Of a stretch of DNA of 64,000 nt, positions 1 to 64,000 are shown in pieces (the first letter of the stretch is position 1; every line of letters starts with the position of its first letter). The translations under genes were made by a program, and so were the position numbers. The notes below the pieces were generated by a model. The model was not told the origin of the DNA. It saw only the letters and a list, made by a program, of their open reading frames with translations, and searched no databases. The stretch lies in contig NZ_JAQOUE010000001.1 in assembly GCF_032191465.1 (NCBI RefSeq), positions 1,364,001-1,428,000 on the forward strand, read 5' to 3'. The stretch comes from Candidatus Nitronereus thalassa. GTDB lineage: Bacteria; Nitrospirota; Nitrospiria; Nitrospirales; UBA8639.

Positions 1-2
1 TG

Positions 3-92
3 CGCGTGCTCCACTATGAAGAAGGACAGCATCCTGACCCGATAGGCACTTCTCCCCCTTACACAGCCAGACTCGTCGCCCAAAAAGTTTAG
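3..92 (+). CDS. 3' end of an unidentified gene (partial)
   Basis: One frame is open from the left edge and ends in TAG at 90-92, giving 29 C-terminal residues that finish in ARLVAQKV. It stops 16 bases before the PHP gene on the same strand, so the two may share a transcript. The fragment is too short for me to assign to a family. The other two forward frames close sooner, at 18 and 45, which is the only support for coding. Confidence 0.45.
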   Translation, partial: RVLHYEEGQHPDPIGTSPPYTARLVAQKV

Positions 93-108
93 GAACCAAA
101 GGATCTAC

Positions 109-954
109 ATGCCACGCATAGATTTACATCTTCACACCACCTATTCGGATGGGAGTCATTCCCCCGCCGAGGTCATTCAATTCGCTCATGAGGCGGGGGT
201 CACGGCTTTGGCCATCACGGATCATGACACTGTAGACGGTCTTCCCGAAGCGATAACCGCTGCATTGGACAAGGGAATCAAGGTGATTCCCGGAATCGAA
301 TTGAGTTCCCGATTCGAAGGACAAGATACGCATATCCTGGGATATTTCTTCGATTGGCAGGATGGCACATTTCAAACCCGCCTCACTGAACAGCAAGAAA
401 ATCGCGAACAACGAAACCCGCGTGTCGTCGACAAACTCAATCAACTTGGCTTGGAGCTGACGTATGAAGAAGTGAAAGCCATGGCAGGGACAGGCTCGAT
501 TGGTCGGCCTCACATCGCCAACGTCTTAGTCGCCAAAGGATATGTCAGTTCAACCAAGGAAGCCTTTGATCGCTACCTCGCCGATGGCGCGTCAGCGTAT
601 GTTGAACGTGAATCACCGGACACGCGCGAAGCCATAGCCTGGATTCGCGAAGCAGGAGGCGTGCCGGTGTTGGCCCATCCCCATTGGACGAAACGTAAAG
701 GACCGGAACTGATCGAAATGTGTCGCACCCTCAAGGAAGCCGGGCTCATGGGCATCGAGGTGTTTTACAGCACCCACAGCAAGCGGCAAACCTCAGAATT
801 TCTCGAACTGGCAAGAAAGCTAGACCTACTCATGACCGGAGGCAGTGATTTTCACGGCACCGCCAAACCAGGCATTTACGTTGGAAGAGGAAAAGGGGAT
901 TTAAAAGTTACTGAAAAATTATTGGAACCCCTGAGGAAGAAAGTCAGAACCTGA
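109..954 (+). CDS. PHP-domain phosphoesterase (RNase AM / YciV-like)
   Basis: This is a 281-residue PHP-family metal-dependent phosphoesterase. The metal-binding motifs are visible in order: HLHTTYSDGSHSP at the N-terminus, ITDHDTVDG near residue 38, GIELSS near 62, HPHW near 190 and SDFHG near 247. Length and motif spacing match the stand-alone PHP proteins related to E. coli YciV (RNase AM), which remove nucleotides from RNA 5' ends or dephosphorylate 3',5'-bisphosphonucleotides. There is no polymerase domain, so it is not a DNA polymerase III alpha or PolX protein. The start is supported by AAAGGA eight bases upstream. The next gene converges on it with 46 bases between stops. Family assignment is firm; the exact substrate is inferred. 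Confidence 0.88.
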   Translation: MPRIDLHLHTTYSDGSHSPAEVIQFAHEAGVTALAITDHDTVDGLPEAITAALDKGIKVIPGIELSSRFEGQDTHILGYFFDWQDGTFQTRLTEQQENREQRNPRVVDKLNQLGLELTYEEVKAMAGTGSIGRPHIANVLVAKGYVSSTKEAFDRYLADGASAYVERESPDTREAIAWIREAGGVPVLAHPHWTKRKGPELIEMCRTLKEAGLMGIEVFYSTHSKRQTSEFLELARKLDLLMTGGSDFHGTAKPGIYVGRGKGDLKVTEKLLEPLRKKVRT

Positions 955-1000
955 ACTAAAAGGTTGCCATAGAAAAATCTTGGAATTTTTTGAAAATGAA

Positions 1001-2014
1001 TTAATTGTCCGGCGCTTCGACGATGTGGTTTTCGAATCGGGTGCAGCCTTCAGCTAATAAGCGATTCGTCAGCATTTCACCGGGCCATTCAATGGGTAAG
1101 TCGGCGGTAAAGACCCAGACATCGGGCGATGTCCAGATAGGTCCATGGTCATCAGGAAGTTCGGGGTCGAACAAATCTGTCCACACCGGCATATACACCC
1201 CGTTTCCACATTGCGTATGCAAATGCACGATCGTCCGACTCCGAACCGGTGGGTCGAGATCGTGCCAGACGGCTGCGGTTTCATCGGCAAGGCGATGAAG
1301 ACGTACGGCATTTTGTGCATCGAACATGGCATAGGCGGCATAGACCGGAACTTCCAGGGAATTGGGCGCTAAAGCGATTTCCGGACATTGAGCCACGAGA
1401 CCTTGAATCAACGTTTCCCGATCGTCTTCTTCCATGGTTTCCGGCAACGAAGAATCTCCGGCGCCGATGAGTTCGAAAAATAAAAAGGCGGTGGACTCGA
1501 CTGGCGGATGCAATCGGGCCGCCACGGGTTGACGGCGATGTGAACTCGCCATCGCAGACACATGATCGTGTATTTTTTGAAGAGTTAGAAAATCGAGCGT
1601 GGTGTCGGTTAACAATCGACGTTCAACCGTAATCACCGTTCCCGGCTGAATGTGCAGGCAATTCCGCAATAATTCCGCTGTGCGTTCGGGGTCCAATTTT
1701 AATTGCAGGGGATTAGGCAAATTCGCCTGAAGCGGCAACTCAATGGCCCCAAGTACGGCATAGGCCGGTTTATCCTCCGGATCCCCGTCAATCATCACCG
1801 AACACGACGCTTCGGCAAGGAGATCAAATAACCATTCCGCCATTTCCTCATCCAGAGCGGCAAGTACGGTCAACACATCATACTCACGGTCCTGCTCTAA
1901 CAAGGCTTGCAGGACTTCAATCGCAAGTTCGGAGTCACCATGGTCATGACGCCGGGCGTTGATGAGATGAATCAGGTCGCGCGTTAACGGATCCGGGCGA
2001 TACCAACTCGACAT
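1001..2014 (-). CDS. Uncharacterised 337-residue acidic cytosolic protein
   Basis: I do not recognise this protein. It is rich in Glu, Asp and Leu. The N-terminal 80 residues look helical (EVLQALLEQDREYDVL, then LAALDEEMAEWLFDLL), followed by a mixed alpha/beta part. No signal peptide, membrane segment, Cys cluster or nucleotide-binding motif is visible. The ATG is preceded by GAGGAAGATAGC, a good ribosome binding site. It lies convergent to the PHP gene and 98 bases downstream of the YjbQ-family gene on the same strand. The long open frame, good start signal and sensible composition make it a real gene; no function can be assigned. Confidence 0.75.
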   Translation of the reverse strand: MSSWYRPDPLTRDLIHLINARRHDHGDSELAIEVLQALLEQDREYDVLTVLAALDEEMAEWLFDLLAEASCSVMIDGDPEDKPAYAVLGAIELPLQANLPNPLQLKLDPERTAELLRNCLHIQPGTVITVERRLLTDTTLDFLTLQKIHDHVSAMASSHRRQPVAARLHPPVESTAFLFFELIGAGDSSLPETMEEDDRETLIQGLVAQCPEIALAPNSLEVPVYAAYAMFDAQNAVRLHRLADETAAVWHDLDPPVRSRTIVHLHTQCGNGVYMPVWTDLFDPELPDDHGPIWTSPDVWVFTADLPIEWPGEMLTNRLLAEGCTRFENHIVEAPDN

Positions 2015-2112
2015 GCTATCTTCCTCGCAAGGGCTGGGGATTTTGTAACTGCATCAACTTAGACTGCAAGATTTCCTTCTTCTTCGGCATTTGGCACAAA
2101 AATCACAAGTGT

Positions 2113-2526
2113 TTACTCGCCAATCATTTTGATCAAAATACGTTTGCGACGACGCCCGTCAAACTCGCCGTAAAAAATTTGTTCCCAAGGTCCGAAATCT
2201 AACTGCCCATTGGTAATGGCCACGGTAACTTCTCGACCCATGATCTGCCGCTTGATATGGGCATCGCCATTATCCTCGCCAGTCTCGTTGTGTCGGTAAG
2301 AGGCCTCATGCGGAGCGAGTTTTTCCAGAAACTCGTCGTAATCTTTTAGGAGACCCGACTCATCATCATTGATATACACGCTGGCCGTGATATGCATGGC
2401 ATTCACTAACACGAGGCCTTCTTGGATTCCACTCTTTCGGATGGCCGCCTCAACTTGAGGGGTAATGTTTATGTAGGCACGACGGCTCTTCGTTTCCACC
2501 CACAACTCTTCTCGGTACGACTTCAT
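2113..2526 (-). CDS. YjbQ/UPF0047 family protein
   Basis: This is a 137-residue YjbQ (UPF0047) family protein. Family hallmarks are present: the N-terminal strand followed by [18 protein letters not shown], the core [38 protein letters not shown] and the C-terminal [18 protein letters not shown]. The His, Asn and Asp residues line the family's conserved pocket. Members have been annotated as secondary thiamine-phosphate synthases because E. coli YjbQ has weak activity of that kind; the true role is unsettled. I chose the ATG at 2526, giving the usual family length; a GTG at 2544 in the same frame would add six residues. The gene reads away from the intergenic region to its right. Confidence 0.87.
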
Positions 2527-2975
2527 GATTTCTGCCACGATCACCGTGTGTAAAGTGCATTCTGCATAACGATACCAGGATATGCAAGCAATTTAGCCAC
2601 AGGTTTTCCCGAGCGGATTTGTCACAGTGCTTGATCCTTTATGTGTCCGGGTTAGTAGGCCACACTTTTGTCATGCGAACACTGTCGTGTGTGATTGATT
2701 AAGAACAACGATCAAACTATTTTTACGGTATTCTCCATACACATCACAATTAACGTTACCGTCCATTATTCCTCACAAAAATTTCACATTACCCTCTCCC
2801 AAATATTACGCACCAATAACCATAGCCATTAATTGACATGCCCTAGGATGAGTGGTATGAATAGGTGGTACTGCTTAGGCTTTCATCTAATGATGACACA
2901 AGATAATATTCCCAAGAACGAAACAATTCATCCCCGCAACGGCTTCCCCTCAAACCAAGACGGAGGGTTCTACTC
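2527..2975. other. Intergenic region between divergent genes
   Basis: This AT-rich stretch of about 450 bases separates the minus-strand YjbQ gene from the plus-strand SH3-like gene. I see no convincing coding frame or RNA gene. A good sigma-70-type promoter lies at 2833-2861, and a GGAGGG ribosome binding site stands just before the ATG at 2976. Confidence 0.6.
2833..2861 (+). promoter_or_regulatory. Sigma-70-type promoter for the SH3-like gene
   Basis: A perfect -35 box TTGACA (2833-2838) is followed after 17 bases by TATGAA (2856-2861), four of six matches to TATAAT. Transcription would start near 2868, about 108 bases before the ATG at 2976. Inferred from sequence only. Confidence 0.5.
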
Positions 2976-3545
2976 ATGAATCCAGCCTTCACCTTGCCAG
3001 GATCTTCGGGCACCTTTCATCCGTGGGCATTACTTTTCGCCCAAAACGCAGAGAAAGACCTGGATTTTGATGATGGATTGGATGATATGGATGACCTCGA
3101 TCCCAAGCCGCCAAGCCGACGTCCGCTCGTATTAATTCTCCTGCTTCTCATCATTGCGGGGGTCGGGTATTTCCTGATGGACCCTGGCGCCCTCTCATCC
3201 TTGACAAGCATGATCACGGCCCCAGCATCTAAAACCCAAGATCAGGCAGTCGACTCCAATACTCCAACTCGCAGTGAAGGGAAAGCCGCGTCAACTTCAC
3301 ACCCACCGACTCCCTCATACCGAGAGGGCCAGTTGGTCGCCGTAGTCACTCCGCATGACGGCCCAAGCACCATAAAACTGTCAGGAGATGCTGAGGGCAA
3401 ACAACCAGGCCCCTTGGTTAAAACGGGAGAACTCCTCACCATCTTAGATGGAGCCATCGTAGAAAATACGTGGATTTATCTCGTCCATACTAAGTCAGGA
3501 GCCTCGGGGTGGGTCAGTGAGCACCAACTCAAAGCCCAGTCCTAG
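2976..3545 (+). CDS. Single-pass membrane protein with C-terminal SH3-like domain
   Basis: This 189-residue protein has an acidic N-terminal tail (DLDFDDGLDDMDDLD), one strongly hydrophobic segment at about residues 51-68 (LVLILLLLIIAGVGYFLM) preceded by arginines, a low-complexity linker, and a C-terminal domain (about 115-189). The C-terminal domain resembles bacterial SH3: GQLVAVVTPHDGPSTIKL, then a GWVSEHQLK ending typical of SH3b folds. The topology is probably N-in with the SH3 domain in the periplasm, where such domains often bind peptidoglycan. An ideal GGAGGG ribosome binding site precedes the ATG. It is an isolated transcription unit with its own promoter. The specific role is unknown. 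Confidence 0.75.
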   Translation: MNPAFTLPGSSGTFHPWALLFAQNAEKDLDFDDGLDDMDDLDPKPPSRRPLVLILLLLIIAGVGYFLMDPGALSSLTSMITAPASKTQDQAVDSNTPTRSEGKAASTSHPPTPSYREGQLVAVVTPHDGPSTIKLSGDAEGKQPGPLVKTGELLTILDGAIVENTWIYLVHTKSGASGWVSEHQLKAQS

Positions 3546-3718
3546 CATCCCTTTGTTCCACCCAAATCATCCCCTACCATTCAAGCATTTCATTCGGGGT
3601 TGTTGTAAAAACACGCAAACTCCGTCAAAACCTTTTTTCACCTAGAAACTTTCGTTACAATCCCTACACTGTTTGGTGAAAGAAATCTTTCCACCTCGTG
3701 TAATCATCGATAACATTC

Positions 3719-4612
3719 ATGACACCCACCATGACCCCAGATGAAGCCCAGGCCTATTGCACGGCAAAAACCAAAGCCAGCGGAAGCAACTTCTATTATT
3801 CCTTTTTTTTCCTTCCACGCTTTCGCCGAGAGGCGATGTATACGGTGTACACTTTTTGTCATGAAGTGGATGATGCTGTCGATCACCCACCTACAGGTAC
3901 CAACCCCCAGGAACAGCTTTCACAGTGGCGTCAGGAGATCAAAGCAATTTACCAAGGAACGCCGCGCCACCCTGTCACGATTAGTCTGGCTGAACACGTC
4001 AAGCGATTAGGCATTCCTGAAGAATACCTCCAAGAACTCGTCACCGGCATGGAGATGGATTTAACCCAAACACGATATACCACCTTTGAGAACCTTTATC
4101 CCTATTGTTACCGCGTCGCCTCCATAGTTGGATTAATCTGTCTCAAAGTGTTTGGCACACAAGACCCTCGGGCTCAAGAATATGCCATCAATCTTGGGGT
4201 CGCGTTTCAACTCACGAATATATTGCGGGACGTCGGCGCTGATTCCGACCGCCAGCGCATCTATTTACCCCAAGAAGACTTGGCCAGATTCAAATATTCC
4301 GAACAGGAGCTATTGACGAAAACACGCTCAGCCCAATTTCTCGAACTCATGAAATTCGAAGCGAATCGGGCGCACGAGTTTTACCAGAAGGCCCAAGCCG
4401 TCTATGACACACTCCCCAAAAGCGATCGCAAATCGCTCCTTCCTGCCGAAATTATGCGTGGCGTTTATTTCAAAATATTGACTCGTATACAATCTTCAAA
4501 CTACGCGGTCTTTGAATCCCGAATCCGAATATCCCCCCCCTTGCGTATTCTTATCGCCCTCAAGAGTTGGCTGCAGACTTCCTTCAACAATGGTTTTAGC
4601 GTCAGACCATGA
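3719..4612 (+). CDS. hpnD: Squalene/phytoene synthase family, HpnD type (presqualene diphosphate synthase)
   Basis: This is a 297-residue trans-isoprenyl diphosphate synthase. The first Asp-rich motif is CHEVDDAVD (D51, D52, D55) and the second is NILRDVGADSDRQR (D171, D175), both needed to bind magnesium and farnesyl diphosphate. The opening ASGSNFYYSFFFLP is characteristic of HpnD, which makes presqualene diphosphate in the HpnC-HpnD-HpnE route to squalene and hopanoids. It overlaps the following hpnE by four bases (ATGA), so the pair is translationally coupled. An in-frame ATG four codons later is an alternative start. No hpnC is present in the window, so it must lie elsewhere if the route is complete. 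Confidence 0.88.
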   Translation: MTPTMTPDEAQAYCTAKTKASGSNFYYSFFFLPRFRREAMYTVYTFCHEVDDAVDHPPTGTNPQEQLSQWRQEIKAIYQGTPRHPVTISLAEHVKRLGIPEEYLQELVTGMEMDLTQTRYTTFENLYPYCYRVASIVGLICLKVFGTQDPRAQEYAINLGVAFQLTNILRDVGADSDRQRIYLPQEDLARFKYSEQELLTKTRSAQFLELMKFEANRAHEFYQKAQAVYDTLPKSDRKSLLPAEIMRGVYFKILTRIQSSNYAVFESRIRISPPLRILIALKSWLQTSFNNGFSVRP

Positions 4613-5931
4613 ACCCCCGTGTACTCATCCTTGGCAATACCCTAGCAGGATTAGTTACGGCTTGGAGATTAGGTATGGCAGGATTTCAGGTCACCATTCT
4701 CTATGCCTCCGAAAGTGCCGAGGAAGAACAGGTTGCTCGGTCTATGCCATTTGTAGGGTACGGTCCACACAAACATACCGACTCGCTAAGACAGGAATTA
4801 GAAATTCCAACGAGTCATTCACGCTGGGATCCCTTAGGATTGGAATTCATGACGGCCACTACCCAAACTGCGAAATTCCCGAATCCCCCACTTCCAACTC
4901 CATGGCGCACTCTTTTGGGAATCGCAAAGTTTTCGGCTTTGCCCGTAAGTCGTCGATGGAATCTTCTGAATTACATTGAAAAGGTCTGGGAAAAGAAAGA
5001 GGCCTTACCCAATTCTTTGGACCTGCGAAGCGCTGAGTCTTGGCTAACCTCTATTGGGCAACCCCTCCCCGTTCAAAATGCCGTTTGGAATCCTTTGTGT
5101 CGATTTCTCTTGGGTGCCAGCCTGTCTCACACTCGCGCGGGAAGTTTCACCAACATTGTCACCCGAGTTTTTTTTCAATCCAGCTATGACAGGCCGCACA
5201 TCCCTGAATATCCGGATTTCATTTCCTCCCTCACGCAAGCGCTCCATAAACAACTTGAGCAACTGGGGGTAACAAAGCATCCAGTTCCAGCCATCGAACA
5301 TTTGCAGGTATCCTCCGAAAGGATCAGCGGCGTCTGTTTATCCGATGGCACCATCCGCACCGCAGACTGGTACGTGAGCGCACTACCTCCAAAGATGCTG
5401 ACTTCCTTGCTTTCTGAACGACTGCTCGCCCGGTATGCAATGTTTCATCAGATGAGTCAGCAAACATTTGCTCCGATTATAGCCTTTAATGTTTTTGCAG
5501 ACGGTAATATCAAGACACCCCGCTTTCTCCTGCATCCAGGCCCATTCGCCTGGACTTTGTGCCGCGGGACTTTTTTTGCGGGGGAACCGGCAACCTTGGT
5601 ATCGTGCGTTTCCCTGGGTGCCCAAGACCTTTTCTCACAGACGGACGACCACCTGACGACCTTGGCATTACAACACCTCGACGGCATGGCGGCATATATT
5701 CCCCATTTACATGTCCCGAGTGTTCGAGGACATTCTTTGGTACGACAATCATTGGGATTTACCCCGCAGACTCCTGGGGTAAGCCCTTCTCGCCCCTCAA
5801 ATCACACTCCGCTTTCCAATCTGTTTCTTACAGGAAGCTGGACGGATACGAATGCGACGAGTGAATTGGAAAGCGCAATTTGTAGTGGAGATTTGTGTGC
5901 ACAAGCCGTGACTCAACTCGCGAGTCATTGA
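4609..5931 (+). CDS. hpnE: Hydroxysqualene dehydroxylase-like flavoprotein (HpnE)
   Basis: This 440-residue protein of the amine-oxidase/phytoene-desaturase superfamily follows hpnD with an ATGA overlap, the usual place for HpnE, the FAD-dependent enzyme that converts hydroxysqualene to squalene. Supporting features are an N-terminal Rossmann strand (VLILGNTLAGLVTAWRL), a central WNPLCRFLLGAS segment, DGTIRTADWYVSALPP, and the C-terminal FLTGSWTDTNATSELESAICSG, where the motif closing over FAD is expected. The dinucleotide motif is degenerate: GNTLAG lacks the second glycine of GxGxxG, and the acidic residue usually ending beta-2 is not obvious. It may bind FAD atypically. Context makes HpnE the best call. 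Confidence 0.8.
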   Translation: MNPRVLILGNTLAGLVTAWRLGMAGFQVTILYASESAEEEQVARSMPFVGYGPHKHTDSLRQELEIPTSHSRWDPLGLEFMTATTQTAKFPNPPLPTPWRTLLGIAKFSALPVSRRWNLLNYIEKVWEKKEALPNSLDLRSAESWLTSIGQPLPVQNAVWNPLCRFLLGASLSHTRAGSFTNIVTRVFFQSSYDRPHIPEYPDFISSLTQALHKQLEQLGVTKHPVPAIEHLQVSSERISGVCLSDGTIRTADWYVSALPPKMLTSLLSERLLARYAMFHQMSQQTFAPIIAFNVFADGNIKTPRFLLHPGPFAWTLCRGTFFAGEPATLVSCVSLGAQDLFSQTDDHLTTLALQHLDGMAAYIPHLHVPSVRGHSLVRQSLGFTPQTPGVSPSRPSNHTPLSNLFLTGSWTDTNATSELESAICSGDLCAQAVTQLASH

Positions 5932-5965
5932 CAATCAGGAATTCTGCTCCCTATGATTCGGCTCC

Positions 5966-6577
5966 ATGAAACTCGCTGACCTCCATGACTCTTTACGAGA
6001 TTGCCAAGCTTGCCGTCTGGCATCTTCTGGACGGACGCAAGTGGTCTTTGGCACAGGCAATCCTCATGCGTCCATCATGTTTGTCGGTGAAGCGCCAGGA
6101 TTCCATGAAGACAAACAGGGGGTGCCATTTGTTGGCGCGGCAGGAAAACTCTTGACGGGATTATTAGAATCCGTTGGGCTCTCGCGGGAGGAAATTTACA
6201 TTGCCAATGTGATTAAGTGTCGGCCTCCCAATAACCGCAATCCGCAACCCGACGAGATCGAAACTTGCAAGCCTTTTCTCCTCCAGCAAATTCAACTCAT
6301 TAATCCCAAGCTCGTATGCTCGCTCGGGAACTTTGCCATGCAAACCTTGTTGGAAAAGAAAATTGGAATTACGAAAGTTCGCGGGCAAGTGTTTCGGCTA
6401 CCGGAGTTTATCCTCTTTCCACTTCTCCACCCTGCCGCCGCTCTTCACCAGGGAAATCTCATGACCCCACTTCGAGAAGACTTTCAAAAGCTCAAGAAAG
6501 TTCTCGATGAAATGACCACAGCACCGGAAACATCTCCCCCTGCGCCAAACACACCTGTTCAAATGGATTTATTTTAA
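5966..6577 (+). CDS. Family 4 uracil-DNA glycosylase, 4Fe-4S
   Basis: This 203-residue protein has all the family 4 (UDGa) signatures. Cysteines C13 and C16 (CQAC), C85 (KCRPP) and C101 (ETCKPF) would bind the 4Fe-4S cluster. The catalytic loop GEAPG lies at 41-45, and the second active-site motif HPAAALH starts at H155. The enzyme removes uracil from DNA to begin base excision repair. It follows hpnE by 34 bases on the same strand. The C-terminal 25 residues are Pro/Thr rich and probably disordered, ending in QMDLF, which looks like a beta-clamp binding peptide (QxxLF). That last reading is an inference. Confidence 0.92.
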   Translation: MKLADLHDSLRDCQACRLASSGRTQVVFGTGNPHASIMFVGEAPGFHEDKQGVPFVGAAGKLLTGLLESVGLSREEIYIANVIKCRPPNNRNPQPDEIETCKPFLLQQIQLINPKLVCSLGNFAMQTLLEKKIGITKVRGQVFRLPEFILFPLLHPAAALHQGNLMTPLREDFQKLKKVLDEMTTAPETSPPAPNTPVQMDLF

Positions 6578-6596
6578 TCTGCCTTGAATTTTGGTT

Positions 6597-7229
6597 TTAT
6601 TCCACGTCCGCAGCCTCACCTAAACGCTTAATGTTTTGCATAATTTTTGCGGTCATTGCTTCTAGCTGATCGCGTTGAGGTGTAGGATTTCGAGCAAAAC
6701 TGAGAGGTTCTCCATAGCGCACCACTACTGAACCTGGAGTGCAAATCGTTCCCCACATTGACTCGGGCCGCTTCTCCTTCCATCGGAGCGAGACTGGAAT
6801 CACCGGCACGCCGGTTTTCGCCGACAGATACGCCACGCCGAGATGTCCGGATTCATCTCGAAAATTATCGATGCCCCCTTCCGGAAATAACGCCACCACG
6901 TGTCCACGATCAAGTACGCGCATCATGGCACGGATCGACCCAACGTCCCGCGCCCCACGGCGCACCGGAATTACCTGAAACGCTCGAAACACCCATCGAG
7001 TCCCCCACCGCTCATAAATTTCATGGGCCATGAGAAATTGCAGGGGCCGTCCGGCAGTCGCCAGCAATACCAATGGATCGCCCATAGTTGAATGGTCTGA
7101 GACTAAAATGGCTGGGCCATGGGAAGGGAGAGGGCTTGGAGATCTGGGCTTGACCCCGTACATGATTCGGCAAACAAGGGAATTCAGATGTTTGAGGAAT
7201 GGATACACCCAGGTGGCTGAGATCATCAT
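6597..7229 (-). CDS. PlsC-type 1-acyl-glycerol-3-phosphate acyltransferase
   Basis: This is a lysophospholipid acyltransferase domain protein of 210 residues from the preferred start. The catalytic HX4D motif appears as DHSTMGD, followed by the acceptor-binding FPEGGIDN block and VPVIPVSLRWK. The reaction would be acyl transfer to lysophosphatidic acid or a related lysolipid at the inner membrane. I chose the ATG at 7229 because AGAGG lies eight bases upstream and the protein then opens with a hydrophobic stretch (MMISATWVYPFL). An in-frame start at 7307 would add 26 residues without family resemblance. Its stop is 19 bases from that of the convergent glycosylase gene. Confidence 0.87.
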   Translation of the reverse strand: MMISATWVYPFLKHLNSLVCRIMYGVKPRSPSPLPSHGPAILVSDHSTMGDPLVLLATAGRPLQFLMAHEIYERWGTRWVFRAFQVIPVRRGARDVGSIRAMMRVLDRGHVVALFPEGGIDNFRDESGHLGVAYLSAKTGVPVIPVSLRWKEKRPESMWGTICTPGSVVVRYGEPLSFARNPTPQRDQLEAMTAKIMQNIKRLGEAADVE

Positions 7230-7399
7230 GACGCGACCTCTATGCTCATCTCGCGGTGCGTGGAATTGTTGAAAGGATGAAACTTGCCAGAAGGCCTTTC
7301 CCAACACACTACTTTAGCCTGAGGAAAATCACGGCCAAGTGTTCGGAGCAAGAGCCCTTCCCCCCACCGATGGTGAGGGAAAACGACTAACACTATAAA

Positions 7400-7882
7400 T
7401 TACAAAGATTTCTTTGCTGACTCAGATGGCGCGGAATCTGCCGTCGCAGCCTCCGCCGCATCTTCGCCCTCTTCATTCGGGGGAGGTAATTCCTCCAGTT
7501 CCTCCTCAGAACCTTCAAACCATTTCACCAACATGTCTTCCCACCAGACTTGATCCACATCCGCCCCAGGATCAACCCCGAGAAAAGCCACTTGTTCTGT
7601 CGTGAAAGTTGGATCAATTTCATCGGGACGATGCTTGGCGCGATCAATAACTTCTTTGGTCGCATACCCACCAACGATCCATGAAGGTGCATCGGCACGT
7701 CGAGATTTATAGGCCTGCAACGCCCGTTTGAGATGCAGAAAGATTTTTCGCTGTATGTCATCCTCTATTCCACTCTGCGGCAAACTTAAAGTTTTTTCGA
7801 TTTTCTTCCGCCATTCTCTGGCATCATAGCGCGAGGTAATTAATTGTAAGGCCTTAGCTCCATCTTCAGTATCAAGCGGCAT
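7400..7882 (-). CDS. Uncharacterised 160-residue protein with acidic low-complexity tail
   Basis: I do not recognise this protein. The first 120 residues look globular: a helical N-terminal part, then SWIVGGYATKEVIDRAK and VDQVWWEDMLVKWF. The last 40 are a Glu/Ala/Ser-rich tail that is probably disordered. No membrane segment or known catalytic motif is visible. The ATG is preceded by GAGGAG. It is 24 bases downstream of the 92-residue gene on the same strand and may share its transcript. Confidence 0.65.
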   Translation of the reverse strand: MPLDTEDGAKALQLITSRYDAREWRKKIEKTLSLPQSGIEDDIQRKIFLHLKRALQAYKSRRADAPSWIVGGYATKEVIDRAKHRPDEIDPTFTTEQVAFLGVDPGADVDQVWWEDMLVKWFEGSEEELEELPPPNEEGEDAAEAATADSAPSESAKKSL

Positions 7883-7906
7883 TCGTCACTCCTCTAAAAA
7901 TCGGTT

Positions 7907-8185
7907 TCAAGATTCCGGAATAATAGTATCGGTGAACCCCTGCGTCTGCAGACATTCCCGACTTCGTTGGGCATCACCTTCCCGTACATAAAAAAATACA
8001 CCGGGATAGGTCCCCCCTAAGAACGACTGGTTTTGGTAAGTTTCAATATTCATGGCATAATCAATGTTCTGTTCACTCAATGCCGTTTCCGCGTGTTCGG
8101 CATCCACCACATTACCCGCGATATACACCAATTCCGGGTTTCGTTCTGAAAACTCTTCTAACGTAAATCGTGCCACGGGTGTCAA
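7907..8185 (-). CDS. Small protein resembling DUF2007-type putative signal-transducing proteins
   Basis: This 92-residue protein has a single compact alpha/beta domain. The stretch VYIAGNVVDAEHAETALSEQ, followed by NIDYAMNIETY, resembles the ferredoxin-like DUF2007 fold, in which small proteins carry an 'access and compare' strand-helix-strand unit. The start is uncertain: the frame opens with TTG at 8185, a GTG at 8176 is also possible, and neither has a clear ribosome binding site. It lies between tldE and the acidic-tailed gene, all on the minus strand. Function is unknown and the family resemblance is tentative. Confidence 0.55.
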   Translation of the reverse strand: MTPVARFTLEEFSERNPELVYIAGNVVDAEHAETALSEQNIDYAMNIETYQNQSFLGGTYPGVFFYVREGDAQRSRECLQTQGFTDTIIPES

Positions 8186-8255
8186 TCAATGGTGGGATAC
8201 TAGGCTACAGGAGGCTGCGGTTCCGCGCAATCTACTTTGTCGATCTTGACTTGAC

Positions 8256-9617
8256 CTAATTGCCGGCCACTGTCATCTCGGCAATTTTTACGGTAGGGCT
8301 TGCCATGCGGCCACGAAATTCCAAATCATTACCGATCACTTCAATCTGTTCGAAAATCCGCTTCAAATTCCCTGCGATGGTCACCTCTTCCACCGGATAG
8401 GCAAGTTCGCCATTTTCAATCCAAAAACCCGAAGCTCCACGCGAGTAATCCCCGGTCACCATGTTCACGCCGAACCCGATTAATTCCGTCACATACAATC
8501 CCTGCTTTACAGACCCGATAATTTCTTTGGGAGTCGTCGTGCCCGGTTGTAAAAAGAAGTTCGTGGTGGAAACAGAAGGATTTTCCCCGATACTCCGTGC
8601 GGCATTGCCTGTGGAAGGCATTCCCAACTTTTTCCCGGAATAGGTATCCAAGAGATAGCTGGACAACACGCCACGATCCAACACCACATTTTTTCGAGTG
8701 GCCAACCCTTCGCCATCAAACGGTCTCGATCCCAATCCCCCAACCATCCGTCCGTCATCGATCACCGAAACAAACTCCGGGGCAATCCGTTGGCCCAATT
8801 GTCCTAAGAGAAAGGACGCGCCTTTATAGAGTGAATATCCGGAGACCGCCGTTGCTAAATGGCCTAACAAACTCTCAGCCATTTCTGGATCAAATATGAC
8901 CGGTACCCGTTGGGTACTTACTTTTTTTGCGCCCAAGCGTCGGACGGTTCGCTGCGCGGCTATTTGCCCGATGGTCTCTGGTGAATCGAGCAATGAATAC
9001 TTGCGCTGAACCGTGTACCATGAGTCCCGCTGCATTCCACCGCCATTTTTTTCATCCACCGCAATGGGCGTCACGGATAAGGAAAATCGTGAACTGCGAT
9101 GGGAATCAAGAAATCCATGAGTATTGGCCAGCACGACTAACCCGTTCCCATACGCGCAATCCGCCCCTTCTGAATTGGTGATCCGAGCATCAGCAGCCAT
9201 GGCCGCATCTTCCGCGCGTCTGGCCAACGAAATTTCTTCATCCATAGACAAGGTTGTTGGGTCAAATAAGTCCAATTCGGGATGATCGCTGGCCATCGCC
9301 GCCGCATCCGGCAGGCCCGAGGTCTCATCTTCGGCCACGGCCTTAGCAAGGGTGCAGGTATCGGCCACCAACTGATCCAAAGATTTCGGAGTGAAATCCG
9401 AGGTCGAGGAACTCGCCGACCGTTTGCCAAAAAAAACCCGAATGCCGAGACTTTTTTCCCTGGCCTTACTCAGCCGATCCACCGACGACAGCCGAACTTG
9501 AACCGACACGGAATCCCCTTCGGCCACCAGCACGTCGGCACTCGTCACCCCATGGGTTTTGGCTCTTTCAATTAAATCAGCAGCCACATGGCGAAGATGG
9601 TCTGAGGAATCTGTCAT
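8256..9617 (-). CDS. tldE: TldE/PmbA metalloprotease subunit
   Basis: This is a 453-residue TldE (PmbA) subunit of the TldD/TldE heterodimeric protease, which trims unfolded peptides and matures peptide antibiotics such as microcin B17 in other bacteria. Family features include SLGIRVFFGKRSASSSTSD near residue 45, DPEMAESLLGHLATAVSG, SRPFDGEGLATRKNVVLDRG, GAARSIGENPS-like loops and the C-terminal GRMASPTVKIAEMTVAGN. As in other TldE proteins there is no HExxxH, so zinc and catalysis come from the partner. AAGGA precedes the ATG. It sits 86 bases downstream of tldD on the same strand, the usual partner arrangement. Confidence 0.92.
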   Translation of the reverse strand: MTDSSDHLRHVAADLIERAKTHGVTSADVLVAEGDSVSVQVRLSSVDRLSKAREKSLGIRVFFGKRSASSSTSDFTPKSLDQLVADTCTLAKAVAEDETSGLPDAAAMASDHPELDLFDPTTLSMDEEISLARRAEDAAMAADARITNSEGADCAYGNGLVVLANTHGFLDSHRSSRFSLSVTPIAVDEKNGGGMQRDSWYTVQRKYSLLDSPETIGQIAAQRTVRRLGAKKVSTQRVPVIFDPEMAESLLGHLATAVSGYSLYKGASFLLGQLGQRIAPEFVSVIDDGRMVGGLGSRPFDGEGLATRKNVVLDRGVLSSYLLDTYSGKKLGMPSTGNAARSIGENPSVSTTNFFLQPGTTTPKEIIGSVKQGLYVTELIGFGVNMVTGDYSRGASGFWIENGELAYPVEEVTIAGNLKRIFEQIEVIGNDLEFRGRMASPTVKIAEMTVAGN

Positions 9618-9703
9618 AATCGTAGGTCCTTGGTAAGAAAATAGGAGGTGAGGATGAACAAAAAATCTACATCTCGCATGGGGTTATTTTTAAACAACGG
9701 AAA

Positions 9704-11137
9704 CTAAGCGGAAGTTCCCCCCACGGTTATTTCGTCAATCCGAATGGTTGGCAATCCTACACCTACAGGCACGGATTGGCCCTCTTTTCCGCAAGTGCCG
9801 ATTCCAGAATCTAACTTCAGGTCATGGCCGACCATGGAAACCTGCTTCAGAATTTCCGGGCCGCTACCGATGAGAGTCGCGCCTTTCACAGGCTTCGTGA
9901 CCTTTCCATCTTCGATCAAGTAGGCTTCGCTCGCGGAAAACACAAACTTCCCATTCGTAATATCCACTTGCCCGCCCCCAAATGATGTCGCGTACAGACC
10001 GTTCTTAACGGAACCAATAATTTCCTCTGGATCAGATTTTCCCGCGAGCATGAACGTATTCGTCATGCGAGGCAACACGATGCTGCGAAAATCTTCACGT
10101 CGGCCATTGCCTGTCAGGGGAATGCCCAAGAGCCGCGCATTGAGCCGATCCGTAATATAGCCACGCAAAATGCCATCTTCGATAAGCACCGTCCGCGTCG
10201 TGGGCGTTCCTTCGTCATCGATATTCAAGGACCCCCTGCGCGACGGCAAGGTCCCATCATCGACAATAGTGCACACATCAGAAGCTACCCGTTGCCTTAG
10301 AAGATTGCTAAACGCCGAGGTTTTCCTGCGATTAAAATCGGCTTCGAGTCCATGCCCAATGGCTTCATGCAATAAGATGCCTGGCCAGCCTCCCGCTAAA
10401 ACGACAGGCATTACACCAGCAGGAGCATCTACCGCGCTCAAGTTTAAAATTGCTTGGCGGGCCGCTTCTCGCGCATAATCTCGAGCCCGATCTTCTTCGT
10501 GATAAAACGAAAACCCAATGCGCCCCCCGCCGCCATACGATCCCACCTGCCGATTGGAACCCTCTTCAGCAATACAGGTGACTTGCAATCTTGAAAGTGG
10601 TTGCACGTCACCCACCATGAGGCCATCGCTGGTAGCCACCATCATCACTTTTTGCTCAGAGTTAAAAGACGCCATGACCTTCGTGATCCGTGGATCATAT
10701 TTCCGGGCCTCTGCATCAATCATATTCAAAAGATCCACCCGGTCTTTGGTGGCAATCTCGGTATTAGGCTTGTCGATAGGATACAGGTTTTGAGCAAGTT
10801 GGGGATTGTGTGTGACCGGCACTGGGGAATCACCCTGAGGGGAATTCGCGATATACCGAGCGGTATCGGCCGCGATTTCTAAATCGCGTTTCGATAGTTC
10901 ATCGGAATAGGCAAATCCGGTTTTTTCACCGGCCGTGGCACGAACCCCCGCGCCTTGGGAAATGCTTTTCACAGCCCGCTTGACGATCCCCTCTTCCATG
11001 GAGACTGATTCGGCGATGGTCGATTCAATGTAGATATCCGCATAATCGACATCCTGGACCTTCATTCGGCCCAGCGCATGTTGAATTTCATTTTCCTGAA
11101 GCGAGAAATGGGCAAGGTCAACAACTTGTGGTTCCAC
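9704..11137 (-). CDS. tldD: TldD zinc metalloprotease subunit
   Basis: This is a 477-residue TldD, the catalytic subunit of the TldD/TldE protease. The zinc motif HEAIGH is at H257-H262, followed by GLEADFNRRKTSAF. GSYGGGGRIGFSFY upstream and GICGKEGQ-type Cys-containing loops near the C-terminus (TCGKEGQSVPVGVG) complete the family pattern. The complex degrades unfolded peptides through a narrow chamber in the cytoplasm. The start codon is GTG at 11137, preceded by TTGGAG. tldD and tldE probably form one transcript. No RiPP precursor or modification genes are visible nearby, so a housekeeping quality-control role is more likely than antibiotic maturation. Confidence 0.94.
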   Translation of the reverse strand: MEPQVVDLAHFSLQENEIQHALGRMKVQDVDYADIYIESTIAESVSMEEGIVKRAVKSISQGAGVRATAGEKTGFAYSDELSKRDLEIAADTARYIANSPQGDSPVPVTHNPQLAQNLYPIDKPNTEIATKDRVDLLNMIDAEARKYDPRITKVMASFNSEQKVMMVATSDGLMVGDVQPLSRLQVTCIAEEGSNRQVGSYGGGGRIGFSFYHEEDRARDYAREAARQAILNLSAVDAPAGVMPVVLAGGWPGILLHEAIGHGLEADFNRRKTSAFSNLLRQRVASDVCTIVDDGTLPSRRGSLNIDDEGTPTTRTVLIEDGILRGYITDRLNARLLGIPLTGNGRREDFRSIVLPRMTNTFMLAGKSDPEEIIGSVKNGLYATSFGGGQVDITNGKFVFSASEAYLIEDGKVTKPVKGATLIGSGPEILKQVSMVGHDLKLDSGIGTCGKEGQSVPVGVGLPTIRIDEITVGGTSA

Positions 11138-11609
11138 GAGTGCTCCAAATAAGGTTTGGGGGAGTGTTTAGAACTTTGAAGGCTCAGGATGGAGTATAGC
11201 CGATGGGTTTTGGCTGCGCAATTTTCAAAAGGATTAATACTTTTATGGGGTTTCATCACCATTCGACGATGTCCTTTTGTTTCGCAAATGAAGGAAGTCG
11301 ATTGCAGGGGCGAAGTCCTGTCAAATCATAATTCCTCCCCTCTACGAATAATCACCAAAAGAATTATAAAATCCTCACGATTTTGATCTGACGCGAGGAA
11401 GATAGATCCTTCGCAAAAACCTCCAGGATGACAAAACGAGACGAAGTGCTAGAGATCACAGCCCACACGCCTTAGATATTTTTAAAAGGACGAAAGAAAA
11501 TGCCGATGCGAAACAATTGACAATACCCAACTTCACGATTAGACTATTTTTTTAGGCGACATCCTCCGCTTGAGGGGATCGTTTCTACGTAAGGTCTTTC
11601 CAGGACGGA
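11138..11609. other. Intergenic region between divergent tldD and uppS
   Basis: About 470 bases separate the two divergent units. I find no credible coding frame or structured RNA. A strong promoter for uppS lies at 11517-11545. The tldD promoter must also lie here on the minus strand, but I could not pick a clear one. Confidence 0.55.
11517..11545 (+). promoter_or_regulatory. Sigma-70-type promoter for the uppS-cdsA-dxr-rseP operon
   Basis: A perfect TTGACA at 11517-11522 is followed by a 17-base spacer and TAGACT at 11540-11545, four of six matches to TATAAT. Initiation near 11552 would give a leader of roughly 58 bases before the uppS ATG. Inferred from sequence only. Confidence 0.55.
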
Positions 11610-12407
11610 ATGGATATTACTTCTTCAGCCGACATCCAATCAGAACTCACCGAGCAAGAACTCCTGTTGGGGCTTGACGCTGATCAACTGCCCCGCCATG
11701 TGGCGATTATTATGGATGGGAATGGGCGCTGGGCTTCCGGTCGGGGACTTCCTCGCATTGCCGGACACCGTGAAGGGCTCGCGGCTCTCCGTGAAGTCAT
11801 CAATGTGTTCGATGAGCTGCATATTCCCATGCTCACCATTTACGCGTTTTCCCACGAAAACTGGAACCGACCCAAAGCCGAAATTACGCTCTTGATGTCT
11901 CTCCTGGATCAATTTCTGCAGAAGGAACGACAAACGTTTCAAGATCGAAAAATGCGGTTTTTGCCAATCGGCCGTTTGCATTTGTTACCGGATGCGGTTC
12001 AAGCTCTCGTCCATGAAGTTGCCAACGAGACGGCCCATTATACGGATCGGATCCTTACCGTCGCTCTCAGTTACGGAGGCCGGTCGGAAATTCTTGATGC
12101 CGTCAATGACCTGCTAGATGACTCTAGGACCGGCAAGATTTCTGGGCCCATCACGGAAAGCCAATTTGAACACTATCTCACGACCGCAGACCTCCCTGAT
12201 CCTGATCTTCTGATTCGCACCAGCGGCGAAGCTCGAATCAGCAACTTCCTACTCTGGCAAATTGCCTACACCGAATTGTATTTTACAAAAGTCCTCTGGC
12301 CAGACTTTCGTCGACGCGAGGTGCTCATTGCCCTCCTGGACTATCAAAAACGAGAGCGTCGGTTTGGGCGTGTCACCCAAGCCGTTTCCCCCCAAAGCAC
12401 CTTGTGA
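11610..12407 (+). CDS. uppS: Undecaprenyl diphosphate synthase (isoprenyl transferase)
   Basis: This 265-residue cis-prenyltransferase carries the catalytic HVAIIMDGNGRWA motif (Asp36), RIAGHREG, FSHENWNRP, SYGGRSEI and the C-terminal DLLIRTSGEARISNFLLWQ-type signature with YTELYF. It condenses isopentenyl diphosphate units onto farnesyl diphosphate to make the C55 lipid carrier for peptidoglycan and polysaccharide. Its product is the carrier that the glycosyltransferase region to the right would need. The ATG follows AGGACGGA. The stop overlaps the cdsA GTG start (GTGA), so the two are coupled. Confidence 0.96.
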   Translation: MDITSSADIQSELTEQELLLGLDADQLPRHVAIIMDGNGRWASGRGLPRIAGHREGLAALREVINVFDELHIPMLTIYAFSHENWNRPKAEITLLMSLLDQFLQKERQTFQDRKMRFLPIGRLHLLPDAVQALVHEVANETAHYTDRILTVALSYGGRSEILDAVNDLLDDSRTGKISGPITESQFEHYLTTADLPDPDLLIRTSGEARISNFLLWQIAYTELYFTKVLWPDFRRREVLIALLDYQKRERRFGRVTQAVSPQSTL

Positions 12408-13291
12408 AACCCGATGTGGGCTCCTCACCTATCACACCTGAGACTCCACCGCTAACGCCGAAAGCCCTACCACCTCGATTTGATCCCAAACGTATTTACT
12501 CCGCCCTGGTGTTTATTCCTTTGTTCTATGTCCTCACCCGACACCTTCCTCCCATCTTTTTCTTTTTTCTTATTGCCGCAGTGTCGTGTTTGGCGATGTG
12601 GGAATTTTTTGGGCTCACCTTGTCGCCTCAGGATCGCCAGCAAGCTTCGATCATTGGGTTGTTCGGTGGCGGCATCATGTTGCTCTCTCTACAATGGCCA
12701 AATCTTCTAGGATTTCACACCGCCTTGATTGCGATTCTTGCTGTGCTGATTGCCTTCCAAGTAGGGATCGCGCCATCACCTTCCTACGGCAATATCCCCA
12801 TGCTCTTATTCGGGGTGTTTTATATCAGTTTCACGTTGGGTCATTTTCTGACGATTCGCACACTTTCGGACGGCCCATTTTTAATATTTTTTGTCTTACT
12901 GGTGACGTGGGGCGGAGATGCTGCAGCCTATTTTGTGGGAAAAAGTTTCGGGTCTCGCCCGTTGGCCCAAATTCTGAGCCCCAAAAAGACGATCGAAGGG
13001 TTGGTGGGTGGTGTGATTGGAGCGATCCTGATAGCATGGCTGGCGAGTCTTTGGTTTTTACCGATATTTACCCTAGCAGATGGTCTCATATTAGGCATAG
13101 TCTTGACCCTTCTTGGCACCGTTGGAGACCTTTCGGAATCCGCATTTAAACGCCAGGCCGGAGCCAAAGACTCGGGGAGCTTAATCCCCGGGCATGGTGG
13201 ATTTTTAGACCGCATTGACAGCCTGCTTCTCACTGTGCCTACATTTTATTATTATATGGTTCTCGTGAAAGGCTCCGAAGCCTTCTCCTAA
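12404..13291 (+). CDS. cdsA: Phosphatidate cytidylyltransferase
   Basis: This 295-residue polytopic membrane enzyme makes CDP-diacylglycerol from phosphatidic acid and CTP, the branch point of phospholipid synthesis. The family signature is present near the C-terminus as SAFKRQAGAKDSG followed by IPGHGGFLDRIDS, with the two Asp residues that bind metal. About eight hydrophobic segments are visible, after a proline-rich N-terminal tail of about 30 residues. The start is GTG at 12404, overlapping the uppS stop. dxr follows after 17 bases. Confidence 0.95.
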   Translation: MKPDVGSSPITPETPPLTPKALPPRFDPKRIYSALVFIPLFYVLTRHLPPIFFFFLIAAVSCLAMWEFFGLTLSPQDRQQASIIGLFGGGIMLLSLQWPNLLGFHTALIAILAVLIAFQVGIAPSPSYGNIPMLLFGVFYISFTLGHFLTIRTLSDGPFLIFFVLLVTWGGDAAAYFVGKSFGSRPLAQILSPKKTIEGLVGGVIGAILIAWLASLWFLPIFTLADGLILGIVLTLLGTVGDLSESAFKRQAGAKDSGSLIPGHGGFLDRIDSLLLTVPTFYYYMVLVKGSEAFS

Positions 13292-13308
13292 TCCAAAAGG
13301 CATTATTC

Positions 13309-14469
13309 ATGAAACAGATCATTATCCTGGGTTCTACCGGCTCCATTGGAGCCAGCACGTTGGACATTATTCAACGGTTTCCCGACCAGTTTTCGGTCTT
13401 GGGTTTGGTCGCCGGAAAAAGTGACGACAAACTCGAACAACAGATCCGCATGTTCAAGCCAAAAATCGTCGCTCTCTCTGATGCTCCCGCCGCGAAAAGA
13501 TTACGTGACCGCCTGGATGATCCGACCGTTCAGGTCTTGGAGGGCCCGGAGGGCATCAAAGAAGTCGCCTGCCACCCGGAAAGTGATTTGGTAATATCCG
13601 CGATTGTGGGTGCTGCCGGTTTAGTCCCCACCCTCGCTGCCATTCAAGCCGGACGACGGGTGGCTCTGGCAAATAAGGAGCCCATGGTGATGGCCGGTCA
13701 GCTGATGCAGGAGGAGGCCCACCGGCAAGGGCAGCCCATTTTTCCCATCGACAGTGAGCACAGCGCGATTTTCCAATCCTTGGTAGGTCATCGCCGGGAA
13801 GATGTGCGGCGTATCATTCTGACAGCTTCGGGGGGCCCTTTTTGGGACTTCACCTACGAACAGATGAAGGACGCCACTCTGGAAAAGGCCCTCAAGCATC
13901 CCAACTGGGATATGGGTGCTAAAATCACCATTGATTCAGCCACACTCATGAATAAAGGGCTCGAAGTCATCGAAGCGCGTTGGCTTTTCGATTGCCCTCC
14001 TTCTCAACTTGATATTGTCGTGCACCGAGAAAGTATTATCCATTCTTTGGTAGAATATTGTGATGGGTCCGTGATGGCCCAACTTGGATTACCAGACATG
14101 CGCACTCCCATTTCCTATGCCATGAATTTTCCAGAAAGAGTGCTGTTAGATCCTCCGCCCTTAAACCTTTGGAACTATGGGAAATTGACGTTTTATCAAC
14201 CAGACACGAAACGCTTTCCCTGCCTCCGTTTGGCGTACGAAGCCCTTGAAGGTGGAGGCACGCTACCAGCGGTTTTAAATGCGGCCAATGAGATCGCCGT
14301 CGATGCTTTTCTGAACAATGGCATCACGTTTATCGACATTGCCCATGTGATTGAAAAAACCTTGGATGCAGCAAACCCTCAGACCTTGACTTCTCTGGAC
14401 GACGCCCTTGAAGCAGACCGATGGGCGCGAGAGAAGGCGGAATCGTGCATCCACAGCCTGGCTTCATGA
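13309..14469 (+). CDS. dxr: 1-deoxy-D-xylulose 5-phosphate reductoisomerase
   Basis: This 386-residue enzyme performs the second step of the MEP isoprenoid pathway, converting DXP to MEP with NADPH. Visible features are the N-terminal nucleotide-binding IILGSTGSIGASTLDI, ALANKEPMVMAG, the metal and substrate site PIDSEHSAIFQSL, TASGGPFWD and the KITIDSATLMNKGLEVIEA signature. It supplies precursors for uppS at the head of the operon and for hopanoids. AAAGG precedes the ATG. rseP starts 34 bases downstream. Confidence 0.97.
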   Translation: MKQIIILGSTGSIGASTLDIIQRFPDQFSVLGLVAGKSDDKLEQQIRMFKPKIVALSDAPAAKRLRDRLDDPTVQVLEGPEGIKEVACHPESDLVISAIVGAAGLVPTLAAIQAGRRVALANKEPMVMAGQLMQEEAHRQGQPIFPIDSEHSAIFQSLVGHRREDVRRIILTASGGPFWDFTYEQMKDATLEKALKHPNWDMGAKITIDSATLMNKGLEVIEARWLFDCPPSQLDIVVHRESIIHSLVEYCDGSVMAQLGLPDMRTPISYAMNFPERVLLDPPPLNLWNYGKLTFYQPDTKRFPCLRLAYEALEGGGTLPAVLNAANEIAVDAFLNNGITFIDIAHVIEKTLDAANPQTLTSLDDALEADRWAREKAESCIHSLAS

Positions 14470-14503
14470 AAGTCCTCGACTAACCGGATTTCCCTGTAAC
14501 GCT

Positions 14504-15868
14504 ATGTCCCCTGATTTTATCTACGTCATTGCACAAAAACTGTGGTGGTTTTTGGTCGTCCTCGGCGTCCTTGTAACCTTTCACGAATATGGACACTTCA
14601 TTGTCGCCCGATGGGCCGGCGTCAAGGTGTTAAAGTTTTCACTGGGTTTTGGCCCAAAGTTACTAAGTCGTCAGATTGGTGATACAGAATATTTGGTTTC
14701 GCTCATTCCACTTGGCGGATACGTCAAAATGTTTGGAGAAGACCTTGGCGAATCCATCTCAGCTGAAGAGCAAGCACAATCGTTTGTCCACAAGCCATTA
14801 TGGAAGCGTTCGCTCATTGTCGCAGCAGGGCCAGGATTTAATTTTTTGTTGAGCTATCTAATTTTTTGCGTCTGGTTGGCAACCGGGGCTCCCCTTCCCA
14901 TCCCAACCTTCGAAGAGCTTTCTCCCACCATTGAGGCGATACGTGCCGAATCCCCGGCCAGTGTGGCCGGGCTCCAGGTCGGCGATAAAGTCACACTGAT
15001 CAACGAGCAAGAAATCTCCACCAAACATGATGTTTTGGGTCTAATAGCTGACAGTCATGGACGTCCTCTCACAATGGAAGTGCTACGAAGTGGGCAACAC
15101 AAAACATTTGTGGTCACACCCGAACCCCTAGACCCCAACCCTACGGATGAACCCATTTATGTGATCGGCATAGAAGAAGCCGAACCCGTGGTCACTTCGG
15201 TAATGCCAGATATGCCTGCCATGGTGGGGGGGTTATTAGAAAATGACCGCATCATCAAGATTGACGAGACTCCCATCCATACCTGGTCCCAAATGACCCA
15301 AATCGTTCGAGGAAGCCCAAATTTACCCTTGCTTTTTACTGTGGACCGAGATGGTGCCATTGTAACGGTCACGATTACTCCAGAGGCCCAACAGACCACC
15401 GAGGATGATCTGCCGGTGGAAGTTGGAAAAATTGGCATCACCGGACCAGGACGTTCTGTCGTTCGTGCGGAATCTCCCCTCACCGCTTTGTTCCAGGGGA
15501 TTCGGGCCACATGGGGTTGGTCGGAACTCACAGTGGTGGGCATTTATAAAATGTTCACGGGAGAAATTTCTTCCAAACATTTGGGTGGCCCCATCATGAT
15601 TGCGAGCGCCTCGGGAACGGCTGCGGAACACGGCATTGCCGATGTGGCGTTTCTGGTCGCGATCTTGAGCATTAATCTCGGGATCCTCAACCTTCTCCCA
15701 ATTCCAATCTTGGATGGTGGTCACCTCTTTTTCTTTGCCTGCGAAGCCATTTTACGTCGCCCGCTGGGAGAACGTCAGCGTGAGTTTGCTCAGCAAGTGG
15801 GATTGGTGTTGCTGTTTAGCATTATGATTTTTGCCTTTTTCAATGATATCCAACGACTTCTTCAATAA
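14504..15868 (+). CDS. rseP: RIP metalloprotease RseP (site-2 protease family)
   Basis: This 454-residue inner-membrane zinc protease cleaves within membrane segments, typically of anti-sigma factors or signal-peptide remnants. The zinc motif HEYGH lies at residues 27-31 in the first membrane segment. GLQVGDKVTLINEQ and NDRIIKIDETPIHTW mark two PDZ domains, and NLLPIPILDGGHLFFF carries the third metal ligand. The start is the ATG at 14504: an upstream in-frame ATG at 14408 would overlap dxr by 62 bases and add 32 residues unlike the family. It closes the uppS-cdsA-dxr-rseP operon. Confidence 0.95.
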   Translation: MSPDFIYVIAQKLWWFLVVLGVLVTFHEYGHFIVARWAGVKVLKFSLGFGPKLLSRQIGDTEYLVSLIPLGGYVKMFGEDLGESISAEEQAQSFVHKPLWKRSLIVAAGPGFNFLLSYLIFCVWLATGAPLPIPTFEELSPTIEAIRAESPASVAGLQVGDKVTLINEQEISTKHDVLGLIADSHGRPLTMEVLRSGQHKTFVVTPEPLDPNPTDEPIYVIGIEEAEPVVTSVMPDMPAMVGGLLENDRIIKIDETPIHTWSQMTQIVRGSPNLPLLFTVDRDGAIVTVTITPEAQQTTEDDLPVEVGKIGITGPGRSVVRAESPLTALFQGIRATWGWSELTVVGIYKMFTGEISSKHLGGPIMIASASGTAAEHGIADVAFLVAILSINLGILNLLPIPILDGGHLFFFACEAILRRPLGERQREFAQQVGLVLLFSIMIFAFFNDIQRLLQ

Positions 15869-15890
15869 TCCCCTTCTATCTTTTCCCTGC

Positions 15891-15920
15891 TTGACAACAG
15901 CCCTCTCTTCTCACGATAAC
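15891..15920 (+). promoter_or_regulatory. Probable promoter for proS
   Basis: A perfect TTGACA at 15891-15896 is followed after 18 bases by GATAAC at 15915-15920 (four of six matches to TATAAT), about 68 bases before the proS ATG. It suggests that proS can be transcribed apart from the uppS operon. Confidence 0.4.
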
Positions 15921-15987
15921 AGAAAAACTCACGACGCTGAGCACCATCTTTATTATCCACTTTCATTGACATAAGGTCCTCCTCATT

Positions 15988-17709
15988 ATGCGCACCTCAC
16001 AAGTCCTCATTCCGACACTTCGCGAAGACCCTGGTGAGGCCGAAGTTGTCAGCCATCGACTCATGCTCAGAGCAGGGATGATTCGAAAAGTCGCCGCAGG
16101 GATTTACACTTATTTACCCTTGGGGCTTCGTGTCCTTAAAAAAATTGAAAATATTATTCGGGAAGAAATGAACCGTGCCGGGGCTCAAGAAATTCTCATG
16201 CCAATTCTCTCTCCCGCAGAACTTTGGCGCGAAACCGGCCGATGGGAATTTTATGGAAAAGAATTGCTCCGCTGTCAGGATCGCCATGAACGAGACTTTT
16301 GTTTTGGCCCCACGCACGAAGAAGTCATCACCGACCTCTTTAGGCGAGAGGTCAACTCATATCGACAGTTGCCAATGAACTGCTACCAAATCCAAACCAA
16401 ATTCCGTGACGAAATTCGTCCACGGTTTGGCCTCATGCGCGGACGGGAATTCATCATGAAAGATGCTTACAGCTTTGACCGCGATGAGGAGAGCGCCCGC
16501 GTGAGCTATCAAAAAATGTATGAGGCTTACGAACGAATTTTCACTCGATGCGGGCTTAACTTTCGCCCAGTCGAAGCAGACAATGGAATGATTGGCGGTA
16601 CCATGTCGCATGAATTTATGGTTCTCGCAGAAACTGGTGAAGAAACAATTTTGTATGAGGAAGAGGGCACCTACGCTGCCAATGTGGAACGCGCGGAAGT
16701 CCTCCCGCCGGCCAGCCCTTCAACGGAGAACCCGTTACCACTCGAAACCAAACACACTCCTGAGATGAAAACCGTTTTGGATGTCTGCCAGTTTTTACAA
16801 GTGACTCCTGCCAAATTAGTCAAAACTCTTCTTTATCAGACGAGGGAAGGGGAGATCGTCGCCGTGTTGGTGCGAGGTGATCACGAAGGCAATGATATTA
16901 AAATCTCTCGTTTGTTGAACACGGCAGCGGTGACACTTGCCGATGCTGAAACCGTGACCAAAGCCACTTCCGCCCCCGTAGGATTTGCTGGTCCGGTAGG
17001 ACTGAAGGGTGTAAAGATTGTGGCGGATCATGCCATTCGGGCAATGAAAAATTTTATCGTCGGTGGAAATGCACAAGATACTCACCTCCTGAATGCCAAT
17101 TGGGATCGTGATTTTACCGTGGATACTTTCGCCGATCTACGACAGGCCCAAGCTGGCGACCCTTCCCCTCGAAGTCAGGCTCCTTTAGTGGCTGCAAAAG
17201 GCATTGAGGTTGGACATGTGTTCCTCCTCGGCACCAAATATAGCCAAGCCATGGACGCGACATTTCTGGACGACCAAGGAAAAGACACTCTAGCCATTAT
17301 GGGATGCTATGGCATTGGCGTCAGTCGAACCGCAGCGGCCTCTATTGAACAAGGCCACGACGCCAAAGGGATGATCTGGCCCGTTCAAATTGCTCCGTTT
17401 CACGTACATTTACTTCCTGTTACTAATTCAGAAATGGTGCAGGAAACTACCAAATCTCTGTATCACTCCTTTACCGATGCCGGAATTGAGGTGTTATGGG
17501 ATGATCGGGACGAACGGGCAGGAGTTAAATTTAATGATGCCGACTTGATCGGGGCTCCCTATCACGTCACTATTGGTGATAAGGGGTTAAAAAATGGTAC
17601 GATTGAGATCAAACATCGGCGAACAGGAGAAGTCGTAAAAATCGAACCGTCCAGGGTTCTGGCCTACATGAATGAACAACTTGCCCAGTTTCAACTCCCG
17701 AGGGTGTAG
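15988..17709 (+). CDS. proS: Prolyl-tRNA synthetase, bacterial type
   Basis: This is a 573-residue class II aminoacyl-tRNA synthetase that charges tRNA-Pro. Motif 1 is near GAQEILMPILSPAELW, motif 2 is FRDEIRPRFGLMRGREFIMKD, and motif 3 is the GCYGIGVSRTAAASIEQ region. Between them (about residues 225-390) lies the editing insertion domain of bacterial ProS, with VLVRGDHEGNDIKISRL. An anticodon-binding domain ends the protein. Full length and complete. It follows rseP by 119 bases. Confidence 0.97.
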   Translation: MRTSQVLIPTLREDPGEAEVVSHRLMLRAGMIRKVAAGIYTYLPLGLRVLKKIENIIREEMNRAGAQEILMPILSPAELWRETGRWEFYGKELLRCQDRHERDFCFGPTHEEVITDLFRREVNSYRQLPMNCYQIQTKFRDEIRPRFGLMRGREFIMKDAYSFDRDEESARVSYQKMYEAYERIFTRCGLNFRPVEADNGMIGGTMSHEFMVLAETGEETILYEEEGTYAANVERAEVLPPASPSTENPLPLETKHTPEMKTVLDVCQFLQVTPAKLVKTLLYQTREGEIVAVLVRGDHEGNDIKISRLLNTAAVTLADAETVTKATSAPVGFAGPVGLKGVKIVADHAIRAMKNFIVGGNAQDTHLLNANWDRDFTVDTFADLRQAQAGDPSPRSQAPLVAAKGIEVGHVFLLGTKYSQAMDATFLDDQGKDTLAIMGCYGIGVSRTAAASIEQGHDAKGMIWPVQIAPFHVHLLPVTNSEMVQETTKSLYHSFTDAGIEVLWDDRDERAGVKFNDADLIGAPYHVTIGDKGLKNGTIEIKHRRTGEVVKIEPSRVLAYMNEQLAQFQLPRV

Positions 17710-17802
17710 CTATACGTCTGCGATCCAAGTCCCTTTGTTCTTTGATCGGGGTTGGGTCAAAAAAAATGACGCCAGTAATTCCTTTAGAATCTCGGACTTA
17801 CG

Positions 17803-17832
17803 TTGACAAAAGAAATAATGGGATGCTAGCTT
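17803..17832 (+). promoter_or_regulatory. Probable promoter for the bfn-rplM-rpsI unit
   Basis: TTGACA at 17803-17808 is followed after 18 bases by TAGCTT at 17827-17832 (weak -10, three of six matches). It lies about 45 bases upstream of the first DUF151 gene. The perfect -35 box is the main support. Confidence 0.35.
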
Positions 17833-17876
17833 ACGAAATTTAAAGGGAAAGTGTGTAAACCTATGGGCGACGTTGA

Positions 17877-18332
17877 ATGATTACGCAAATGAATGTGCGG
17901 GGTCTATTATTTGACCCTTATAATAATGCCTACATCGTGATACTTCGTGATGAACAAAATTCTGATATGCTACCAATTTGGGTCGGAAAGTCAGAAGCCA
18001 GCGCCATTAGCTTTGCCCTAGAAAGCATCGCTCCCCCAAGACCAATGACTCATGACCTCATGAAAGCGATTCTCGACAACATCGACGCCAAGGTATTAAG
18101 CGCCGTCGTCACCGACTTAAAAGACAATACCTATTTTGCCAAAATCCATCTTTGGTACGGCGACTCTGAGTATTCCATCGATTCCCGTCCAAGTGATGCC
18201 ATCGCCCTTGCCCTTCGTGCGGAAGCGCCAATTTTCACCACGGAAGAGGTCCTCCGGAAACAAAATTCCGAAGAACTTGAACGGTGGCTTGAAAATCTCA
18301 AACCCGAAGATTTTGGAAAATCCGAAACATAA
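17877..18332 (+). CDS. Bifunctional nuclease family protein (DUF151), first of a tandem pair
   Basis: This 151-residue DUF151 protein shows the family core: NAYIVILRDEQNSDMLPIW, ALESIAPPRPMTHDL and DSRPSDAIALALRAEAPIF. Plant homologues have RNase and DNase activity, which gave the family its name; bacterial roles are less clear. The N-terminus is ambiguous: the ATG at 17877 overlaps the stop of a five-codon frame (17862-17879, MGDVE) that itself follows AAGGGAAAG, and a second in-frame ATG at 17889 is possible. The mini-frame may couple translation. A paralogue follows with a one-base TAATG overlap. Confidence 0.88.
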   Translation: MITQMNVRGLLFDPYNNAYIVILRDEQNSDMLPIWVGKSEASAISFALESIAPPRPMTHDLMKAILDNIDAKVLSAVVTDLKDNTYFAKIHLWYGDSEYSIDSRPSDAIALALRAEAPIFTTEEVLRKQNSEELERWLENLKPEDFGKSET

Positions 18333-18808
18333 TGAGCGTTGAACAAAATACTGATCTTGTCCCGCTGAAGGTTCATGGGGTCTTGGTTGATCCCAACACT
18401 GATACTCAAATCGTGGTATTGCGCGATGAGACGAATGCCGATGTATTGCCGATTTGGGTGGGAACAGCAGAAGGAACGTCAATTCGATTGGCCCTGGAAG
18501 GGATTGTTCCGCCACGTCCCATGAGTCACGATCTTATCACCAGCCTGACAGATCATCTCGGAATGACCATAAGCCATATTGTGGTCACCGATGTGAAAAA
18601 TAACACCTATTTTGCCACTGTACATTTGCTATCCAATGGGTTAGAAAGAACGGTAGACGCGAGGCCGAGTGATGCCATCGCTATTGCATTACGGGCCAAA
18701 AGTCCGATTTACGTCACCCAGGATGTATTAAAACGCCGGGGTGGAGACAATCTAGATGCCTGGCTTGCCAAACTAGACCCTCAACAATTTGGGCAGACTG
18801 AAGTTTAG
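18332..18808 (+). CDS. Bifunctional nuclease family protein (DUF151), second of a tandem pair
   Basis: This 158-residue paralogue of the preceding gene shares its layout: QIVVLRDETNADVLPIWVG, ALEGIVPPRPMSHDL and DARPSDAIAIALRAKSPIY. The two proteins align over almost their whole length, so a local duplication is likely, but they have clearly diverged. The start overlaps the upstream stop by one base. rplM begins 35 bases downstream, so the pair is probably cotranscribed with ribosomal protein genes. Confidence 0.88.
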   Translation: MSVEQNTDLVPLKVHGVLVDPNTDTQIVVLRDETNADVLPIWVGTAEGTSIRLALEGIVPPRPMSHDLITSLTDHLGMTISHIVVTDVKNNTYFATVHLLSNGLERTVDARPSDAIAIALRAKSPIYVTQDVLKRRGGDNLDAWLAKLDPQQFGQTEV

Positions 18809-18843
18809 ATGATTTTTTCAAGCACTCGAATGGAGAAGCACTA

Positions 18844-19269
18844 ATGCGTACCTTTCAAGCGAAGCCTCTCGAAGTCACTCGGCGGTGGCATATTCTGGAT
18901 GCCAAAGGCGCCACCCTTGGACGATTGGCTACCCAGGCAGCCACGCTGCTCCGAGGCAAACACAAACCCACTTTCACTCCCAATGTTGATACGGGTGATC
19001 ATGTGATAGTCGTCAATGCCAAGGAAGTCCGGTTAACTGGGAAAAAAATGAAAACCAAGACCTACTATAATCATTCAGGCTACCCGGGAGGACTAAAGTC
19101 CATTTCGGCTGAACGCCTCATGGTTAAAAAACCTACTGAAGTCGTTAATAAAGCCATTCGGGGGATGCTTCCTAAAACACCCTTAGGCAAGCAGATGGCC
19201 AGAAAACTCCGTATCTACGCTGGATCCGACCATCCCCATTCGGCACAAAACCCTGAGCCGTGGTCTTGA
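18844..19269 (+). CDS. rplM: 50S ribosomal protein L13
   Basis: This 141-residue L13 of the large ribosomal subunit has the family signature in its C-terminal half (GMLPKTPLGKQMARKLRIY) and the opening RRWHILDAKGATLGRLAT. Length is normal. GGAGAAGCACTA precedes the ATG. It is followed after 56 bases by rpsI, the universally conserved partner. Confidence 0.97.
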   Translation: MRTFQAKPLEVTRRWHILDAKGATLGRLATQAATLLRGKHKPTFTPNVDTGDHVIVVNAKEVRLTGKKMKTKTYYNHSGYPGGLKSISAERLMVKKPTEVVNKAIRGMLPKTPLGKQMARKLRIYAGSDHPHSAQNPEPWS

Positions 19270-19325
19270 TTCAGAACCCGCAAAACCTGCAAACCGAGAT
19301 TCATCAACTTTAGAAAGGCAGATGC

Positions 19326-19718
19326 ATGGCAAGTCAGCGTCAATATGCAACGGGAAAACGAAAGTATGCAATTGCTCGAGCTTGGCTAGAACCAGGTCAG
19401 GGCGGAATTACGGTCAATGGTCGAAGTCTGGAACATTACTTCACGCTTGGCCCCCATCGTGTTCGGGTTGAATCACCCCTAGAAAAAACCCATACGCTTG
19501 GGCAGTTTCAAATCCGTGCCTCGGTTCGTGGCGGTGGCGTTTCTGGACAAGCTGGAGCGTTGCGTCATGCTATTGCAAAAGCCCTCATTCAGGCCAACCC
19601 CGAATTTCGGACTCCCCTAAAGAAAGAGGGTATGCTGACTCGCGATCCTAGAGTCAAGGAGAGAAAGAAATACGGGCAAAAAGGCGCACGAGCCCTATTC
19701 CAATATTCCAAACGCTAA
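19326..19718 (+). CDS. rpsI: 30S ribosomal protein S9
   Basis: This 130-residue S9 of the small subunit opens with YATGKRKYAIARAWLEPG and carries GGGVSGQAGALRHAIAKAL. It ends in the conserved YSKR tail that reaches the ribosomal P site. GAAAGGCAG precedes the ATG. A strong intrinsic terminator follows 26 bases after the stop. Confidence 0.97.
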   Translation: MASQRQYATGKRKYAIARAWLEPGQGGITVNGRSLEHYFTLGPHRVRVESPLEKTHTLGQFQIRASVRGGGVSGQAGALRHAIAKALIQANPEFRTPLKKEGMLTRDPRVKERKKYGQKGARALFQYSKR

Positions 19719-19744
19719 GTTTGCTCAGGCTGTACACTTTTCAC

Positions 19745-19777
19745 AAAAAGGGAAGGCCATATGGTCTTCCCTTTTTT
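19745..19777 (+). terminator. Rho-independent terminator after rpsI
   Basis: A nine-pair stem (arms 19750-19758 and 19763-19771, one G-T pair) closes a four-base ATAT loop and runs directly into TTTTTT at 19772-19777. Five A residues at 19745-19749 can extend the stem, so it could also work on the opposite strand. Confidence 0.9.
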
Positions 19778-19813
19778 CATTCACCAGTTTCCCAGGGATA
19801 ACGTTCCACGCTT

Positions 19814-20896
19814 ATGGCAAAATCACGAATTAACATCGCCGTTCTCGGAGGTAGTGGGTATACCGGGGGGGAACTTCTTCGACTACTGGCGCAACATCCA
19901 TACGTTAAGGTCAAAATTGTCACGGGAGACAAAGCCGTAGGGCTCCCCGTTTCTTCCCACTTTCCCAACCTTGAAACCTTTTGTTCACTCGTGTTTCAGC
20001 CTATGGATCTGCCAAAGGTTACACAATCCGCCGATCTCGTGTTCATGGCCTTACCTCACACGAAATCGATTGAACCCGTCGCGCATTGTATCAAGGCCAA
20101 AAAGCGAGTCATTGATTTAAGCGCAGATTATCGATTATGCGAGCAGAAAACGTATGAAAAATGGTACGGGGTCTCTCATTCTTCGCCCCATCTCTTGCGA
20201 CAATCCGTCTATGGTATGCCAGAACTCCATCGCACCAAAATATCACGCACCAAGCTTGTGGCCGTTCCCGGATGCTACCCCACAGCAGCCATTCTTCAAT
20301 TGGCACCTCTTCTGTCAAAACGAATCCTTAAACCGGATTCCATTGTCATCGATGCCAAATCAGGGATCTCGGGAGCTGGCCGGAGTCCAGCCCTACCTTA
20401 TCATTTTCCGGAAGCCCACGATTCCATGACCGCTTATAAAATTGGGCAACATCGCCACACCCCGGAAATCGAACAAGAGCTCAATAATGTCTATGGAAAA
20501 ACATCTGTTCGAGCCAAAGGGCGAGCCAAACCATTAACCGTTATGTTCACTCCCCACCTCACGCCTATGAATCGAGGAATCCTCAGCACCGCCTATGGAA
20601 AAATGACCAAACCCATCACCACCAAAGCACTCCAGGATTTGTATCGCCGATTCTATCGAAATGAACGATTTATTCGAATTCGAGAGGAATCCACCCAAGT
20701 CAGTCCAAACCAGGTGCGTGGATCAAACTTTTGCGACATCGCGATTTTGGCAGACTCCCGCACCGGCAATATTATTACCGTAGCGGCAATAGACAATCTC
20801 GTAAAAGGCGCTGCAGGCCAAGCGATTCAATCGATGAATCTTATGATGGGATATCCTGAAGACACCGGGTTGACTTCACCAGGGATTTTCCCGTAG
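19814..20896 (+). CDS. argC: N-acetyl-gamma-glutamyl-phosphate reductase
   Basis: This 360-residue ArgC performs the third step of arginine synthesis, reducing N-acetylglutamyl phosphate with NADPH. The N-terminal NIAVLGGSGYTGGELLRLL binds the cofactor and the catalytic cysteine is C154 in VPGCYPTAA. SGAGRSP, HRHTPEIEQEL and VKGAAGQAIQSMN complete the family pattern. It lies 36 bases beyond the rpsI terminator, so its promoter must overlap that region or expression depends on read-through. argJ follows after 48 bases. Confidence 0.95.
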   Translation: MAKSRINIAVLGGSGYTGGELLRLLAQHPYVKVKIVTGDKAVGLPVSSHFPNLETFCSLVFQPMDLPKVTQSADLVFMALPHTKSIEPVAHCIKAKKRVIDLSADYRLCEQKTYEKWYGVSHSSPHLLRQSVYGMPELHRTKISRTKLVAVPGCYPTAAILQLAPLLSKRILKPDSIVIDAKSGISGAGRSPALPYHFPEAHDSMTAYKIGQHRHTPEIEQELNNVYGKTSVRAKGRAKPLTVMFTPHLTPMNRGILSTAYGKMTKPITTKALQDLYRRFYRNERFIRIREESTQVSPNQVRGSNFCDIAILADSRTGNIITVAAIDNLVKGAAGQAIQSMNLMMGYPEDTGLTSPGIFP

Positions 20897-20944
20897 CACA
20901 TTCTCCCATTCCCCGAACATCAGACAATCAGGGCTTGTAAAAAA

Positions 20945-22168
20945 ATGCAAAAAACCTTATCGATCAAAAACATTAAAGGCGGGGTCACCGCACCAAAGGG
21001 CTTTACCGCGGTAGGTATCCATGCAGGGATAAAACCACGTTCCGCCTTAGACCTTGCATTAGTTCTATCGGAACGAGCAGGCCCAATCGCAGGGGTGTTT
21101 ACGAAAAATCAAATCTTGGCCGCTTCGGTTGTCGTCAACAAACAGCTTCTTAAAAAGCGTATGGGGCAGGCCATCGTCGTCAATAGCGGCAATGCAAACG
21201 CTTGTACAGGCACACAAGGAATGACCAATGCCAAAGAAGTTCAAACCTTAACGGCACGACATCTTGGGATCCCGAAATCAACAGTTTTTATTGGTTCAAC
21301 CGGTGTGATTGGACGAGCACTTCCCATGCCAATATTACGCAACGCGATTCCCCATCTGGTAAAACAAGTCCGACGCTCCGGACATACGAAGGCGGCCAAA
21401 GCCATTATGACCACCGACACAAAATCCAAAGAATTTGCCTGCCAAGCAAAAATTGGCAAGCATGTAATTACCGTCGGCGGAATGGCGAAAGGGTCGGGGA
21501 TGATTCATCCCAATATGGCCACCATGTTAGCCTACCTCACAACCGATGCCGCGATCACGCCGCAGGCCCTCCAGCGTGGACTCACCGAAGCCGTAGATCT
21601 TTCGTTTAATGCCATTTCTGTGGATGGCGATAGCAGCACCAATGATACCGTGCTTTGTCTCGCTAATGGCCTTGCCAACAACCCCGTGATTACCCATGGA
21701 ACCTCCGAGTGGCACGCTTTCGCCAGCCTAATCCAGCGTGCCTGCGAATCCTTAGCCCTTCAAATTTGCCGGGATGGCGAAGGAGCCACGAAACTGGTCA
21801 CCATTATTGTGGAAGGCACGCAATCCAACCCCCAAGCTAAACAAATTGCTCAGACCATTGCGACTTCCATGCTCGTCAAAACCGCATTGTTTGGCGAAGA
21901 CCCGAATTGGGGCCGTATCATTGCGGCCATTGGTCGGGCCGGCGTCCCTCTGGACCCTAACAATATTACTCTAATGTTTGATGAAATCATTGTTGTTCAG
22001 GGAGGACAACGGGTCAGCGACCAAGCCGATGCACGTGCCCAAAAGGTCATGCGTAAAAAAGAATTGACACTTTGGGTCTCGATTGGAAAGGGAGCGGGCC
22101 GTCATCGCCTGTGGACCACCGACCTTTCCTACGAATATGTCAAAATTAACGCCTCTTACACTACTTAA
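20945..22168 (+). CDS. argJ: Glutamate N-acetyltransferase / ornithine acetyltransferase
   Basis: This 407-residue ArgJ recycles the acetyl group in the cyclic arginine pathway. The self-cleavage site is in HPNMATMLAYLTTDA, with the nucleophile T193 after ATM's alanine. VNSGNANACTG, MTTDTKSKEFAC, SVDGDSSTNDT and the C-terminal ending in INASYTT match the family. Cleavage yields alpha and beta chains. It is encoded directly after argC and shares its orientation. Confidence 0.95.
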   Translation: MQKTLSIKNIKGGVTAPKGFTAVGIHAGIKPRSALDLALVLSERAGPIAGVFTKNQILAASVVVNKQLLKKRMGQAIVVNSGNANACTGTQGMTNAKEVQTLTARHLGIPKSTVFIGSTGVIGRALPMPILRNAIPHLVKQVRRSGHTKAAKAIMTTDTKSKEFACQAKIGKHVITVGGMAKGSGMIHPNMATMLAYLTTDAAITPQALQRGLTEAVDLSFNAISVDGDSSTNDTVLCLANGLANNPVITHGTSEWHAFASLIQRACESLALQICRDGEGATKLVTIIVEGTQSNPQAKQIAQTIATSMLVKTALFGEDPNWGRIIAAIGRAGVPLDPNNITLMFDEIIVVQGGQRVSDQADARAQKVMRKKELTLWVSIGKGAGRHRLWTTDLSYEYVKINASYTT

Positions 22169-22319
22169 GTATTTTTTCTCACCAAAGACTTTTCCCCTCA
22201 AAATTTCACCTGAGACCTGAGGATAAACGGGCCAGACCGATACGCCTACCTCGTACCCTATTTCTGCCACGCCTCGACCTGGAAAAATCTTAAAAAGTAT
22301 GACTTGGATCACATCAATT

Positions 22320-22362
22320 TTGACAGTCTACGAATAGAATCGTGCACTTTCGCTGAAGTGCA
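22320..22362 (+). promoter_or_regulatory. Promoter with overlapping inverted repeat upstream of glrK
   Basis: TTGACA at 22320-22325 is followed by a 17-base spacer and TGCACT at 22343-22348 (weak -10). The same bases begin a perfect inverted repeat, TGCACTT with a six-base gap and AAGTGCA (22343-22362), ending 15 bases before the kinase ATG. It could be an operator or an RNA hairpin near the ribosome binding site. The promoter call is tentative; the inverted repeat is plainly there. Confidence 0.4.
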
Positions 22363-22377
22363 ATCCTTGGAAACATT

Positions 22378-23886
22378 ATGTTGCGAGTGTGGAACCAGAT
22401 TGCAAAACTCTCGATTTTTGTTCGTCTCACCCTGGGATACCTGACCATCATGACTTTGGTAATTGGAGTCAACTGGTTCATATTAAGCCAACTGCGCACA
22501 TTATCGGAATTAGGCACGGAATTAGTCTCCTACCACTATCCAACGGTAGAGACAGCCAAACGCCTGATTACGAGTTTGCTCGTTCAACTGAAAAGCGACA
22601 AGCAATACCTCGTATTGCGAGATACGAGTCTTTTAAAAGAATTTCTACAGGAAGCCGGCCAATTTAAAAAAACCTTAATTTCCCTGGTCGAACAGGATCC
22701 TTCCAAAGAAGGCCAAGCCCTGCTTCAACAAATCCAACTGGCCCATGACCAATTCCAGACCTTATTTCTGAGCGAGGGAGTAGAGCGCGGGGGCCGATTC
22801 ACTAAAAACTTGGCCCAATATGAAAGAAACCGAGACGCCCTCATCGATTCTATGACGGCTTCCACCCAATCCTACATCGCGCTACATGAACAGCAGATCA
22901 GCACAGTACTCAGCGACTCTCATAAACGAGCCAAGCAGGCAGAAAACATTACGCGTCAATTAATGGTCACCGGCGTGCTGTTTGGAATGGGCTTAGCGGG
23001 AATTGCCACCTTCAGTATTTTACGACCCTTACGACGAGTCCAAAGACAAATTCGCGAAATTGGACGAGGTGATTTTTCGGCCTCCGTTCAGGGAGAAGTC
23101 CCTCAAGAACTGAGAGAGTTAGTCGGTACAGTGAATTGGATGGGAACCCAATTGCAGGAACTTGATCAGATGAAAACGGAATTTCTGGCGAATATTTCTC
23201 ATGAACTGCGTACTCCGCTCACGTCAATCAGAGAAGGAACTCAGCTTCTCTTGGACCAGGTCCCCGGCCCTTTGACTCCAGAACAGCATCAAACGCTCTC
23301 CATCCTGCTCGATAGCACTCAACGCCTAAACCAACTGATCGCCACGTTGCTGGATCTTTCTAAAATGGAAGCCAATATGATGGCATATTCATTTACCCCA
23401 ACATTGTTGACCCAACTCGTTCAGCAAACCGTAGACAAAGTACAATTTCTCGCCGAGCGAAAACAAATTTCCCTCAGTATTGATAACCAGCTCCCTCCCA
23501 ATCATAGCTTGTCACTCGACAGCATTCGGATTGAACAGGCGTTGGAAAACTTACTGTCTAATGCCTTGAAATTTAGCCCAAACGGATCACCTATACTGGT
23601 TACACTTCGGCATGAGTCTGCCTCACATCTCACCGCTATTAGCGTTCAAGACAAGGGACCCGGGATTCCTCCGGAAGATCTCCCTCATATTTTTGAACGG
23701 TTTTACCAAGGAAGAACCCCTGATGGAGGAGCCAGATTTGGAAGTGGAATTGGCCTCGCTTTGGCGAAAAAAGTCGTCGAAGCCCATCAGGGAGAAATTT
23801 GGATTGATAGTGCCCTAGGAAAAGGCACCATCGTGCAAATCACGCTTCCAGCTGAAACAGTGGAGGAAAAGGTTCATGCCTCATAA
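22378..23886 (+). CDS. glrK: Sensor histidine kinase, GlrK (QseE)-like
   Basis: This is a 502-residue membrane histidine kinase. Membrane segments lie at about 15-38 and 199-221, flanking a helical periplasmic sensor of about 160 residues. HAMP, HisKA (FLANISHELRTPLTS, H275) and HATPase (ENLLSNALKFSPNG, DKGPGIPPED, GSGIGLALAKK) domains follow. It is the first gene of a kinase-lipoprotein-sigma-54 activator unit, overlapping the lipoprotein gene by 11 bases. That order, and the close resemblance of the third gene to GlrR, identify it as the GlrK counterpart, which responds to envelope state in E. coli. The signal sensed here is unknown. Confidence 0.88.
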   Translation: MLRVWNQIAKLSIFVRLTLGYLTIMTLVIGVNWFILSQLRTLSELGTELVSYHYPTVETAKRLITSLLVQLKSDKQYLVLRDTSLLKEFLQEAGQFKKTLISLVEQDPSKEGQALLQQIQLAHDQFQTLFLSEGVERGGRFTKNLAQYERNRDALIDSMTASTQSYIALHEQQISTVLSDSHKRAKQAENITRQLMVTGVLFGMGLAGIATFSILRPLRRVQRQIREIGRGDFSASVQGEVPQELRELVGTVNWMGTQLQELDQMKTEFLANISHELRTPLTSIREGTQLLLDQVPGPLTPEQHQTLSILLDSTQRLNQLIATLLDLSKMEANMMAYSFTPTLLTQLVQQTVDKVQFLAERKQISLSIDNQLPPNHSLSLDSIRIEQALENLLSNALKFSPNGSPILVTLRHESASHLTAISVQDKGPGIPPEDLPHIFERFYQGRTPDGGARFGSGIGLALAKKVVEAHQGEIWIDSALGKGTIVQITLPAETVEEKVHAS

Positions 23887-24670
23887 ACTTTCCCCCATCC
23901 CTTTTACGATTCAAGAGGTCTTCCTGACCATTATAATCTTGATAGGAGGAACCGGGTGTCAAGAATTTCCACCCTATACGCTCAACACAGATTCTTTTGG
24001 CAACCAGGCATCTCTGTCTTCAGCCACCATGCTGACTCCAAACCCCCAAGATACTACATTCCTCCATGGGCTTGAGTCACGCGCGGATAAACAATTGTCC
24101 CAATGTCGAAAACCCGAAGATTGCAACCAAGCCCATTTTTTGAAAGCATTAACCACCCTGCATACGAATCAAGAAGCCGCCAGTTACCACTTTCAAAAAG
24201 TGGTGGAATCCTCGCCACAACATCGCCTCAGTCAGGCAAGTCGAGTTTGGCTTTGGCTATTAGATGAGATTCGTGCCGCTAAATCTCAGCCAACATCCGC
24301 ACAAGAGATCAACCGAGAACTCATCCAAGCCTTACTCCAACGAGACCTTGGCCTCCTCGAAAGTCCCTCTCCAGACACATTGATGCCTCCAGACCTGAAA
24401 AGTCTCCTCATGGCGAATGATGCCAAAATACAATCCCTAAGTGAGCAAGTTCACGCACTCTCTCAAGAAGTGGCGACCCTTAAATCTGAATCTGCCTCGA
24501 TACAATCGCTTCAAAAACAATTACAGCAACGCAATAAAAAAGTGACCGAGCTCACCAGCCAACTTGATGCTCTCCGACGGATCGATCAAGAACTCAAAGA
24601 AAAAGCACCTCCCACGACTCCATCTGAAACAATTTTGCCTCCAAAGGAGGAACCTCGTGACCACCCCTAA
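23876..24670 (+). CDS. Lipoprotein with C-terminal coiled coil (QseG-like position)
   Basis: This 264-residue protein has a signal peptide ending in a lipobox (IGGTGC, Cys28), so it should be a lipoprotein. Residues about 50-150 are helical and include CRKPEDCNQAHFLKALTTLH. From about 180 there is a long heptad-like coiled coil (IQSLSEQVHALSQEVATL). A proline-rich tail ends it. It sits between the kinase and the response regulator with overlaps on both sides (11 and 14 bases), exactly where QseG (YfhG), an outer-membrane lipoprotein that activates the kinase, lies in enterobacteria. Homology to QseG is inferred from position and architecture. Confidence 0.8.
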   Translation: MPHKLSPIPFTIQEVFLTIIILIGGTGCQEFPPYTLNTDSFGNQASLSSATMLTPNPQDTTFLHGLESRADKQLSQCRKPEDCNQAHFLKALTTLHTNQEAASYHFQKVVESSPQHRLSQASRVWLWLLDEIRAAKSQPTSAQEINRELIQALLQRDLGLLESPSPDTLMPPDLKSLLMANDAKIQSLSEQVHALSQEVATLKSESASIQSLQKQLQQRNKKVTELTSQLDALRRIDQELKEKAPPTTPSETILPPKEEPRDHP

Positions 24671-26039
24671 ATCCACCTTGGAACGCATTCTTGTCGTAGA
24701 TGATGATGAAGGTCTCTTGACATTGCTTCGCATGCGCTTGACCTCGTTTGGCTTCGATGTCACCACTTGTTCAAACGGCAAAGCCGCCATTACCCATTTT
24801 CAGGATGCACCCTTTGACTTTGCGATTCTAGATGTTCGAATGCCGGACATGAGTGGGCTCACCGTTATGGAAGAATTGCTGCAGCTCCACCCCGCCCTTC
24901 CTGTTTTGATCCTCACCGCCCACGGCTGCATTCCTGATGCTGTGGAAGCTATGAAAAAGGGAGCCTATTCATATCTGACCAAACCGTTCGATGATAAGGA
25001 ACTCCATGCCTGTATTGATAAAGCTTTATCACAAAAGCGCATGACGCAAGAAATTCATCGATTAAAAATGCTGGTAAATGAACTGTATGGCATGGAAAAT
25101 GTCGTAGCTCGGAGCCCACAAATGCAGGCCATTCTTCAACAAGTCAGCCGGGTTGCCGATACCAATGCCTCAGTCTGCATTGTCGGAGAAACCGGGACCG
25201 GCAAAGAAGTCATTGCTCGTGTCCTACACTGCAATAGTTCTCGCGCTTCCGGCCCCTTCGTGGGTGTCAATTGCGCTGCCATCCCGGACTCTTTATTTGA
25301 AAGTGAATTGTTTGGGCATACGAAAGGATCTTTTACCGGAGCGTATCAATCCAAGACCGGACTCTTCGAAACTGGACATCGTGGCACCTTATTCCTGGAT
25401 GAGATTGGGGAAATGCCTCTCGCGCTTCAGGGAAAACTTCTTCGAGCCATTCAGGAACGGGAAGTATTACCCATTGGCGCCCGTCACCCCACGAAAATTG
25501 ACGTCCGGTTAATTACAGCTACCAATCAAGATTTGAATGTGGCGGTTCAGGAAGGCCGGTTTCGAGAGGACTTATTTTACCGCATCCAGGTGGTCCCTAT
25601 TGCCTTGCCTCCACTCCGCGAACGAAGGCAAGATATTCCTTCCTTAGCTCAACACTTTCTGAAAAAAAGTGCAGCCCGCGCAAATAAAGCCATTAGAGGA
25701 TTCGTCCCCGATGCCTTGCAAAAATTAACGGTCTACTCCTGGCCGGGTAATATTCGAGAGCTAGAAAATGTTGTTGAACACGCGGTCATTATGGCCTCAC
25801 AGGATATGATTACCCCAGACCTGCTACCCATTGTCCGCCATTCTGGTAAAGGGACGCTTGTGCCACTTACAGAAGCAAAGGAATCATTTGAACGAGACTA
25901 CCTGAAATCATTACTGGAGATTACCGAGGGAAATATCTCACGCGCCTCTCAAATTGCTGGAAGATACCGTTCAGACTTTTACAAACTTTTAAAAAAGTAT
26001 CACTTGTATCCTGCCAACCAATCTGATTCATCCTCATAA
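24657..26039 (+). CDS. glrR: Sigma-54-dependent response regulator, GlrR-like
   Basis: This 460-residue NtrC-family regulator has a receiver domain (phosphoacceptor D59 in FAILDVRMPD, with LTAHGCIPDAV and KPFDDKEL), an AAA+ domain (GETGTGKE Walker A, GSFTGA for sigma-54 contact, TLFLDEIGE Walker B) and a C-terminal Fis-type helix-turn-helix. LTAHGxIPDAV and the C-terminal NISRASQIAGRYRSDFYKLL closely resemble E. coli GlrR. The sigma-54 loop is GSFTGA rather than GAFTGA. The start is GTG at 24657, with GGAGG six bases upstream; an in-frame ATG at 24564 lies deep inside the lipoprotein gene and is unlikely. It should activate sigma-54 promoters. Confidence 0.92.
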   Translation: MTTPKSTLERILVVDDDEGLLTLLRMRLTSFGFDVTTCSNGKAAITHFQDAPFDFAILDVRMPDMSGLTVMEELLQLHPALPVLILTAHGCIPDAVEAMKKGAYSYLTKPFDDKELHACIDKALSQKRMTQEIHRLKMLVNELYGMENVVARSPQMQAILQQVSRVADTNASVCIVGETGTGKEVIARVLHCNSSRASGPFVGVNCAAIPDSLFESELFGHTKGSFTGAYQSKTGLFETGHRGTLFLDEIGEMPLALQGKLLRAIQEREVLPIGARHPTKIDVRLITATNQDLNVAVQEGRFREDLFYRIQVVPIALPPLRERRQDIPSLAQHFLKKSAARANKAIRGFVPDALQKLTVYSWPGNIRELENVVEHAVIMASQDMITPDLLPIVRHSGKGTLVPLTEAKESFERDYLKSLLEITEGNISRASQIAGRYRSDFYKLLKKYHLYPANQSDSSS

Positions 26040-26407
26040 TAACGTGAAATAAACAATTTCCTCCCTTGGCCCGTCGATCATTTTCCTGCCCCTAGTAGTA
26101 CCACAAATAATTTAGCTATATCTCACCACTCCCTTTCTGGGCTTCTGTTGGGTCTCCCACAACTCAGCTTCGTCATTAACCTCTGAGAACCAAGTTCACA
26201 CTTTACGAACAAGACCAAAAAAAGATAAATCTCTAAAATTAAAAAAAATCCTTACCCCTCTTCCGCAATGGCCGTTTGATACTGTAAAGAATTTCGTCAC
26301 CCCATCCGACTAATTCCCTATAAAGTAGAAATATTCCGAATAAGACGCACTGCCATTGGGCCCTTGCCCCTAAAGAATTTTTTACCCCACAAAGGCTGTC
26401 AAAACAT
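26040..26407. other. Intergenic region between glrR and xrtA
   Basis: About 370 bases of AT-rich sequence. I see no coding frame, no structured RNA and no good sigma-54 (GG-N10-GC) element. TATAAA at about 26320 could be a -10 box for xrtA but lacks a recognisable -35. Confidence 0.5.
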
Positions 26408-27298
26408 ATGAACGTAGGAATTCATCACCAAAAAGGCGGGAAATTAGGGATATTATTAGGAACGGTCCTTTCCACAATTCTCCTCGGTTTGGTCACCGCT
26501 TTATATTATGAGATCTTTGTTGGCTTATGGTACGACTGGGACCATGACCCTAACTATTCACATGGGTTTATTGTTCCATTTATGTCCGTATATTTTGTTT
26601 ATGAACGATGGGGACAACTGCAAAAACTTCCACATCAGCCTCATCTGCTAGGAATTCCCGTCCTGATATTGGGAGTCGCCATGTTAGTGATTGGATCTGT
26701 TGGGGCAGAATTATTTGCCCAGCGAGTCTCCTTCATTGTGGTTATTTCAGGGCTGGTCCTACTGATATTCGGAAAACGTATACTCCTGACCCTAAGCCTT
26801 CCCCTGGTGTTTCTCCTATTTATGATTCCGCTTCCTGCCATTGTCGTGAATACTATTGCTTTCCCCCTGCAAATTTTTGCCGCTCAAACAGCATCTTTTT
26901 GCTTGTTTAACCTGGGAATTCCGGTTCTCCGGGAAGGCAACCTCATTTCTTTAGCTGGGTCGACTCTAGAAGTCGCCGAGGCCTGCAGTGGTCTTCGATC
27001 TTTGGTTGCCTTACTCGCATTGGGAACGGTGTATGCCTATTTTTCACAACGACAAATGTGGAAACGTTGGACGCTGGTCTTGCTGTCAATCCCGATCGCA
27101 ATTTTAGCCAATGCGTTTCGTGTCACGGGAACAGGGATTTTAGCCAATTATTGGGGAACGGAAGCTGCTGAAGGGTTTTATCATACGTTTGAAGGCTGGA
27201 TCGTGTTTGTGGTGGCCTTCATTCTATTGTTGGCATGCGGTACGCTCATTGGGAAAATCGGCAAACACTCACGAAGACAGTCGACAATGTCGGTCTAA
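26408..27298 (+). CDS. xrtA: Exosortase A
   Basis: This 296-residue multi-pass inner-membrane transpeptidase recognises PEP-CTERM tails and transfers or cleaves them, as sortases do in Gram-positives. The three catalytic residues are visible: Cys193 in EACSGLRSLVALL, Arg238 in ANAFRVTGTG and His259 in FYHTFEGW. About eight hydrophobic segments fit the family. epsI follows 82 bases later as a separate gene, whereas in some genomes it is fused to the exosortase. The prsK and prsR genes after it identify the XrtA subtype. No PEP-CTERM tail was found on any protein encoded in the window. Confidence 0.94.
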   Translation: MNVGIHHQKGGKLGILLGTVLSTILLGLVTALYYEIFVGLWYDWDHDPNYSHGFIVPFMSVYFVYERWGQLQKLPHQPHLLGIPVLILGVAMLVIGSVGAELFAQRVSFIVVISGLVLLIFGKRILLTLSLPLVFLLFMIPLPAIVVNTIAFPLQIFAAQTASFCLFNLGIPVLREGNLISLAGSTLEVAEACSGLRSLVALLALGTVYAYFSQRQMWKRWTLVLLSIPIAILANAFRVTGTGILANYWGTEAAEGFYHTFEGWIVFVVAFILLLACGTLIGKIGKHSRRQSTMSV

Positions 27299-27380
27299 CC
27301 AACAATTCCATAGAAGAAAGTGGTCTGGCCGAAGGACACTGAGAAAATAAGAACCACATGCTTTTTCAAACGGAGTAATT

Positions 27381-28055
27381 ATGAAACCCTGGCCATTCGT
27401 CGTAGCCTCCTTAATATTGGTCGGAACTATTGGTCTCATCCAATCGCTTTCCCGAGGTGAGACCCCACTGACCAAGAAATCATTTTCCGAATTTCCCATG
27501 ATCCTTGCTGATCGTTGGGAAGGGAAAGAACTCCCACTTGATCAAGAGATTCTGGATATCCTGAAGGTGAGCGAATATTTGATGAGAATTTATACCCCCA
27601 AACCATCCTTGGACTCGACTGATATCGCTCCGGTCCCAGTTTCACTTTACATCGGTTACTACGAGAGCCAACGCACAGGCGCCACCTATCATTCTCCGAA
27701 AAACTGCTTACCGGGCGCCGGCTGGAGTTTTGCGGAAACGAAAATGACTTGGGTTCCTATTGGCAATAGCGGACAATCAATACTTATCAACGAAGTCCTA
27801 ATTCAAAAGGGTGTTGACAAACAACTGGTCCTATACTGGTACCATGATCGCGGGCGAGTTATCGCCAGCGAATACTGGGCAAAAGCCTATATGATTTGGG
27901 ATTCCATGACCCAAAATCGCACGGATGGTTCATTGGTCAGAATCATTGTCCCGGTCTCCGGCACCACGAAAGAGGCATTCAAACTGGGGACGACCTTTCT
28001 CAATGATATGTGGCCATCTCTGTTATCTTATATGCCTTCTTCCTCCATGACGTGA
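27381..28055 (+). CDS. epsI: EpsI family protein, exosortase-associated
   Basis: This 224-residue protein has an N-terminal membrane segment (about residues 4-22) and the EpsI/DUF3485 domain: YIGYYESQRTGATYHSPKNC, LPGAGWSF and VLYWYHDRGRVIASEYWAK. The conserved HSPKNCLPG region contains a possible active or metal site. EpsI is needed for exopolysaccharide production in the Methylobacillus system where it was named; its reaction is not known. GGAG precedes the ATG. prsK starts ten bases after its stop. Confidence 0.92.
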   Translation: MKPWPFVVASLILVGTIGLIQSLSRGETPLTKKSFSEFPMILADRWEGKELPLDQEILDILKVSEYLMRIYTPKPSLDSTDIAPVPVSLYIGYYESQRTGATYHSPKNCLPGAGWSFAETKMTWVPIGNSGQSILINEVLIQKGVDKQLVLYWYHDRGRVIASEYWAKAYMIWDSMTQNRTDGSLVRIIVPVSGTTKEAFKLGTTFLNDMWPSLLSYMPSSSMT

Positions 28056-28065
28056 GGTCTCAGTC

Positions 28066-30135
28066 ATGGACCTTATCTGGCTCGTCCCACTATTTCTCAG
28101 TTCTCTCGCTTGCTTGTTTCTTATAGGGGGCATCCTTCTCAAACGGTCACGGGGGCCCGTGGAACAGGCTTTAGTAGCAGTCATTGCGACTACGGGGTGG
28201 ATTCAAGCTAACACCGCTTTAGGTCTTCTAAACGGCGAGGGACGAATCCTATGGCAACAATTGGTTATGGCAGGAGAAATTGTGTTTCCCATCGCACTCT
28301 ATAAAGTCGGCGCATCGTTTATTAGTGAACATTACGCAGAAAACATCTCCGAAACCACTTGGAGGTTTCGGGCCCTCTGCCTCTTGGGAATACTATGTAC
28401 AGGGCTCCTCATTGCGCCAGCCTTCCTTTCTTCCATTGGACCTTTCGAACTTCACTCTATACAGGGCAAGGTCATTAGCTTGTATTTTTTAGTCGCATTG
28501 GTGGTGGGATTAGCCCAATTGGAACAAGTCCTTCGAGCCTCACGCGACCCCCTTCGCTATCAAATCAAATTCGTGATTATAGGTTTAGGAAGTTTGGCAG
28601 GATTTGCCATCATTCAATCAAGCCAATGGGACCTTTTTCTCCAGGAGAACCAGGGATTTGTTTTTGCAGATGGCCTTATTACCTTTTTCTCTCTTATTCT
28701 AATTGGCTTTGGTCTGGGTCGATGGCATTTTCACGATATGAGTCATGCCGTCTCCATATCTCCACAGGCCTTATACACCTCAATGACCCTCCTCATTGTG
28801 GGGGGATATTTCATTATCGTAGGAGGACTCGGAGAACTGATTAGACGATCGAATTGGGCCATGGCGGAATCGGTTGGAGTATTGGTGGTTTTTACCGCCT
28901 GTATCGCTCTCATCGTGGTGCTCTCATCGCGCCAAGTCAAAGCAGAACTTCGACTTCTCCTCGCCAGACATTTTCTAGGCTCAAAATATGATTATCGCCT
29001 TAAATGGATCGAGGTCACGGAATCATTCCGAGCATGTGATTCGGTCGACAGCATTTTAGATATTTGCCTGGATCTGCTAATTCGAACATTTGGGGCCCAA
29101 CACGTCACAACTTGGTTGCTTTATGAAGCGGATGGACGGTTTCATCAGGTTCGATCTGCGAACATCGAGCCGCCGCCGCCGCCATTACCGATCCATCACC
29201 AGATGCACCAACTGATTCAGTCCCAGGAAGAAATTATCGATCTCTCTCGTCTTGAGATAGCACATTCTCCGGAATGGAAATCCTTTTTGCAATCGACCGA
29301 CGCACACCTATGTATTCCTTTACGTTCCTCAGAGACGCTACACGGCTTCATTACCCTCAGCCGCCAATTTGGCGACCGTCACTATCGCCAAGACGATTTT
29401 GACTTAATGACATCTATCACTCATTACGTCTCCGTGCAATTAACGCAAGCGCGACTTTCCGAAGAGCGAACAGCCACCGCGAAATGGGAAGCTGTAAGCC
29501 GTTTTTCCGCCTTTTACCTTCACGACTTAAAAACTCTGATTGCTGGGCTCTCCATGGTAGCCCAAAACGCCAAGACACATGGCAACGATCCTGCCTTTCA
29601 AGAATCGGCTATGCGCACCGTCACGAATACGGTGACAAAACTTACCGGCCTCATCAATAAACTATCCGTCCAATCAAAATCCGTCACTGTTGAGCAGGCC
29701 GAATCCTTTCATACCGTCAACATCAATGACATTATTCTTGAAGCCATTCGTTCATTGTCTTCCAGCATGGAAGAACCCGCATTATCCATGACACCAACTT
29801 TACCACCGGTTTCTATCGTGCCTGACCAATTCAAACAATTATTTATGAATCTCATGATGAATGCGAAACAATCCGCAGGAGAAGCTGGAAAAGTTAGGGT
29901 ATCGACTGTACCTAAGCCTGGAGCCGTTGCCATTACCATTGCCGACTCCGGACCAGGGATTCCCGAATCGCAATTACGAACCCTCTTCCAGCCATTCAAA
30001 ACAACCAAGAAGGATGGATTCGGAATTGGGTTGTATCAATGTAAATCCATTGTCGAACAATCAAAGGGCTCCATACGAATTGAGAGTCAAGAAGGACAGG
30101 GAACGCACGTCCATATCGTCTTGCCAGCAGCATGA
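28066..30135 (+). CDS. prsK: XrtA-system histidine kinase PrsK
   Basis: This 689-residue kinase begins with about eight hydrophobic segments (residues 1-285), followed by a cytoplasmic GAF-like domain (about 310-465). The kinase core follows: phosphoacceptor region FSAFYLHDLKTLIAGLS (His486) and HATPase blocks QLFMNLMMNAKQSAGEAG, DSGPGIPESQ and FGIGLYQCKSIV. This architecture is that of PrsK, which pairs with PrsR at XrtA loci. GAGG precedes the ATG. It is coupled closely to epsI and 36 bases before prsR. Confidence 0.93.
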   Translation: MDLIWLVPLFLSSLACLFLIGGILLKRSRGPVEQALVAVIATTGWIQANTALGLLNGEGRILWQQLVMAGEIVFPIALYKVGASFISEHYAENISETTWRFRALCLLGILCTGLLIAPAFLSSIGPFELHSIQGKVISLYFLVALVVGLAQLEQVLRASRDPLRYQIKFVIIGLGSLAGFAIIQSSQWDLFLQENQGFVFADGLITFFSLILIGFGLGRWHFHDMSHAVSISPQALYTSMTLLIVGGYFIIVGGLGELIRRSNWAMAESVGVLVVFTACIALIVVLSSRQVKAELRLLLARHFLGSKYDYRLKWIEVTESFRACDSVDSILDICLDLLIRTFGAQHVTTWLLYEADGRFHQVRSANIEPPPPPLPIHHQMHQLIQSQEEIIDLSRLEIAHSPEWKSFLQSTDAHLCIPLRSSETLHGFITLSRQFGDRHYRQDDFDLMTSITHYVSVQLTQARLSEERTATAKWEAVSRFSAFYLHDLKTLIAGLSMVAQNAKTHGNDPAFQESAMRTVTNTVTKLTGLINKLSVQSKSVTVEQAESFHTVNINDIILEAIRSLSSSMEEPALSMTPTLPPVSIVPDQFKQLFMNLMMNAKQSAGEAGKVRVSTVPKPGAVAITIADSGPGIPESQLRTLFQPFKTTKKDGFGIGLYQCKSIVEQSKGSIRIESQEGQGTHVHIVLPAA

Positions 30136-30171
30136 GCGCACTATCCCTATCACGGACGAAGGAGAGATACT

Positions 30172-31590
30172 ATGAAACCATCAGCGACCAAGACGAAGAC
30201 TGAAGTGGAAGAACAGGAATTAGAATCTTCCAAGAAAAAGAGGCCTCATCCCACACTCCTGCTTATCGAGGATGACGAAGACCTTCGACAACAAATGAAA
30301 TGGGCCCTTAGCTCCAACTACGAACTCCGAGAAGCAGTTGATAGGGCCTCCGCGGTGGAGATCGTGCAAAACGAGCCGGTCCATTTTGCTATTTTAGATC
30401 TGGGGTTGCCGCCACATGCCAACGACGCAATTGAAGGCTTAGCTGCCCTCGAAGATATGTTGTCAGTCAACCGTGATTTAAAAATTATCATGGCCACTGG
30501 CAACACCGATCGACGACATGCGCTTAAAGCCATTGAACTTGGGGCCTACGATTTTTTGGAAAAACCAGTAGATCTGGAGGTGCTCAAAGTCGTCCTCCAA
30601 CGAGCCGACTACATTCTTCGTCTTGAACGAGAAAACCGCTCTTTAAGGAAACAAGAAGATCAAACTGATTTTGAAGCCATTATCGGCACCAGCACACCGA
30701 TGCAAAAAGTATTCGAAGTCGTCAGACGAGTTGCCAAATCCGACATTTCGGTACTTGTGATCGGAGAAAGCGGCACCGGGAAGGAACTCATTGCCCGGGC
30801 GCTCCATCATCAGAGTGACCGCGCCAGGGGTCCGTTCATCGCGATCAACTGCGGCGCCATCCCAGAGAATTTGCTGGAAAGCGAATTATTCGGTCACGAA
30901 AAAGGCGCCTTTACCGGTGCCCATGCCCGCCGCAAAGGCCGCATCGAATCCGCAGACAAAGGCACATTGTTTTTAGACGAAATTGGGGAACTGCCAACAG
31001 CCTTGCAAGTAAAACTCCTCCGGGTGCTACAAGAACGATGCATCGAGCGAGTGGGAGGTCGGGAATCTATCGAAATCGATTCAAGAATTGTCGCAGCCAC
31101 CAATATTGACCTCGAAAAAGCCATGGCTCAAGGGCAATTTCGCGAAGACCTTTACTATCGGTTGAATACCGTAACGATTCCGATCCCTCCCTTAAAAGAT
31201 CGAGGGGGGGATATTATCCTACTCGCGGAACGATTTCTCCAACGCATTGCCGATGGCGCAGGGAAAAAATTTGCAGGGTTTACCAAGGAAGCCAAGATCA
31301 GTATCGAACGATATCACTGGCCCGGAAATGTCCGAGAATTGGAAAATCGCATTAAACGGGCCGTAGCCATGGCCGATGGGAACCGGATTACTCCTGAAGA
31401 CGTTCAGTTGGATTCACCAACGGTTGGATATTCAGGGTATACCCTCAAAAATGCTCGAGAAGCGGTTGAACGTGAACTCATTCAACGCACCCTGGAGAAA
31501 ACCGGTGGCAATATCACACGTGCGGCTTCTGAGCTTGGTGTCAGTCGGCCAACACTACATGAATTAATTACTCGATATTCACTTCGATAG
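30172..31590 (+). CDS. prsR: XrtA-system sigma-54 response regulator PrsR
   Basis: This 472-residue regulator has a lysine-rich leader, a receiver domain (phosphoacceptor D76 in [10 protein letters not shown]), an AAA+ domain ([32 protein letters not shown]) and a Fis-type helix-turn-helix ([20 protein letters not shown]). It matches PrsR, the partner of PrsK, which drives sigma-54 promoters of exopolysaccharide and PEP-CTERM genes. AAGGAGAG precedes the ATG. It ends the xrtA-epsI-prsK-prsR group. A second, separate NtrC-type regulator (GlrR) lies 4 kb upstream, so two sigma-54 activators flank the locus. Confidence 0.94.
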
Positions 31591-32120
31591 TTCAATTCAC
31601 ACTCTACGGCCAAAAAGGAAAGGCAACAAATAGTAATCTGCACTTATTCGAAAAGAATGAGATTACGAAACGGGACGATCATTCGTAAATCCTAATTTTT
31701 CGTTCATCCCAGTTATTATTAGATACTAGTTGAGGGTACCTTGTTATAAACAATAAGTGGATTTGAAATATTAGAAAAAACAACAATGCCTCACTAACAA
31801 TCCATCGGTTTTGTCACTATCGGCCTTTTGTTATCATCAAAACTCATTCTCCTTCTTTCCCTCTTCCAGAATTTCTAACAATTTCTTCAGCTGACCAAAT
31901 CTATTGATTTATTAGCGAAATTCCTTCTTCATTTTCCTTGAACTTGGCACAAAAGAAACAGCCTAAAAAAATAGTGCTTAAACAACCTACAAGTTCTTTC
32001 ATTAAAGTCTTTACCTTTCCCTCCGATAAAGGATGGAGCAACAGTTAGAATGATTTAATCGAGAGACAATAAACCTATTCATGCCTATGAACGATTGTTG
32101 AAACACATAGTTTTTCGGCC
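31591..32120. other. Long leader/intergenic region upstream of the riboswitch
   Basis: About 530 AT-rich bases with no credible coding frame. A TTGGCAC at 31944-31950 resembles a sigma-54 -24 element but has no matching -12 GC. The promoter of the riboswitch transcript should be in the right part, but I could not identify it with confidence. Confidence 0.5.
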
Positions 32121-32207
32121 CCTTCTCGATAACGGCAAACCCATTGTGAAATGGGGACGCAAAGCCACGGGTCAGTGAATAAACACTGATAGCCGGGTTA
32201 CCGAAGG
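32121..32207 (+). promoter_or_regulatory. Cyclic-di-GMP-I (GEMM-I) riboswitch aptamer
   Basis: The aptamer is directly recognisable. P1 pairs CCTTC (32121-32125) with GAAGG (32203-32207). After GGCAAACC comes a six-pair stem closed by a GUGA (GNRA) tetraloop (CCCATT/AATGGG). Then follow the near-invariant GACGCAAAGCCACGGG, a TCAGTG/CACTGA stem, and GCCGGGTTACCG, which carries the tetraloop receptor side and the conserved 3' strand. These are the elements of class I c-di-GMP aptamers. It lies 60 bases upstream of the giant gene's ATG on the same strand, so it should set that gene's expression in response to c-di-GMP. Confidence 0.94.
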
Positions 32208-32212
32208 AAGGG

Positions 32213-32263
32213 AAGAGCATACGCTCTCCGAGAGGATGGGGCCATCCGACTTATAAGGAGGAG
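32213..32263 (+). promoter_or_regulatory. Candidate riboswitch expression platform and ribosome binding site
   Basis: Between aptamer and ATG there are two hairpins: AGAGC-ATAC-GCTCT (32214-32227) and GGATG-GGGC-CATCC (32234-32247). An alternative pairing CTCT/AGAG (32224-32234) excludes the first. The ribosome binding site AAGGAGGAG is at 32255-32263, and CTCC at 32226-32229 could pair with its GGAG. There is no U-tract, so translational control is more likely than transcription termination. The direction of control cannot be read from sequence alone. Confidence 0.55.
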
Positions 32264-32267
32264 TCCC

Positions 32268-35200
32268 ATGTCGCACCGGAGCGTCGTTTGTACGTTTTAC
32301 GCCTTTATCATTTTTACTCTTCTCACCCTATTCCCCTTCCAAGTTTTTGGTGCGAATGATGGAGAAGTTAGCCTCACATGGAATTTAAATGGTGAGTCGG
32401 ATATTTTTTCCTACAACCTCTACTTTGGAACTCAGTCGGGAAATTATAATGCCCCAGGCTCTCCCATCTCCATAACGCACCCGCAAAATTCTACCACTGT
32501 AACCAGACTTCAAACTGGACAAGAATACTTTTTCGCCCTAACGGCTATTGATCAAGCTGGACTTCAGAGTCCACCCAGTGATGAAATTAGTACCGTCGTA
32601 CCCGGTAGCATTGCCGACACCACGCCCCCAAGCACCCCGGTCCTGCAATCGGCGGTAGCGAATTCTTCCACGCAAGCCACGCTGACCTGGGCGGCCGCTA
32701 CTGATAATGTCGGGGTCACGGGCTATACCCTCTATCGCGACAATAATCCGATCACTACCACGTCGAACCTGACGTTTGTCGATACCACGCTCTCCCCCGA
32801 CACCACCTATGACTACTTCGTGATGGCTCATGACGCGGCAAACAATTCGTCAGGCGCGTCTGCTCCCATGGCAGTAACTACCACCAGTGCTGGTGATAGC
32901 TCACCGGTCGTCGCGTGGAAAGCCCCTGATCAAAATCCGGGGGGCGCGTGGATAAACTCGGGCTGGGATAATCGTACCTTCCGCATCTTGCTCGATGGCG
33001 ACTCCATCACCCGCTCGGGCTCCACGATCCAGCTTACCCTTCAAGGACGCTCCTCCGGCAGTTATACACTTCAACGCGTTTCGCTCGTACAACGAGATGG
33101 CAATACCCTCAATGGAGTGGATACGAGTTCCCGGCAGGTGACCTTTGGTGGGTCATGGAACTCCGGCGTCACGGTCCCCGCCGGCCAGACCGTCACCAGC
33201 GATCCTATTGCCTTTGATTTGGTCGCGGGCCAGGATGTGTTTCTCACCTTCTGGGCACCAGCGGGACAGCCTACAGCCTATTACACCATTTACACCACAG
33301 GCACGAACACCTCCGCATGGGTCATTCAGGGTGCGGACCAGAGCTCAGCGATTGATTGGGAAAGTTTCAACATCCCCTCTGGGCAGACAAGACCATATAT
33401 CTATACGGCCGCAACCCTGGAAGTGCTCAGCTCTGGGGGAACTCCCGCGGATACCACGCCGCCGAGTGTGACATCGATTACGTCTGCGGTAGCGGACTCC
33501 GCCACGCAAGCCACCCTCACGTGGGCTCCAGCTACCGATAACGTGGGGGTCACCGGCTATACCCTCTATCGCAACAATAATCCCATCACCACCACGGCGA
33601 ACTTGTCCTACGTGGATGCGCAACTTTCTCCCTCGACCACCTATGCCTATACCGTGGTGGCTCATGATGCTGAGGAGAATACCTCTGCCTCGTCGGCGGC
33701 GGCCTCCGTCACAACACCCGCACTGCCCGATACCACCCCACCGAGCACTCCGATCATGCAATCAGCGGTGGCTAACTCCTCAACGCAAGCCACACTTACG
33801 TGGTCGGCGGCCACGGATAACGTCGGCGTCACTGGCTATACCCTCTATCGCGACAACAACCCGGTCACCACCACGGCGAACTTATCCTACGTGGATTCTC
33901 AGCTTTCACCTTCGACCACCTATGCCTATACCGTGGTGGCTCACGATGCTGAAAACAACGATTCCGCTCCCTCGACTGCAGCCTCTGTAACTACTGCGGC
34001 TCCTGCCGACACCACGCCCCCAAGCACCCCGGTCCTGCAATCGGCGGTAGCGAATTCTTCCACGCAAGCCACGCTGACCTGGGCGGCCGCTACTGATAAT
34101 GTCGGGGTCACGGGCTATACCCTCTATCGCGACAATAATCCGATCACTACCACGTCGAACCTGACGTTTGTCGATACCACGCTCTCCCCCGACACCACCT
34201 ATGACTACTTCGTGATGGCTCATGACGCGGCAAACAATTCGTCAGGCGCGTCTGCTCCCATGGCAGTAACTACCACCAGTGCTGGTGATAGCTCACCGGT
34301 CGTCGCGTGGAAAGCCCCTGATCAAAATCCGGGGGGCGCGTGGATAAACTCGGGCTGGGATAATCGTACCTTCCGCATCTTGCTCGATGGCGACTCCATC
34401 ACCCGCTCGGGCTCCACGATCCAGCTTACCCTTCAAGGACGCTCCTCCGGCAGTTATACACTTCAACGCGTTTCGCTCGTACAACGAGATGGCAATACCC
34501 TCAATGGAGTGGATACGAGTTCCCGGCAGGTGACCTTTGGTGGGTCATGGAACTCCGGCGTCACGGTCCCCGCCGGCCAGACCGTCACCAGCGATCCTAT
34601 TGCCTTTGATTTGGTCGCGGGCCAGGATGTGTTTCTCACCTTCTGGGCACCAGCGGGACAGCCTACAGCCTATTACACCATTTACACCACAGGCACGAAC
34701 ACCTCCGCATGGGTCATTCAGGGTGCGGACCAGAGCTCAGCGATTGATTGGGAAAGTTTCAACATCCCCTCTGGGCAGACAAGACCATATATCTATACGG
34801 CCGCAACCCTGGAAGTGCTCAGCTCTGGGGGAACTCCCGCGGATACCACGCCGCCGAGTGTGACATCGATTACGTCTGCGGTAGCGGACTCCGCCACGCA
34901 AGCCACCCTCACGTGGGCTCCAGCTACCGATAACGTGGGGGTCACCGGCTATACCCTCTATCGCAACAATAATCCCATCACCACCACGGCGAACTTGTCC
35001 TACGTGGATGCGCAACTTTCTCCCTCGACCACCTATGCCTATACCGTGGTGGCTCATGATGCTGAGGAGAATACCTCTGCCTCGTCGGCGGCGGCCTCCG
35101 TCACAACACCCGCACTGCCCGATACCACCCCACCGAGCACTCCGATCATGCAATCAGCGGTGGCTAACTCCTCAACGCAAGCCACACTTACGTGGTCGGC

Positions 35201-38200
35201 GGCCACGGATAACGTCGGCGTCACTGGCTATACCCTCTATCGCGACAACAACCCGGTCACCACCACGGCGAACTTATCCTACGTGGATTCTCAGCTTTCA
35301 CCTTCGACCACCTATGCCTATACCGTGGTGGCTCACGATGCTGAAAACAACGATTCCGCTCCCTCGACTGCAGCCTCTGTAACTACTGCGGCTCCTGCCG
35401 ACACCACGCCCCCAAGCACCCCGGTCCTGCAATCGGCGGTAGCGAATTCTTCCACGCAAGCCACGCTGACCTGGGCGGCCGCTACTGATAATGTCGGGGT
35501 CACGGGCTATACCCTCTATCGCGACAATAATCCGATCACTACCACGTCGAACCTGACGTTTGTCGATACCACGCTCTCCCCCGACACCACCTATGACTAC
35601 TTCGTGATGGCTCATGACGCGGCAAACAATTCGTCAGGCGCGTCTGCTCCCATGGCAGTAACTACCACCAGTGCTGGTGATAGCTCACCGGTCGTCGCGT
35701 GGAAAGCCCCTGATCAAAATCCGGGGGGCGCGTGGATAAACTCGGGCTGGGATAATCGTACCTTCCGCATCTTGCTCGATGGCGACTCCATCACCCGCTC
35801 GGGCTCCACGATCCAGCTTACCCTTCAAGGACGCTCCTCCGGCAGTTATACACTTCAACGCGTTTCGCTCGTACAACGAGATGGCAATACCCTCAATGGA
35901 GTGGATACGAGTTCCCGGCAGGTGACCTTTGGTGGGTCATGGAACTCCGGCGTCACGGTCCCCGCCGGCCAGACCGTCACCAGCGATCCTATTGCCTTTG
36001 ATTTGGTCGCGGGCCAGGATGTGTTTCTCACCTTCTGGGCACCAGCGGGACAGCCTACAGCCTATTACACCATTTACACCACAGGCACGAACACCTCCGC
36101 ATGGGTCATTCAGGGTGCGGACCAGAGCTCAGCGATTGATTGGGAAAGTTTCAACATCCCCTCTGGGCAGACAAGACCATATATCTATACGGCCGCAACC
36201 CTGGAAGTGCTCAGCTCTGGGGGAACTCCCGCGGATACCACGCCGCCGAGTGTGACATCGATTACGTCTGCGGTAGCGGACTCCGCCACGCAAGCCACCC
36301 TCACGTGGGCTCCAGCTACCGATAACGTGGGGGTCACCGGCTATACCCTCTATCGCAACAATAATCCCATCACCACCACGGCGAACTTGTCCTACGTGGA
36401 TGCGCAACTTTCTCCCTCGACCACCTATGCCTATACCGTGGTGGCTCATGATGCTGAGGAGAATACCTCTGCCTCGTCGGCGGCGGCCTCCGTCACAACA
36501 CCCGCACTGCCCGATACCACCCCACCGACGGTCAGCATCACCGCCCCAACTTCAGGGGCCACCGTGCAAGGCACGGTGACGGTGACGGCCACGGCCTCCG
36601 ATAATGTTGGCGTCCTCGGCGTCCAGTTCCAACTAGATGGCCAGAACCTCGGGAATGAAGATACAACCAATACCTATAGTGCCGCGTGGGATACTTCGGC
36701 CACCTCGGCCGGCCCCCACACCCTCACAGCCATCGTCCGTGATGCCGCCGGCAATTCCACTACCTCGTCTCCTGTGATAATCACCATTGATAACGGAGGA
36801 AATTCCACAAACCCCGGTCCTTTGGCCATCACCAATCTCCAGGCACAAAGCGGAAAATCCTATCTTATTGGCCAGGCGCCAATCGCCAACAACCAAATTG
36901 TCTACATCGATCGTTGGTATACGTTCGACGTGATTCCCTCTGTCCTCACGGGTGCCACCTATATCCAAACCGCCAATGATGATAATGGTTCAACCACGGA
37001 CACCTTCCTAAGCTTTGATGTCAATCAACCCGTCACCGTCTACGTCGCTCACGACGACCGAATGACCACCAAACCTGCCTGGCTGAACACCTACACAGAG
37101 ACCGGACAATCTTTACAGTTGCCGTACACGACATTGCACATCTATAGGCGCACCTTCCCCGCTGGCACCGTCACGTTAGGCGGCAATAGAATCGGTCCAG
37201 GGGAATTCACCATGTACACCGTCGCCGTGAAACCCGAAACGGCACAGGTCCAAGACACCACGCCGCCCAGTGTGCCGTCAATTACTTCCGCCGTAGCCAA
37301 CTCTGCCAACCAAGCCACCCTCTCCTGGGCGGCCGCCACGGATAACGTCGGCGTCACCGGGTATACGCTGTATCGCGACAACAATCCGATCACCACCACG
37401 TCAAATTTGTCCTATGTCGATAGCAACTTAGCTCCGGCCTCCACCTATGCCTATACGGTCAGTGCGCAGGATGCGCAGAATAATGTTTCGGCTAAAAGTC
37501 CAAGCCTTTCGGTCACAACACACCCAGATTCACCTTCAGAACCGCCAGGAGCCCCTATTATTCAAGCAGTCCAACCGAATTCTGATTCACAGATGACTAT
37601 TACCTGGACGCCAGCTATAAATGAGGTTTTAGCGGGGGTTGAAGGTTCGGTTAACCTTGGATCGCAAGCCTATTGCCCGACTCTAGACCCACCGAACACA
37701 AGTCAACCTATTTTATCCATTGCCAGCGGTGATGTCAGTGACCTTCTCTCGAAAGTCTCATCAGCCCAACCTGGATCTACGATTCTACTTGCCGATGGAG
37801 TATATGCTCTACAGTCAAATCAATCCCTATCAATCAATACACCCGGCTTGACCATACGAAGCGCTTCAGGAAATCGTGAAGGGGTGAAAATTAGTGGGGG
37901 ATACAACAACATTACAGTTAAGGTGGATGACATTACCATTGCGGATGTAACATTGGATCAACCCACCAACCACAATATTCAAGTTCAGGGAGAATTGGGA
38001 ATCACGGGAACTAAGATTTACAATGTTCATATGCTGGATGCCGGCCAACAGTTTGTAAAAATAAGTGCGGGTGATGGCACTAACGGAAAGTTTGCAGACA
38101 ACGGTCTTGTGGCCTGTTCATTGATCGAGTATTCGACCTTCTCCAAAGGGACAAGCATATCCCCTCCCAGTTACACGAACGGAGTCGATTTACTCGCAGG

Positions 38201-40208
38201 AAAAGGATGGGTAGTTCGAGACAATGAATTTCGTCGAATTCGAAGTGAAGCCGGCCCAGCCGGCCCAGCAATCCTCGTATGGAAGAACTCTATAGATACT
38301 ATCATTCGGAGAAATTTAATTGTCGATAGTTGGAGGGGCATTGCTTTGGGATTAAGTGCTCCCAATTACCTATCCCGTGGTGGGGCCGGTGTCATCTACG
38401 ATCACCAAAATGGGCTTGTGGAAAATAACGTGATACTAGCCCTGAATGAACCTGCGGATGCCGCCATTGAGAATAATTACGCCCTAAATTCTCAAGTTCG
38501 ACATAACACAGTTTATTATAGTCCGGCTCTTTCTCATTCCGTGAGTTGGTCTATTGAATATCGTTTTGAGCCAACGACCGTGTCCCTGATTTCCAATTTA
38601 ACCAACCTTCCTATTCTTGCTCGCAGTCCTCAACCTACCCAAGAAGGTATGTTGCAGGGAAATATCACCGATGCTCAAGCCAACTGGTTCATCGACATCG
38701 GAACTGAACAATATCATCTTGCTCAAAATTCTCAAGCAGCCGCAGCCGTGACCTTTACTCTATATCGCGATGGTATACCGGTGGGAAGCACCACCTCGTG
38801 GAGTTACCAAGATTCATACTTGTCACCCTCGACCCTCTATAACTATACAGTGACAGCCCTCAGCGCCGGAGGCGAAGAATCTTCTCCCTCTAGCCCGGTT
38901 TCTGGGACTACTCTCGCACCGCAGGATTCTACCTACCCGCAGGTGGCAATTACCTCACCAGGGGCAGGAGAAATAGTTTCGGGAATTGTCACGGTATCTG
39001 CCACCGCCTCAGACAACATTAGCGTCCTCGGCGTCCAATTCCAACTAGATGGCCAGAACCTCGGGAATGAAGATACAACCAATACCTATAGTGCCGCGTG
39101 GGATACTTCGGCCACCTCGGCCGGCCCCCACACCCTCACAGCCATCGTCCGTGATGCCGCCGGCAATTCCACTACCTCGTCTCCTGTGATAATCACCATT
39201 GATAACGGAGGAAATTCCACAAACCCCGGTCCTTTGGCCATCACCAATCTCCAGGCACAAAGCGGAAAATCCTATCTTATTGGCCAGGCGCCAATCGCCA
39301 ACAACCAAATTGTCTACATCGATCGTTGGTATACGTTCGACGTGATTCCCTCTGTCCTCACGGGTGCCACCTATATCCAAACCGCCAATGATGATAATGG
39401 TTCAACCACGGACACCTTCCTAAGCTTTGATGTCAATCAACCCGTCACCGTCTACGTCGCTCACGACGACCGAATGACCACCAAACCTGCCTGGCTGAAC
39501 ACCTACACAGAGACCGGACAATCTTTACAGTTGCCGTACACGACATTGCACATCTATAGGCGCACCTTCCCCGCTGGCACCGTCACGTTAGGCGGCAATA
39601 GAATCGGTCCAGGGGAATTCACCATGTACACCGTCGCCGTAAAACCGGACGCGGCCCAGGTGCAAGACACCACGCCGCCGAGTGTCACCTCGATTAGCTC
39701 GCTGGTGGCCAATTCCGCCACCCAAGCCACCCTCTCCTGGGCCGCCGCCACTGATAATGTCGGTGTCGCAGGGTATAACATCTATCGCAATGGAATATTA
39801 CTCTCTACCACACCGGCATTAAACTATGTCGATTCGGGGTTAAACCCCTCGACGACTTATGACTATTCAGTTCAAGCCCTGGATGCTGCGGGAAATATTG
39901 CCGCCTTGTCATCTCCTAGCTCGGTGACCACCCCCAACCAGGGTTCGACCGGTAATGGAGGAACCGCCACATTATCTTGGCAGAAAAACACTGAAAATGA
40001 CTTGATGCTTTATATGGTGTATTACGGTACGGTTTCTCAGGTCTATGATCAATCCATTAATGTCGGCCTTACAACTACGCCCAATACCCCAAGTTATACA
40101 ATTACGGGATTAGCAGCAGGAACTTATTACTTTACCGTGCGAGCTGTGGATACTGCTGGGAATGCCGGACCAGCGGCTGCAGAAGCTGTAAAGGTCATAA
40201 TCAATTAA
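32268..40208 (+). CDS. Giant secreted multi-FnIII protein with nested beta-helix, c-di-GMP riboswitch controlled
   Basis: This 2646-residue protein has a signal peptide (about 1-28), so it is exported by Sec. Map: FnIII (30-112); repeat unit copies at 117-580, 581-1044 and 1045-1421. Each full unit is FnIII, a beta-sandwich of about 185 residues (opening VVAWKAPDQNPGG), FnIII, FnIII; copy 3 lacks the last FnIII. Then an Ig-like domain (1421-1510), module X (about 1511-1660), FnIII, an FnIII split around a beta-helix (1787-2159), Ig-like and module X again, and two FnIII domains. There is no sortase, PEP-CTERM or outer-membrane anchor at the C-terminus (ends VKVIIN). AAGGAGGAG precedes the ATG. 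It is probably a matrix protein or adhesin; the beta-helix could bind or cleave polysaccharide. Confidence 0.93.
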   Translation: MSHRSVVCTFYAFIIFTLLTLFPFQVFGANDGEVSLTWNLNGESDIFSYNLYFGTQSGNYNAPGSPISITHPQNSTTVTRLQTGQEYFFALTAIDQAGLQSPPSDEISTVVPGSIADTTPPSTPVLQSAVANSSTQATLTWAAATDNVGVTGYTLYRDNNPITTTSNLTFVDTTLSPDTTYDYFVMAHDAANNSSGASAPMAVTTTSAGDSSPVVAWKAPDQNPGGAWINSGWDNRTFRILLDGDSITRSGSTIQLTLQGRSSGSYTLQRVSLVQRDGNTLNGVDTSSRQVTFGGSWNSGVTVPAGQTVTSDPIAFDLVAGQDVFLTFWAPAGQPTAYYTIYTTGTNTSAWVIQGADQSSAIDWESFNIPSGQTRPYIYTAATLEVLSSGGTPADTTPPSVTSITSAVADSATQATLTWAPATDNVGVTGYTLYRNNNPITTTANLSYVDAQLSPSTTYAYTVVAHDAEENTSASSAAASVTTPALPDTTPPSTPIMQSAVANSSTQATLTWSAATDNVGVTGYTLYRDNNPVTTTANLSYVDSQLSPSTTYAYTVVAHDAENNDSAPSTAASVTTAAPADTTPPSTPVLQSAVANSSTQATLTWAAATDNVGVTGYTLYRDNNPITTTSNLTFVDTTLSPDTTYDYFVMAHDAANNSSGASAPMAVTTTSAGDSSPVVAWKAPDQNPGGAWINSGWDNRTFRILLDGDSITRSGSTIQLTLQGRSSGSYTLQRVSLVQRDGNTLNGVDTSSRQVTFGGSWNSGVTVPAGQTVTSDPIAFDLVAGQDVFLTFWAPAGQPTAYYTIYTTGTNTSAWVIQGADQSSAIDWESFNIPSGQTRPYIYTAATLEVLSSGGTPADTTPPSVTSITSAVADSATQATLTWAPATDNVGVTGYTLYRNNNPITTTANLSYVDAQLSPSTTYAYTVVAHDAEENTSASSAAASVTTPALPDTTPPSTPIMQSAVANSSTQATLTWSAATDNVGVTGYTLYRDNNPVTTTANLSYVDSQLSPSTTYAYTVVAHDAENNDSAPSTAASVTTAAPADTTPPSTPVLQSAVANSSTQATLTWAAATDNVGVTGYTLYRDNNPITTTSNLTFVDTTLSPDTTYDYFVMAHDAANNSSGASAPMAVTTTSAGDSSPVVAWKAPDQNPGGAWINSGWDNRTFRILLDGDSITRSGSTIQLTLQGRSSGSYTLQRVSLVQRDGNTLNGVDTSSRQVTFGGSWNSGVTVPAGQTVTSDPIAFDLVAGQDVFLTFWAPAGQPTAYYTIYTTGTNTSAWVIQGADQSSAIDWESFNIPSGQTRPYIYTAATLEVLSSGGTPADTTPPSVTSITSAVADSATQATLTWAPATDNVGVTGYTLYRNNNPITTTANLSYVDAQLSPSTTYAYTVVAHDAEENTSASSAAASVTTPALPDTTPPTVSITAPTSGATVQGTVTVTATASDNVGVLGVQFQLDGQNLGNEDTTNTYSAAWDTSATSAGPHTLTAIVRDAAGNSTTSSPVIITIDNGGNSTNPGPLAITNLQAQSGKSYLIGQAPIANNQIVYIDRWYTFDVIPSVLTGATYIQTANDDNGSTTDTFLSFDVNQPVTVYVAHDDRMTTKPAWLNTYTETGQSLQLPYTTLHIYRRTFPAGTVTLGGNRIGPGEFTMYTVAVKPETAQVQDTTPPSVPSITSAVANSANQATLSWAAATDNVGVTGYTLYRDNNPITTTSNLSYVDSNLAPASTYAYTVSAQDAQNNVSAKSPSLSVTTHPDSPSEPPGAPIIQAVQPNSDSQMTITWTPAINEVLAGVEGSVNLGSQAYCPTLDPPNTSQPILSIASGDVSDLLSKVSSAQPGSTILLADGVYALQSNQSLSINTPGLTIRSASGNREGVKISGGYNNITVKVDDITIADVTLDQPTNHNIQVQGELGITGTKIYNVHMLDAGQQFVKISAGDGTNGKFADNGLVACSLIEYSTFSKGTSISPPSYTNGVDLLAGKGWVVRDNEFRRIRSEAGPAGPAILVWKNSIDTIIRRNLIVDSWRGIALGLSAPNYLSRGGAGVIYDHQNGLVENNVILALNEPADAAIENNYALNSQVRHNTVYYSPALSHSVSWSIEYRFEPTTVSLISNLTNLPILARSPQPTQEGMLQGNITDAQANWFIDIGTEQYHLAQNSQAAAAVTFTLYRDGIPVGSTTSWSYQDSYLSPSTLYNYTVTALSAGGEESSPSSPVSGTTLAPQDSTYPQVAITSPGAGEIVSGIVTVSATASDNISVLGVQFQLDGQNLGNEDTTNTYSAAWDTSATSAGPHTLTAIVRDAAGNSTTSSPVIITIDNGGNSTNPGPLAITNLQAQSGKSYLIGQAPIANNQIVYIDRWYTFDVIPSVLTGATYIQTANDDNGSTTDTFLSFDVNQPVTVYVAHDDRMTTKPAWLNTYTETGQSLQLPYTTLHIYRRTFPAGTVTLGGNRIGPGEFTMYTVAVKPDAAQVQDTTPPSVTSISSLVANSATQATLSWAAATDNVGVAGYNIYRNGILLSTTPALNYVDSGLNPSTTYDYSVQALDAAGNIAALSSPSSVTTPNQGSTGNGGTATLSWQKNTENDLMLYMVYYGTVSQVYDQSINVGLTTTPNTPSYTITGLAAGTYYFTVRAVDTAGNAGPAAAEAVKVIIN
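32616..34007 (+). repeat. 1392-bp in-frame tandem repeat, copy 1
   Basis: First full unit (464 codons) inside the giant gene. It begins at GACACCACGCCCCC and encodes FnIII, a beta-sandwich module and two further FnIII domains. I found no base difference from copy 2 in the blocks compared. Confidence 0.95.
34008..35399 (+). repeat. 1392-bp in-frame tandem repeat, copy 2
   Basis: Second full unit, head to tail with copy 1 at an offset of exactly 1392 bases. It appears identical at the nucleotide level, which points to recent duplication or ongoing gene conversion. Confidence 0.95.
35400..36528 (+). repeat. 1392-bp tandem repeat, copy 3 (truncated after 1129 bases)
   Basis: Third unit, matching copies 1 and 2 until 36528, where the sequence switches from the third FnIII of the unit to an Ig-like domain. 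The break falls just after DTTPP, the linker that opens each FnIII, consistent with recombination at a shared linker. Confidence 0.93.
36610..37228 (+). repeat. 619-bp dispersed repeat in the giant gene, copy A
   Basis: Encodes the end of an Ig-like domain and module X (WYTFDVIPSVLTGATY, VTVYVAHDDRMTT). It matches copy B at 39022-39640 with a single difference seen near the left end. Offset 2412 bases, in frame. Confidence 0.92.
39022..39640 (+). repeat. 619-bp dispersed repeat in the giant gene, copy B
   Basis: Second copy of the block at 36610-37228, lying downstream of the beta-helix. Outside the block the two Ig-like domains are clearly diverged, so the match is not simply due to domain family. 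Confidence 0.92.
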
Positions 40209-40808
40209 ATTGGGAGAAGAGGCTAATCTCCAGCCCTTTTTCTCGACATACCAAGTCAGTATATGAATGGGAGTATTTGGGTAAGAGGATCTGGGCCACA
40301 TGGCTAGCTTCGTAGTTGCTGTTTTGAAAGCGCTGGATTGTTGTAGCAATCCAGCGCCTTCAATTTCAGATCATATATTCTTCATTGGCGACACAACCGA
40401 CCAAGTTTATGGCAAACCATTTTGACGGGACATTTTCAGCACACTGATAGCTGGTGCCTCCCTGAGCGCAGGATAGAAATTGGAATAGAATGACCACCAC
40501 CCAACGAAGTTGGATTCAACGATAAATGACTAGCTCTTATGGATTTAGCAATAGACCCCTGTTTGGAATTCCAAAGCGGCATACAAGGAGAGTTAGTTGT
40601 TGCAAAATGAATTCCTAGAATTAATGAGCTCATCACATCTTGACCTTACTCCTTATCCTCCAAACTTTTCGATAATTTTAATGTTGACTAGGATGATTTT
40701 TTTCTCCTTCAAGTCTTCCCCCTAAATTTGACAAAAACCCATCCAACCAAAACAGGATACAAAGCTATTTTTAAGTCGCTGGTTGGACGACGAGGTCATT
40801 TCACACGA
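40209..40808. other. Intergenic region between giant gene and convergent GT-C-like gene
   Basis: 600 AT-rich bases between convergent genes. It contains the long hairpin listed separately and, just after the giant gene, GGAGA/TCTCC (40213-40231) followed by CTTTTTCT, a weak terminator candidate. No coding frame is convincing. Confidence 0.5.
40324..40363. terminator. Long perfect-stem hairpin, possible bidirectional terminator
   Basis: GCGCTGGATTG (40330-40340) and CAATCCAGCGC (40347-40357) form a perfect 11-pair stem with a six-base loop, extended by five more pairs (TTGAA/TTCAA) after one mismatch. It lies between convergent genes, 120 bases after the giant gene's stop. The following bases are only mildly T-rich, so termination is inferred from position and stability. 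Confidence 0.5.
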
Positions 40809-42248
40809 TCAGACGGAAAAGCCTTGTGCTTTTACCAAAGGTTTGGGGTCGGCAAAACCAATGGCGAGCAATAGCAATCCAGAGACATAATGGTAGGGGT
40901 AAACAAAGGGATTAAAACCAATGAGGAGCAAGTACACCACACCGCAAAGCCGAAGGAAACGACCAGTGTCCATTGAACGATCCCGAATGATAAACCCAAA
41001 GAAAGCAAGCAATATCATTATTTGGATTGGTCTGGAAATTTCATAGAGTCCGAGATGATACAACAGCCCCGCAAAGGAAATTTGATTCAGGGGATTTCCC
41101 ATCTCCTTAATATGGGCAAGGCCTTTTGACTCAAAACCAAGGTACGTTTCGGTCAGAAAGTCAGGAGAAAACGCCCAGAATGGTCCAATAATCCCTAAGA
41201 AAATAACTACAGCAATTGTGCCGAAGCGAAGACTTTCGGAGAATTTTATCCTTAAGAGAAGATACACCGCCACTGGTGCGGCAATAAAAAGGGCCATTTG
41301 GCGAGTCGCCAATAATAAACCAAGAAGAATTGCGGCACCTATGAGACGCCCCTTCAAGAACACAACGCCAAAAGCTGCGGTGGCAAGCCAAAACGGCCAA
41401 ATGTGTCCATGGGCCACAAGGGGCACCACTACAGGAGAAAAAATAACGGGTAACAATGTGAGTCCAAGCACACGATGATCATACGTTCTGTGGAATCCTA
41501 AAAAGAGGAGGCCCACCAACCCACCAAGAGCCAACAAATTATACAATCGCATATCTAGGTCAAGCGCCACAGTGGGGAGATAACTAAGCCAAAGCCCTGG
41601 AAGATAATGAAACTCTAAGATAAACGTGCCAATGCTTTCACTTCTTTGCGCATAGGGGGTGGCCCCGTCCAAAAAGGATTCAATGCCCATGCGTACAAGG
41701 GGAAGCATATCAGCCTTTTCAATATTAATCGGCTCTACCACAACGATCGTTGTAAAATATAAGGCACCTACTAGGCCAAGAAATCTCCAAGCGCTATCCC
41801 AGGATTTCTTCAGGCCAACGGTACAGCCCCCACCAAGAACAAGTATAGCAAGTATTGTCCACGGCACCGGAGCTAGCCAATCCGAAAAAATATAGAAATC
41901 CATTAACAAAACAACAGCCATGACCCCAAAGACCCATTCGGACCGAAGAGAATCTTCATGATGGTCAATCTGCTCTTTTTCTTTCTGCCTTACATGGTCA
42001 TATCGGAGGCATACGAACACTGATGCAATGAGAAGCAGCAGAAATAAGGATGAAATAATCCCAAAATATAAAAAGGACTCTTCAAACCGCCAAGACAACC
42101 GGTAGAAAAATCCAATGAACAAACCTAAAGCAGCAACCACAGAGGCCAGAATCTCTGTCTGAAATGAACGGACTCGTCTCCCGACACTAATTGCCTTTTC
42201 CAACATTGACTTTGAATGCGTCTTTTCTTCCAACGCGCTGTGCATCAT
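40809..42248 (-). CDS. Polytopic membrane protein, probable GT-C type glycosyltransferase
   Basis: This 479-residue protein has about eleven hydrophobic segments. After an N-terminal cytoplasmic region and four membrane segments there is a loop with ADMLPLVRMGIESFLDGATPYAQR, the kind of acidic, aromatic first external loop seen in lipid-phosphate-sugar-dependent GT-C enzymes. ATRQMALFIAAPVAVY and FNPFVYPYHYVSGLLLL fit that superfamily loosely. It would transfer sugars from a polyprenyl carrier on the periplasmic side. AGAGG precedes ATGATG. It is convergent to the giant gene. The superfamily assignment is moderate; the substrate is unknown. Confidence 0.6.
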   Translation of the reverse strand: MMHSALEEKTHSKSMLEKAISVGRRVRSFQTEILASVVAALGLFIGFFYRLSWRFEESFLYFGIISSLFLLLLIASVFVCLRYDHVRQKEKEQIDHHEDSLRSEWVFGVMAVVLLMDFYIFSDWLAPVPWTILAILVLGGGCTVGLKKSWDSAWRFLGLVGALYFTTIVVVEPINIEKADMLPLVRMGIESFLDGATPYAQRSESIGTFILEFHYLPGLWLSYLPTVALDLDMRLYNLLALGGLVGLLFLGFHRTYDHRVLGLTLLPVIFSPVVVPLVAHGHIWPFWLATAAFGVVFLKGRLIGAAILLGLLLATRQMALFIAAPVAVYLLLRIKFSESLRFGTIAVVIFLGIIGPFWAFSPDFLTETYLGFESKGLAHIKEMGNPLNQISFAGLLYHLGLYEISRPIQIMILLAFFGFIIRDRSMDTGRFLRLCGVVYLLLIGFNPFVYPYHYVSGLLLLAIGFADPKPLVKAQGFSV

Positions 42249-42866
42249 AGGTAAGGCCTCTTTAGCACAAGTTTTTATCTACCTCAAAACCATATACTTT
42301 TCGCTAATTCTGAAAAGTCATCGCTCAAAGGCAACAATGCTTTTCCTTTCTATCGGTTGCCGATAATCCCAACTTCACTGACATTGTTCATCCCAGCAAT
42401 GGTTTGATGCCACCAACTCCCTATCTACCTTTCAGGATTATCATTGGTAGAAGTGGGAGGCCCTTACCAACCAAGAAGTCTTCAGGTCGAGTTGTTTAAG
42501 GAAATTAATGTGGGAAATCTAAAAAAGGACGGTAAAAAAACCCACTGGGAGGTATGTCATGGAAAGCCACAAGAGAAACGGTGGTTCCCCAGATCGAAAA
42601 ATGAAAGTGGTGAGTTTTGATTCACATCAAGGGCGCACCAAAACTCCGCAACCTACAAGCTGCATGTCAATAGGGATCAATTAGGATAGTGAAGAGGAAG
42701 GACTTTGGGTAGGGAGGGAGAATTAAAGAAAGGTAAAAGAGGCGGGACTCAGAACATTTCACCATTTTTAAAGTGGAAGTTCCCGCTCTCGCTAGAGAGG
42801 GAAATACAAGCATTCAGGATAAATACCTTTGTAGAGGAAGGATCGAACAAAATACCACAGAAAATA
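42249..42866. other. Intergenic region between two minus-strand genes
   Basis: About 620 bases. It holds a small plus-strand frame with a good ribosome binding site (42559-42684) and a hairpin at 42780-42802 (TTCCC, one mismatch, CTCT / AGAG, GGGAA) without a T-tract. Otherwise nothing recognised. Confidence 0.5.
42559..42684 (+). CDS. Possible 41-residue small protein
   Basis: A plus-strand frame opens with ATG seven bases after GGGAGG and encodes MESHKRNGGSPDRKMKVVSF and 21 more residues, basic and Ser/Thr rich, ending at TAG. There is no recognisable domain, and the surrounding genes are on the other strand. The ribosome binding site is the main reason to list it; it may be chance. Confidence 0.25.
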   Translation: MESHKRNGGSPDRKMKVVSFDSHQGRTKTPQPTSCMSIGIN

Positions 42867-44120
42867 TTAATTCACAGTTAAACCCTGAACAGCAACGGGT
42901 GGAGTAGTATCAGATAATCCTCCGCCATCATGAGTCAAAGTAAATACATGGACCATGAGGGGACTCCCCTCTCGATGTTCTGTCACAAAAACACGTTGTG
43001 TCGCAGGATCATAAGCACCCCCAATCTTTGATTTATATGTTGTGGGGGCAAAAGGAAGTAGCAGCCGCCAAATCTCGTAAGGAGTAACATCCCAAGGTTC
43101 CACTTCACCATTCTTTGCTTTAAGTAAGTCTAGTGCATCATAGGCCCAAATTTGCGTCACATAAGGATACGCATGATTCCCTTTATAATCCCCTATCGGA
43201 TCATTGCATTCCGTAGGAGTTCCATAACAAAAAGGGCCAACCCCTTGCTGACCGAAAAATAATACCGTCCGGCTGTTGCGGGGAAATACCACTCCTTTAA
43301 CTTCGGATGTTCCATTAAAAATTGTACTTTCTTCTCCCCACTCATCAAGAGGATGTGTAGCGGGATAATACACAAGCGGTGTAGCAGGGACAGGATCTTG
43401 TTGCCCGAGATCAGCAGGATTAAAAACAAATGCCGCAGGGCCATAAGAACTACGACTAATGATTGAAATGCAGCAATTCCCCGTGAGGGCAGGACCACCA
43501 AAAGCCATTTGCCATTCGAGGGGAATATGCCCCATATATCCTGAAACGGTTCCTGCCATTTCCACATCTAACTTATACATTCCTTGAGCGTCACCTTGCT
43601 CAGACATATTTAAAGAGGAGGAAAAATGAGAAAACACTTGACTCCTATCTGCATCATAGTAGTCATAGGCTGTGCCATAGAGCTTATTGTTTAATACTAG
43701 TAGTCCACCAACATTAATTTTTCCATCATCCACAGTATACATTTTCCCTTCAGATGGATCGACAAAAGGCTGTAGGACAGAAGCAATAGGAAGGTTACTT
43801 TCTTCCGTTGTGATCACAGGATTCGGAATGCTTACTTCTGCGACCATTTGATGGTGATCATGCCCAACAAGAAAAAGCGAATCATTTCCAGGGTTATATG
43901 TTGCCACAGTCATAGCATAGCCAAAATTTGATCCTCCAATCGGACCAGGTGGCATTCGGAAGGACCCTTCAAATTTAAGGTGTCCTTGGTTCAACAAAAC
44001 AGCAGATTCCGGCACAGCAGCATATACTTTATTAATATTTAAATGCCCCCCCCATAGAGCCAAAGCAAGAAACCCCAGGATTCTCAAAGCCCTACCAAAG
44101 TTATATTTGGGTGTCATCAT
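42867..44120 (-). CDS. Secreted beta-rich protein of unknown function ending in an FnIII stub
   Basis: This 417-residue protein opens with a signal peptide (about 1-34, cleavage likely after KVYA). The mature part is rich in short beta-strand segments, with many Gly, Tyr and Asn (SLFLVGHDHHQMVAEVSIPNP, KLYGTAYDYYDADRSQ), and looks like a beta-propeller. It ends in SDTTPPVAVQGLTVN, which resembles the DTTPP linker opening each FnIII domain of the giant protein, then stops. The ATG at 44120 has GGAGG seven bases upstream; an in-frame ATG at 44180 would add 20 charged residues before the signal peptide. No function can be assigned. Confidence 0.75.
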   Translation of the reverse strand: MMTPKYNFGRALRILGFLALALWGGHLNINKVYAAVPESAVLLNQGHLKFEGSFRMPPGPIGGSNFGYAMTVATYNPGNDSLFLVGHDHHQMVAEVSIPNPVITTEESNLPIASVLQPFVDPSEGKMYTVDDGKINVGGLLVLNNKLYGTAYDYYDADRSQVFSHFSSSLNMSEQGDAQGMYKLDVEMAGTVSGYMGHIPLEWQMAFGGPALTGNCCISIISRSSYGPAAFVFNPADLGQQDPVPATPLVYYPATHPLDEWGEESTIFNGTSEVKGVVFPRNSRTVLFFGQQGVGPFCYGTPTECNDPIGDYKGNHAYPYVTQIWAYDALDLLKAKNGEVEPWDVTPYEIWRLLLPFAPTTYKSKIGGAYDPATQRVFVTEHREGSPLMVHVFTLTHDGGGLSDTTPPVAVQGLTVN

Positions 44121-45118
44121 TATGGAACCTCCAAAATTTTCATCTTCCCTTTCCCAAAACACAATACGTCTGCTCCGCACAACTAAAATTCCATCTCACT
44201 GCCTAACCCATGACTCGAGAGTGATGTATCCAAACAAACCATTCTGACTTTTGACTACCTTTGCATTGGGTTTTGGTTCTGGCAATCAACAAACCGCGAA
44301 CATAACATTGGGTGAGGTATACAGACTCAAAGGACGCCCTATTATCCTTAGTTTTTTGACTCTCAATTAACTTCTGTCAAAACTGAATAGACCTCAACGG
44401 CCTAAAGACCCTTCCTGAAATTCCTTCACACATTCAGCATTCGACTAGTTACATAATATCTTCGGCAAATTTTTGGGAAAAGCGAAGAGGGCAATGCCCC
44501 TCTCAAAACCAACCTGAATCAATAGAGCTTTACCCTCTCTGAACTCCGCCAAACTACAGAATTTTAAAGCAAGATCCTTGGGATGGCAGGCCTTTTTCTA
44601 CTTCAGCGGTCATTATTTGGGGTCGGCTGGAACAAATTGCCCAAGTGTGAACCCTCTTCGTTTACAGTTAAAGACCTCTTTAGTATCCTACGATAGCCCA
44701 ATTTTAGTCCTTTTTTAGTCCTTTTCAGTCGGCGAACACATAAAGGGTTTCACGAGGAGGATATGATTCTTCAGGTAGGCCTAAAAGGTATTGAAGATTG
44801 TTGGGTACTTTAGCCAGAATTGGGGGTTACCCTCTCAATCCTGCAAGACTTATTTGGAAGGATTAGCCCGTGGCGCTCCAAACTCTGGGTGTCCGAATAG
44901 CGTGAATGAACCCCAACATTAAGGACTAACTAAAGAGAGCACACAAAATAAGAATGCTGCTCATAATTTTCAGCAAAGCACTCAAACTTTTCAAAACACC
45001 AATTGTTACCAGCTTGAAACACGCTAAGGCTGCAATCAATGGTCAAAGGGATGATTGCCTGCGTTCTTCCCGTGACAACCATCCAGCCAGATAGGCAATA
45101 GATACCCTCACCAGAAAA
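44121..45118. other. Long AT-rich intergenic region
   Basis: About 1 kb without a convincing gene. On the minus strand, 44281-44296 reads as a sigma-54-like element (GG, ten bases, GC with TTGC intact). On the plus strand, GAGGAGG precedes an ATG at 44763, but the frame stops after 16 codons and then stays open for 28 more, which suggests a decayed gene or chance. Two short copies of TAGTCCTTTT lie near 44705-44726. Confidence 0.45.
44281..44296 (-). promoter_or_regulatory. Sigma-54-like promoter element upstream of the secreted beta-rich protein
   Basis: Read on the minus strand the bases are CGGTTTGTTGATTGCC: GG at -24, a ten-base gap, and GC at -12 within a full TTGC. The -24 box is otherwise poor (no GGCAC). 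It lies about 160 bases upstream of the gene at 44120. A target for PrsR or GlrR is possible but unproven. Confidence 0.25.
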
Positions 45119-45781
45119 CTAAATATCAAAACAATTGCGATCCCGATAAAATATTGTAGAACGGTCCAACAAATTCCCTGTTGCCTTTAAACCTTCGAAT
45201 TCAATAAATCGGAGTCCCTTTTGCTTAAGAAAAGCATACGCTTCTTCATATTCTTCTCGTTGTGAATCGTCAAGCAAAATCACTCCTCGTTCTGACAAAT
45301 AGGGCACAGATTGCTTTACACAATTCACTCGATCAAAACCATCCACAATGATCACATCATATTTTTGATTGGACAAGGAAATAGCCCGGCAATACTCCCC
45401 ATCAATATCTTGTTTTCGATAAATGAGTTTGGCGTTATTTGGCAGCTGACCTTCAACAACCTTAAACCAGGCCTCATCGTATTCAACAGACGTTACAGAA
45501 TGAACCAACTTGGCATAGAAAGAAGTCGAGAACCCACTCCCATATTCAAAGAGGTGTATATCCGTTTTCAGTCGATCTTTTAAGAACTTGATAATAGGAT
45601 AATTCATCCAAGGAACCGGGTCACCTACAACATCTTGTGGGGCCCAATCATGGAGGCTATCCATCCACCCTGAAGTATGAAGATAAGAATTCTTATCTCT
45701 TATCAGATAATTGTAGGCTCGAAGATTACGTGAGCCCGTCGGGAACGTTTTTTTAATGATTTCCTTAAGGGTTGGATTCAT
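45119..45781 (-). CDS. SAM-dependent methyltransferase-like protein
   Basis: This 220-residue protein has a class I methyltransferase-like core. HLFEYGSGFSTSFYAKL is motif I (glycine-rich SAM loop), VTSVEYDEAWFKVV provides the acidic residue after beta-2, and KYDVIIVDGFDR is the motif IV strand. Such proteins occur in polysaccharide clusters, where they methylate sugars, but some are not catalytic. The start at 45781 follows GGAGGG; a longer frame to 45844 lacks a ribosome binding site. It is separated by about 270 bases from the next gene. Substrate unknown. Confidence 0.75.
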   Translation of the reverse strand: MNPTLKEIIKKTFPTGSRNLRAYNYLIRDKNSYLHTSGWMDSLHDWAPQDVVGDPVPWMNYPIIKFLKDRLKTDIHLFEYGSGFSTSFYAKLVHSVTSVEYDEAWFKVVEGQLPNNAKLIYRKQDIDGEYCRAISLSNQKYDVIIVDGFDRVNCVKQSVPYLSERGVILLDDSQREEYEEAYAFLKQKGLRFIEFEGLKATGNLLDRSTIFYRDRNCFDI

Positions 45782-46047
45782 ATTTTCCCTCCATTTTCTA
45801 TGATTAGCCAGAGTCAAAGAGTCTAGACAGCGGAACACGACCACATGTCCAAGATTTTCACTAAATATTGTAATACTTCAATATTTTTTCTATAACGCCA
45901 CTCCATTTAAGCAATGCCGGAACCTAACAAAAGCCTTGAATCGGAAAGCCATTTTTTTTTCAGGGCAGGTTCCATACTGGCAACCCTTGGACCGCCTATT
46001 TTATTAAGGAAAAAAGGCATTTAGGAGTCATCAGATTTCCCGTCTGA

Positions 46048-47145
46048 CTAACACAAGATTTTTTGATAAATTTCTTTCATCTTTGCATTCCTTGCCGCCA
46101 TTGAGAACTTCGTCCGTACCAACTCTAACGAATGCAGGCCAAACTTTTTTCGAAGAGAAATGCTTTCAATCAATTGTTTAGTGTACATATAAACCTGATC
46201 TGTCATGTATTCCATGAATTCCCGAGGGATCTCGTCGATCACATAGCTTTTCGCATCCCGAATGAAATCAAATTGTTCAGTTTCTATAAGAAATCCATTT
46301 TCTCCATGTTCAATCATCTCAGGAATAGCAAAATGATTGGTTGCCACGACCGGGATGCCATATGCCATGGCCTCCTCAATTGAGTATCCCCACGTTTCTT
46401 GGTATGTCGGGCACAAATAAATATCTGTATTAGGCATTACTTCGTTCATCAATGTTTCTCGTTCTACAAATCCGAATGTAATACGATCGCTATTGTGGAT
46501 TTTTTCGAGATACTCGTTCTGCAAAGCCTGATTGCGAGTTTGGAATTTTTCGAACGAGCAAACTCTCAAATATATATGACTATATTCTTTTGCTAATTTT
46601 AGAAAGGCATCTACCGTGTTGGCACCCCCCTTGCGAAGAAACTCTCCGACAAAAAGGATGTTAATCTGGTGATCTTGAAACCGAATTTTTGATTTTTCAA
46701 CTTCACGTACAGCTGGATATACCACGTCTGTCTTATTCCAAATTTCAGGATCTGTTATCCCACCGTAGGATTTCAGAGTCTCTTTCCCAACCTGACTTTT
46801 GAATAGAAGTTTTTTGAAGTTTTCTTGCAACATCAGACGATTGATTATTGCAAGCCGAATTGATCTTGGAGTAGGACATCCCAGCAAATTAAACCCCACC
46901 GCGGAGGCAAAATTACCCGGGGTATAAATCCAAGGTTGATTGGTGAGAATAGGGAAAAGTGGAGCCTCAAGAATATCATGCTCCTTGGAATCGAAATAAC
47001 TGAGAACCCCCTTCGCGGCGCTTCTAAAAATTCGATCAGTAAATTTTGGTTGTGGATGGACGGGAGAATATTCCACACCTTCGGCAGGGAACATGGAATA
47101 CTCATGGGCAATGCCATGCATTTCCGTAATGCCAACTTTAATCAT
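46048..47145 (-). CDS. Glycosyltransferase, GT4-like (GT-B fold)
   Basis: This protein of about 365 residues has a C-terminal GT1/GT4 domain. HQINILFVGEFLRKGGANTV begins the nucleotide-sugar domain, and the EX7E-type motif is in DIYLCPTYQETWGYSIEEAMAYGIPVVATN. The N-terminal half (GIAHEYSMFPAEGVEYS) would bind the acceptor. It should add a hexose to a lipid-linked or free acceptor in polysaccharide synthesis. I prefer the ATG at 47145 (MIKVGITEMHG), which fits the usual first strand; 47175 is possible. Codon use is more AT-rich than in the left half of the window. Confidence 0.85.
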   Translation of the reverse strand: MIKVGITEMHGIAHEYSMFPAEGVEYSPVHPQPKFTDRIFRSAAKGVLSYFDSKEHDILEAPLFPILTNQPWIYTPGNFASAVGFNLLGCPTPRSIRLAIINRLMLQENFKKLLFKSQVGKETLKSYGGITDPEIWNKTDVVYPAVREVEKSKIRFQDHQINILFVGEFLRKGGANTVDAFLKLAKEYSHIYLRVCSFEKFQTRNQALQNEYLEKIHNSDRITFGFVERETLMNEVMPNTDIYLCPTYQETWGYSIEEAMAYGIPVVATNHFAIPEMIEHGENGFLIETEQFDFIRDAKSYVIDEIPREFMEYMTDQVYMYTKQLIESISLRKKFGLHSLELVRTKFSMAARNAKMKEIYQKILC

Positions 47146-47317
47146 TTCCGACGACCTCACAAGAACCACAAGCAATAGCTAATGCTCAAAGAATATCACA
47201 GTCCTATTCGGCAAAATGAAATAACCGCTTCAGCAGTGGAAACTACCAATGAACAGATGCACCTCTGACTCGCCGGCTTTCCCAAGCCACAAAACATATT
47301 CTAGGGAAATTAAGTAT

Positions 47318-48358
47318 TTACTTGGTTAAAGGGAGTGAAGGGTGAAAGGTCTCATACAAAAAAGGAATATCAATGAACATTAAAATTGCCATTGTCAACG
47401 TACAGGTAATCACAGCAGTCATCAATGCAGGCTCTCGATATAAACCCTCTGGATTTTGAACAGCGCTATTTTCTTTAAAAGCTAAACTCAAGTAGGTTGC
47501 CATAACAAAGGCTAGGATGGGAAAGGCCAGAATGAGTTCAAATCGATAGCGAATCAAAAAGCTCCCAAAAAATAACATCGCCGCTGACCCATAAAACATT
47601 ACCGATACTAAAAGACGAGGTTCGGTATAAAAGGAGAATGACTTTCGATAGGCGGCGGCCCGAACTGGATCGTCAATGTGGCGATATTCTGAAAATCGTT
47701 TCATGGCCATAAAATAACATCCAATCATCCAATAGCTAATGAGCAAAGACGCGGGGGGTAAAATATGAGCTCCGGCGATATACCAACCAGCCATCATCCT
47801 GAGAGGGTTATTTACCGCTTCAGAAAGGACATCTAAATAGGGAAGGTCCTTGCTTCGCACAGGGGGAATATTGTAGATGCACCCCATTATCCATAACACT
47901 AACATCGTCATTGCAAAGGGAAAAGATACCTGTAACGCAATTCCCAAGCCTACGACCATTAAGAAAATCCACTGGACATAAGCCAGTGGGATGCTAACCT
48001 TGCCAGATGGGACCGGTCGATTGCATTTTGTAGGATGTAGCCGGTCATTTGGAGCATCAAGGACCTCATTAACTACATAGTTACTTGATGCGACCAAGCA
48101 TACAGCTAGCAAACCAAAGAACAGTTGAATCGGGAGTCCAGGAGTAGAAAGTAAAGAGGGGTCCAACCCAAGAGCCACCACTATGCCGGGAAACACAAAC
48201 ACATTTTTAAACCAATGGTCGATACGGGCAATCTGAACATGGCCCCAAAATGTAGGTCGTGAAGGCGGTAGCTTCCCACTTTTTTCACGTGTTCCATTTT
48301 CACCCTGAGGTTTTACTGGAATGGGCATTTCTGCATGGCTGGTTGGCGCAGAATTCAT
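47318..48358 (-). CDS. UbiA family prenyltransferase, DPPR-synthase-like
   Basis: This 346-residue protein has a Pro/Lys-rich cytoplasmic N-terminus (about 35 residues) and about eight membrane segments of the UbiA fold. The first Asp motif is NYVVNEVLDAPNDRLHPTKC and is followed by NRPVPSGKVS. That pattern, and DHWFKNVFVFPG before it, resemble decaprenyl-phosphate phosphoribosyltransferases (Rv3806c type), which start the pathway to polyprenyl-phospho-arabinose or ribose donors. Such a donor would suit GT-C enzymes like the one at 40809-42248. AAAGGAG precedes the ATG. UbiA family is firm, the donor role is inferred. Confidence 0.85.
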   Translation of the reverse strand: MNSAPTSHAEMPIPVKPQGENGTREKSGKLPPSRPTFWGHVQIARIDHWFKNVFVFPGIVVALGLDPSLLSTPGLPIQLFFGLLAVCLVASSNYVVNEVLDAPNDRLHPTKCNRPVPSGKVSIPLAYVQWIFLMVVGLGIALQVSFPFAMTMLVLWIMGCIYNIPPVRSKDLPYLDVLSEAVNNPLRMMAGWYIAGAHILPPASLLISYWMIGCYFMAMKRFSEYRHIDDPVRAAAYRKSFSFYTEPRLLVSVMFYGSAAMLFFGSFLIRYRFELILAFPILAFVMATYLSLAFKENSAVQNPEGLYREPALMTAVITCTLTMAILMFIDIPFLYETFHPSLPLTK

Positions 48359-48647
48359 GATCTATTCTCCTTTGTTCAAAACAAAACCCATGTAGGTTGA
48401 GACCATTAGTCCAAAGATTGGATTAATAGGAAATAATTAAATCTCAAGTTTTCTTGGTGATAATTGAGAAGATCAAGCGAGACTTTCTCGTTTTTTAATC
48501 GCAGGAAGCAACACTTTACAAATGAAAGAGTATCGCTTAAGAGAAGTGAAGGATTGGTTCACGATGGGCAAAACCCTTCATGACTTCATGAATCGGAAGA
48601 TTATCTTTTTTACTCATCATTAGTTGACTAGACAAGGAAGCAAGGCA

Positions 48648-50120
48648 TTGACCACGCTTAGTCAAAAGGTCCTCACGAGTTCCTTATTACTATTGAGTGC
48701 TAGAATGATTCAACGTGGGCTCGGGCTCGTCAGCACACTTGTCCTCGCTCGGTTGCTAACACCAAATGATTTTGGAATTGTCGCGATTGTTGCACTCACC
48801 ATTGCGTTATTTGAAATTTTATCCAATACGGGAAGCATTCTCTATCTCACACAAAAACAAGACGTTTCGGATATGGATCTCAACACGGCATGGACTATTG
48901 ATCTTTTGCTTAAGTCGGCATTGTGGTTACTTTTAATCGGTGCAACACCCTACATCGCTGACTTCTATGACAATCCCACATTGATTGACGCCTTTTTTGT
49001 GGTGTCATTTGTCTTGATATTTAAGGCAGGAGCTAACCCTGGCATCATCCTTTATCGAAGAGCCCTGGAATATAAAAAATTATTTTTGCTCACTCTGATT
49101 GAAAAAGTAGTGTCGTTTTGTGTGGTGATGATTATTGTTTTTGTCACCCCATCATTCTGGGCGATTATTTGGGGCGATCTGGCGGCAGCCATATCCATGT
49201 TGATCGGCTCATATTTACTTCATCCCTTTAGGCCCAGACTCAACCTCAGCCGGTTTCAAGAGCAATGGAGCTTTTCGCAATGGATATTGTTTAAGGGGCT
49301 ACTTGGGTTTTTCAGATCGCAAATCGATACGATACTAGTTTCGAAATTCTTTAACGCGGGCGATCTTGGAAGATACCACTTAGTAAGAGGCGTAGCCGTC
49401 TTGCCGAGTACGGATATTATTTTGCCAGCCGTTCAGCCATTACTTGCAGCATTTTCTCAATCAAAACATAATCTTGCCGCACTTGCATATAAAGTACGCC
49501 TAACTCTCCTCATGATTGTCGTCACCATCAGTCCAATTTGTTTTTTTATGTGGAACCATCCCGGCCCGATTGTCGATGTGTTATTGGGTAGTCAATGGCA
49601 AAATACTTATACCCTCATGATGTATTTTTCCATATTATTGTTTGCCTTTGTTTTCGAACAGCCTCTAAGCGATTGCTTTATTGCTCTGGGAAAGGTCAAA
49701 CCACTGTTTTACTATGATTTAATTTCGGTAGTCGGCATCACTGGATTACTTGTGGTTTTTCCTGGGGATACCCTGGAAGAGTTTGCTCTACGTCGAGGTC
49801 TACTCGGTCTAGGCTTTACCTCATTATTCTTTATTTACACAGAAAGGATGGTTAATCTATCCTACATTTACACCTTTTCTCTCTTACTTCCTTTGCTTGG
49901 GTGCGCATATCTGGCCGAAATGGTGTTAAAACTGTTATCACTCCCGAGCATTGAAAATCCCTTAATATCGTTGTGTTCCCTGACATTACTTTATTTTGTC
50001 GCTTACGGCATGTTTTTATTAATATCGTATTACGCTTTTTATCAAAAAACGGAAGAAGGGCGACAAATTAAAGGCCTCATCTTTTCAAATATCAAGACTT
50101 TATCGGCCAAAATTCGTTAG
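48648..50120 (+). CDS. Wzx-type polysaccharide flippase (MOP superfamily)
   Basis: This protein of about 490 residues has twelve or more hydrophobic segments. The opening ARMIQRGLGLVSTLVLARLLTPNDFGIVAI is typical of the polysaccharide transporter (RfbX/Wzx) family, which flips lipid-linked oligosaccharide to the periplasm. It is the only plus-strand gene in this cluster and is divergent from the UbiA gene. The start codon is probably TTG: at 48648 it follows AAGGAAGCAAGG, whereas a TTG at 48624 with no ribosome binding site would add eight residues. Its stop converges on the GT2 gene with about 115 bases between them. Confidence 0.88.
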   Translation: MTTLSQKVLTSSLLLLSARMIQRGLGLVSTLVLARLLTPNDFGIVAIVALTIALFEILSNTGSILYLTQKQDVSDMDLNTAWTIDLLLKSALWLLLIGATPYIADFYDNPTLIDAFFVVSFVLIFKAGANPGIILYRRALEYKKLFLLTLIEKVVSFCVVMIIVFVTPSFWAIIWGDLAAAISMLIGSYLLHPFRPRLNLSRFQEQWSFSQWILFKGLLGFFRSQIDTILVSKFFNAGDLGRYHLVRGVAVLPSTDIILPAVQPLLAAFSQSKHNLAALAYKVRLTLLMIVVTISPICFFMWNHPGPIVDVLLGSQWQNTYTLMMYFSILLFAFVFEQPLSDCFIALGKVKPLFYYDLISVVGITGLLVVFPGDTLEEFALRRGLLGLGFTSLFFIYTERMVNLSYIYTFSLLLPLLGCAYLAEMVLKLLSLPSIENPLISLCSLTLLYFVAYGMFLLISYYAFYQKTEEGRQIKGLIFSNIKTLSAKIR

Positions 50121-50236
50121 GGGGGATTTTTAGATCATTGATTCTTGGCCACTCTCCTACATCATACAGATTCCCCCATTAAATCCACTAAAAAAATGAT
50201 GACAAAATTCTAAAATTCTTACCAACCTCATTTTCC

Positions 50237-51061
50237 CTAGGACCCAACGGCACGGCCAATACGATGGTATAAGCCCTGCAATCCAAAGATATATCGATGC
50301 TTCAAGAACAGATAGAGCAAGCCCTTTAAGTGGCTAAGAGTAAACAAATTAATTTTTATACCTCTGGCCCGTGAAATTTCTTGGGCATCATGAATCACTG
50401 ATACCTCTGGGAAGTACTTAATATAGTACCCTGCCTTCCAAATCCTGATAGAGAAATCTACATCTTCAGGAGAATAAAAAATGCGTTCATCCAATAATCC
50501 CACCTTCTCCAGAACATCGCGACGAAACATCCAAAAGGCCGAAATGGCATAATCCACCACACGACTTTCGCCAAGTCCTGGCCGTTGGTCCATTTGGTTT
50601 TCCATCCTCTTCAACATAAAGAATCGTTTTGCTTTATGTATTAAGGTTGGGAAAGAATCTACACTTATTTGAAAGCGCCCGTCAGGATACGTAAGAGCCG
50701 GCACAGCCATGCCACAATAAGGTTCTTGATCCAACCGCTTCATTAAAAATTGAATCGCTTCAACATTGACATACGTATCCGAATCAATAATCAATATGTA
50801 CTTCCCTCCTGCTCTGGACAACGCAGCATTTCGGGAAACCGTGGTTCCCGTGTTGGTCTCAAAATAAATCCCTTTCACTACCTCGGGAAATTCGGCTTCC
50901 AGTTTCCTCAGAATGTCGGCGCTACCATCTGAAGAGCCATTATCGCAGACAAAAATTTCATGTGGCCCTTCACACTGGTCCAGTGCAGTGACAAGTTGAC
51001 GGATGCAATGCTCTAGGTATCTTTGAGAATTAAATGACAAAATAACGGTTGACAGTTTCAT
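50237..51061 (-). CDS. Glycosyltransferase family 2
   Basis: This 274-residue GT-A fold glycosyltransferase opens with KLSTVILSFNSQRYLEHCIR and has the nucleotide-binding FVCDNGSSDGSADILRK. The DXD-type metal site is IIDSDTYVN, and YSPEDVDFSIRIWKAGY holds the catalytic acidic region. It resembles rhamnosyltransferase-like GT2 enzymes (wbbL type). I chose the ATG at 51061, where the usual first strand begins; an in-frame start at 51100 would add 13 residues including two cysteines. It heads or follows a minus-strand run of polysaccharide genes. Confidence 0.9.
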   Translation of the reverse strand: MKLSTVILSFNSQRYLEHCIRQLVTALDQCEGPHEIFVCDNGSSDGSADILRKLEAEFPEVVKGIYFETNTGTTVSRNAALSRAGGKYILIIDSDTYVNVEAIQFLMKRLDQEPYCGMAVPALTYPDGRFQISVDSFPTLIHKAKRFFMLKRMENQMDQRPGLGESRVVDYAISAFWMFRRDVLEKVGLLDERIFYSPEDVDFSIRIWKAGYYIKYFPEVSVIHDAQEISRARGIKINLFTLSHLKGLLYLFLKHRYIFGLQGLYHRIGRAVGS

Positions 51062-51152
51062 AGATAAAAATTTCCCAAAAAGACACGGACACGAATTCAT
51101 TAATTCCTAGGCTGTTCGGGTTTCCTAATTTTTCAGATTGAAGACACACTAA

Positions 51153-51866
51153 TTAACTAGACAGTAATTGTTGCAGCCCACGAAATGAGGAAATATTTTC
51201 TTCAGAAACGGAGCCTTGGGACGGCCGCTGAAAGGTTCCACCAACCATCATGCATGGCATACCTGCGGCCAATGCACCTTTCCCATCAACCTCTGGACGA
51301 TCTCCAACATACAACACCTCTTGGGGTGGCAGCCCCCAACATTCACATGCTCGAAGAAAACCCCGTGGGTGTGGCTTAAAGGCATTAATTTCTTTATCTG
51401 TGGCACATAACACCAGCTGCACAAATGATTCGAGCTCTAGGGCTTCAAGTTTCTCTTGTGCTGGATAATCAGAAAACACGCCAATTTTTATTCCCCTACG
51501 TTGGGCTTCTGTAAAAAATGAGATGGCGCCCATTCGTCGACACCATTTGAGATATTTTAAGGGGCGATGATACATCCATTCCTCAACGATACGCTTCACT
51601 TCCTCGGCCTTTACTCCAACCACCTTGGATGCTTGTTGGTATTGTATCTCCTTTAGACACTCCGACGGATTTCCAAGATGGCGAAGTTCTTCCCGAATAG
51701 TCCGAAACTGTTTAATGACTTCCAGGACAGAACGAGTTTTGGCCAAGGACCCCATGGTCAATGGCAAAGTGCTCAGCTCAAAGCCCATTAACATACGAAG
51801 TGGTGGCTGGTAATAGAGGGTACCGTCCAAATCAAAGAGAATGGCTCGTACTTTTGAAATATCCAT
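51153..51866 (-). CDS. HAD superfamily hydrolase
   Basis: This 237-residue haloacid-dehalogenase-type phosphatase has motif I as ILFDLDGTLYY (D12 nucleophile, D14), motif II in IGVFSDYPAQ, motif III near NAFKPHPRGF (Lys) and motif IV as VLYVGDRPEVDGKGALAAGM. A helical cap lies between motifs I and II. It likely acts on a sugar phosphate or related small substrate. Its position among glycosyltransferases suggests a role in sugar-nucleotide supply, but that is inferred from neighbours only. Confidence 0.88.
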   Translation of the reverse strand: MDISKVRAILFDLDGTLYYQPPLRMLMGFELSTLPLTMGSLAKTRSVLEVIKQFRTIREELRHLGNPSECLKEIQYQQASKVVGVKAEEVKRIVEEWMYHRPLKYLKWCRRMGAISFFTEAQRRGIKIGVFSDYPAQEKLEALELESFVQLVLCATDKEINAFKPHPRGFLRACECWGLPPQEVLYVGDRPEVDGKGALAAGMPCMMVGGTFQRPSQGSVSEENISSFRGLQQLLSS

Positions 51867-51955
51867 GAAGGGTAACCTTCGCCTGCCTGGGCATTCCAGG
51901 GCTCAAATCCTAGAGAACTCGAATTTCATCCCGTCCATCTGCAAAAATCTTGGTT

Positions 51956-53107
51956 TTAAGCACATTCCGTCGAACAAATAAGTGGATCATGAAACACTCC
52001 CAACGTACGAAGAGTTTCATGGTACTCCTGAATCATCGCCTGCTGACGAAATCGTTGAACCACAAGACTCCTTCCTGCCTGGCCCATCTGCGATCGTACC
52101 TGTGGATCTCTAAGCTGTAACAATGCTTCGGCTAATTGTTTCGACGCGTGGTCAATCTCACTGACGAACCCAGCTTCCTGCCCTTGAAGAATAGCGGGAA
52201 TCTCTCCCACCGCCGTAGCCACTATAGGGAGACCGACAGACATAGCCTCCAACATGCTCATGGGCATTTGTTCGCGCAAAGACGTGAGGATAAAGACATC
52301 CATGGCTCGGAGATAGGCCACAACATTTTCTTGCTGTCCTACGCAGAGAATTCGACCTCGGAACATTGGACGAGTACATGCCTGTTCGATAAGACCCCGA
52401 TCGGGACCATCACCAATAAACAATAGTTTAAAATTCTGTTCCTGTTCAAGACTGTTCTCAAAAACTTTGAGAAGCAACGAAAGGTTTTTCACGGGATCCA
52501 GCCTTCCCACAAATCCGACAACAATATCCTGGGTGGATAAACCTAACATCTGCCTCATCTGTTCGCGCTCAAACCTATCCCCTGAGAAATACTCCGTATT
52601 GATCCCATTAGGGATAAAGAGCACTCGTGCAGACGCCAATCCCAATTGATCCTCCATCATCTTTTGAAGATCAGTGGAGACCACGACGAGCCTTGAAGCC
52701 AATCGGTAAACTACAAATCGAATGACATTCCGCTTCCAGAGGGTGGAGGTCGCCTCATCAACGTTAAACCCATGTTCACTATGAATGATATGAGGGATGC
52801 CCGCCAAGCGACCTAACCAGATAGCGTCAGTCGCACCCCAATTATAAGTCATGAGCACTGTCGGATGAGATTGCCGAAGTGCTTGAAACAGTGAGCGAAA
52901 AAATGGAAAATTTTCTTGAGGCTTCGTGAAGTTCACGAATCTGATATGCTTTCTACGAATCCATTTCTCCGCGCCTCGATCTTCTGTCAAGGACAAGATT
53001 TCCTGGTCGATATGATCAGGGAGTGAATTCATGACTGAGCAAAGCACCTTTTCCATCCCCCCCATTCCAAAGGATGGAACGACATGCAATATCTTCACAC
53101 TCATCAT
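51956..53107 (-). CDS. Glycosyltransferase, GT4 type
   Basis: This 383-residue GT-B glycosyltransferase opens with ILHVVPSFGMGGMEKVLCSV, the glycine-rich acceptor loop typical of GT4 proteins at XrtA loci. IIHSEHGFNVDEAT, VVGFVGRLDPVKNLSLLL and the motif DVFILTSLREQMPMSMLEAMSVGLPIVATAVG follow. The last carries the glutamates that bind the donor. It would add a sugar from a nucleotide donor to the growing repeat unit in the cytoplasm. It could start at either of two adjacent ATGs. Confidence 0.9.
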   Translation of the reverse strand: MMSVKILHVVPSFGMGGMEKVLCSVMNSLPDHIDQEILSLTEDRGAEKWIRRKHIRFVNFTKPQENFPFFRSLFQALRQSHPTVLMTYNWGATDAIWLGRLAGIPHIIHSEHGFNVDEATSTLWKRNVIRFVVYRLASRLVVVSTDLQKMMEDQLGLASARVLFIPNGINTEYFSGDRFEREQMRQMLGLSTQDIVVGFVGRLDPVKNLSLLLKVFENSLEQEQNFKLLFIGDGPDRGLIEQACTRPMFRGRILCVGQQENVVAYLRAMDVFILTSLREQMPMSMLEAMSVGLPIVATAVGEIPAILQGQEAGFVSEIDHASKQLAEALLQLRDPQVRSQMGQAGRSLVVQRFRQQAMIQEYHETLRTLGVFHDPLICSTECA

Positions 53108-53220
53108 CTTCTCTCAGTTATATCTCAAAGTAACGATCTATCTAGTGAGGCAAAGCGGCCCAATCAACAACTCTCCCCCCACAAGGACCGCAAGTAGTGA
53201 GAATTGTTCCGGTCATGGAT

Positions 53221-54327
53221 TTAAGGTAGATGCCGAGCAATTGATGGCCCTACCCAGCGGGTCAAGGTAAGAGGTAAGTGTTGCCACATGGATATAGCCA
53301 GACGAAATTTCGGATTATCAGGGTTGAGTTGTGGCAATTCATTGTGGCCATCCAAATAATAATGCCAATAATGTGGTACGGGTTTGGAGCCCCATTGCTC
53401 TTTAAATTTGAAAGTTGATGCTCCAATAGTGGACCGCCCAAAATCAAAGACTCGGTAACCCTGATCGCAGGCATATCGCAAACAATTCCAATACAGGAAC
53501 ATATTGGATTGCAGATGATTGTACTCCCGCAAAGAAGATGCCCAAGGTATTTCGAGGCGATCTCGAAACCCCAGCAAAAATCCAGCAGCAATCGGTTTCG
53601 CTTGAGGATCACGGACTAGGATGATACGCGCCACTTTGGGGAATGCCTCAAGGACCAAACCAAAGATTTCTTTTCCATAGACTGGAGTTCCCAGAGCTCG
53701 CATATTGTGGGCAAACACAGAGTAAAAAGCATCGAGCAACTCCCCTCCACCATCTTGAACCGTCAATCCGTTCTTTTCCCCTTTCCGAACCTGTGAACGC
53801 AGTTTCGGCTTAAAACTGTTGAAAAGGTCCTCGGAAGTTTGTGGAAGAGAGAGCCACATCGACACTTTGTCCGTGCGAGCAGGCAATTCTGGAAAATAGT
53901 TTCTAAGGTGCCGCATTTCAATATGTTTCACGTTGAGTGCTTGACCGAGTTTTATAGCCGCATTCATAATCGGCTGGGCAAGAGATTCGTCCTCGATCAG
54001 CAGGCCACCATAATTCGCATAAGGCATGGAAACGAGAAAATTACCAAACAATGGACTTTTCATATGAATAAGCGGGATTCCTCCCAAGACTTTTCCTTGA
54101 TGCTCAACGCCCACCAAATACCAGGGTTTCCCAAAGGCCCTATGCACAATATGACGCCAGCTCGAGAAATGGTACACACTAGCATCTGGATGCTCAGCAA
54201 CATAGTGGTCCCAAGCCGGCAGAAGGCCATCACTTAACACACAAGCCTCAAAGCTTTGAGTAGCGTGCCCTACCGCCATGGCCACCCCGTGTTCCTCCTG
54301 AACTCCCATGAGACTTTCAATCTGCAT
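53221..54327 (-). CDS. FemAB-like acyltransferase, XrtA-system associated
   Basis: This 368-residue protein has a double GNAT fold of FemAB type. Visible blocks are SVYHFSSWRHIVHRAFGKPWYLVGVE, GGIPLIHMKSPLFGNFLVSMPYANYGG, SFKPKLRSQVRKGEKNGL and FDFGRSTIGASTFKFKEQWG. These match the FemAB-related proteins repeatedly found at exosortase A loci. The reaction is unknown, but relatives transfer amino acids from tRNA or acyl groups. The ATG at 54327 overlaps the upstream GT2 gene's stop by 11 bases; a longer frame to 54438 would run well into that gene and is rejected. Confidence 0.87.
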   Translation of the reverse strand: MQIESLMGVQEEHGVAMAVGHATQSFEACVLSDGLLPAWDHYVAEHPDASVYHFSSWRHIVHRAFGKPWYLVGVEHQGKVLGGIPLIHMKSPLFGNFLVSMPYANYGGLLIEDESLAQPIMNAAIKLGQALNVKHIEMRHLRNYFPELPARTDKVSMWLSLPQTSEDLFNSFKPKLRSQVRKGEKNGLTVQDGGGELLDAFYSVFAHNMRALGTPVYGKEIFGLVLEAFPKVARIILVRDPQAKPIAAGFLLGFRDRLEIPWASSLREYNHLQSNMFLYWNCLRYACDQGYRVFDFGRSTIGASTFKFKEQWGSKPVPHYWHYYLDGHNELPQLNPDNPKFRLAISMWQHLPLTLTRWVGPSIARHLP

Positions 54328-55378
54328 CCATATCCCCTTTGACCGCGGTTTGGGGAGAACGTGACGATGGAAGCCCTTCCAACAACGTTTGAACGGCTGA
54401 ATTGGCTCGTGCCAATCCATACACCAAATACAGGACAAACAATGGGAGAACCTTGCCCCCGTTGTTTGAGCACCAAGTCGTTCTCATTGCGAGCAGACCT
54501 GCGGGAAAAACTAACAATGCCAAGCAAATTGGACCGACCAACATCTGGCCCTGGACCAAGTCCCAAATACTCCCCACGGCCAGTGCCACGCAGAGACCAA
54601 GAATATACAGCGGATACCCTAAGCTTGGGAGCTCATCCCAACGGAATCCATGGGAACGAAGTCCACTGAAACTTCCTTTCCCTCGCCAAACTTCTTTCTT
54701 CCAAAATGTAGATAGATCGGGGGCTTCTCCCCAATGTATGGCTTCCATAGCCGGATTGCCCAAAATTGCTCCCTTGGCCCCTAGCCGATAGCACAAGTCC
54801 ACGTCTTCTGCCGTCACAAGTCGCTCGTTAAACCCACCCACTGCCAGGAAGGCTTCCCGTCGAACGACGAGATTCATGGAAGGTAGCCACCTGACTGGGG
54901 CCAAAACGTTTTTCATCTCACGACCTTTTTGATGAATCTCCCATGCTCGTTGAACCCATGTGGAATCTAAGGGCACATGAGGAAAGCATCCCGCTCCCAC
55001 AACACGAGGATCAGAAAGGGCGGCCAGACTTGGCCCTAGCCAAGAGGGTGACAACTCCACATCAGAATCAACAAAGGCTAAATATTCGCCTTGAGCTATG
55101 GCCGCGCCACGATTGCGCAAGGCGCTCACATGAACCTTCTCAATGATCTTGAATGCAAATCCCATGTCTTCCATAATCCTATGGGTATTATCTGTGGAAC
55201 CATTATCCAGGATTATGACTTCGTACTGATGCTGAGAGAAGTCGAGATTGCGAATGGAACGAAGGCATCGAGCAATATTTTTTTCATCATTCCAGACGGG
55301 GATAATGAAAGAAATCGTTGGTTGTCCACTACCGCGGAACAATTCTTCTTGGACACATGTTGCTTCAAGATTAGACAT
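54317..55378 (-). CDS. Glycosyltransferase family 2 with C-terminal membrane segments
   Basis: This 353-residue protein has a GT-A domain: TISFIIPVWNDEKNIARCL, VIILDNGSTDNTHRIM, LAFVDSDVELSPSWL (DXD) and GGFNERLVTAEDVDLCYRLG. Two or three hydrophobic segments follow near residues 245-325, so it is anchored in the inner membrane. It should transfer a sugar to a lipid-linked acceptor. It is translationally coupled to the FemAB-like gene downstream by an 11-base overlap. No clear ribosome binding site is seen before the ATG. Confidence 0.88.
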   Translation of the reverse strand: MSNLEATCVQEELFRGSGQPTISFIIPVWNDEKNIARCLRSIRNLDFSQHQYEVIILDNGSTDNTHRIMEDMGFAFKIIEKVHVSALRNRGAAIAQGEYLAFVDSDVELSPSWLGPSLAALSDPRVVGAGCFPHVPLDSTWVQRAWEIHQKGREMKNVLAPVRWLPSMNLVVRREAFLAVGGFNERLVTAEDVDLCYRLGAKGAILGNPAMEAIHWGEAPDLSTFWKKEVWRGKGSFSGLRSHGFRWDELPSLGYPLYILGLCVALAVGSIWDLVQGQMLVGPICLALLVFPAGLLAMRTTWCSNNGGKVLPLFVLYLVYGLARANSAVQTLLEGLPSSRSPQTAVKGDMDAD

Positions 55379-55692
55379 TATTGCGTATCTATGCTTTTAC
55401 TCAATATTCCTGCCTATTCGGCACTAGACAAAAAGGCCATCACTTCTTTTCCATGTGAAGAATAGAGCAATTGCGAAATGCTTATCCCGCCAAAGACACT
55501 GAGACATTGGCAGAGCTTCTCATTCTGGAGAAATAGCGTTTTGGCGAAATTTCGAATGAAGATGTGAGAAATTTTGGTGTTTTTCAATGATACGGAAAAG
55601 GCGAAATCGATATCGAGGGTTTCTCCAGGATGCGAGAAAGAAGCCTTTATGGGTTTCTCATCTAACAAACATTTCGCCTACGTAGTGCACAC
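55379..55692. other. Intergenic region between O-ligase-like and GT2 genes
   Basis: About 310 bases. A minus-strand frame of 84 codons (55414-55668) starts with TTG and lacks a ribosome binding site or recognisable content, so I do not call it. Nothing else recognised. Confidence 0.5.
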
Positions 55693-57012
55693 CTAATGGA
55701 CATTTTGCATCGCAGAAACTGACTGGAAGCCAGCTGTCGCGGGGCTCAACCTAGCCTGCCGCTCCAAAGCCGGCGCCATATCGGCACTGTACGCCAGTTT
55801 GAGGGCCCCAGCACCAAGCAATATCACGTAATACGGGATTTCCAATCCCTCCACACTCACAAATTGCGCTGACACAATAAAACCAACACTGGATGATATC
55901 ACCATTCGCCCTACATCCCGTACCCATGGATCTACTACATGCTCACTTCTGTGCCTCGCAAGGGGCCAGAGACGAATAATGGTCAGCCCATAAAACAGTG
56001 CCAAGAAACCCAAGCCTGGAAGCCCTAATTCAGCCCCTGTCTGCAACCATAAACTATGCCCTTCTTTTCCTGGCTCCCATCCGTATTGATGAGCAATCAA
56101 CGGCCAATGATCTGGCCCTATGCCAAGCAAGGGATTCTTTGTCATCACATCGATGTTATCAACCCAAAGATCCAAGCGACTTTGGGCTGCTCCATCTCGC
56201 TCTTGTGGATCCACAAAAATTGTCATGAAACGATCCTGAACCTGAGGTCCTGCCAATCGAAACCCAAGAAGTACAATCATGACAAAAGCAAAAAGGTGTA
56301 TAGGTTTCTTTGGAGGCAACAAGAGAAACCCAATCGCCATGCTGACGATAAGGGCCAACATTCCCCCGCGAGAAAAAGCGAGCATGACACTATGTCCCAT
56401 CAAGACAGCACCACCCCAGGCGATGAAACGCTGCCACCATTTGGTCACGCCACTGCCAAGAAAAAATGCCAATCCGACTCCACACACCATAGCAATGGCC
56501 TGACTATTGTTATCCATGTTTGCAAAATCTTGTTCGTAGATTCGGTTGAACCCCTGGAAATAGCTCAAATTCATTTCGTAAGCCACAAAACTTTGACTAA
56601 GCATAATAACCCAAGCCAATTGTTTTAACTTCGACACAGAGTCTATGAGCGTAAGACCAATGAGAACGGGAATAAAAATTTTCGCAATTCGAGTGACATA
56701 GTACCAAGCAATATCATGATTAGCTGAATTCATGGTGGACAATAAGGCCCAGACAAAAAAACTGCTTAAAGCCAATATCACTCCGGTGGATTTGGAAAAA
56801 TTCCATTTTCCAAATCCATGGATGGCCCACCCCACAAGCATCGCCACAGCAATAATTCGACTATAATGGTATTGCGGCACAGACCAAAACCACATTAAAT
56901 CTGGCTGAATGATGGCAAAACACACATACGTTAGAACTCCAATGAACGGATTGAAAAGAGAACCCACGACTCCGAACGCCGTTGCACAATAAGTAAAAAT
57001 TAATCCCAACAT
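55693..57012 (-). CDS. O-antigen-ligase-like protein, exosortase A system associated
   Basis: This 439-residue polytopic membrane protein has about eleven hydrophobic segments and a large periplasmic loop containing SRLDLWVDNIDVMTKNPLLG, IGPDHWPLIA and EGHSLWLQTGAELGLPGL. The H-S-x-W-L-Q region is the hallmark of Wzy/WaaL-like ligases and polymerases. Its opening (FGVVGSLFNPFIGVLTYVCF) and IQPDLMWFW match the putative O-glycosylation ligases seen at XrtA loci. It would polymerise repeat units or transfer them to protein. GGAGAGGAAC precedes the ATG. Confidence 0.88.
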   Translation of the reverse strand: MLGLIFTYCATAFGVVGSLFNPFIGVLTYVCFAIIQPDLMWFWSVPQYHYSRIIAVAMLVGWAIHGFGKWNFSKSTGVILALSSFFVWALLSTMNSANHDIAWYYVTRIAKIFIPVLIGLTLIDSVSKLKQLAWVIMLSQSFVAYEMNLSYFQGFNRIYEQDFANMDNNSQAIAMVCGVGLAFFLGSGVTKWWQRFIAWGGAVLMGHSVMLAFSRGGMLALIVSMAIGFLLLPPKKPIHLFAFVMIVLLGFRLAGPQVQDRFMTIFVDPQERDGAAQSRLDLWVDNIDVMTKNPLLGIGPDHWPLIAHQYGWEPGKEGHSLWLQTGAELGLPGLGFLALFYGLTIIRLWPLARHRSEHVVDPWVRDVGRMVISSSVGFIVSAQFVSVEGLEIPYYVILLGAGALKLAYSADMAPALERQARLSPATAGFQSVSAMQNVH

Positions 57013-57234
57013 GAGAATGAGTTCCTCTCCGTCCTTTGGTGGGGTTCCCCAGAAAAATAGAGACCTGCAACCATGGAGAACATCCTATACAACCTTACCC
57101 TCAATAATATTGAAGGTTTAGAACCGATTCCGATTCTTGTGCCAGGTTACTCTTAAGGTTTCCTCACTCAATACTCGGACAATCCTGGCCCTAACATAAG
57201 TCAATACCGGGTCACGAGCGCTATCGCGTTGAAA

Positions 57235-59139
57235 TTACGACAAGTGGTTTGGGAGGCCATCAATGAAAGTTTGGTGCCATAATTCCAGAACCAACAAGTC
57301 CCAGAGTTGCGCCCCATGGTCATCCCCTTCCGCACAATGTTTGTGCAATAAGCCTTCAACCCTATCCTGCTGGAAGTATCCACGTTGTTTCGCCCGTGAT
57401 GACAAAAGAACATCGTGAACCATCTCGCGCAATTCAGTACGAAACCAGCCTTCCAAAGGGGCACAAAACCCCATTTTGGGACGATCGAGTAAAAGGTCTG
57501 GGACTTGGCCTCGAATGCTTTCTTTGAGAAGAAACTTTTTTGTGCCCCCAGACAATTTCATATGGGAAGGCAACGTCGCCACAAACTCCATCAAGACATG
57601 ATCTAACAATGGGGAGCGTGTCTCCAAAGAATGTGCCATCGTGGCTCGATCCATTTTGACCAAAAGATCATCGGTCAGATACAAATTCACGTCGGCAGCT
57701 AAGGCTTCATCCGTACAATCCTTAGTGTCCGACTCTTCAAAGACTCGTTCAAATAATCCCTCCGGATCACTGTGAGTCACGGTACCCTGAAAATCCGACG
57801 TGTATAGCCACGTTCGATCTTCGGCCTGAAAATGGGCTCCCCATCGGGCATAACGACGCCCAGGCCGCTGTGCCAACACATGCACCCATCGCGCGAGTTT
57901 CCTGAAAGGTTGAGCTCGCTGCCAGGAATCGGGTAATGCATGAACCGCCTTGTCCGCGATACGTCGAATGCTCAGCGGAAGCACATCGAGGTTTCGCACG
58001 AACCGATCCGTCACATACCGGTCATATCCCGCGAAATTTTCATCTCCGCCATCCCCATTCAACACCACCGTCACATGCTCGCGGGTCAGTTGAGCAATGG
58101 CAAAGCTGGGAACTGCCGATGAATCCCCAAACGGTTCATCATAATGCCAAACCAGGCGAGGAAGAATATCATGGACTGGTGCTTTCACCAGCAGTTCTGT
58201 GTGTTCCAAGCCATAGCGTTGTGCGACGATTTTCGCGAATTCTCGCTCATCAAATGCACCATCATCAAAACCCGCACAAAACGTTTTGACAGCTGACGTA
58301 GCTTCTTTGGCCATGGCAATCACCACAGCCGTAGAATCCACCCCGCCACTCAGAAATGCGCCTAAGGGGACATCACTGATCATTCGCAACCTAACAGCTT
58401 CGGCCATCTGACTTTGCAGCTCTTCCAAGGCATCTGGAATGGATATCATCCGCTTAGGAACATATCGAAGCTTCCAATATTGCCCCATCTCAAGACGCCC
58501 GCGATGTAGTTCAAGCCAATGAGCAGCCGGCAGCTTGTATATGCCCCGAAAGGCCGTGAGGGGCGCAGGAATATATTGCAAGCCTAGAAAATGGTCGATT
58601 GCCACGGGGTCAGGCTCTCGAGGAATATCAGGATCAGCCAACAGGGCCTTAATTTCAGATCCGAACACAAACCGATCAGGACCGACATGATAATACAAAG
58701 GCTTTTTCCCGACTCGGTCTCTCGCCAGAAACAATTTTCGTTGGCGGCGATCCCAAATGGCAAACGCAAACATGCCTCGAAAGTGCTCAACGCAAGCTCG
58801 ACCATATTCCTCATACGCATGGACAATGACTTCCGTGTCACTGGTCGTTCGAAAGCGATGGCCCTTTTGCTGAAGCACCTGCCGCAGTTCTTGAAAATTG
58901 TAGATCTCCCCATTAAACGTGACCCAAACTGATCCATCCTCATTACTCATAGGTTGATTGGCATGCTCGCGCAAATCGATGATCGCCAGGCGTCGATGCG
59001 CCAACCCGACGTTGTTATCGATCCAAACCCCACTCCCATCAGGACCACGATGGAACAAGGTATCGGACATCCTAATGAGGTCCTTCTCCCTCACCTGACG
59101 ATGTTCATCGAAATAGACTGTTCCACAAATTCCACACAC
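57235..59139 (-). CDS. Asparagine-synthase-type amidotransferase, XrtA-system type
   Basis: This 634-residue protein has an N-terminal class II glutamine amidotransferase domain (MCGICG, nucleophile Cys2; LAHRRLAIIDL; NGEIYNFQELR) and a C-terminal ATP-binding synthetase domain (FLSGGVDSTAVV PP-loop near residue 260, YDEPFGDSSAVPSFAI and LNGDGGDENFAGYDR). Complete and of normal length. Such AsnB-like proteins recur at exosortase A loci, where they may amidate a sugar acid or peptide rather than make asparagine. The start is GTG at 59139 with GAGGA upstream. It follows the GT4 gene by 63 bases on the same strand. Confidence 0.93.
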   Translation of the reverse strand: MCGICGTVYFDEHRQVREKDLIRMSDTLFHRGPDGSGVWIDNNVGLAHRRLAIIDLREHANQPMSNEDGSVWVTFNGEIYNFQELRQVLQQKGHRFRTTSDTEVIVHAYEEYGRACVEHFRGMFAFAIWDRRQRKLFLARDRVGKKPLYYHVGPDRFVFGSEIKALLADPDIPREPDPVAIDHFLGLQYIPAPLTAFRGIYKLPAAHWLELHRGRLEMGQYWKLRYVPKRMISIPDALEELQSQMAEAVRLRMISDVPLGAFLSGGVDSTAVVIAMAKEATSAVKTFCAGFDDGAFDEREFAKIVAQRYGLEHTELLVKAPVHDILPRLVWHYDEPFGDSSAVPSFAIAQLTREHVTVVLNGDGGDENFAGYDRYVTDRFVRNLDVLPLSIRRIADKAVHALPDSWQRAQPFRKLARWVHVLAQRPGRRYARWGAHFQAEDRTWLYTSDFQGTVTHSDPEGLFERVFEESDTKDCTDEALAADVNLYLTDDLLVKMDRATMAHSLETRSPLLDHVLMEFVATLPSHMKLSGGTKKFLLKESIRGQVPDLLLDRPKMGFCAPLEGWFRTELREMVHDVLLSSRAKQRGYFQQDRVEGLLHKHCAEGDDHGAQLWDLLVLELWHQTFIDGLPNHLS

Positions 59140-59202
59140 AGGAAATCCTCTTTTGGCTTGGAGAATGTCAGAGCGACAATCGTAGAAAGGTAATTCAGAG
59201 GC

Positions 59203-60402
59203 TCAGTTACGCCCACACAGCGCAACCGCTGGGATCGGAGAAGTCTTCTCTGGAAGCTTAACGCCTAAAATCTTCGCGTAAAGCTTTTCAATTCTGTCGA
59301 GACGCTTGGCAAACGAAAACTCTGTTTCAATACGATGCCGACTTGCCTGTTGCATCCGACGCAGAGTCTCAGGATTGTCCAAGAGCTCTAGCACTCGGTT
59401 AGCAAGTTGAACAGGAGATTGTTGAGGGACGACAAATCCCGCCTCACCATCCACCACCAACTCTTTTGCGCCAGCGACATCAGTCGTCACTACGGGAACG
59501 CCTAAGGCCATAGCCTCCAAGATACTATTCGGCAGACCTTCACGCAGCGAACTCAAAACGAAAATGTCAAAAGCGCCATAGACAGAAATTAAGTCTCGCC
59601 GATACCCCGGGAACAAGACATTTTCGGAGATTCCTACCGACTCGGCTAACTCTTGCAGCTTCGTAAGAAAGGTCCCATCTCTACCCTCACCCACTAGGAC
59701 AAAACGAGCCTGAGGGTACTGCTTGGCCACCAAGGAAGCCGCCTGCAACCATGTTTCCAAATCTTTCTCTGGCATGATCCTCCCGACATATCCAATCAGT
59801 GGGGCATCCGCAGAAATGCCCAATTCTCTCCTAAAGTCAAAAGTCACTTGGTCTGAAGACCACACGTGAGGCTCTATCCCATTATGAATAACACTGATTT
59901 TTGATTCTGGAATTCCGACCGCGACCATTTCCTGTTTGGTGGATTCGGATACGGCAATGGTATGATCAAATCGCGACAGAATAAATTGATCAAGCCTTTG
60001 ATACAGAGAACCCATCGCATCGGTCATGACCCAGGCATGTTGAGTCGAAAGGAATGTCAGGCCTCTTTTCCTAAGCCACCATTTGAGCAAGTAGCCAAAA
60101 AAATCAGTCTTGTAGTCATGAGCATGAATAAGGTTAATGTCATGTTCCACAATAATATCGCGAAGCTTCAAAAGAACTTTGAGATCGAATTTCCCGTTCT
60201 CCAAAATTTCGTAATACGTTAATCCTCGCTTTCTCGCCATATCAGTAATTTGAAACTCGTGATCGTTGACATCCCGAAGATATGCCACCACTACCGTCAC
60301 TCTAGCAGGATCATGCTGTTGAGCCGACAGCAATATGGTTTTGTCTGGCCCTCCTCCCCACTTGTAGGTACTCCGCAACTCTAAGAGACGAATGTCAGCC
60401 AT
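59203..60402 (-). CDS. Glycosyltransferase, GT4 type
   Basis: This 399-residue GT-B enzyme opens with DIRLLELRSTYKWGGGPDKT, an acceptor loop. It has LIHAHDYKTDFFGYLL, LIGYVGRIMPEKDLETWL and FDIFVLSSLREGLPNSILEAMALGVPVVTTDVAG with the donor-binding glutamates. It should add a sugar in polysaccharide assembly. The ATG at 60402 follows GGAGG, 16 bases after the upstream gene's stop; a start at 60432 would overlap that gene and is less likely. The end (KTSPIPAVALCGRN) is unstructured. Confidence 0.9.
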   Translation of the reverse strand: MADIRLLELRSTYKWGGGPDKTILLSAQQHDPARVTVVVAYLRDVNDHEFQITDMARKRGLTYYEILENGKFDLKVLLKLRDIIVEHDINLIHAHDYKTDFFGYLLKWWLRKRGLTFLSTQHAWVMTDAMGSLYQRLDQFILSRFDHTIAVSESTKQEMVAVGIPESKISVIHNGIEPHVWSSDQVTFDFRRELGISADAPLIGYVGRIMPEKDLETWLQAASLVAKQYPQARFVLVGEGRDGTFLTKLQELAESVGISENVLFPGYRRDLISVYGAFDIFVLSSLREGLPNSILEAMALGVPVVTTDVAGAKELVVDGEAGFVVPQQSPVQLANRVLELLDNPETLRRMQQASRHRIETEFSFAKRLDRIEKLYAKILGVKLPEKTSPIPAVALCGRN

Positions 60403-60418
60403 TGTTTTCCTACCTCCA

Positions 60419-63055
60419 TTACACCTTTCCAAAAGGCATCAATCGTTTCACGTCCCCCACAACCGAGATGGCCCACTCTCTGAGTGTATAGAGCTCATGC
60501 AATTGGGGAGCAAAGGACCTCGGACGTCCATAGGTCACGGTTTTCGATGAAACTGGTGCGGATTCATCAGGGTTCGCTTGAAAATAGGCATGCAGATACC
60601 CGTTTACCAACAACAACACTAGAGGACGAGTTAACCGACATGTCTTAAACGAAAGAAGGTCAGACACTGAGGCCGAAAAGAAAAATTCTGATTTTTGAAG
60701 AAACATCGACCGTTTTGTGTTATCCGCATGCTTGGCTGCAAATTTGTACACGTTACTTTTTCGAATATCCTGGGCGGACCACGTTTCTGTCGGAATCTGA
60801 ACTCGATCTAGCACTTGCTTATACGGAACCTCATGCTTCACCATCCACTCGGCATAGTGCAGAAGGCTGGCTTTCGCATATCCGTACATTTCATCAAGCG
60901 CATCACATTCGATTTTAAAATCAAGATAGGTTCCCAGAACCTGTAAAAACACCAGGTAGGACCATCGATATTCAATGTCAGTCAGATTCCGCTCTTCAAT
61001 ACGATCATGTGGATGAATGCATCGGCGAATCAGTTCTTCGGCTTTGCTAAGATACTTGATGTTTTGAGTCAATCGATAGCCATCAATTAAGGCATTAATC
61101 GAGTTGCCTCCTCCCCGACCAGGTCCATGGTAATCACGATGAGTGGAGGCACTTGCCAAGCCGCGAGGTCTCCGGTCAATGAACCCAAGAACACCCGAGC
61201 GTCGCTGGTCCATCTCAATAACCCAATCCGCCAAACCTTCAACCGTATCAGACGCCAGAGAGTCCCCGGTCAAAAAATAATACAGGAGCAGTCCGCTCGT
61301 ATAGTTATGCTCATTCGAAGGTCCCCCACCATAGTCCTGTACTCCATCAGGATCTTTGTTCGCGCGAGAAAATGCACGATGGGTCCCCGTCGAAGCATCA
61401 AAGTAATGATCGGTATGCCAAAACATTCCTCCGTTATACGCTGGACGATCTTCTTTCGTATGGTAAATATCGATGTCAATTACATGGCGAGCGAGATCCT
61501 GGGCTAACTCATACCAACGATGTTCCCCGGTCCGTAAGAACTCAACTAACAGGCCATTGATCACATCATATTGATTGTTGTAGTGAGAGATGCGTGGAAA
61601 TGGTCCCCGGTGGCCAACGGCTTCATGATCCGCATACACTTCGCCAAAATTTCTCCAACCATATTCGTCGATAATTTCCCGCCGATCAAAGAAGGTGTGC
61701 TCTCCAATAATGATGCAGTCAATCAGCCGCAAATACGCATCATTCTTATCGTGGTTTCGAGGGAGAAGATAATTGACAGCTTTTGATTTCGCATACCACT
61801 CGGGATCATTTCTGACCATCAAGGGGGCATGAATCCAACCTAAACTTTCCCTCTCTTGGGCAACGTGATCGAAACACAAATACAGCTTATGAGTTTTTTG
61901 CTCACCACCCTGAAGTTCGAATACGTCGTGATATTGATGCGGAAATAATCGAAGAGTGATCTGGTCACGATTACCCTCGAGAGCCTTCGGAAAGTTTTGC
62001 CAAAAGCCGTCAATCGTTGCCGACACGCACTGATGTTCATTTTCCCATTGAATGACAGGAGTTGCACGACTCCCCTCCTCTACCACAGAATCAGCAACCG
62101 TCACTCTATACCCTGGAAAGGTATTCATGACCTGTCCCAGACGGTTGACATGATTCGTGCTCTTCCAGTTCTCTCCTCCACTTGAATCCTGATACACTTG
62201 CACTCTTGAGCCTTCATGAAGTTGCGAAGACAAGGAAGGTCGGGCTTGGCATGTCACGCTGCTCCCATTCGTCGAAGAAAGGGCTAATTGAAGAGAAAGA
62301 TCTCGAAAAAAAATCGACCCGTCATCCCCCAAATCCCACATACCTCCAGGATGACACGCCGCCCTTGGGTTTCGGAGGGTAAACGCCAGCGCCACCAGTC
62401 CACTGTCTCGGAAGAAGCTTAGCCTGGCAATAAAATCGGCCATTGCTGTCAAGTCCGTTGAAAACGAACCTTCCACCCGTAAAGTCACGCGAACCGGCCC
62501 GGAGGCTTCGACTTCGACCGTGGAAATTCTTGGGTCCCACACCTTGCCAGAGTCATCCGTGAGGACAAAAGCACTTTTCCCCTGATCAAGGAAAGAAAGG
62601 CCATTCATTACCACTTGTTCAAAAGGCTGAAACATTGTGGGATTGAGAGCAAAGCACACCTTCCCGGTATCCACTGTCAAGGCATCTCCTTCCCGATGGA
62701 TCATCGAGAATTCCGATGGCGCCCCCCCGTGACTTTCATGACTACGCCCCACGGTATACTCCACGGTCTGATGTGGGCCTACTGTGGAAAAAAAATCAAA
62801 CAATGCCCATTTCACACTCCCATCCGGCCACCGAGCAAGGACCTGCATTTGAAAAAGACAAGAGTGACCCTCCTGATCCAAAAGAACGAGCTGCGTCGAA
62901 TCCACCACTATTCCTATGGGAAAAGGAAGGCCGATGGTGACCGGTTCGTGAATACGATCCACCCCCAATGTCTCTCGGAGTATAATGGGACAGACATTCT
63001 CCACGGAAGTCTTCACCAACGACAGTTTTCCCGATGGCGCAACACTAGTTTTCAT
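60419..63055 (-). CDS. RIFT-barrel and alpha-toroid protein (PcRGLX/YetA-like), possible polysaccharide lyase or hydrolase
   Basis: This 878-residue protein has no signal peptide or membrane segment. The N-terminal part (about 20-400) is beta-rich: PVTIGLPFPIGIVVDSTQLV, VLARWPDGSVKWALFDF and IARLSFFRDSGLVALAFTLR. These resemble the RIFT-barrel domain of YetA/exo-rhamnogalacturonan lyase relatives. From about 430 to 830 it is helical with Trp, Tyr and His-rich loops (GGMFWHTDHYFDASTGTHR, GGGPSNEHNYTSGLLLYYF), like an (alpha/alpha) toroid of lyases. Such enzymes cut uronic-acid or rhamnose polymers. In a biosynthetic locus it may trim or recycle the polymer. GAGGGTGAAG precedes the ATG. The family call is tentative. 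Confidence 0.65.
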   Translation of the reverse strand: MKTSVAPSGKLSLVKTSVENVCPIILRETLGVDRIHEPVTIGLPFPIGIVVDSTQLVLLDQEGHSCLFQMQVLARWPDGSVKWALFDFFSTVGPHQTVEYTVGRSHESHGGAPSEFSMIHREGDALTVDTGKVCFALNPTMFQPFEQVVMNGLSFLDQGKSAFVLTDDSGKVWDPRISTVEVEASGPVRVTLRVEGSFSTDLTAMADFIARLSFFRDSGLVALAFTLRNPRAACHPGGMWDLGDDGSIFFRDLSLQLALSSTNGSSVTCQARPSLSSQLHEGSRVQVYQDSSGGENWKSTNHVNRLGQVMNTFPGYRVTVADSVVEEGSRATPVIQWENEHQCVSATIDGFWQNFPKALEGNRDQITLRLFPHQYHDVFELQGGEQKTHKLYLCFDHVAQERESLGWIHAPLMVRNDPEWYAKSKAVNYLLPRNHDKNDAYLRLIDCIIIGEHTFFDRREIIDEYGWRNFGEVYADHEAVGHRGPFPRISHYNNQYDVINGLLVEFLRTGEHRWYELAQDLARHVIDIDIYHTKEDRPAYNGGMFWHTDHYFDASTGTHRAFSRANKDPDGVQDYGGGPSNEHNYTSGLLLYYFLTGDSLASDTVEGLADWVIEMDQRRSGVLGFIDRRPRGLASASTHRDYHGPGRGGGNSINALIDGYRLTQNIKYLSKAEELIRRCIHPHDRIEERNLTDIEYRWSYLVFLQVLGTYLDFKIECDALDEMYGYAKASLLHYAEWMVKHEVPYKQVLDRVQIPTETWSAQDIRKSNVYKFAAKHADNTKRSMFLQKSEFFFSASVSDLLSFKTCRLTRPLVLLLVNGYLHAYFQANPDESAPVSSKTVTYGRPRSFAPQLHELYTLREWAISVVGDVKRLMPFGKV

Positions 63056-63181
63056 ACTTCACCCTCATGGAGCCACTTGATCAATAGAATCATGTTTCTA
63101 GGATATTCGATTTGTTAAACGAATGAAAAAGCGGAAGGATGAAAGACCCTGAAAATCGTTCTTGTAAGTTTCGAGAGGAAA

Positions 63182-64000
63182 TTAACCACAACGATCCACC
63201 ACCGATCGAGTCTTTTGAAAAATCTGCTCCCAAGTGAATTCCGTTAGAACACGTTGACGACCATTGTCACCCAAAGCTTTTGCCCTTGTTGGATCTGACA
63301 GCAACGTCCTCACGGCATCACAAATTGCTTCAATCTGAGTCCCATCAACTCGGAAACCCGTCACGCCTTCTACAATGGCATCCTCCGTCCCACCACTTGT
63401 CCCGCCGATGACAGGCTTTCCCATAGCCGACGCCTCAAGAAACACAATCCCAAAGCCCTCGATATCTTCTCCGATCTGACGATTGGGCATGACAAAGATA
63501 TCGCCCGCAGCATAATAGCCGGAAAGTTCATCATCAGGAACTTCCCCAGCAAAGACGACATGATCAACCACCCCATACTCATACACGAGATTTTGAAGAT
63601 ACGCGCCATCACCACCAATCCCAACAATAAGGTATTTCACCGTTGGAAATTCATCCAGAATTTTTGGCAACGCTTTAATGACCATATCTTGTCCTTTTCG
63701 GCAATTCAATCGTCCGACGGTTAACAAGACGGGATCTTGGCGCAGCTTATGGCGCTCACGAATCGCCTCTCCAGAAGTGTTGGAATTATTGAATAACTCA
63801 CCGCTCACCCCAGGGTTAATAATATGTATGTTATGAGCATGCGTCCCGATATTTTCCAATATGTGTTTGGTGTTTGTTGAATTGGCAATTACGGCTGCCG
63901 CTCCGTTGTAGATCTTTGGCATGAGCCACGAAAATTTTTTGGATGTGAGGTGCGTCTGTATTTCTTCGCCATGCGCATACAGGAGGTAGGGAACTCGAGT
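63182..64000 (-). CDS. Glycosyltransferase, GT4 type (5' end beyond the window)
   Basis: The frame is open to the right edge. The visible 272 residues start in TRVPYLLYAHGEEIQTHLTS, where the acceptor domain ends, followed by AAAVIANSTNTKHILENIG and the donor domain: VLLTVGRLNCRKGQDMVIKAL and IEGFGIVFLEASAMGKPVIG with its paired glutamates (EGFGIVFLE). It is a GT-B fold retaining glycosyltransferase. An internal ATG at 63922 is not the start because the upstream sequence continues the fold. It is separated by about 126 bases from the RIFT-barrel gene. Confidence 0.9.
   Translation of the reverse strand, partial: TRVPYLLYAHGEEIQTHLTSKKFSWLMPKIYNGAAAVIANSTNTKHILENIGTHAHNIHIINPGVSGELFNNSNTSGEAIRERHKLRQDPVLLTVGRLNCRKGQDMVIKALPKILDEFPTVKYLIVGIGGDGAYLQNLVYEYGVVDHVVFAGEVPDDELSGYYAAGDIFVMPNRQIGEDIEGFGIVFLEASAMGKPVIGGTSGGTEDAIVEGVTGFRVDGTQIEAICDAVRTLLSDPTRAKALGDNGRQRVLTEFTWEQIFQKTRSVVDRCG

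What the first reader, a model, noticed from the sequence alone, without database searches (positions are those of the whole stretch)
32121..40208. A class I c-di-GMP riboswitch directly controls a 2646-residue secreted FnIII protein at an exosortase A locus
Seen: a complete GEMM-I aptamer 60 bases upstream of the ATG, a signal peptide, and more than ten FnIII or Ig-like modules. Established: this riboswitch class senses c-di-GMP, the messenger for the sessile state, and FnIII-rich giants often act as matrix proteins or adhesins. Inference: this is a c-di-GMP-controlled matrix protein produced together with the XrtA/PrsK/PrsR polysaccharide. I know of no described example of this pairing in Nitrospirota.
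Basis: partly seen in the sequence, partly recalled or inferred. Interest (0 to 1): 0.85.

Follow-up and report, generated by a model that had tools for sequence, protein, structure and literature searches.

The report
Flagellar-promoter, riboswitch-controlled secreted polysaccharide-binding giant

Summary
In detail: a complete c-di-GMP-I aptamer (32125-32206; 73-77 bits) lies 61 nt before the ATG of a 2646-aa secreted protein, 0.5 kb after prsR at an XrtA/EpsI/PrsK/PrsR locus. The pairing is not a one-off: 30 of 105 aptamers examined in relatives (18 genomes) stand 78 nt or less upstream of secreted proteins that begin with the same FnIII domain. In genus g9 they sit on the other flank of the same XrtA block.

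The "sessile matrix protein" reading is weakened. (1) A textbook sigma-28 promoter (32003-32029) lies 122 nt before the aptamer; near-consensus sigma-28 sites precede 29 of 31 FnIII aptamers and 50 of 106 in all (0.9 expected from shuffles). A FliA/WhiG paralogue is itself behind a c-di-GMP-I aptamer. (2) Besides FnIII/Ig the protein has three esterase-type CBMs, two GH2-tail modules and a beta-helix of polysaccharide-lyase/epimerase fold, free-standing in a relative's EPS cluster. (3) Competing helices in the leader predict translation OFF at high c-di-GMP; this sign is modelled, not shown.

Best reading: a motile-phase secreted polysaccharide-binding/processing protein, silenced as c-di-GMP rises. 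A new regulatory variant of known parts; untested experimentally.

The parts
32003..32029 (+). sigma-28 (FliA/WhiG-type) promoter TAAAGTCT-N11-TCCGATAA, 122 nt (start to start) before the aptamer
   Evidence: only exact match in the window (0.04 expected); 4 in the 4.0-Mb genome, reversed control 0; same site at 122-130 nt in 10 relatives' FnIII loci; shuffles
32117..32124 (+). leader GGCCCCUU: pairs either with 32208-32212 (P1 extension) or with element S (32236-32243, antisequestor helix)
   Evidence: duplex and partition-function calculations
32125..32206 (+). c-di-GMP-I riboswitch aptamer (RF03167/RF01051); ligand-contact nucleotides by Vc2 numbering G20=32135, A47=32162, C92=32201 all canonical for c-di-GMP
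   Evidence: numbering from own knowledge of Vc2
32236..32243 (+). element S (AUGGGGCC): pairs with leader (antisequestor) or with the RBS/start codon (sequestor)
32255..32270 (+). Shine-Dalgarno AAGGAGG and ATG, sequestered by S in the full-length fold
32268..40208 (+). 2646-aa secreted multimodular protein (signal peptide, FnIII, Ig-like, CBM-like, GH2-tail-like, beta-helix)
32612..36528 (+). perfect tandem repeat, 1392-bp (464-aa) unit, 2.8 copies
   Evidence: 2525 bp identical at offset 1392
32892..33443 (+). CBM-like module copy 1 (copies 2 and 3 at 34284-34835 and 35676-36227)
   Evidence: phmmer 7tog E 0.002; AlphaFold model, Foldseek 7tok CBM domain of FjoAcXE E 1.5e-5 and 7tog E 4e-7
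36789..37250 (+). module like the C-terminal tail of GH2 beta-galactosidase 6hpd (second copy about 39201-39662)
   Evidence: phmmer E 1.4e-9
37539..38915 (+). FnIII domain split by the beta-helix insertion
   Evidence: reading of the sequence; insertion geometry not confirmed by the model (low pLDDT outside the helix)
37626..38744 (+). right-handed beta-helix, polysaccharide lyase/epimerase fold
   Evidence: 57% identical to a free-standing secreted protein in the EPS cluster of a relative; structure matches
40330..40357 (+). terminator-like hairpin after the gene
   Evidence: pattern match; overall count not above shuffles
26408..27298 (+). exosortase A (XrtA)
   Evidence: TIGR03109 223 bits over 208
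27381..28055 (+). EpsI
   Evidence: TIGR02914
28066..30135 (+). PrsK
   Evidence: TIGR02916 359 over 300
30172..31590 (+). PrsR
   Evidence: TIGR02915 605 over 503
51153..53107 (-). HAD-type hydrolase and glycosyltransferase, adjacent here; in relative G017/J031 the beta-helix gene lies between their homologues

Best explanation
A motile-phase secreted protein with two locks. RNA polymerase with a sigma-28-type factor (FliA, or the second FliA/WhiG paralogue that is itself behind a c-di-GMP-I aptamer) transcribes the gene from 32003-32029. In the leader, at low c-di-GMP, the sequence just 5' of the aptamer pairs with element S, which leaves the ribosome-binding site free: ON. When c-di-GMP binds, P1 and its extension hold the leader, S is free and pairs with the Shine-Dalgarno/start region: OFF. 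The protein is exported by its signal peptide, binds polysaccharide through CBM-like modules on an FnIII/Ig scaffold, and cleaves or epimerises it with its beta-helix; the likely substrate is the exopolysaccharide made next door. Shown: aptamer, gene, modules, recurrence, locus linkage. Strongly supported by sequence: sigma-28-type promoter. Modelled: the three competing helices and the OFF sign. Inferred: enzymatic activity, substrate and dispersal/motility role.
For: Aptamer. Exact sigma-28 consensus, 1 in window and 4 in genome; at 122-130 nt in 10 FnIII loci of relatives; exact motif before 15 of 106 aptamers against 0.11 in shuffles and 0 for the reversed control; near motif 50 against 0.92, including 29 of 31 FnIII aptamers. 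The genome is flagellated by gene content (flagellins, FliA 269 bits). Second FliA/WhiG (205 bits, cut-off 190) directly behind an aptamer with a terminator. In Nitrospiraceae the aptamer precedes a flagellar rod gene with a sigma-28 site 39 nt upstream, 3 of 3 examined. Switch: leader:S better than 198 or more of 200 shuffles in 7 of 13 intact FnIII leaders, and WIN 4/200; compensatory leader:S changes (GGCCCC/GGGGCC, GGUUCC/GGAGCC, GAACUCC/GGAGUUC), 119 paired against 109 when partners are swapped, 12 of 500; for transcripts ending 32245-32262 the ligand-free model has P1 0.00-0.01 and leader:S about 11 bp, while a -4.5 kcal bonus on P1 gives P1 0.38-0.92 and -8 kcal 0.99-1.00. Terminator-type aptamers of the family also pair the terminator 5' arm with aptamer P2, an OFF arrangement. 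Beta-helix: Foldseek 6kfn alginate lyase E 5e-7, chondroitinase B E 7e-6, RbmB E 2e-4; VIA Z 27-30. CBM.
Against: At equilibrium the full-length RNA folds the S:RBS hairpin with or without P1 (SD open 0.37 in both states), so the OFF sign rests on co-transcriptional kinetics. In some relatives (G021, G025, G039_C26) leader:S partly persists with P1, which would blur or reverse the sign. S:RBS itself is not significantly better than swapped partners (414 of 5000). The near sigma-28 pattern was widened after seeing the loci (the exact textbook one was not). Genome-wide exact matches are hardly above the control in other genomes, so it is the position, not the count, that is informative. Beta-helix folds also occur in non-enzymes (PfbA, tailspikes); mean pLDDT 61. 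Three other giants in the genome carry the CBM without aptamer or sigma-28 site.
Confidence: 0.55

Rival explanations
1. One reading: an ON switch makes a matrix protein or adhesin in sessile, high-c-di-GMP cells together with the XrtA polysaccharide.
For: Proximity to XrtA/PrsK/PrsR and EPS genes, conserved in g9; CBM and FnIII modules suit matrix binding; class I switches can be ON (Bc2 upstream of cap, PMC6366702); leader:S can coexist with P1 in some relatives.
Against: Sigma-28 promoter; folding of the window leader favours OFF; lyase/epimerase-type beta-helix; sigma-28 paralogue and flagellar rod gene share the same switch class.
Confidence: 0.25
2. The protein is a coat or adhesin of swimming cells (motile-phase surface protein used on first contact with a polysaccharide surface) and the beta-helix is a binding platform, not an enzyme.
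For: Sigma-28 promoter; multi-CBM architecture; beta-helix adhesin PfbA among structural matches; paralogous giants without riboswitch.
Against: The free-standing homologue is encoded inside an EPS cluster, where EPS lyases and epimerases are usual; best matches are lyases and epimerases.
Confidence: 0.25
3. The aptamer senses another cyclic dinucleotide (3',3'-cGAMP variant).
For: Rfam's best family by E-value is the variant family c-di-GMP-I-GGC.
Against: RF01051 scores more bits (77.3 against 73.3); the position that distinguishes cGAMP aptamers (G20 to A; own knowledge) is G at 32135; the J2/3 sequence is the canonical GACGCAAAGCC.
Confidence: 0.03
4. The riboswitch is a relic: the tandem-repeat expansion made a neutral giant and the platform no longer switches.
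For: Perfect 1392-bp repeats show recent expansion; equilibrium SD access does not change.
Against: Aptamer is the best-scoring of the genome; leader:S, S and promoter all kept, with the layout shared by relatives.
Confidence: 0.1

Closest known systems
Vc2 (Vibrio cholerae) translational OFF class I riboswitch (PMC9262584)
   Same: class I aptamer; P1 stability decides RBS exposure; ligand closes translation
   Different: Vc2 precedes a regulator gene (own knowledge: tfoX-like); here a sigma-28-transcribed secreted giant with a leader:S antisequestor
Clostridioides difficile Cd1-flgB/SigD circuit (PMC6366702)
   Same: class I c-di-GMP OFF switch controls a sigma-28-type factor and so its regulon
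   Different: there sigD lies in the flgB operon; here a second FliA/WhiG gene has its own aptamer and the sigma-28-type promoters drive transcripts that carry further aptamers
Bdellovibrio attack-phase regulon (PMC3627812)
   Same: FliA promoters TTAAG-N16-CCGATA control many non-flagellar surface genes; a c-di-GMP-riboswitch RNA (merRNA) is expressed in the motile phase
   Different: merRNA has no downstream gene; here the aptamers regulate in cis
RbmB, VPS lyase of V. cholerae (PMC11637428; structures 9ozd/9ozl)
   Same: secreted beta-helix encoded at an EPS locus; RbmB acts in biofilm dispersal
   Different: 9-12% identity; here fused into a 2646-aa multi-CBM protein; activity untested
Bc2-cap of Bacillus thuringiensis (PMC6366702)
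   Same: class I switch in front of a surface adhesin
   Different: Bc2 is a transcriptional ON switch

Membership tests
c-di-GMP-I riboswitch (RF01051/RF03167) | covariance model score above gathering | tested here: met
   73.3 (59) and 77.3 (35) bits
c-di-GMP-I riboswitch (RF01051/RF03167) | canonical ligand-contact nucleotides G20, A47, C92 | tested here: met
   read from sequence; numbering from own knowledge
c-di-GMP-I riboswitch (RF01051/RF03167) | binds c-di-GMP | not testable with these tools
   needs in-line probing
translational OFF riboswitch | mutually exclusive helices linking P1 to RBS sequestration | tested here: inconclusive
   present in the window model; equilibrium SD access unchanged; partial coexistence in some relatives
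sigma-28 (FliA/WhiG) promoter | TAAAGTTT-N11-GCCGATAA | tested here: met
   exact TAAAG and CCGATAA with N15 between them
sigma-28 (FliA/WhiG) promoter | transcription start and sigma dependence | not testable with these tools
   -
PEP-CTERM/exosortase substrate | C-terminal PEP motif, TM helix and basic tail | tested here: not met
   C-terminus ...AAAEAVKVIIN; no PEP-CTERM model hit in NCBIfam scan
XrtA system locus | XrtA, EpsI, PrsK, PrsR over cut-offs | tested here: met
polysaccharide lyase/epimerase (PL6/AlgE/RbmB type) | right-handed beta-helix fold | tested here: met
polysaccharide lyase/epimerase (PL6/AlgE/RbmB type) | family sequence signature or catalytic residues | tested here: inconclusive
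   no Pfam hit for the window domain at E<1; weak Beta_helix in homologues; catalytic set not mapped
CBM of acetyl-xylan esterases (FjoAcXE, PbeAcXE) | fold and sequence similarity | tested here: met
   (model pLDDT 61)
CBM of acetyl-xylan esterases (FjoAcXE, PbeAcXE) | sugar binding | not testable with these tools
   -

The most novel reading that the evidence does not exclude
A family-wide two-tier c-di-GMP circuit: a riboswitch-controlled sigma-28 paralogue transcribes a regulon whose mRNAs (secreted FnIII/CBM proteins, Tad pili, response-regulator clusters) carry their own c-di-GMP-I riboswitches. It forms a feed-forward loop that shuts a motile/dispersal secretome, including an EPS-directed beta-helix enzyme encoded beside the exosortase locus, as c-di-GMP rises.
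Probability: 0.35. Interest if true: 0.8.

Novelty: new variant of a known kind. Interest (0 to 1): 0.6.

Why it matters
Riboswitch and flagellar sigma factor are usually studied as separate arms of the swim/stick decision. Here they are stacked on the same transcripts, in many related genomes, on genes for giant secreted polysaccharide-binding proteins next to exopolysaccharide loci. If true it gives Nitrospirota, environmentally important but hard to manipulate, a readable c-di-GMP regulon, a testable OFF-switch layout with a leader antisequestor, and a candidate EPS-processing enzyme. It also warns against inferring 'matrix' from FnIII plus c-di-GMP.

Tried and rejected
Sigma-54 (PrsR) promoter before the giant: TTGGCAC at 31944 lacks a -12 GC at the right spacing (read by eye), and no sigma-70 site stood out (7 found, 9.1 expected), so dropped. 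Equilibrium folding with P1 forced or forbidden: does not discriminate. First leader:S swap test over all 68 located aptamers was spoiled by unusable locator hits (mean energies nonsense); replaced. PEP-CTERM substrate idea: no tail. Conserved gene-level orthology of the giant: the beta-helix has one relative in 49 family genomes and the CBM none outside this genome in 296 phylum genomes, so the giant is not conserved as a whole; only the promoter-aptamer-SP-FnIII head is. I first took the gene behind the 1572671 aptamer for a chemoreceptor; it is a BrxC/BrxD-type ATPase. Papers on c-di-GMP-I-GGC or on c-di-GMP riboswitches in Nitrospira/Nitrospirae: none found in the held library.
Full report
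WHAT IS THERE. The window holds one Rfam match, a full c-di-GMP-I aptamer at 32125-32206 (RF03167 73.3 bits; RF01051 77.3 bits). It is followed after 61 nt by the ATG of a 2646-aa ORF with AAGGAGG in front. The aptamer keeps the canonical c-di-GMP contacts (G20, A47, C92 by Vc2 numbering, own knowledge). Upstream lie XrtA, EpsI, PrsK and PrsR, all above curated cut-offs; downstream runs an exopolysaccharide gene cluster. The genome has six further c-di-GMP-I aptamers. Two lie in tandem before a Tad pilus operon; one before a FliA/WhiG sigma factor; one before response regulators; one before a BrxC/BrxD-type ATPase with a kinase and response regulator; one before small proteins.

THE PROTEIN. 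Beyond FnIII and Big_7 it contains three copies of a 184-aa module inside a 1392-bp unit repeated without a mismatch. That module resembles the CBM domain of acetyl-xylan esterases by sequence (7tog, E 0.002) and by fold (7tok CBM domain of FjoAcXE E 1.5e-5, 7tog E 4e-7). Two modules match the tail of a GH2 beta-galactosidase (6hpd, E 1.4e-9). A beta-helix (aa 1787-2159) interrupts an FnIII. The beta-helix has a 57% identical relative in the same family (G017, which matches the record Nitrospirae bacterium J031). There it is a free-standing 462-aa protein with a signal-peptide-like N-terminus, encoded between a glycosyltransferase and a HAD gene of the EPS cluster; homologues of those two genes are adjacent in the window at 51153-53107. 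The AlphaFold model (mean pLDDT 61, about 90 in the first half of the helix) matches alginate lyases, chondroitinase B, mannuronan epimerases and RbmB. The CBM module occurs in three other giants of the same genome that have no aptamer, and nowhere else among 296 phylum genomes searched.

THE PAIRING RECURS. In 49 genomes of the family, 33 carry c-di-GMP-I aptamers; the 14 genomes of genus g2 have none. I read the genes behind 105 aptamers of relatives. Thirty stand 78 nt or less before a secreted protein whose first domain is this FnIII, in 18 genomes of four genera besides the window's own. Outside the family, four canonical aptamers in families f16, f29 and f31 also precede FnIII-first proteins. 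In G021 and G025 the aptamer-FnIII gene, with a second FnIII gene, lies next to the same argJ-PrsR-PrsK-EpsI-XrtA-regulator-kinase block, but at the other end of it; G022 has an FnIII gene and an aptamer in the same place near a contig end. Linkage within 12 kb in 3 of 7 genomes has a random-placement probability of about 8e-5 (genomes related, so indicative only).

THE PROMOTER. At 32003-32029 stands TAAAGTCT-N11-TCCGATAA, the sigma-28 consensus: 1 match in the window against 0.04 expected, 4 in the genome, none for the reversed pattern. The exact site recurs at 122-130 nt before the aptamer in ten FnIII loci of three genera besides the window's and at 72 nt in an eleventh. Before all 106 aptamers, the exact N15 motif occurs in 15 (0.11 in shuffles, 0 reversed). 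A relaxed motif, widened after seeing the loci, occurs in 50 (0.92 in shuffles, maximum 3), including 29 of 31 FnIII loci, several Tad loci and response-regulator loci. The relaxed motif agrees with the experimentally mapped FliA consensus of Bdellovibrio, TTAAG-N16-CCGATA (PMC3627812). The genome has flagellins, chemotaxis genes and FliA, and a second FliA/WhiG factor behind a c-di-GMP-I aptamer followed by an intrinsic terminator. In Nitrospiraceae the aptamer with a sigma-28 site 39 nt upstream precedes a flagellar rod protein in 3 of 3 loci examined.

THE SWITCH. Three helices compete. P1 extends into the leader (CCCUU with AAGGG). The leader (GGCCCC) also pairs with S (GGGGCC), and S pairs with the SD/start region. 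Leader:S beats shuffles in most members (for example 0 of 200 in three, 4 of 200 in the window) and shows compensatory changes, including a Tad locus of the same genome (GAGAACUCC/GGAGUUCUC; 119 paired against 109 with swapped partners, 12 of 500). S:RBS is stable and conserved but not statistically covarying. For transcripts ending at 32245-32262 the ligand-free ensemble has P1 near 0 and about 11 leader:S pairs; a P1 bonus of -4.5 to -8 kcal restores P1 and reduces leader:S, most clearly at 32250-32255. Once the RBS is made, S:RBS forms in every case, with SD openness 0.37 regardless. So the model is kinetic: ligand present, P1 locked, S sequesters the RBS, OFF; ligand absent, leader:S, RBS open, ON. 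In some relatives leader:S partly survives P1, so the sign is not certain. The terminator-type aptamers of the family support OFF logic: in most of 24, the terminator 5' arm is complementary to aptamer P2. Class I OFF switches on translation (Vc2, PMC9262584) and on a sigma-28 operon (Cd1, PMC6366702) are precedents.

INTERPRETATION. The most economical reading is a sigma-28-transcribed, c-di-GMP-repressed secretome. Its member at 32268-40208 binds and probably processes polysaccharide, likely the EPS of the neighbouring cluster, as RbmB does for VPS (PMC11637428). The sessile-matrix reading remains possible if the sign is ON. No step has been tested at the bench.

SCORES. Aptamer real 0.99; pairing recurrent 0.97; sigma-28-type promoter 0.85; OFF sign 0.6; beta-helix acts on EPS 0.45; whole statement 0.55. 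Interest 0.6.

Noticed in passing
genome C1:732134-733118 (L010): Second FliA/WhiG sigma factor (205 bits) directly behind a c-di-GMP-I aptamer and terminator; the arrangement recurs in many relatives (proteins with ...EFLPMIRRIAG...).
   Followed up: partly
genome C1:1571171-1574273 (L007/L012); L139: c-di-GMP-I aptamer before a BrxC/BrxD-type ATPase, a histidine kinase and a response regulator; same in G027.
   Followed up: partly
genome C1:275023 and 275582 (L009): Two c-di-GMP-I aptamers about 560 nt apart before a Tad pilus operon, with a small ORF between them.
   Followed up: no
L163, L170, L172 (Nitrospiraceae): Aptamer before a flagellar rod protein with a sigma-28 site 39 nt upstream.
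   Followed up: partly
window 60419-63055 -: 878-aa protein with PcRGLX-like (rhamnogalacturonan-lyase-like) domains inside the EPS cluster.
   Followed up: no
genome C1:570277-573471, 580420-580950, 980615-984370: Three more giant proteins with the 184-aa CBM-like module (58-63% identical), no aptamer or sigma-28 site.
   Followed up: partly
window 42867-44180 -: 437-aa secreted-looking protein that ends just as an FnIII-type linker (DTTPPVAVQGLTVN) begins; perhaps truncated.
   Followed up: no
L144, L147, L160, L161, L164, L169: In other Nitrospirota families RF03167 matches have GCCAAACC...GACGGAAAGC in place of GGCAAACC...GACGCAAAGCC, before other kinds of genes; possibly the true variant class.
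   Followed up: no
genus g2 of the family (14 genomes): No c-di-GMP-I aptamers and almost no exact sigma-28 motifs; genomes of 2-3 Mb; a natural contrast group.
   Followed up: no
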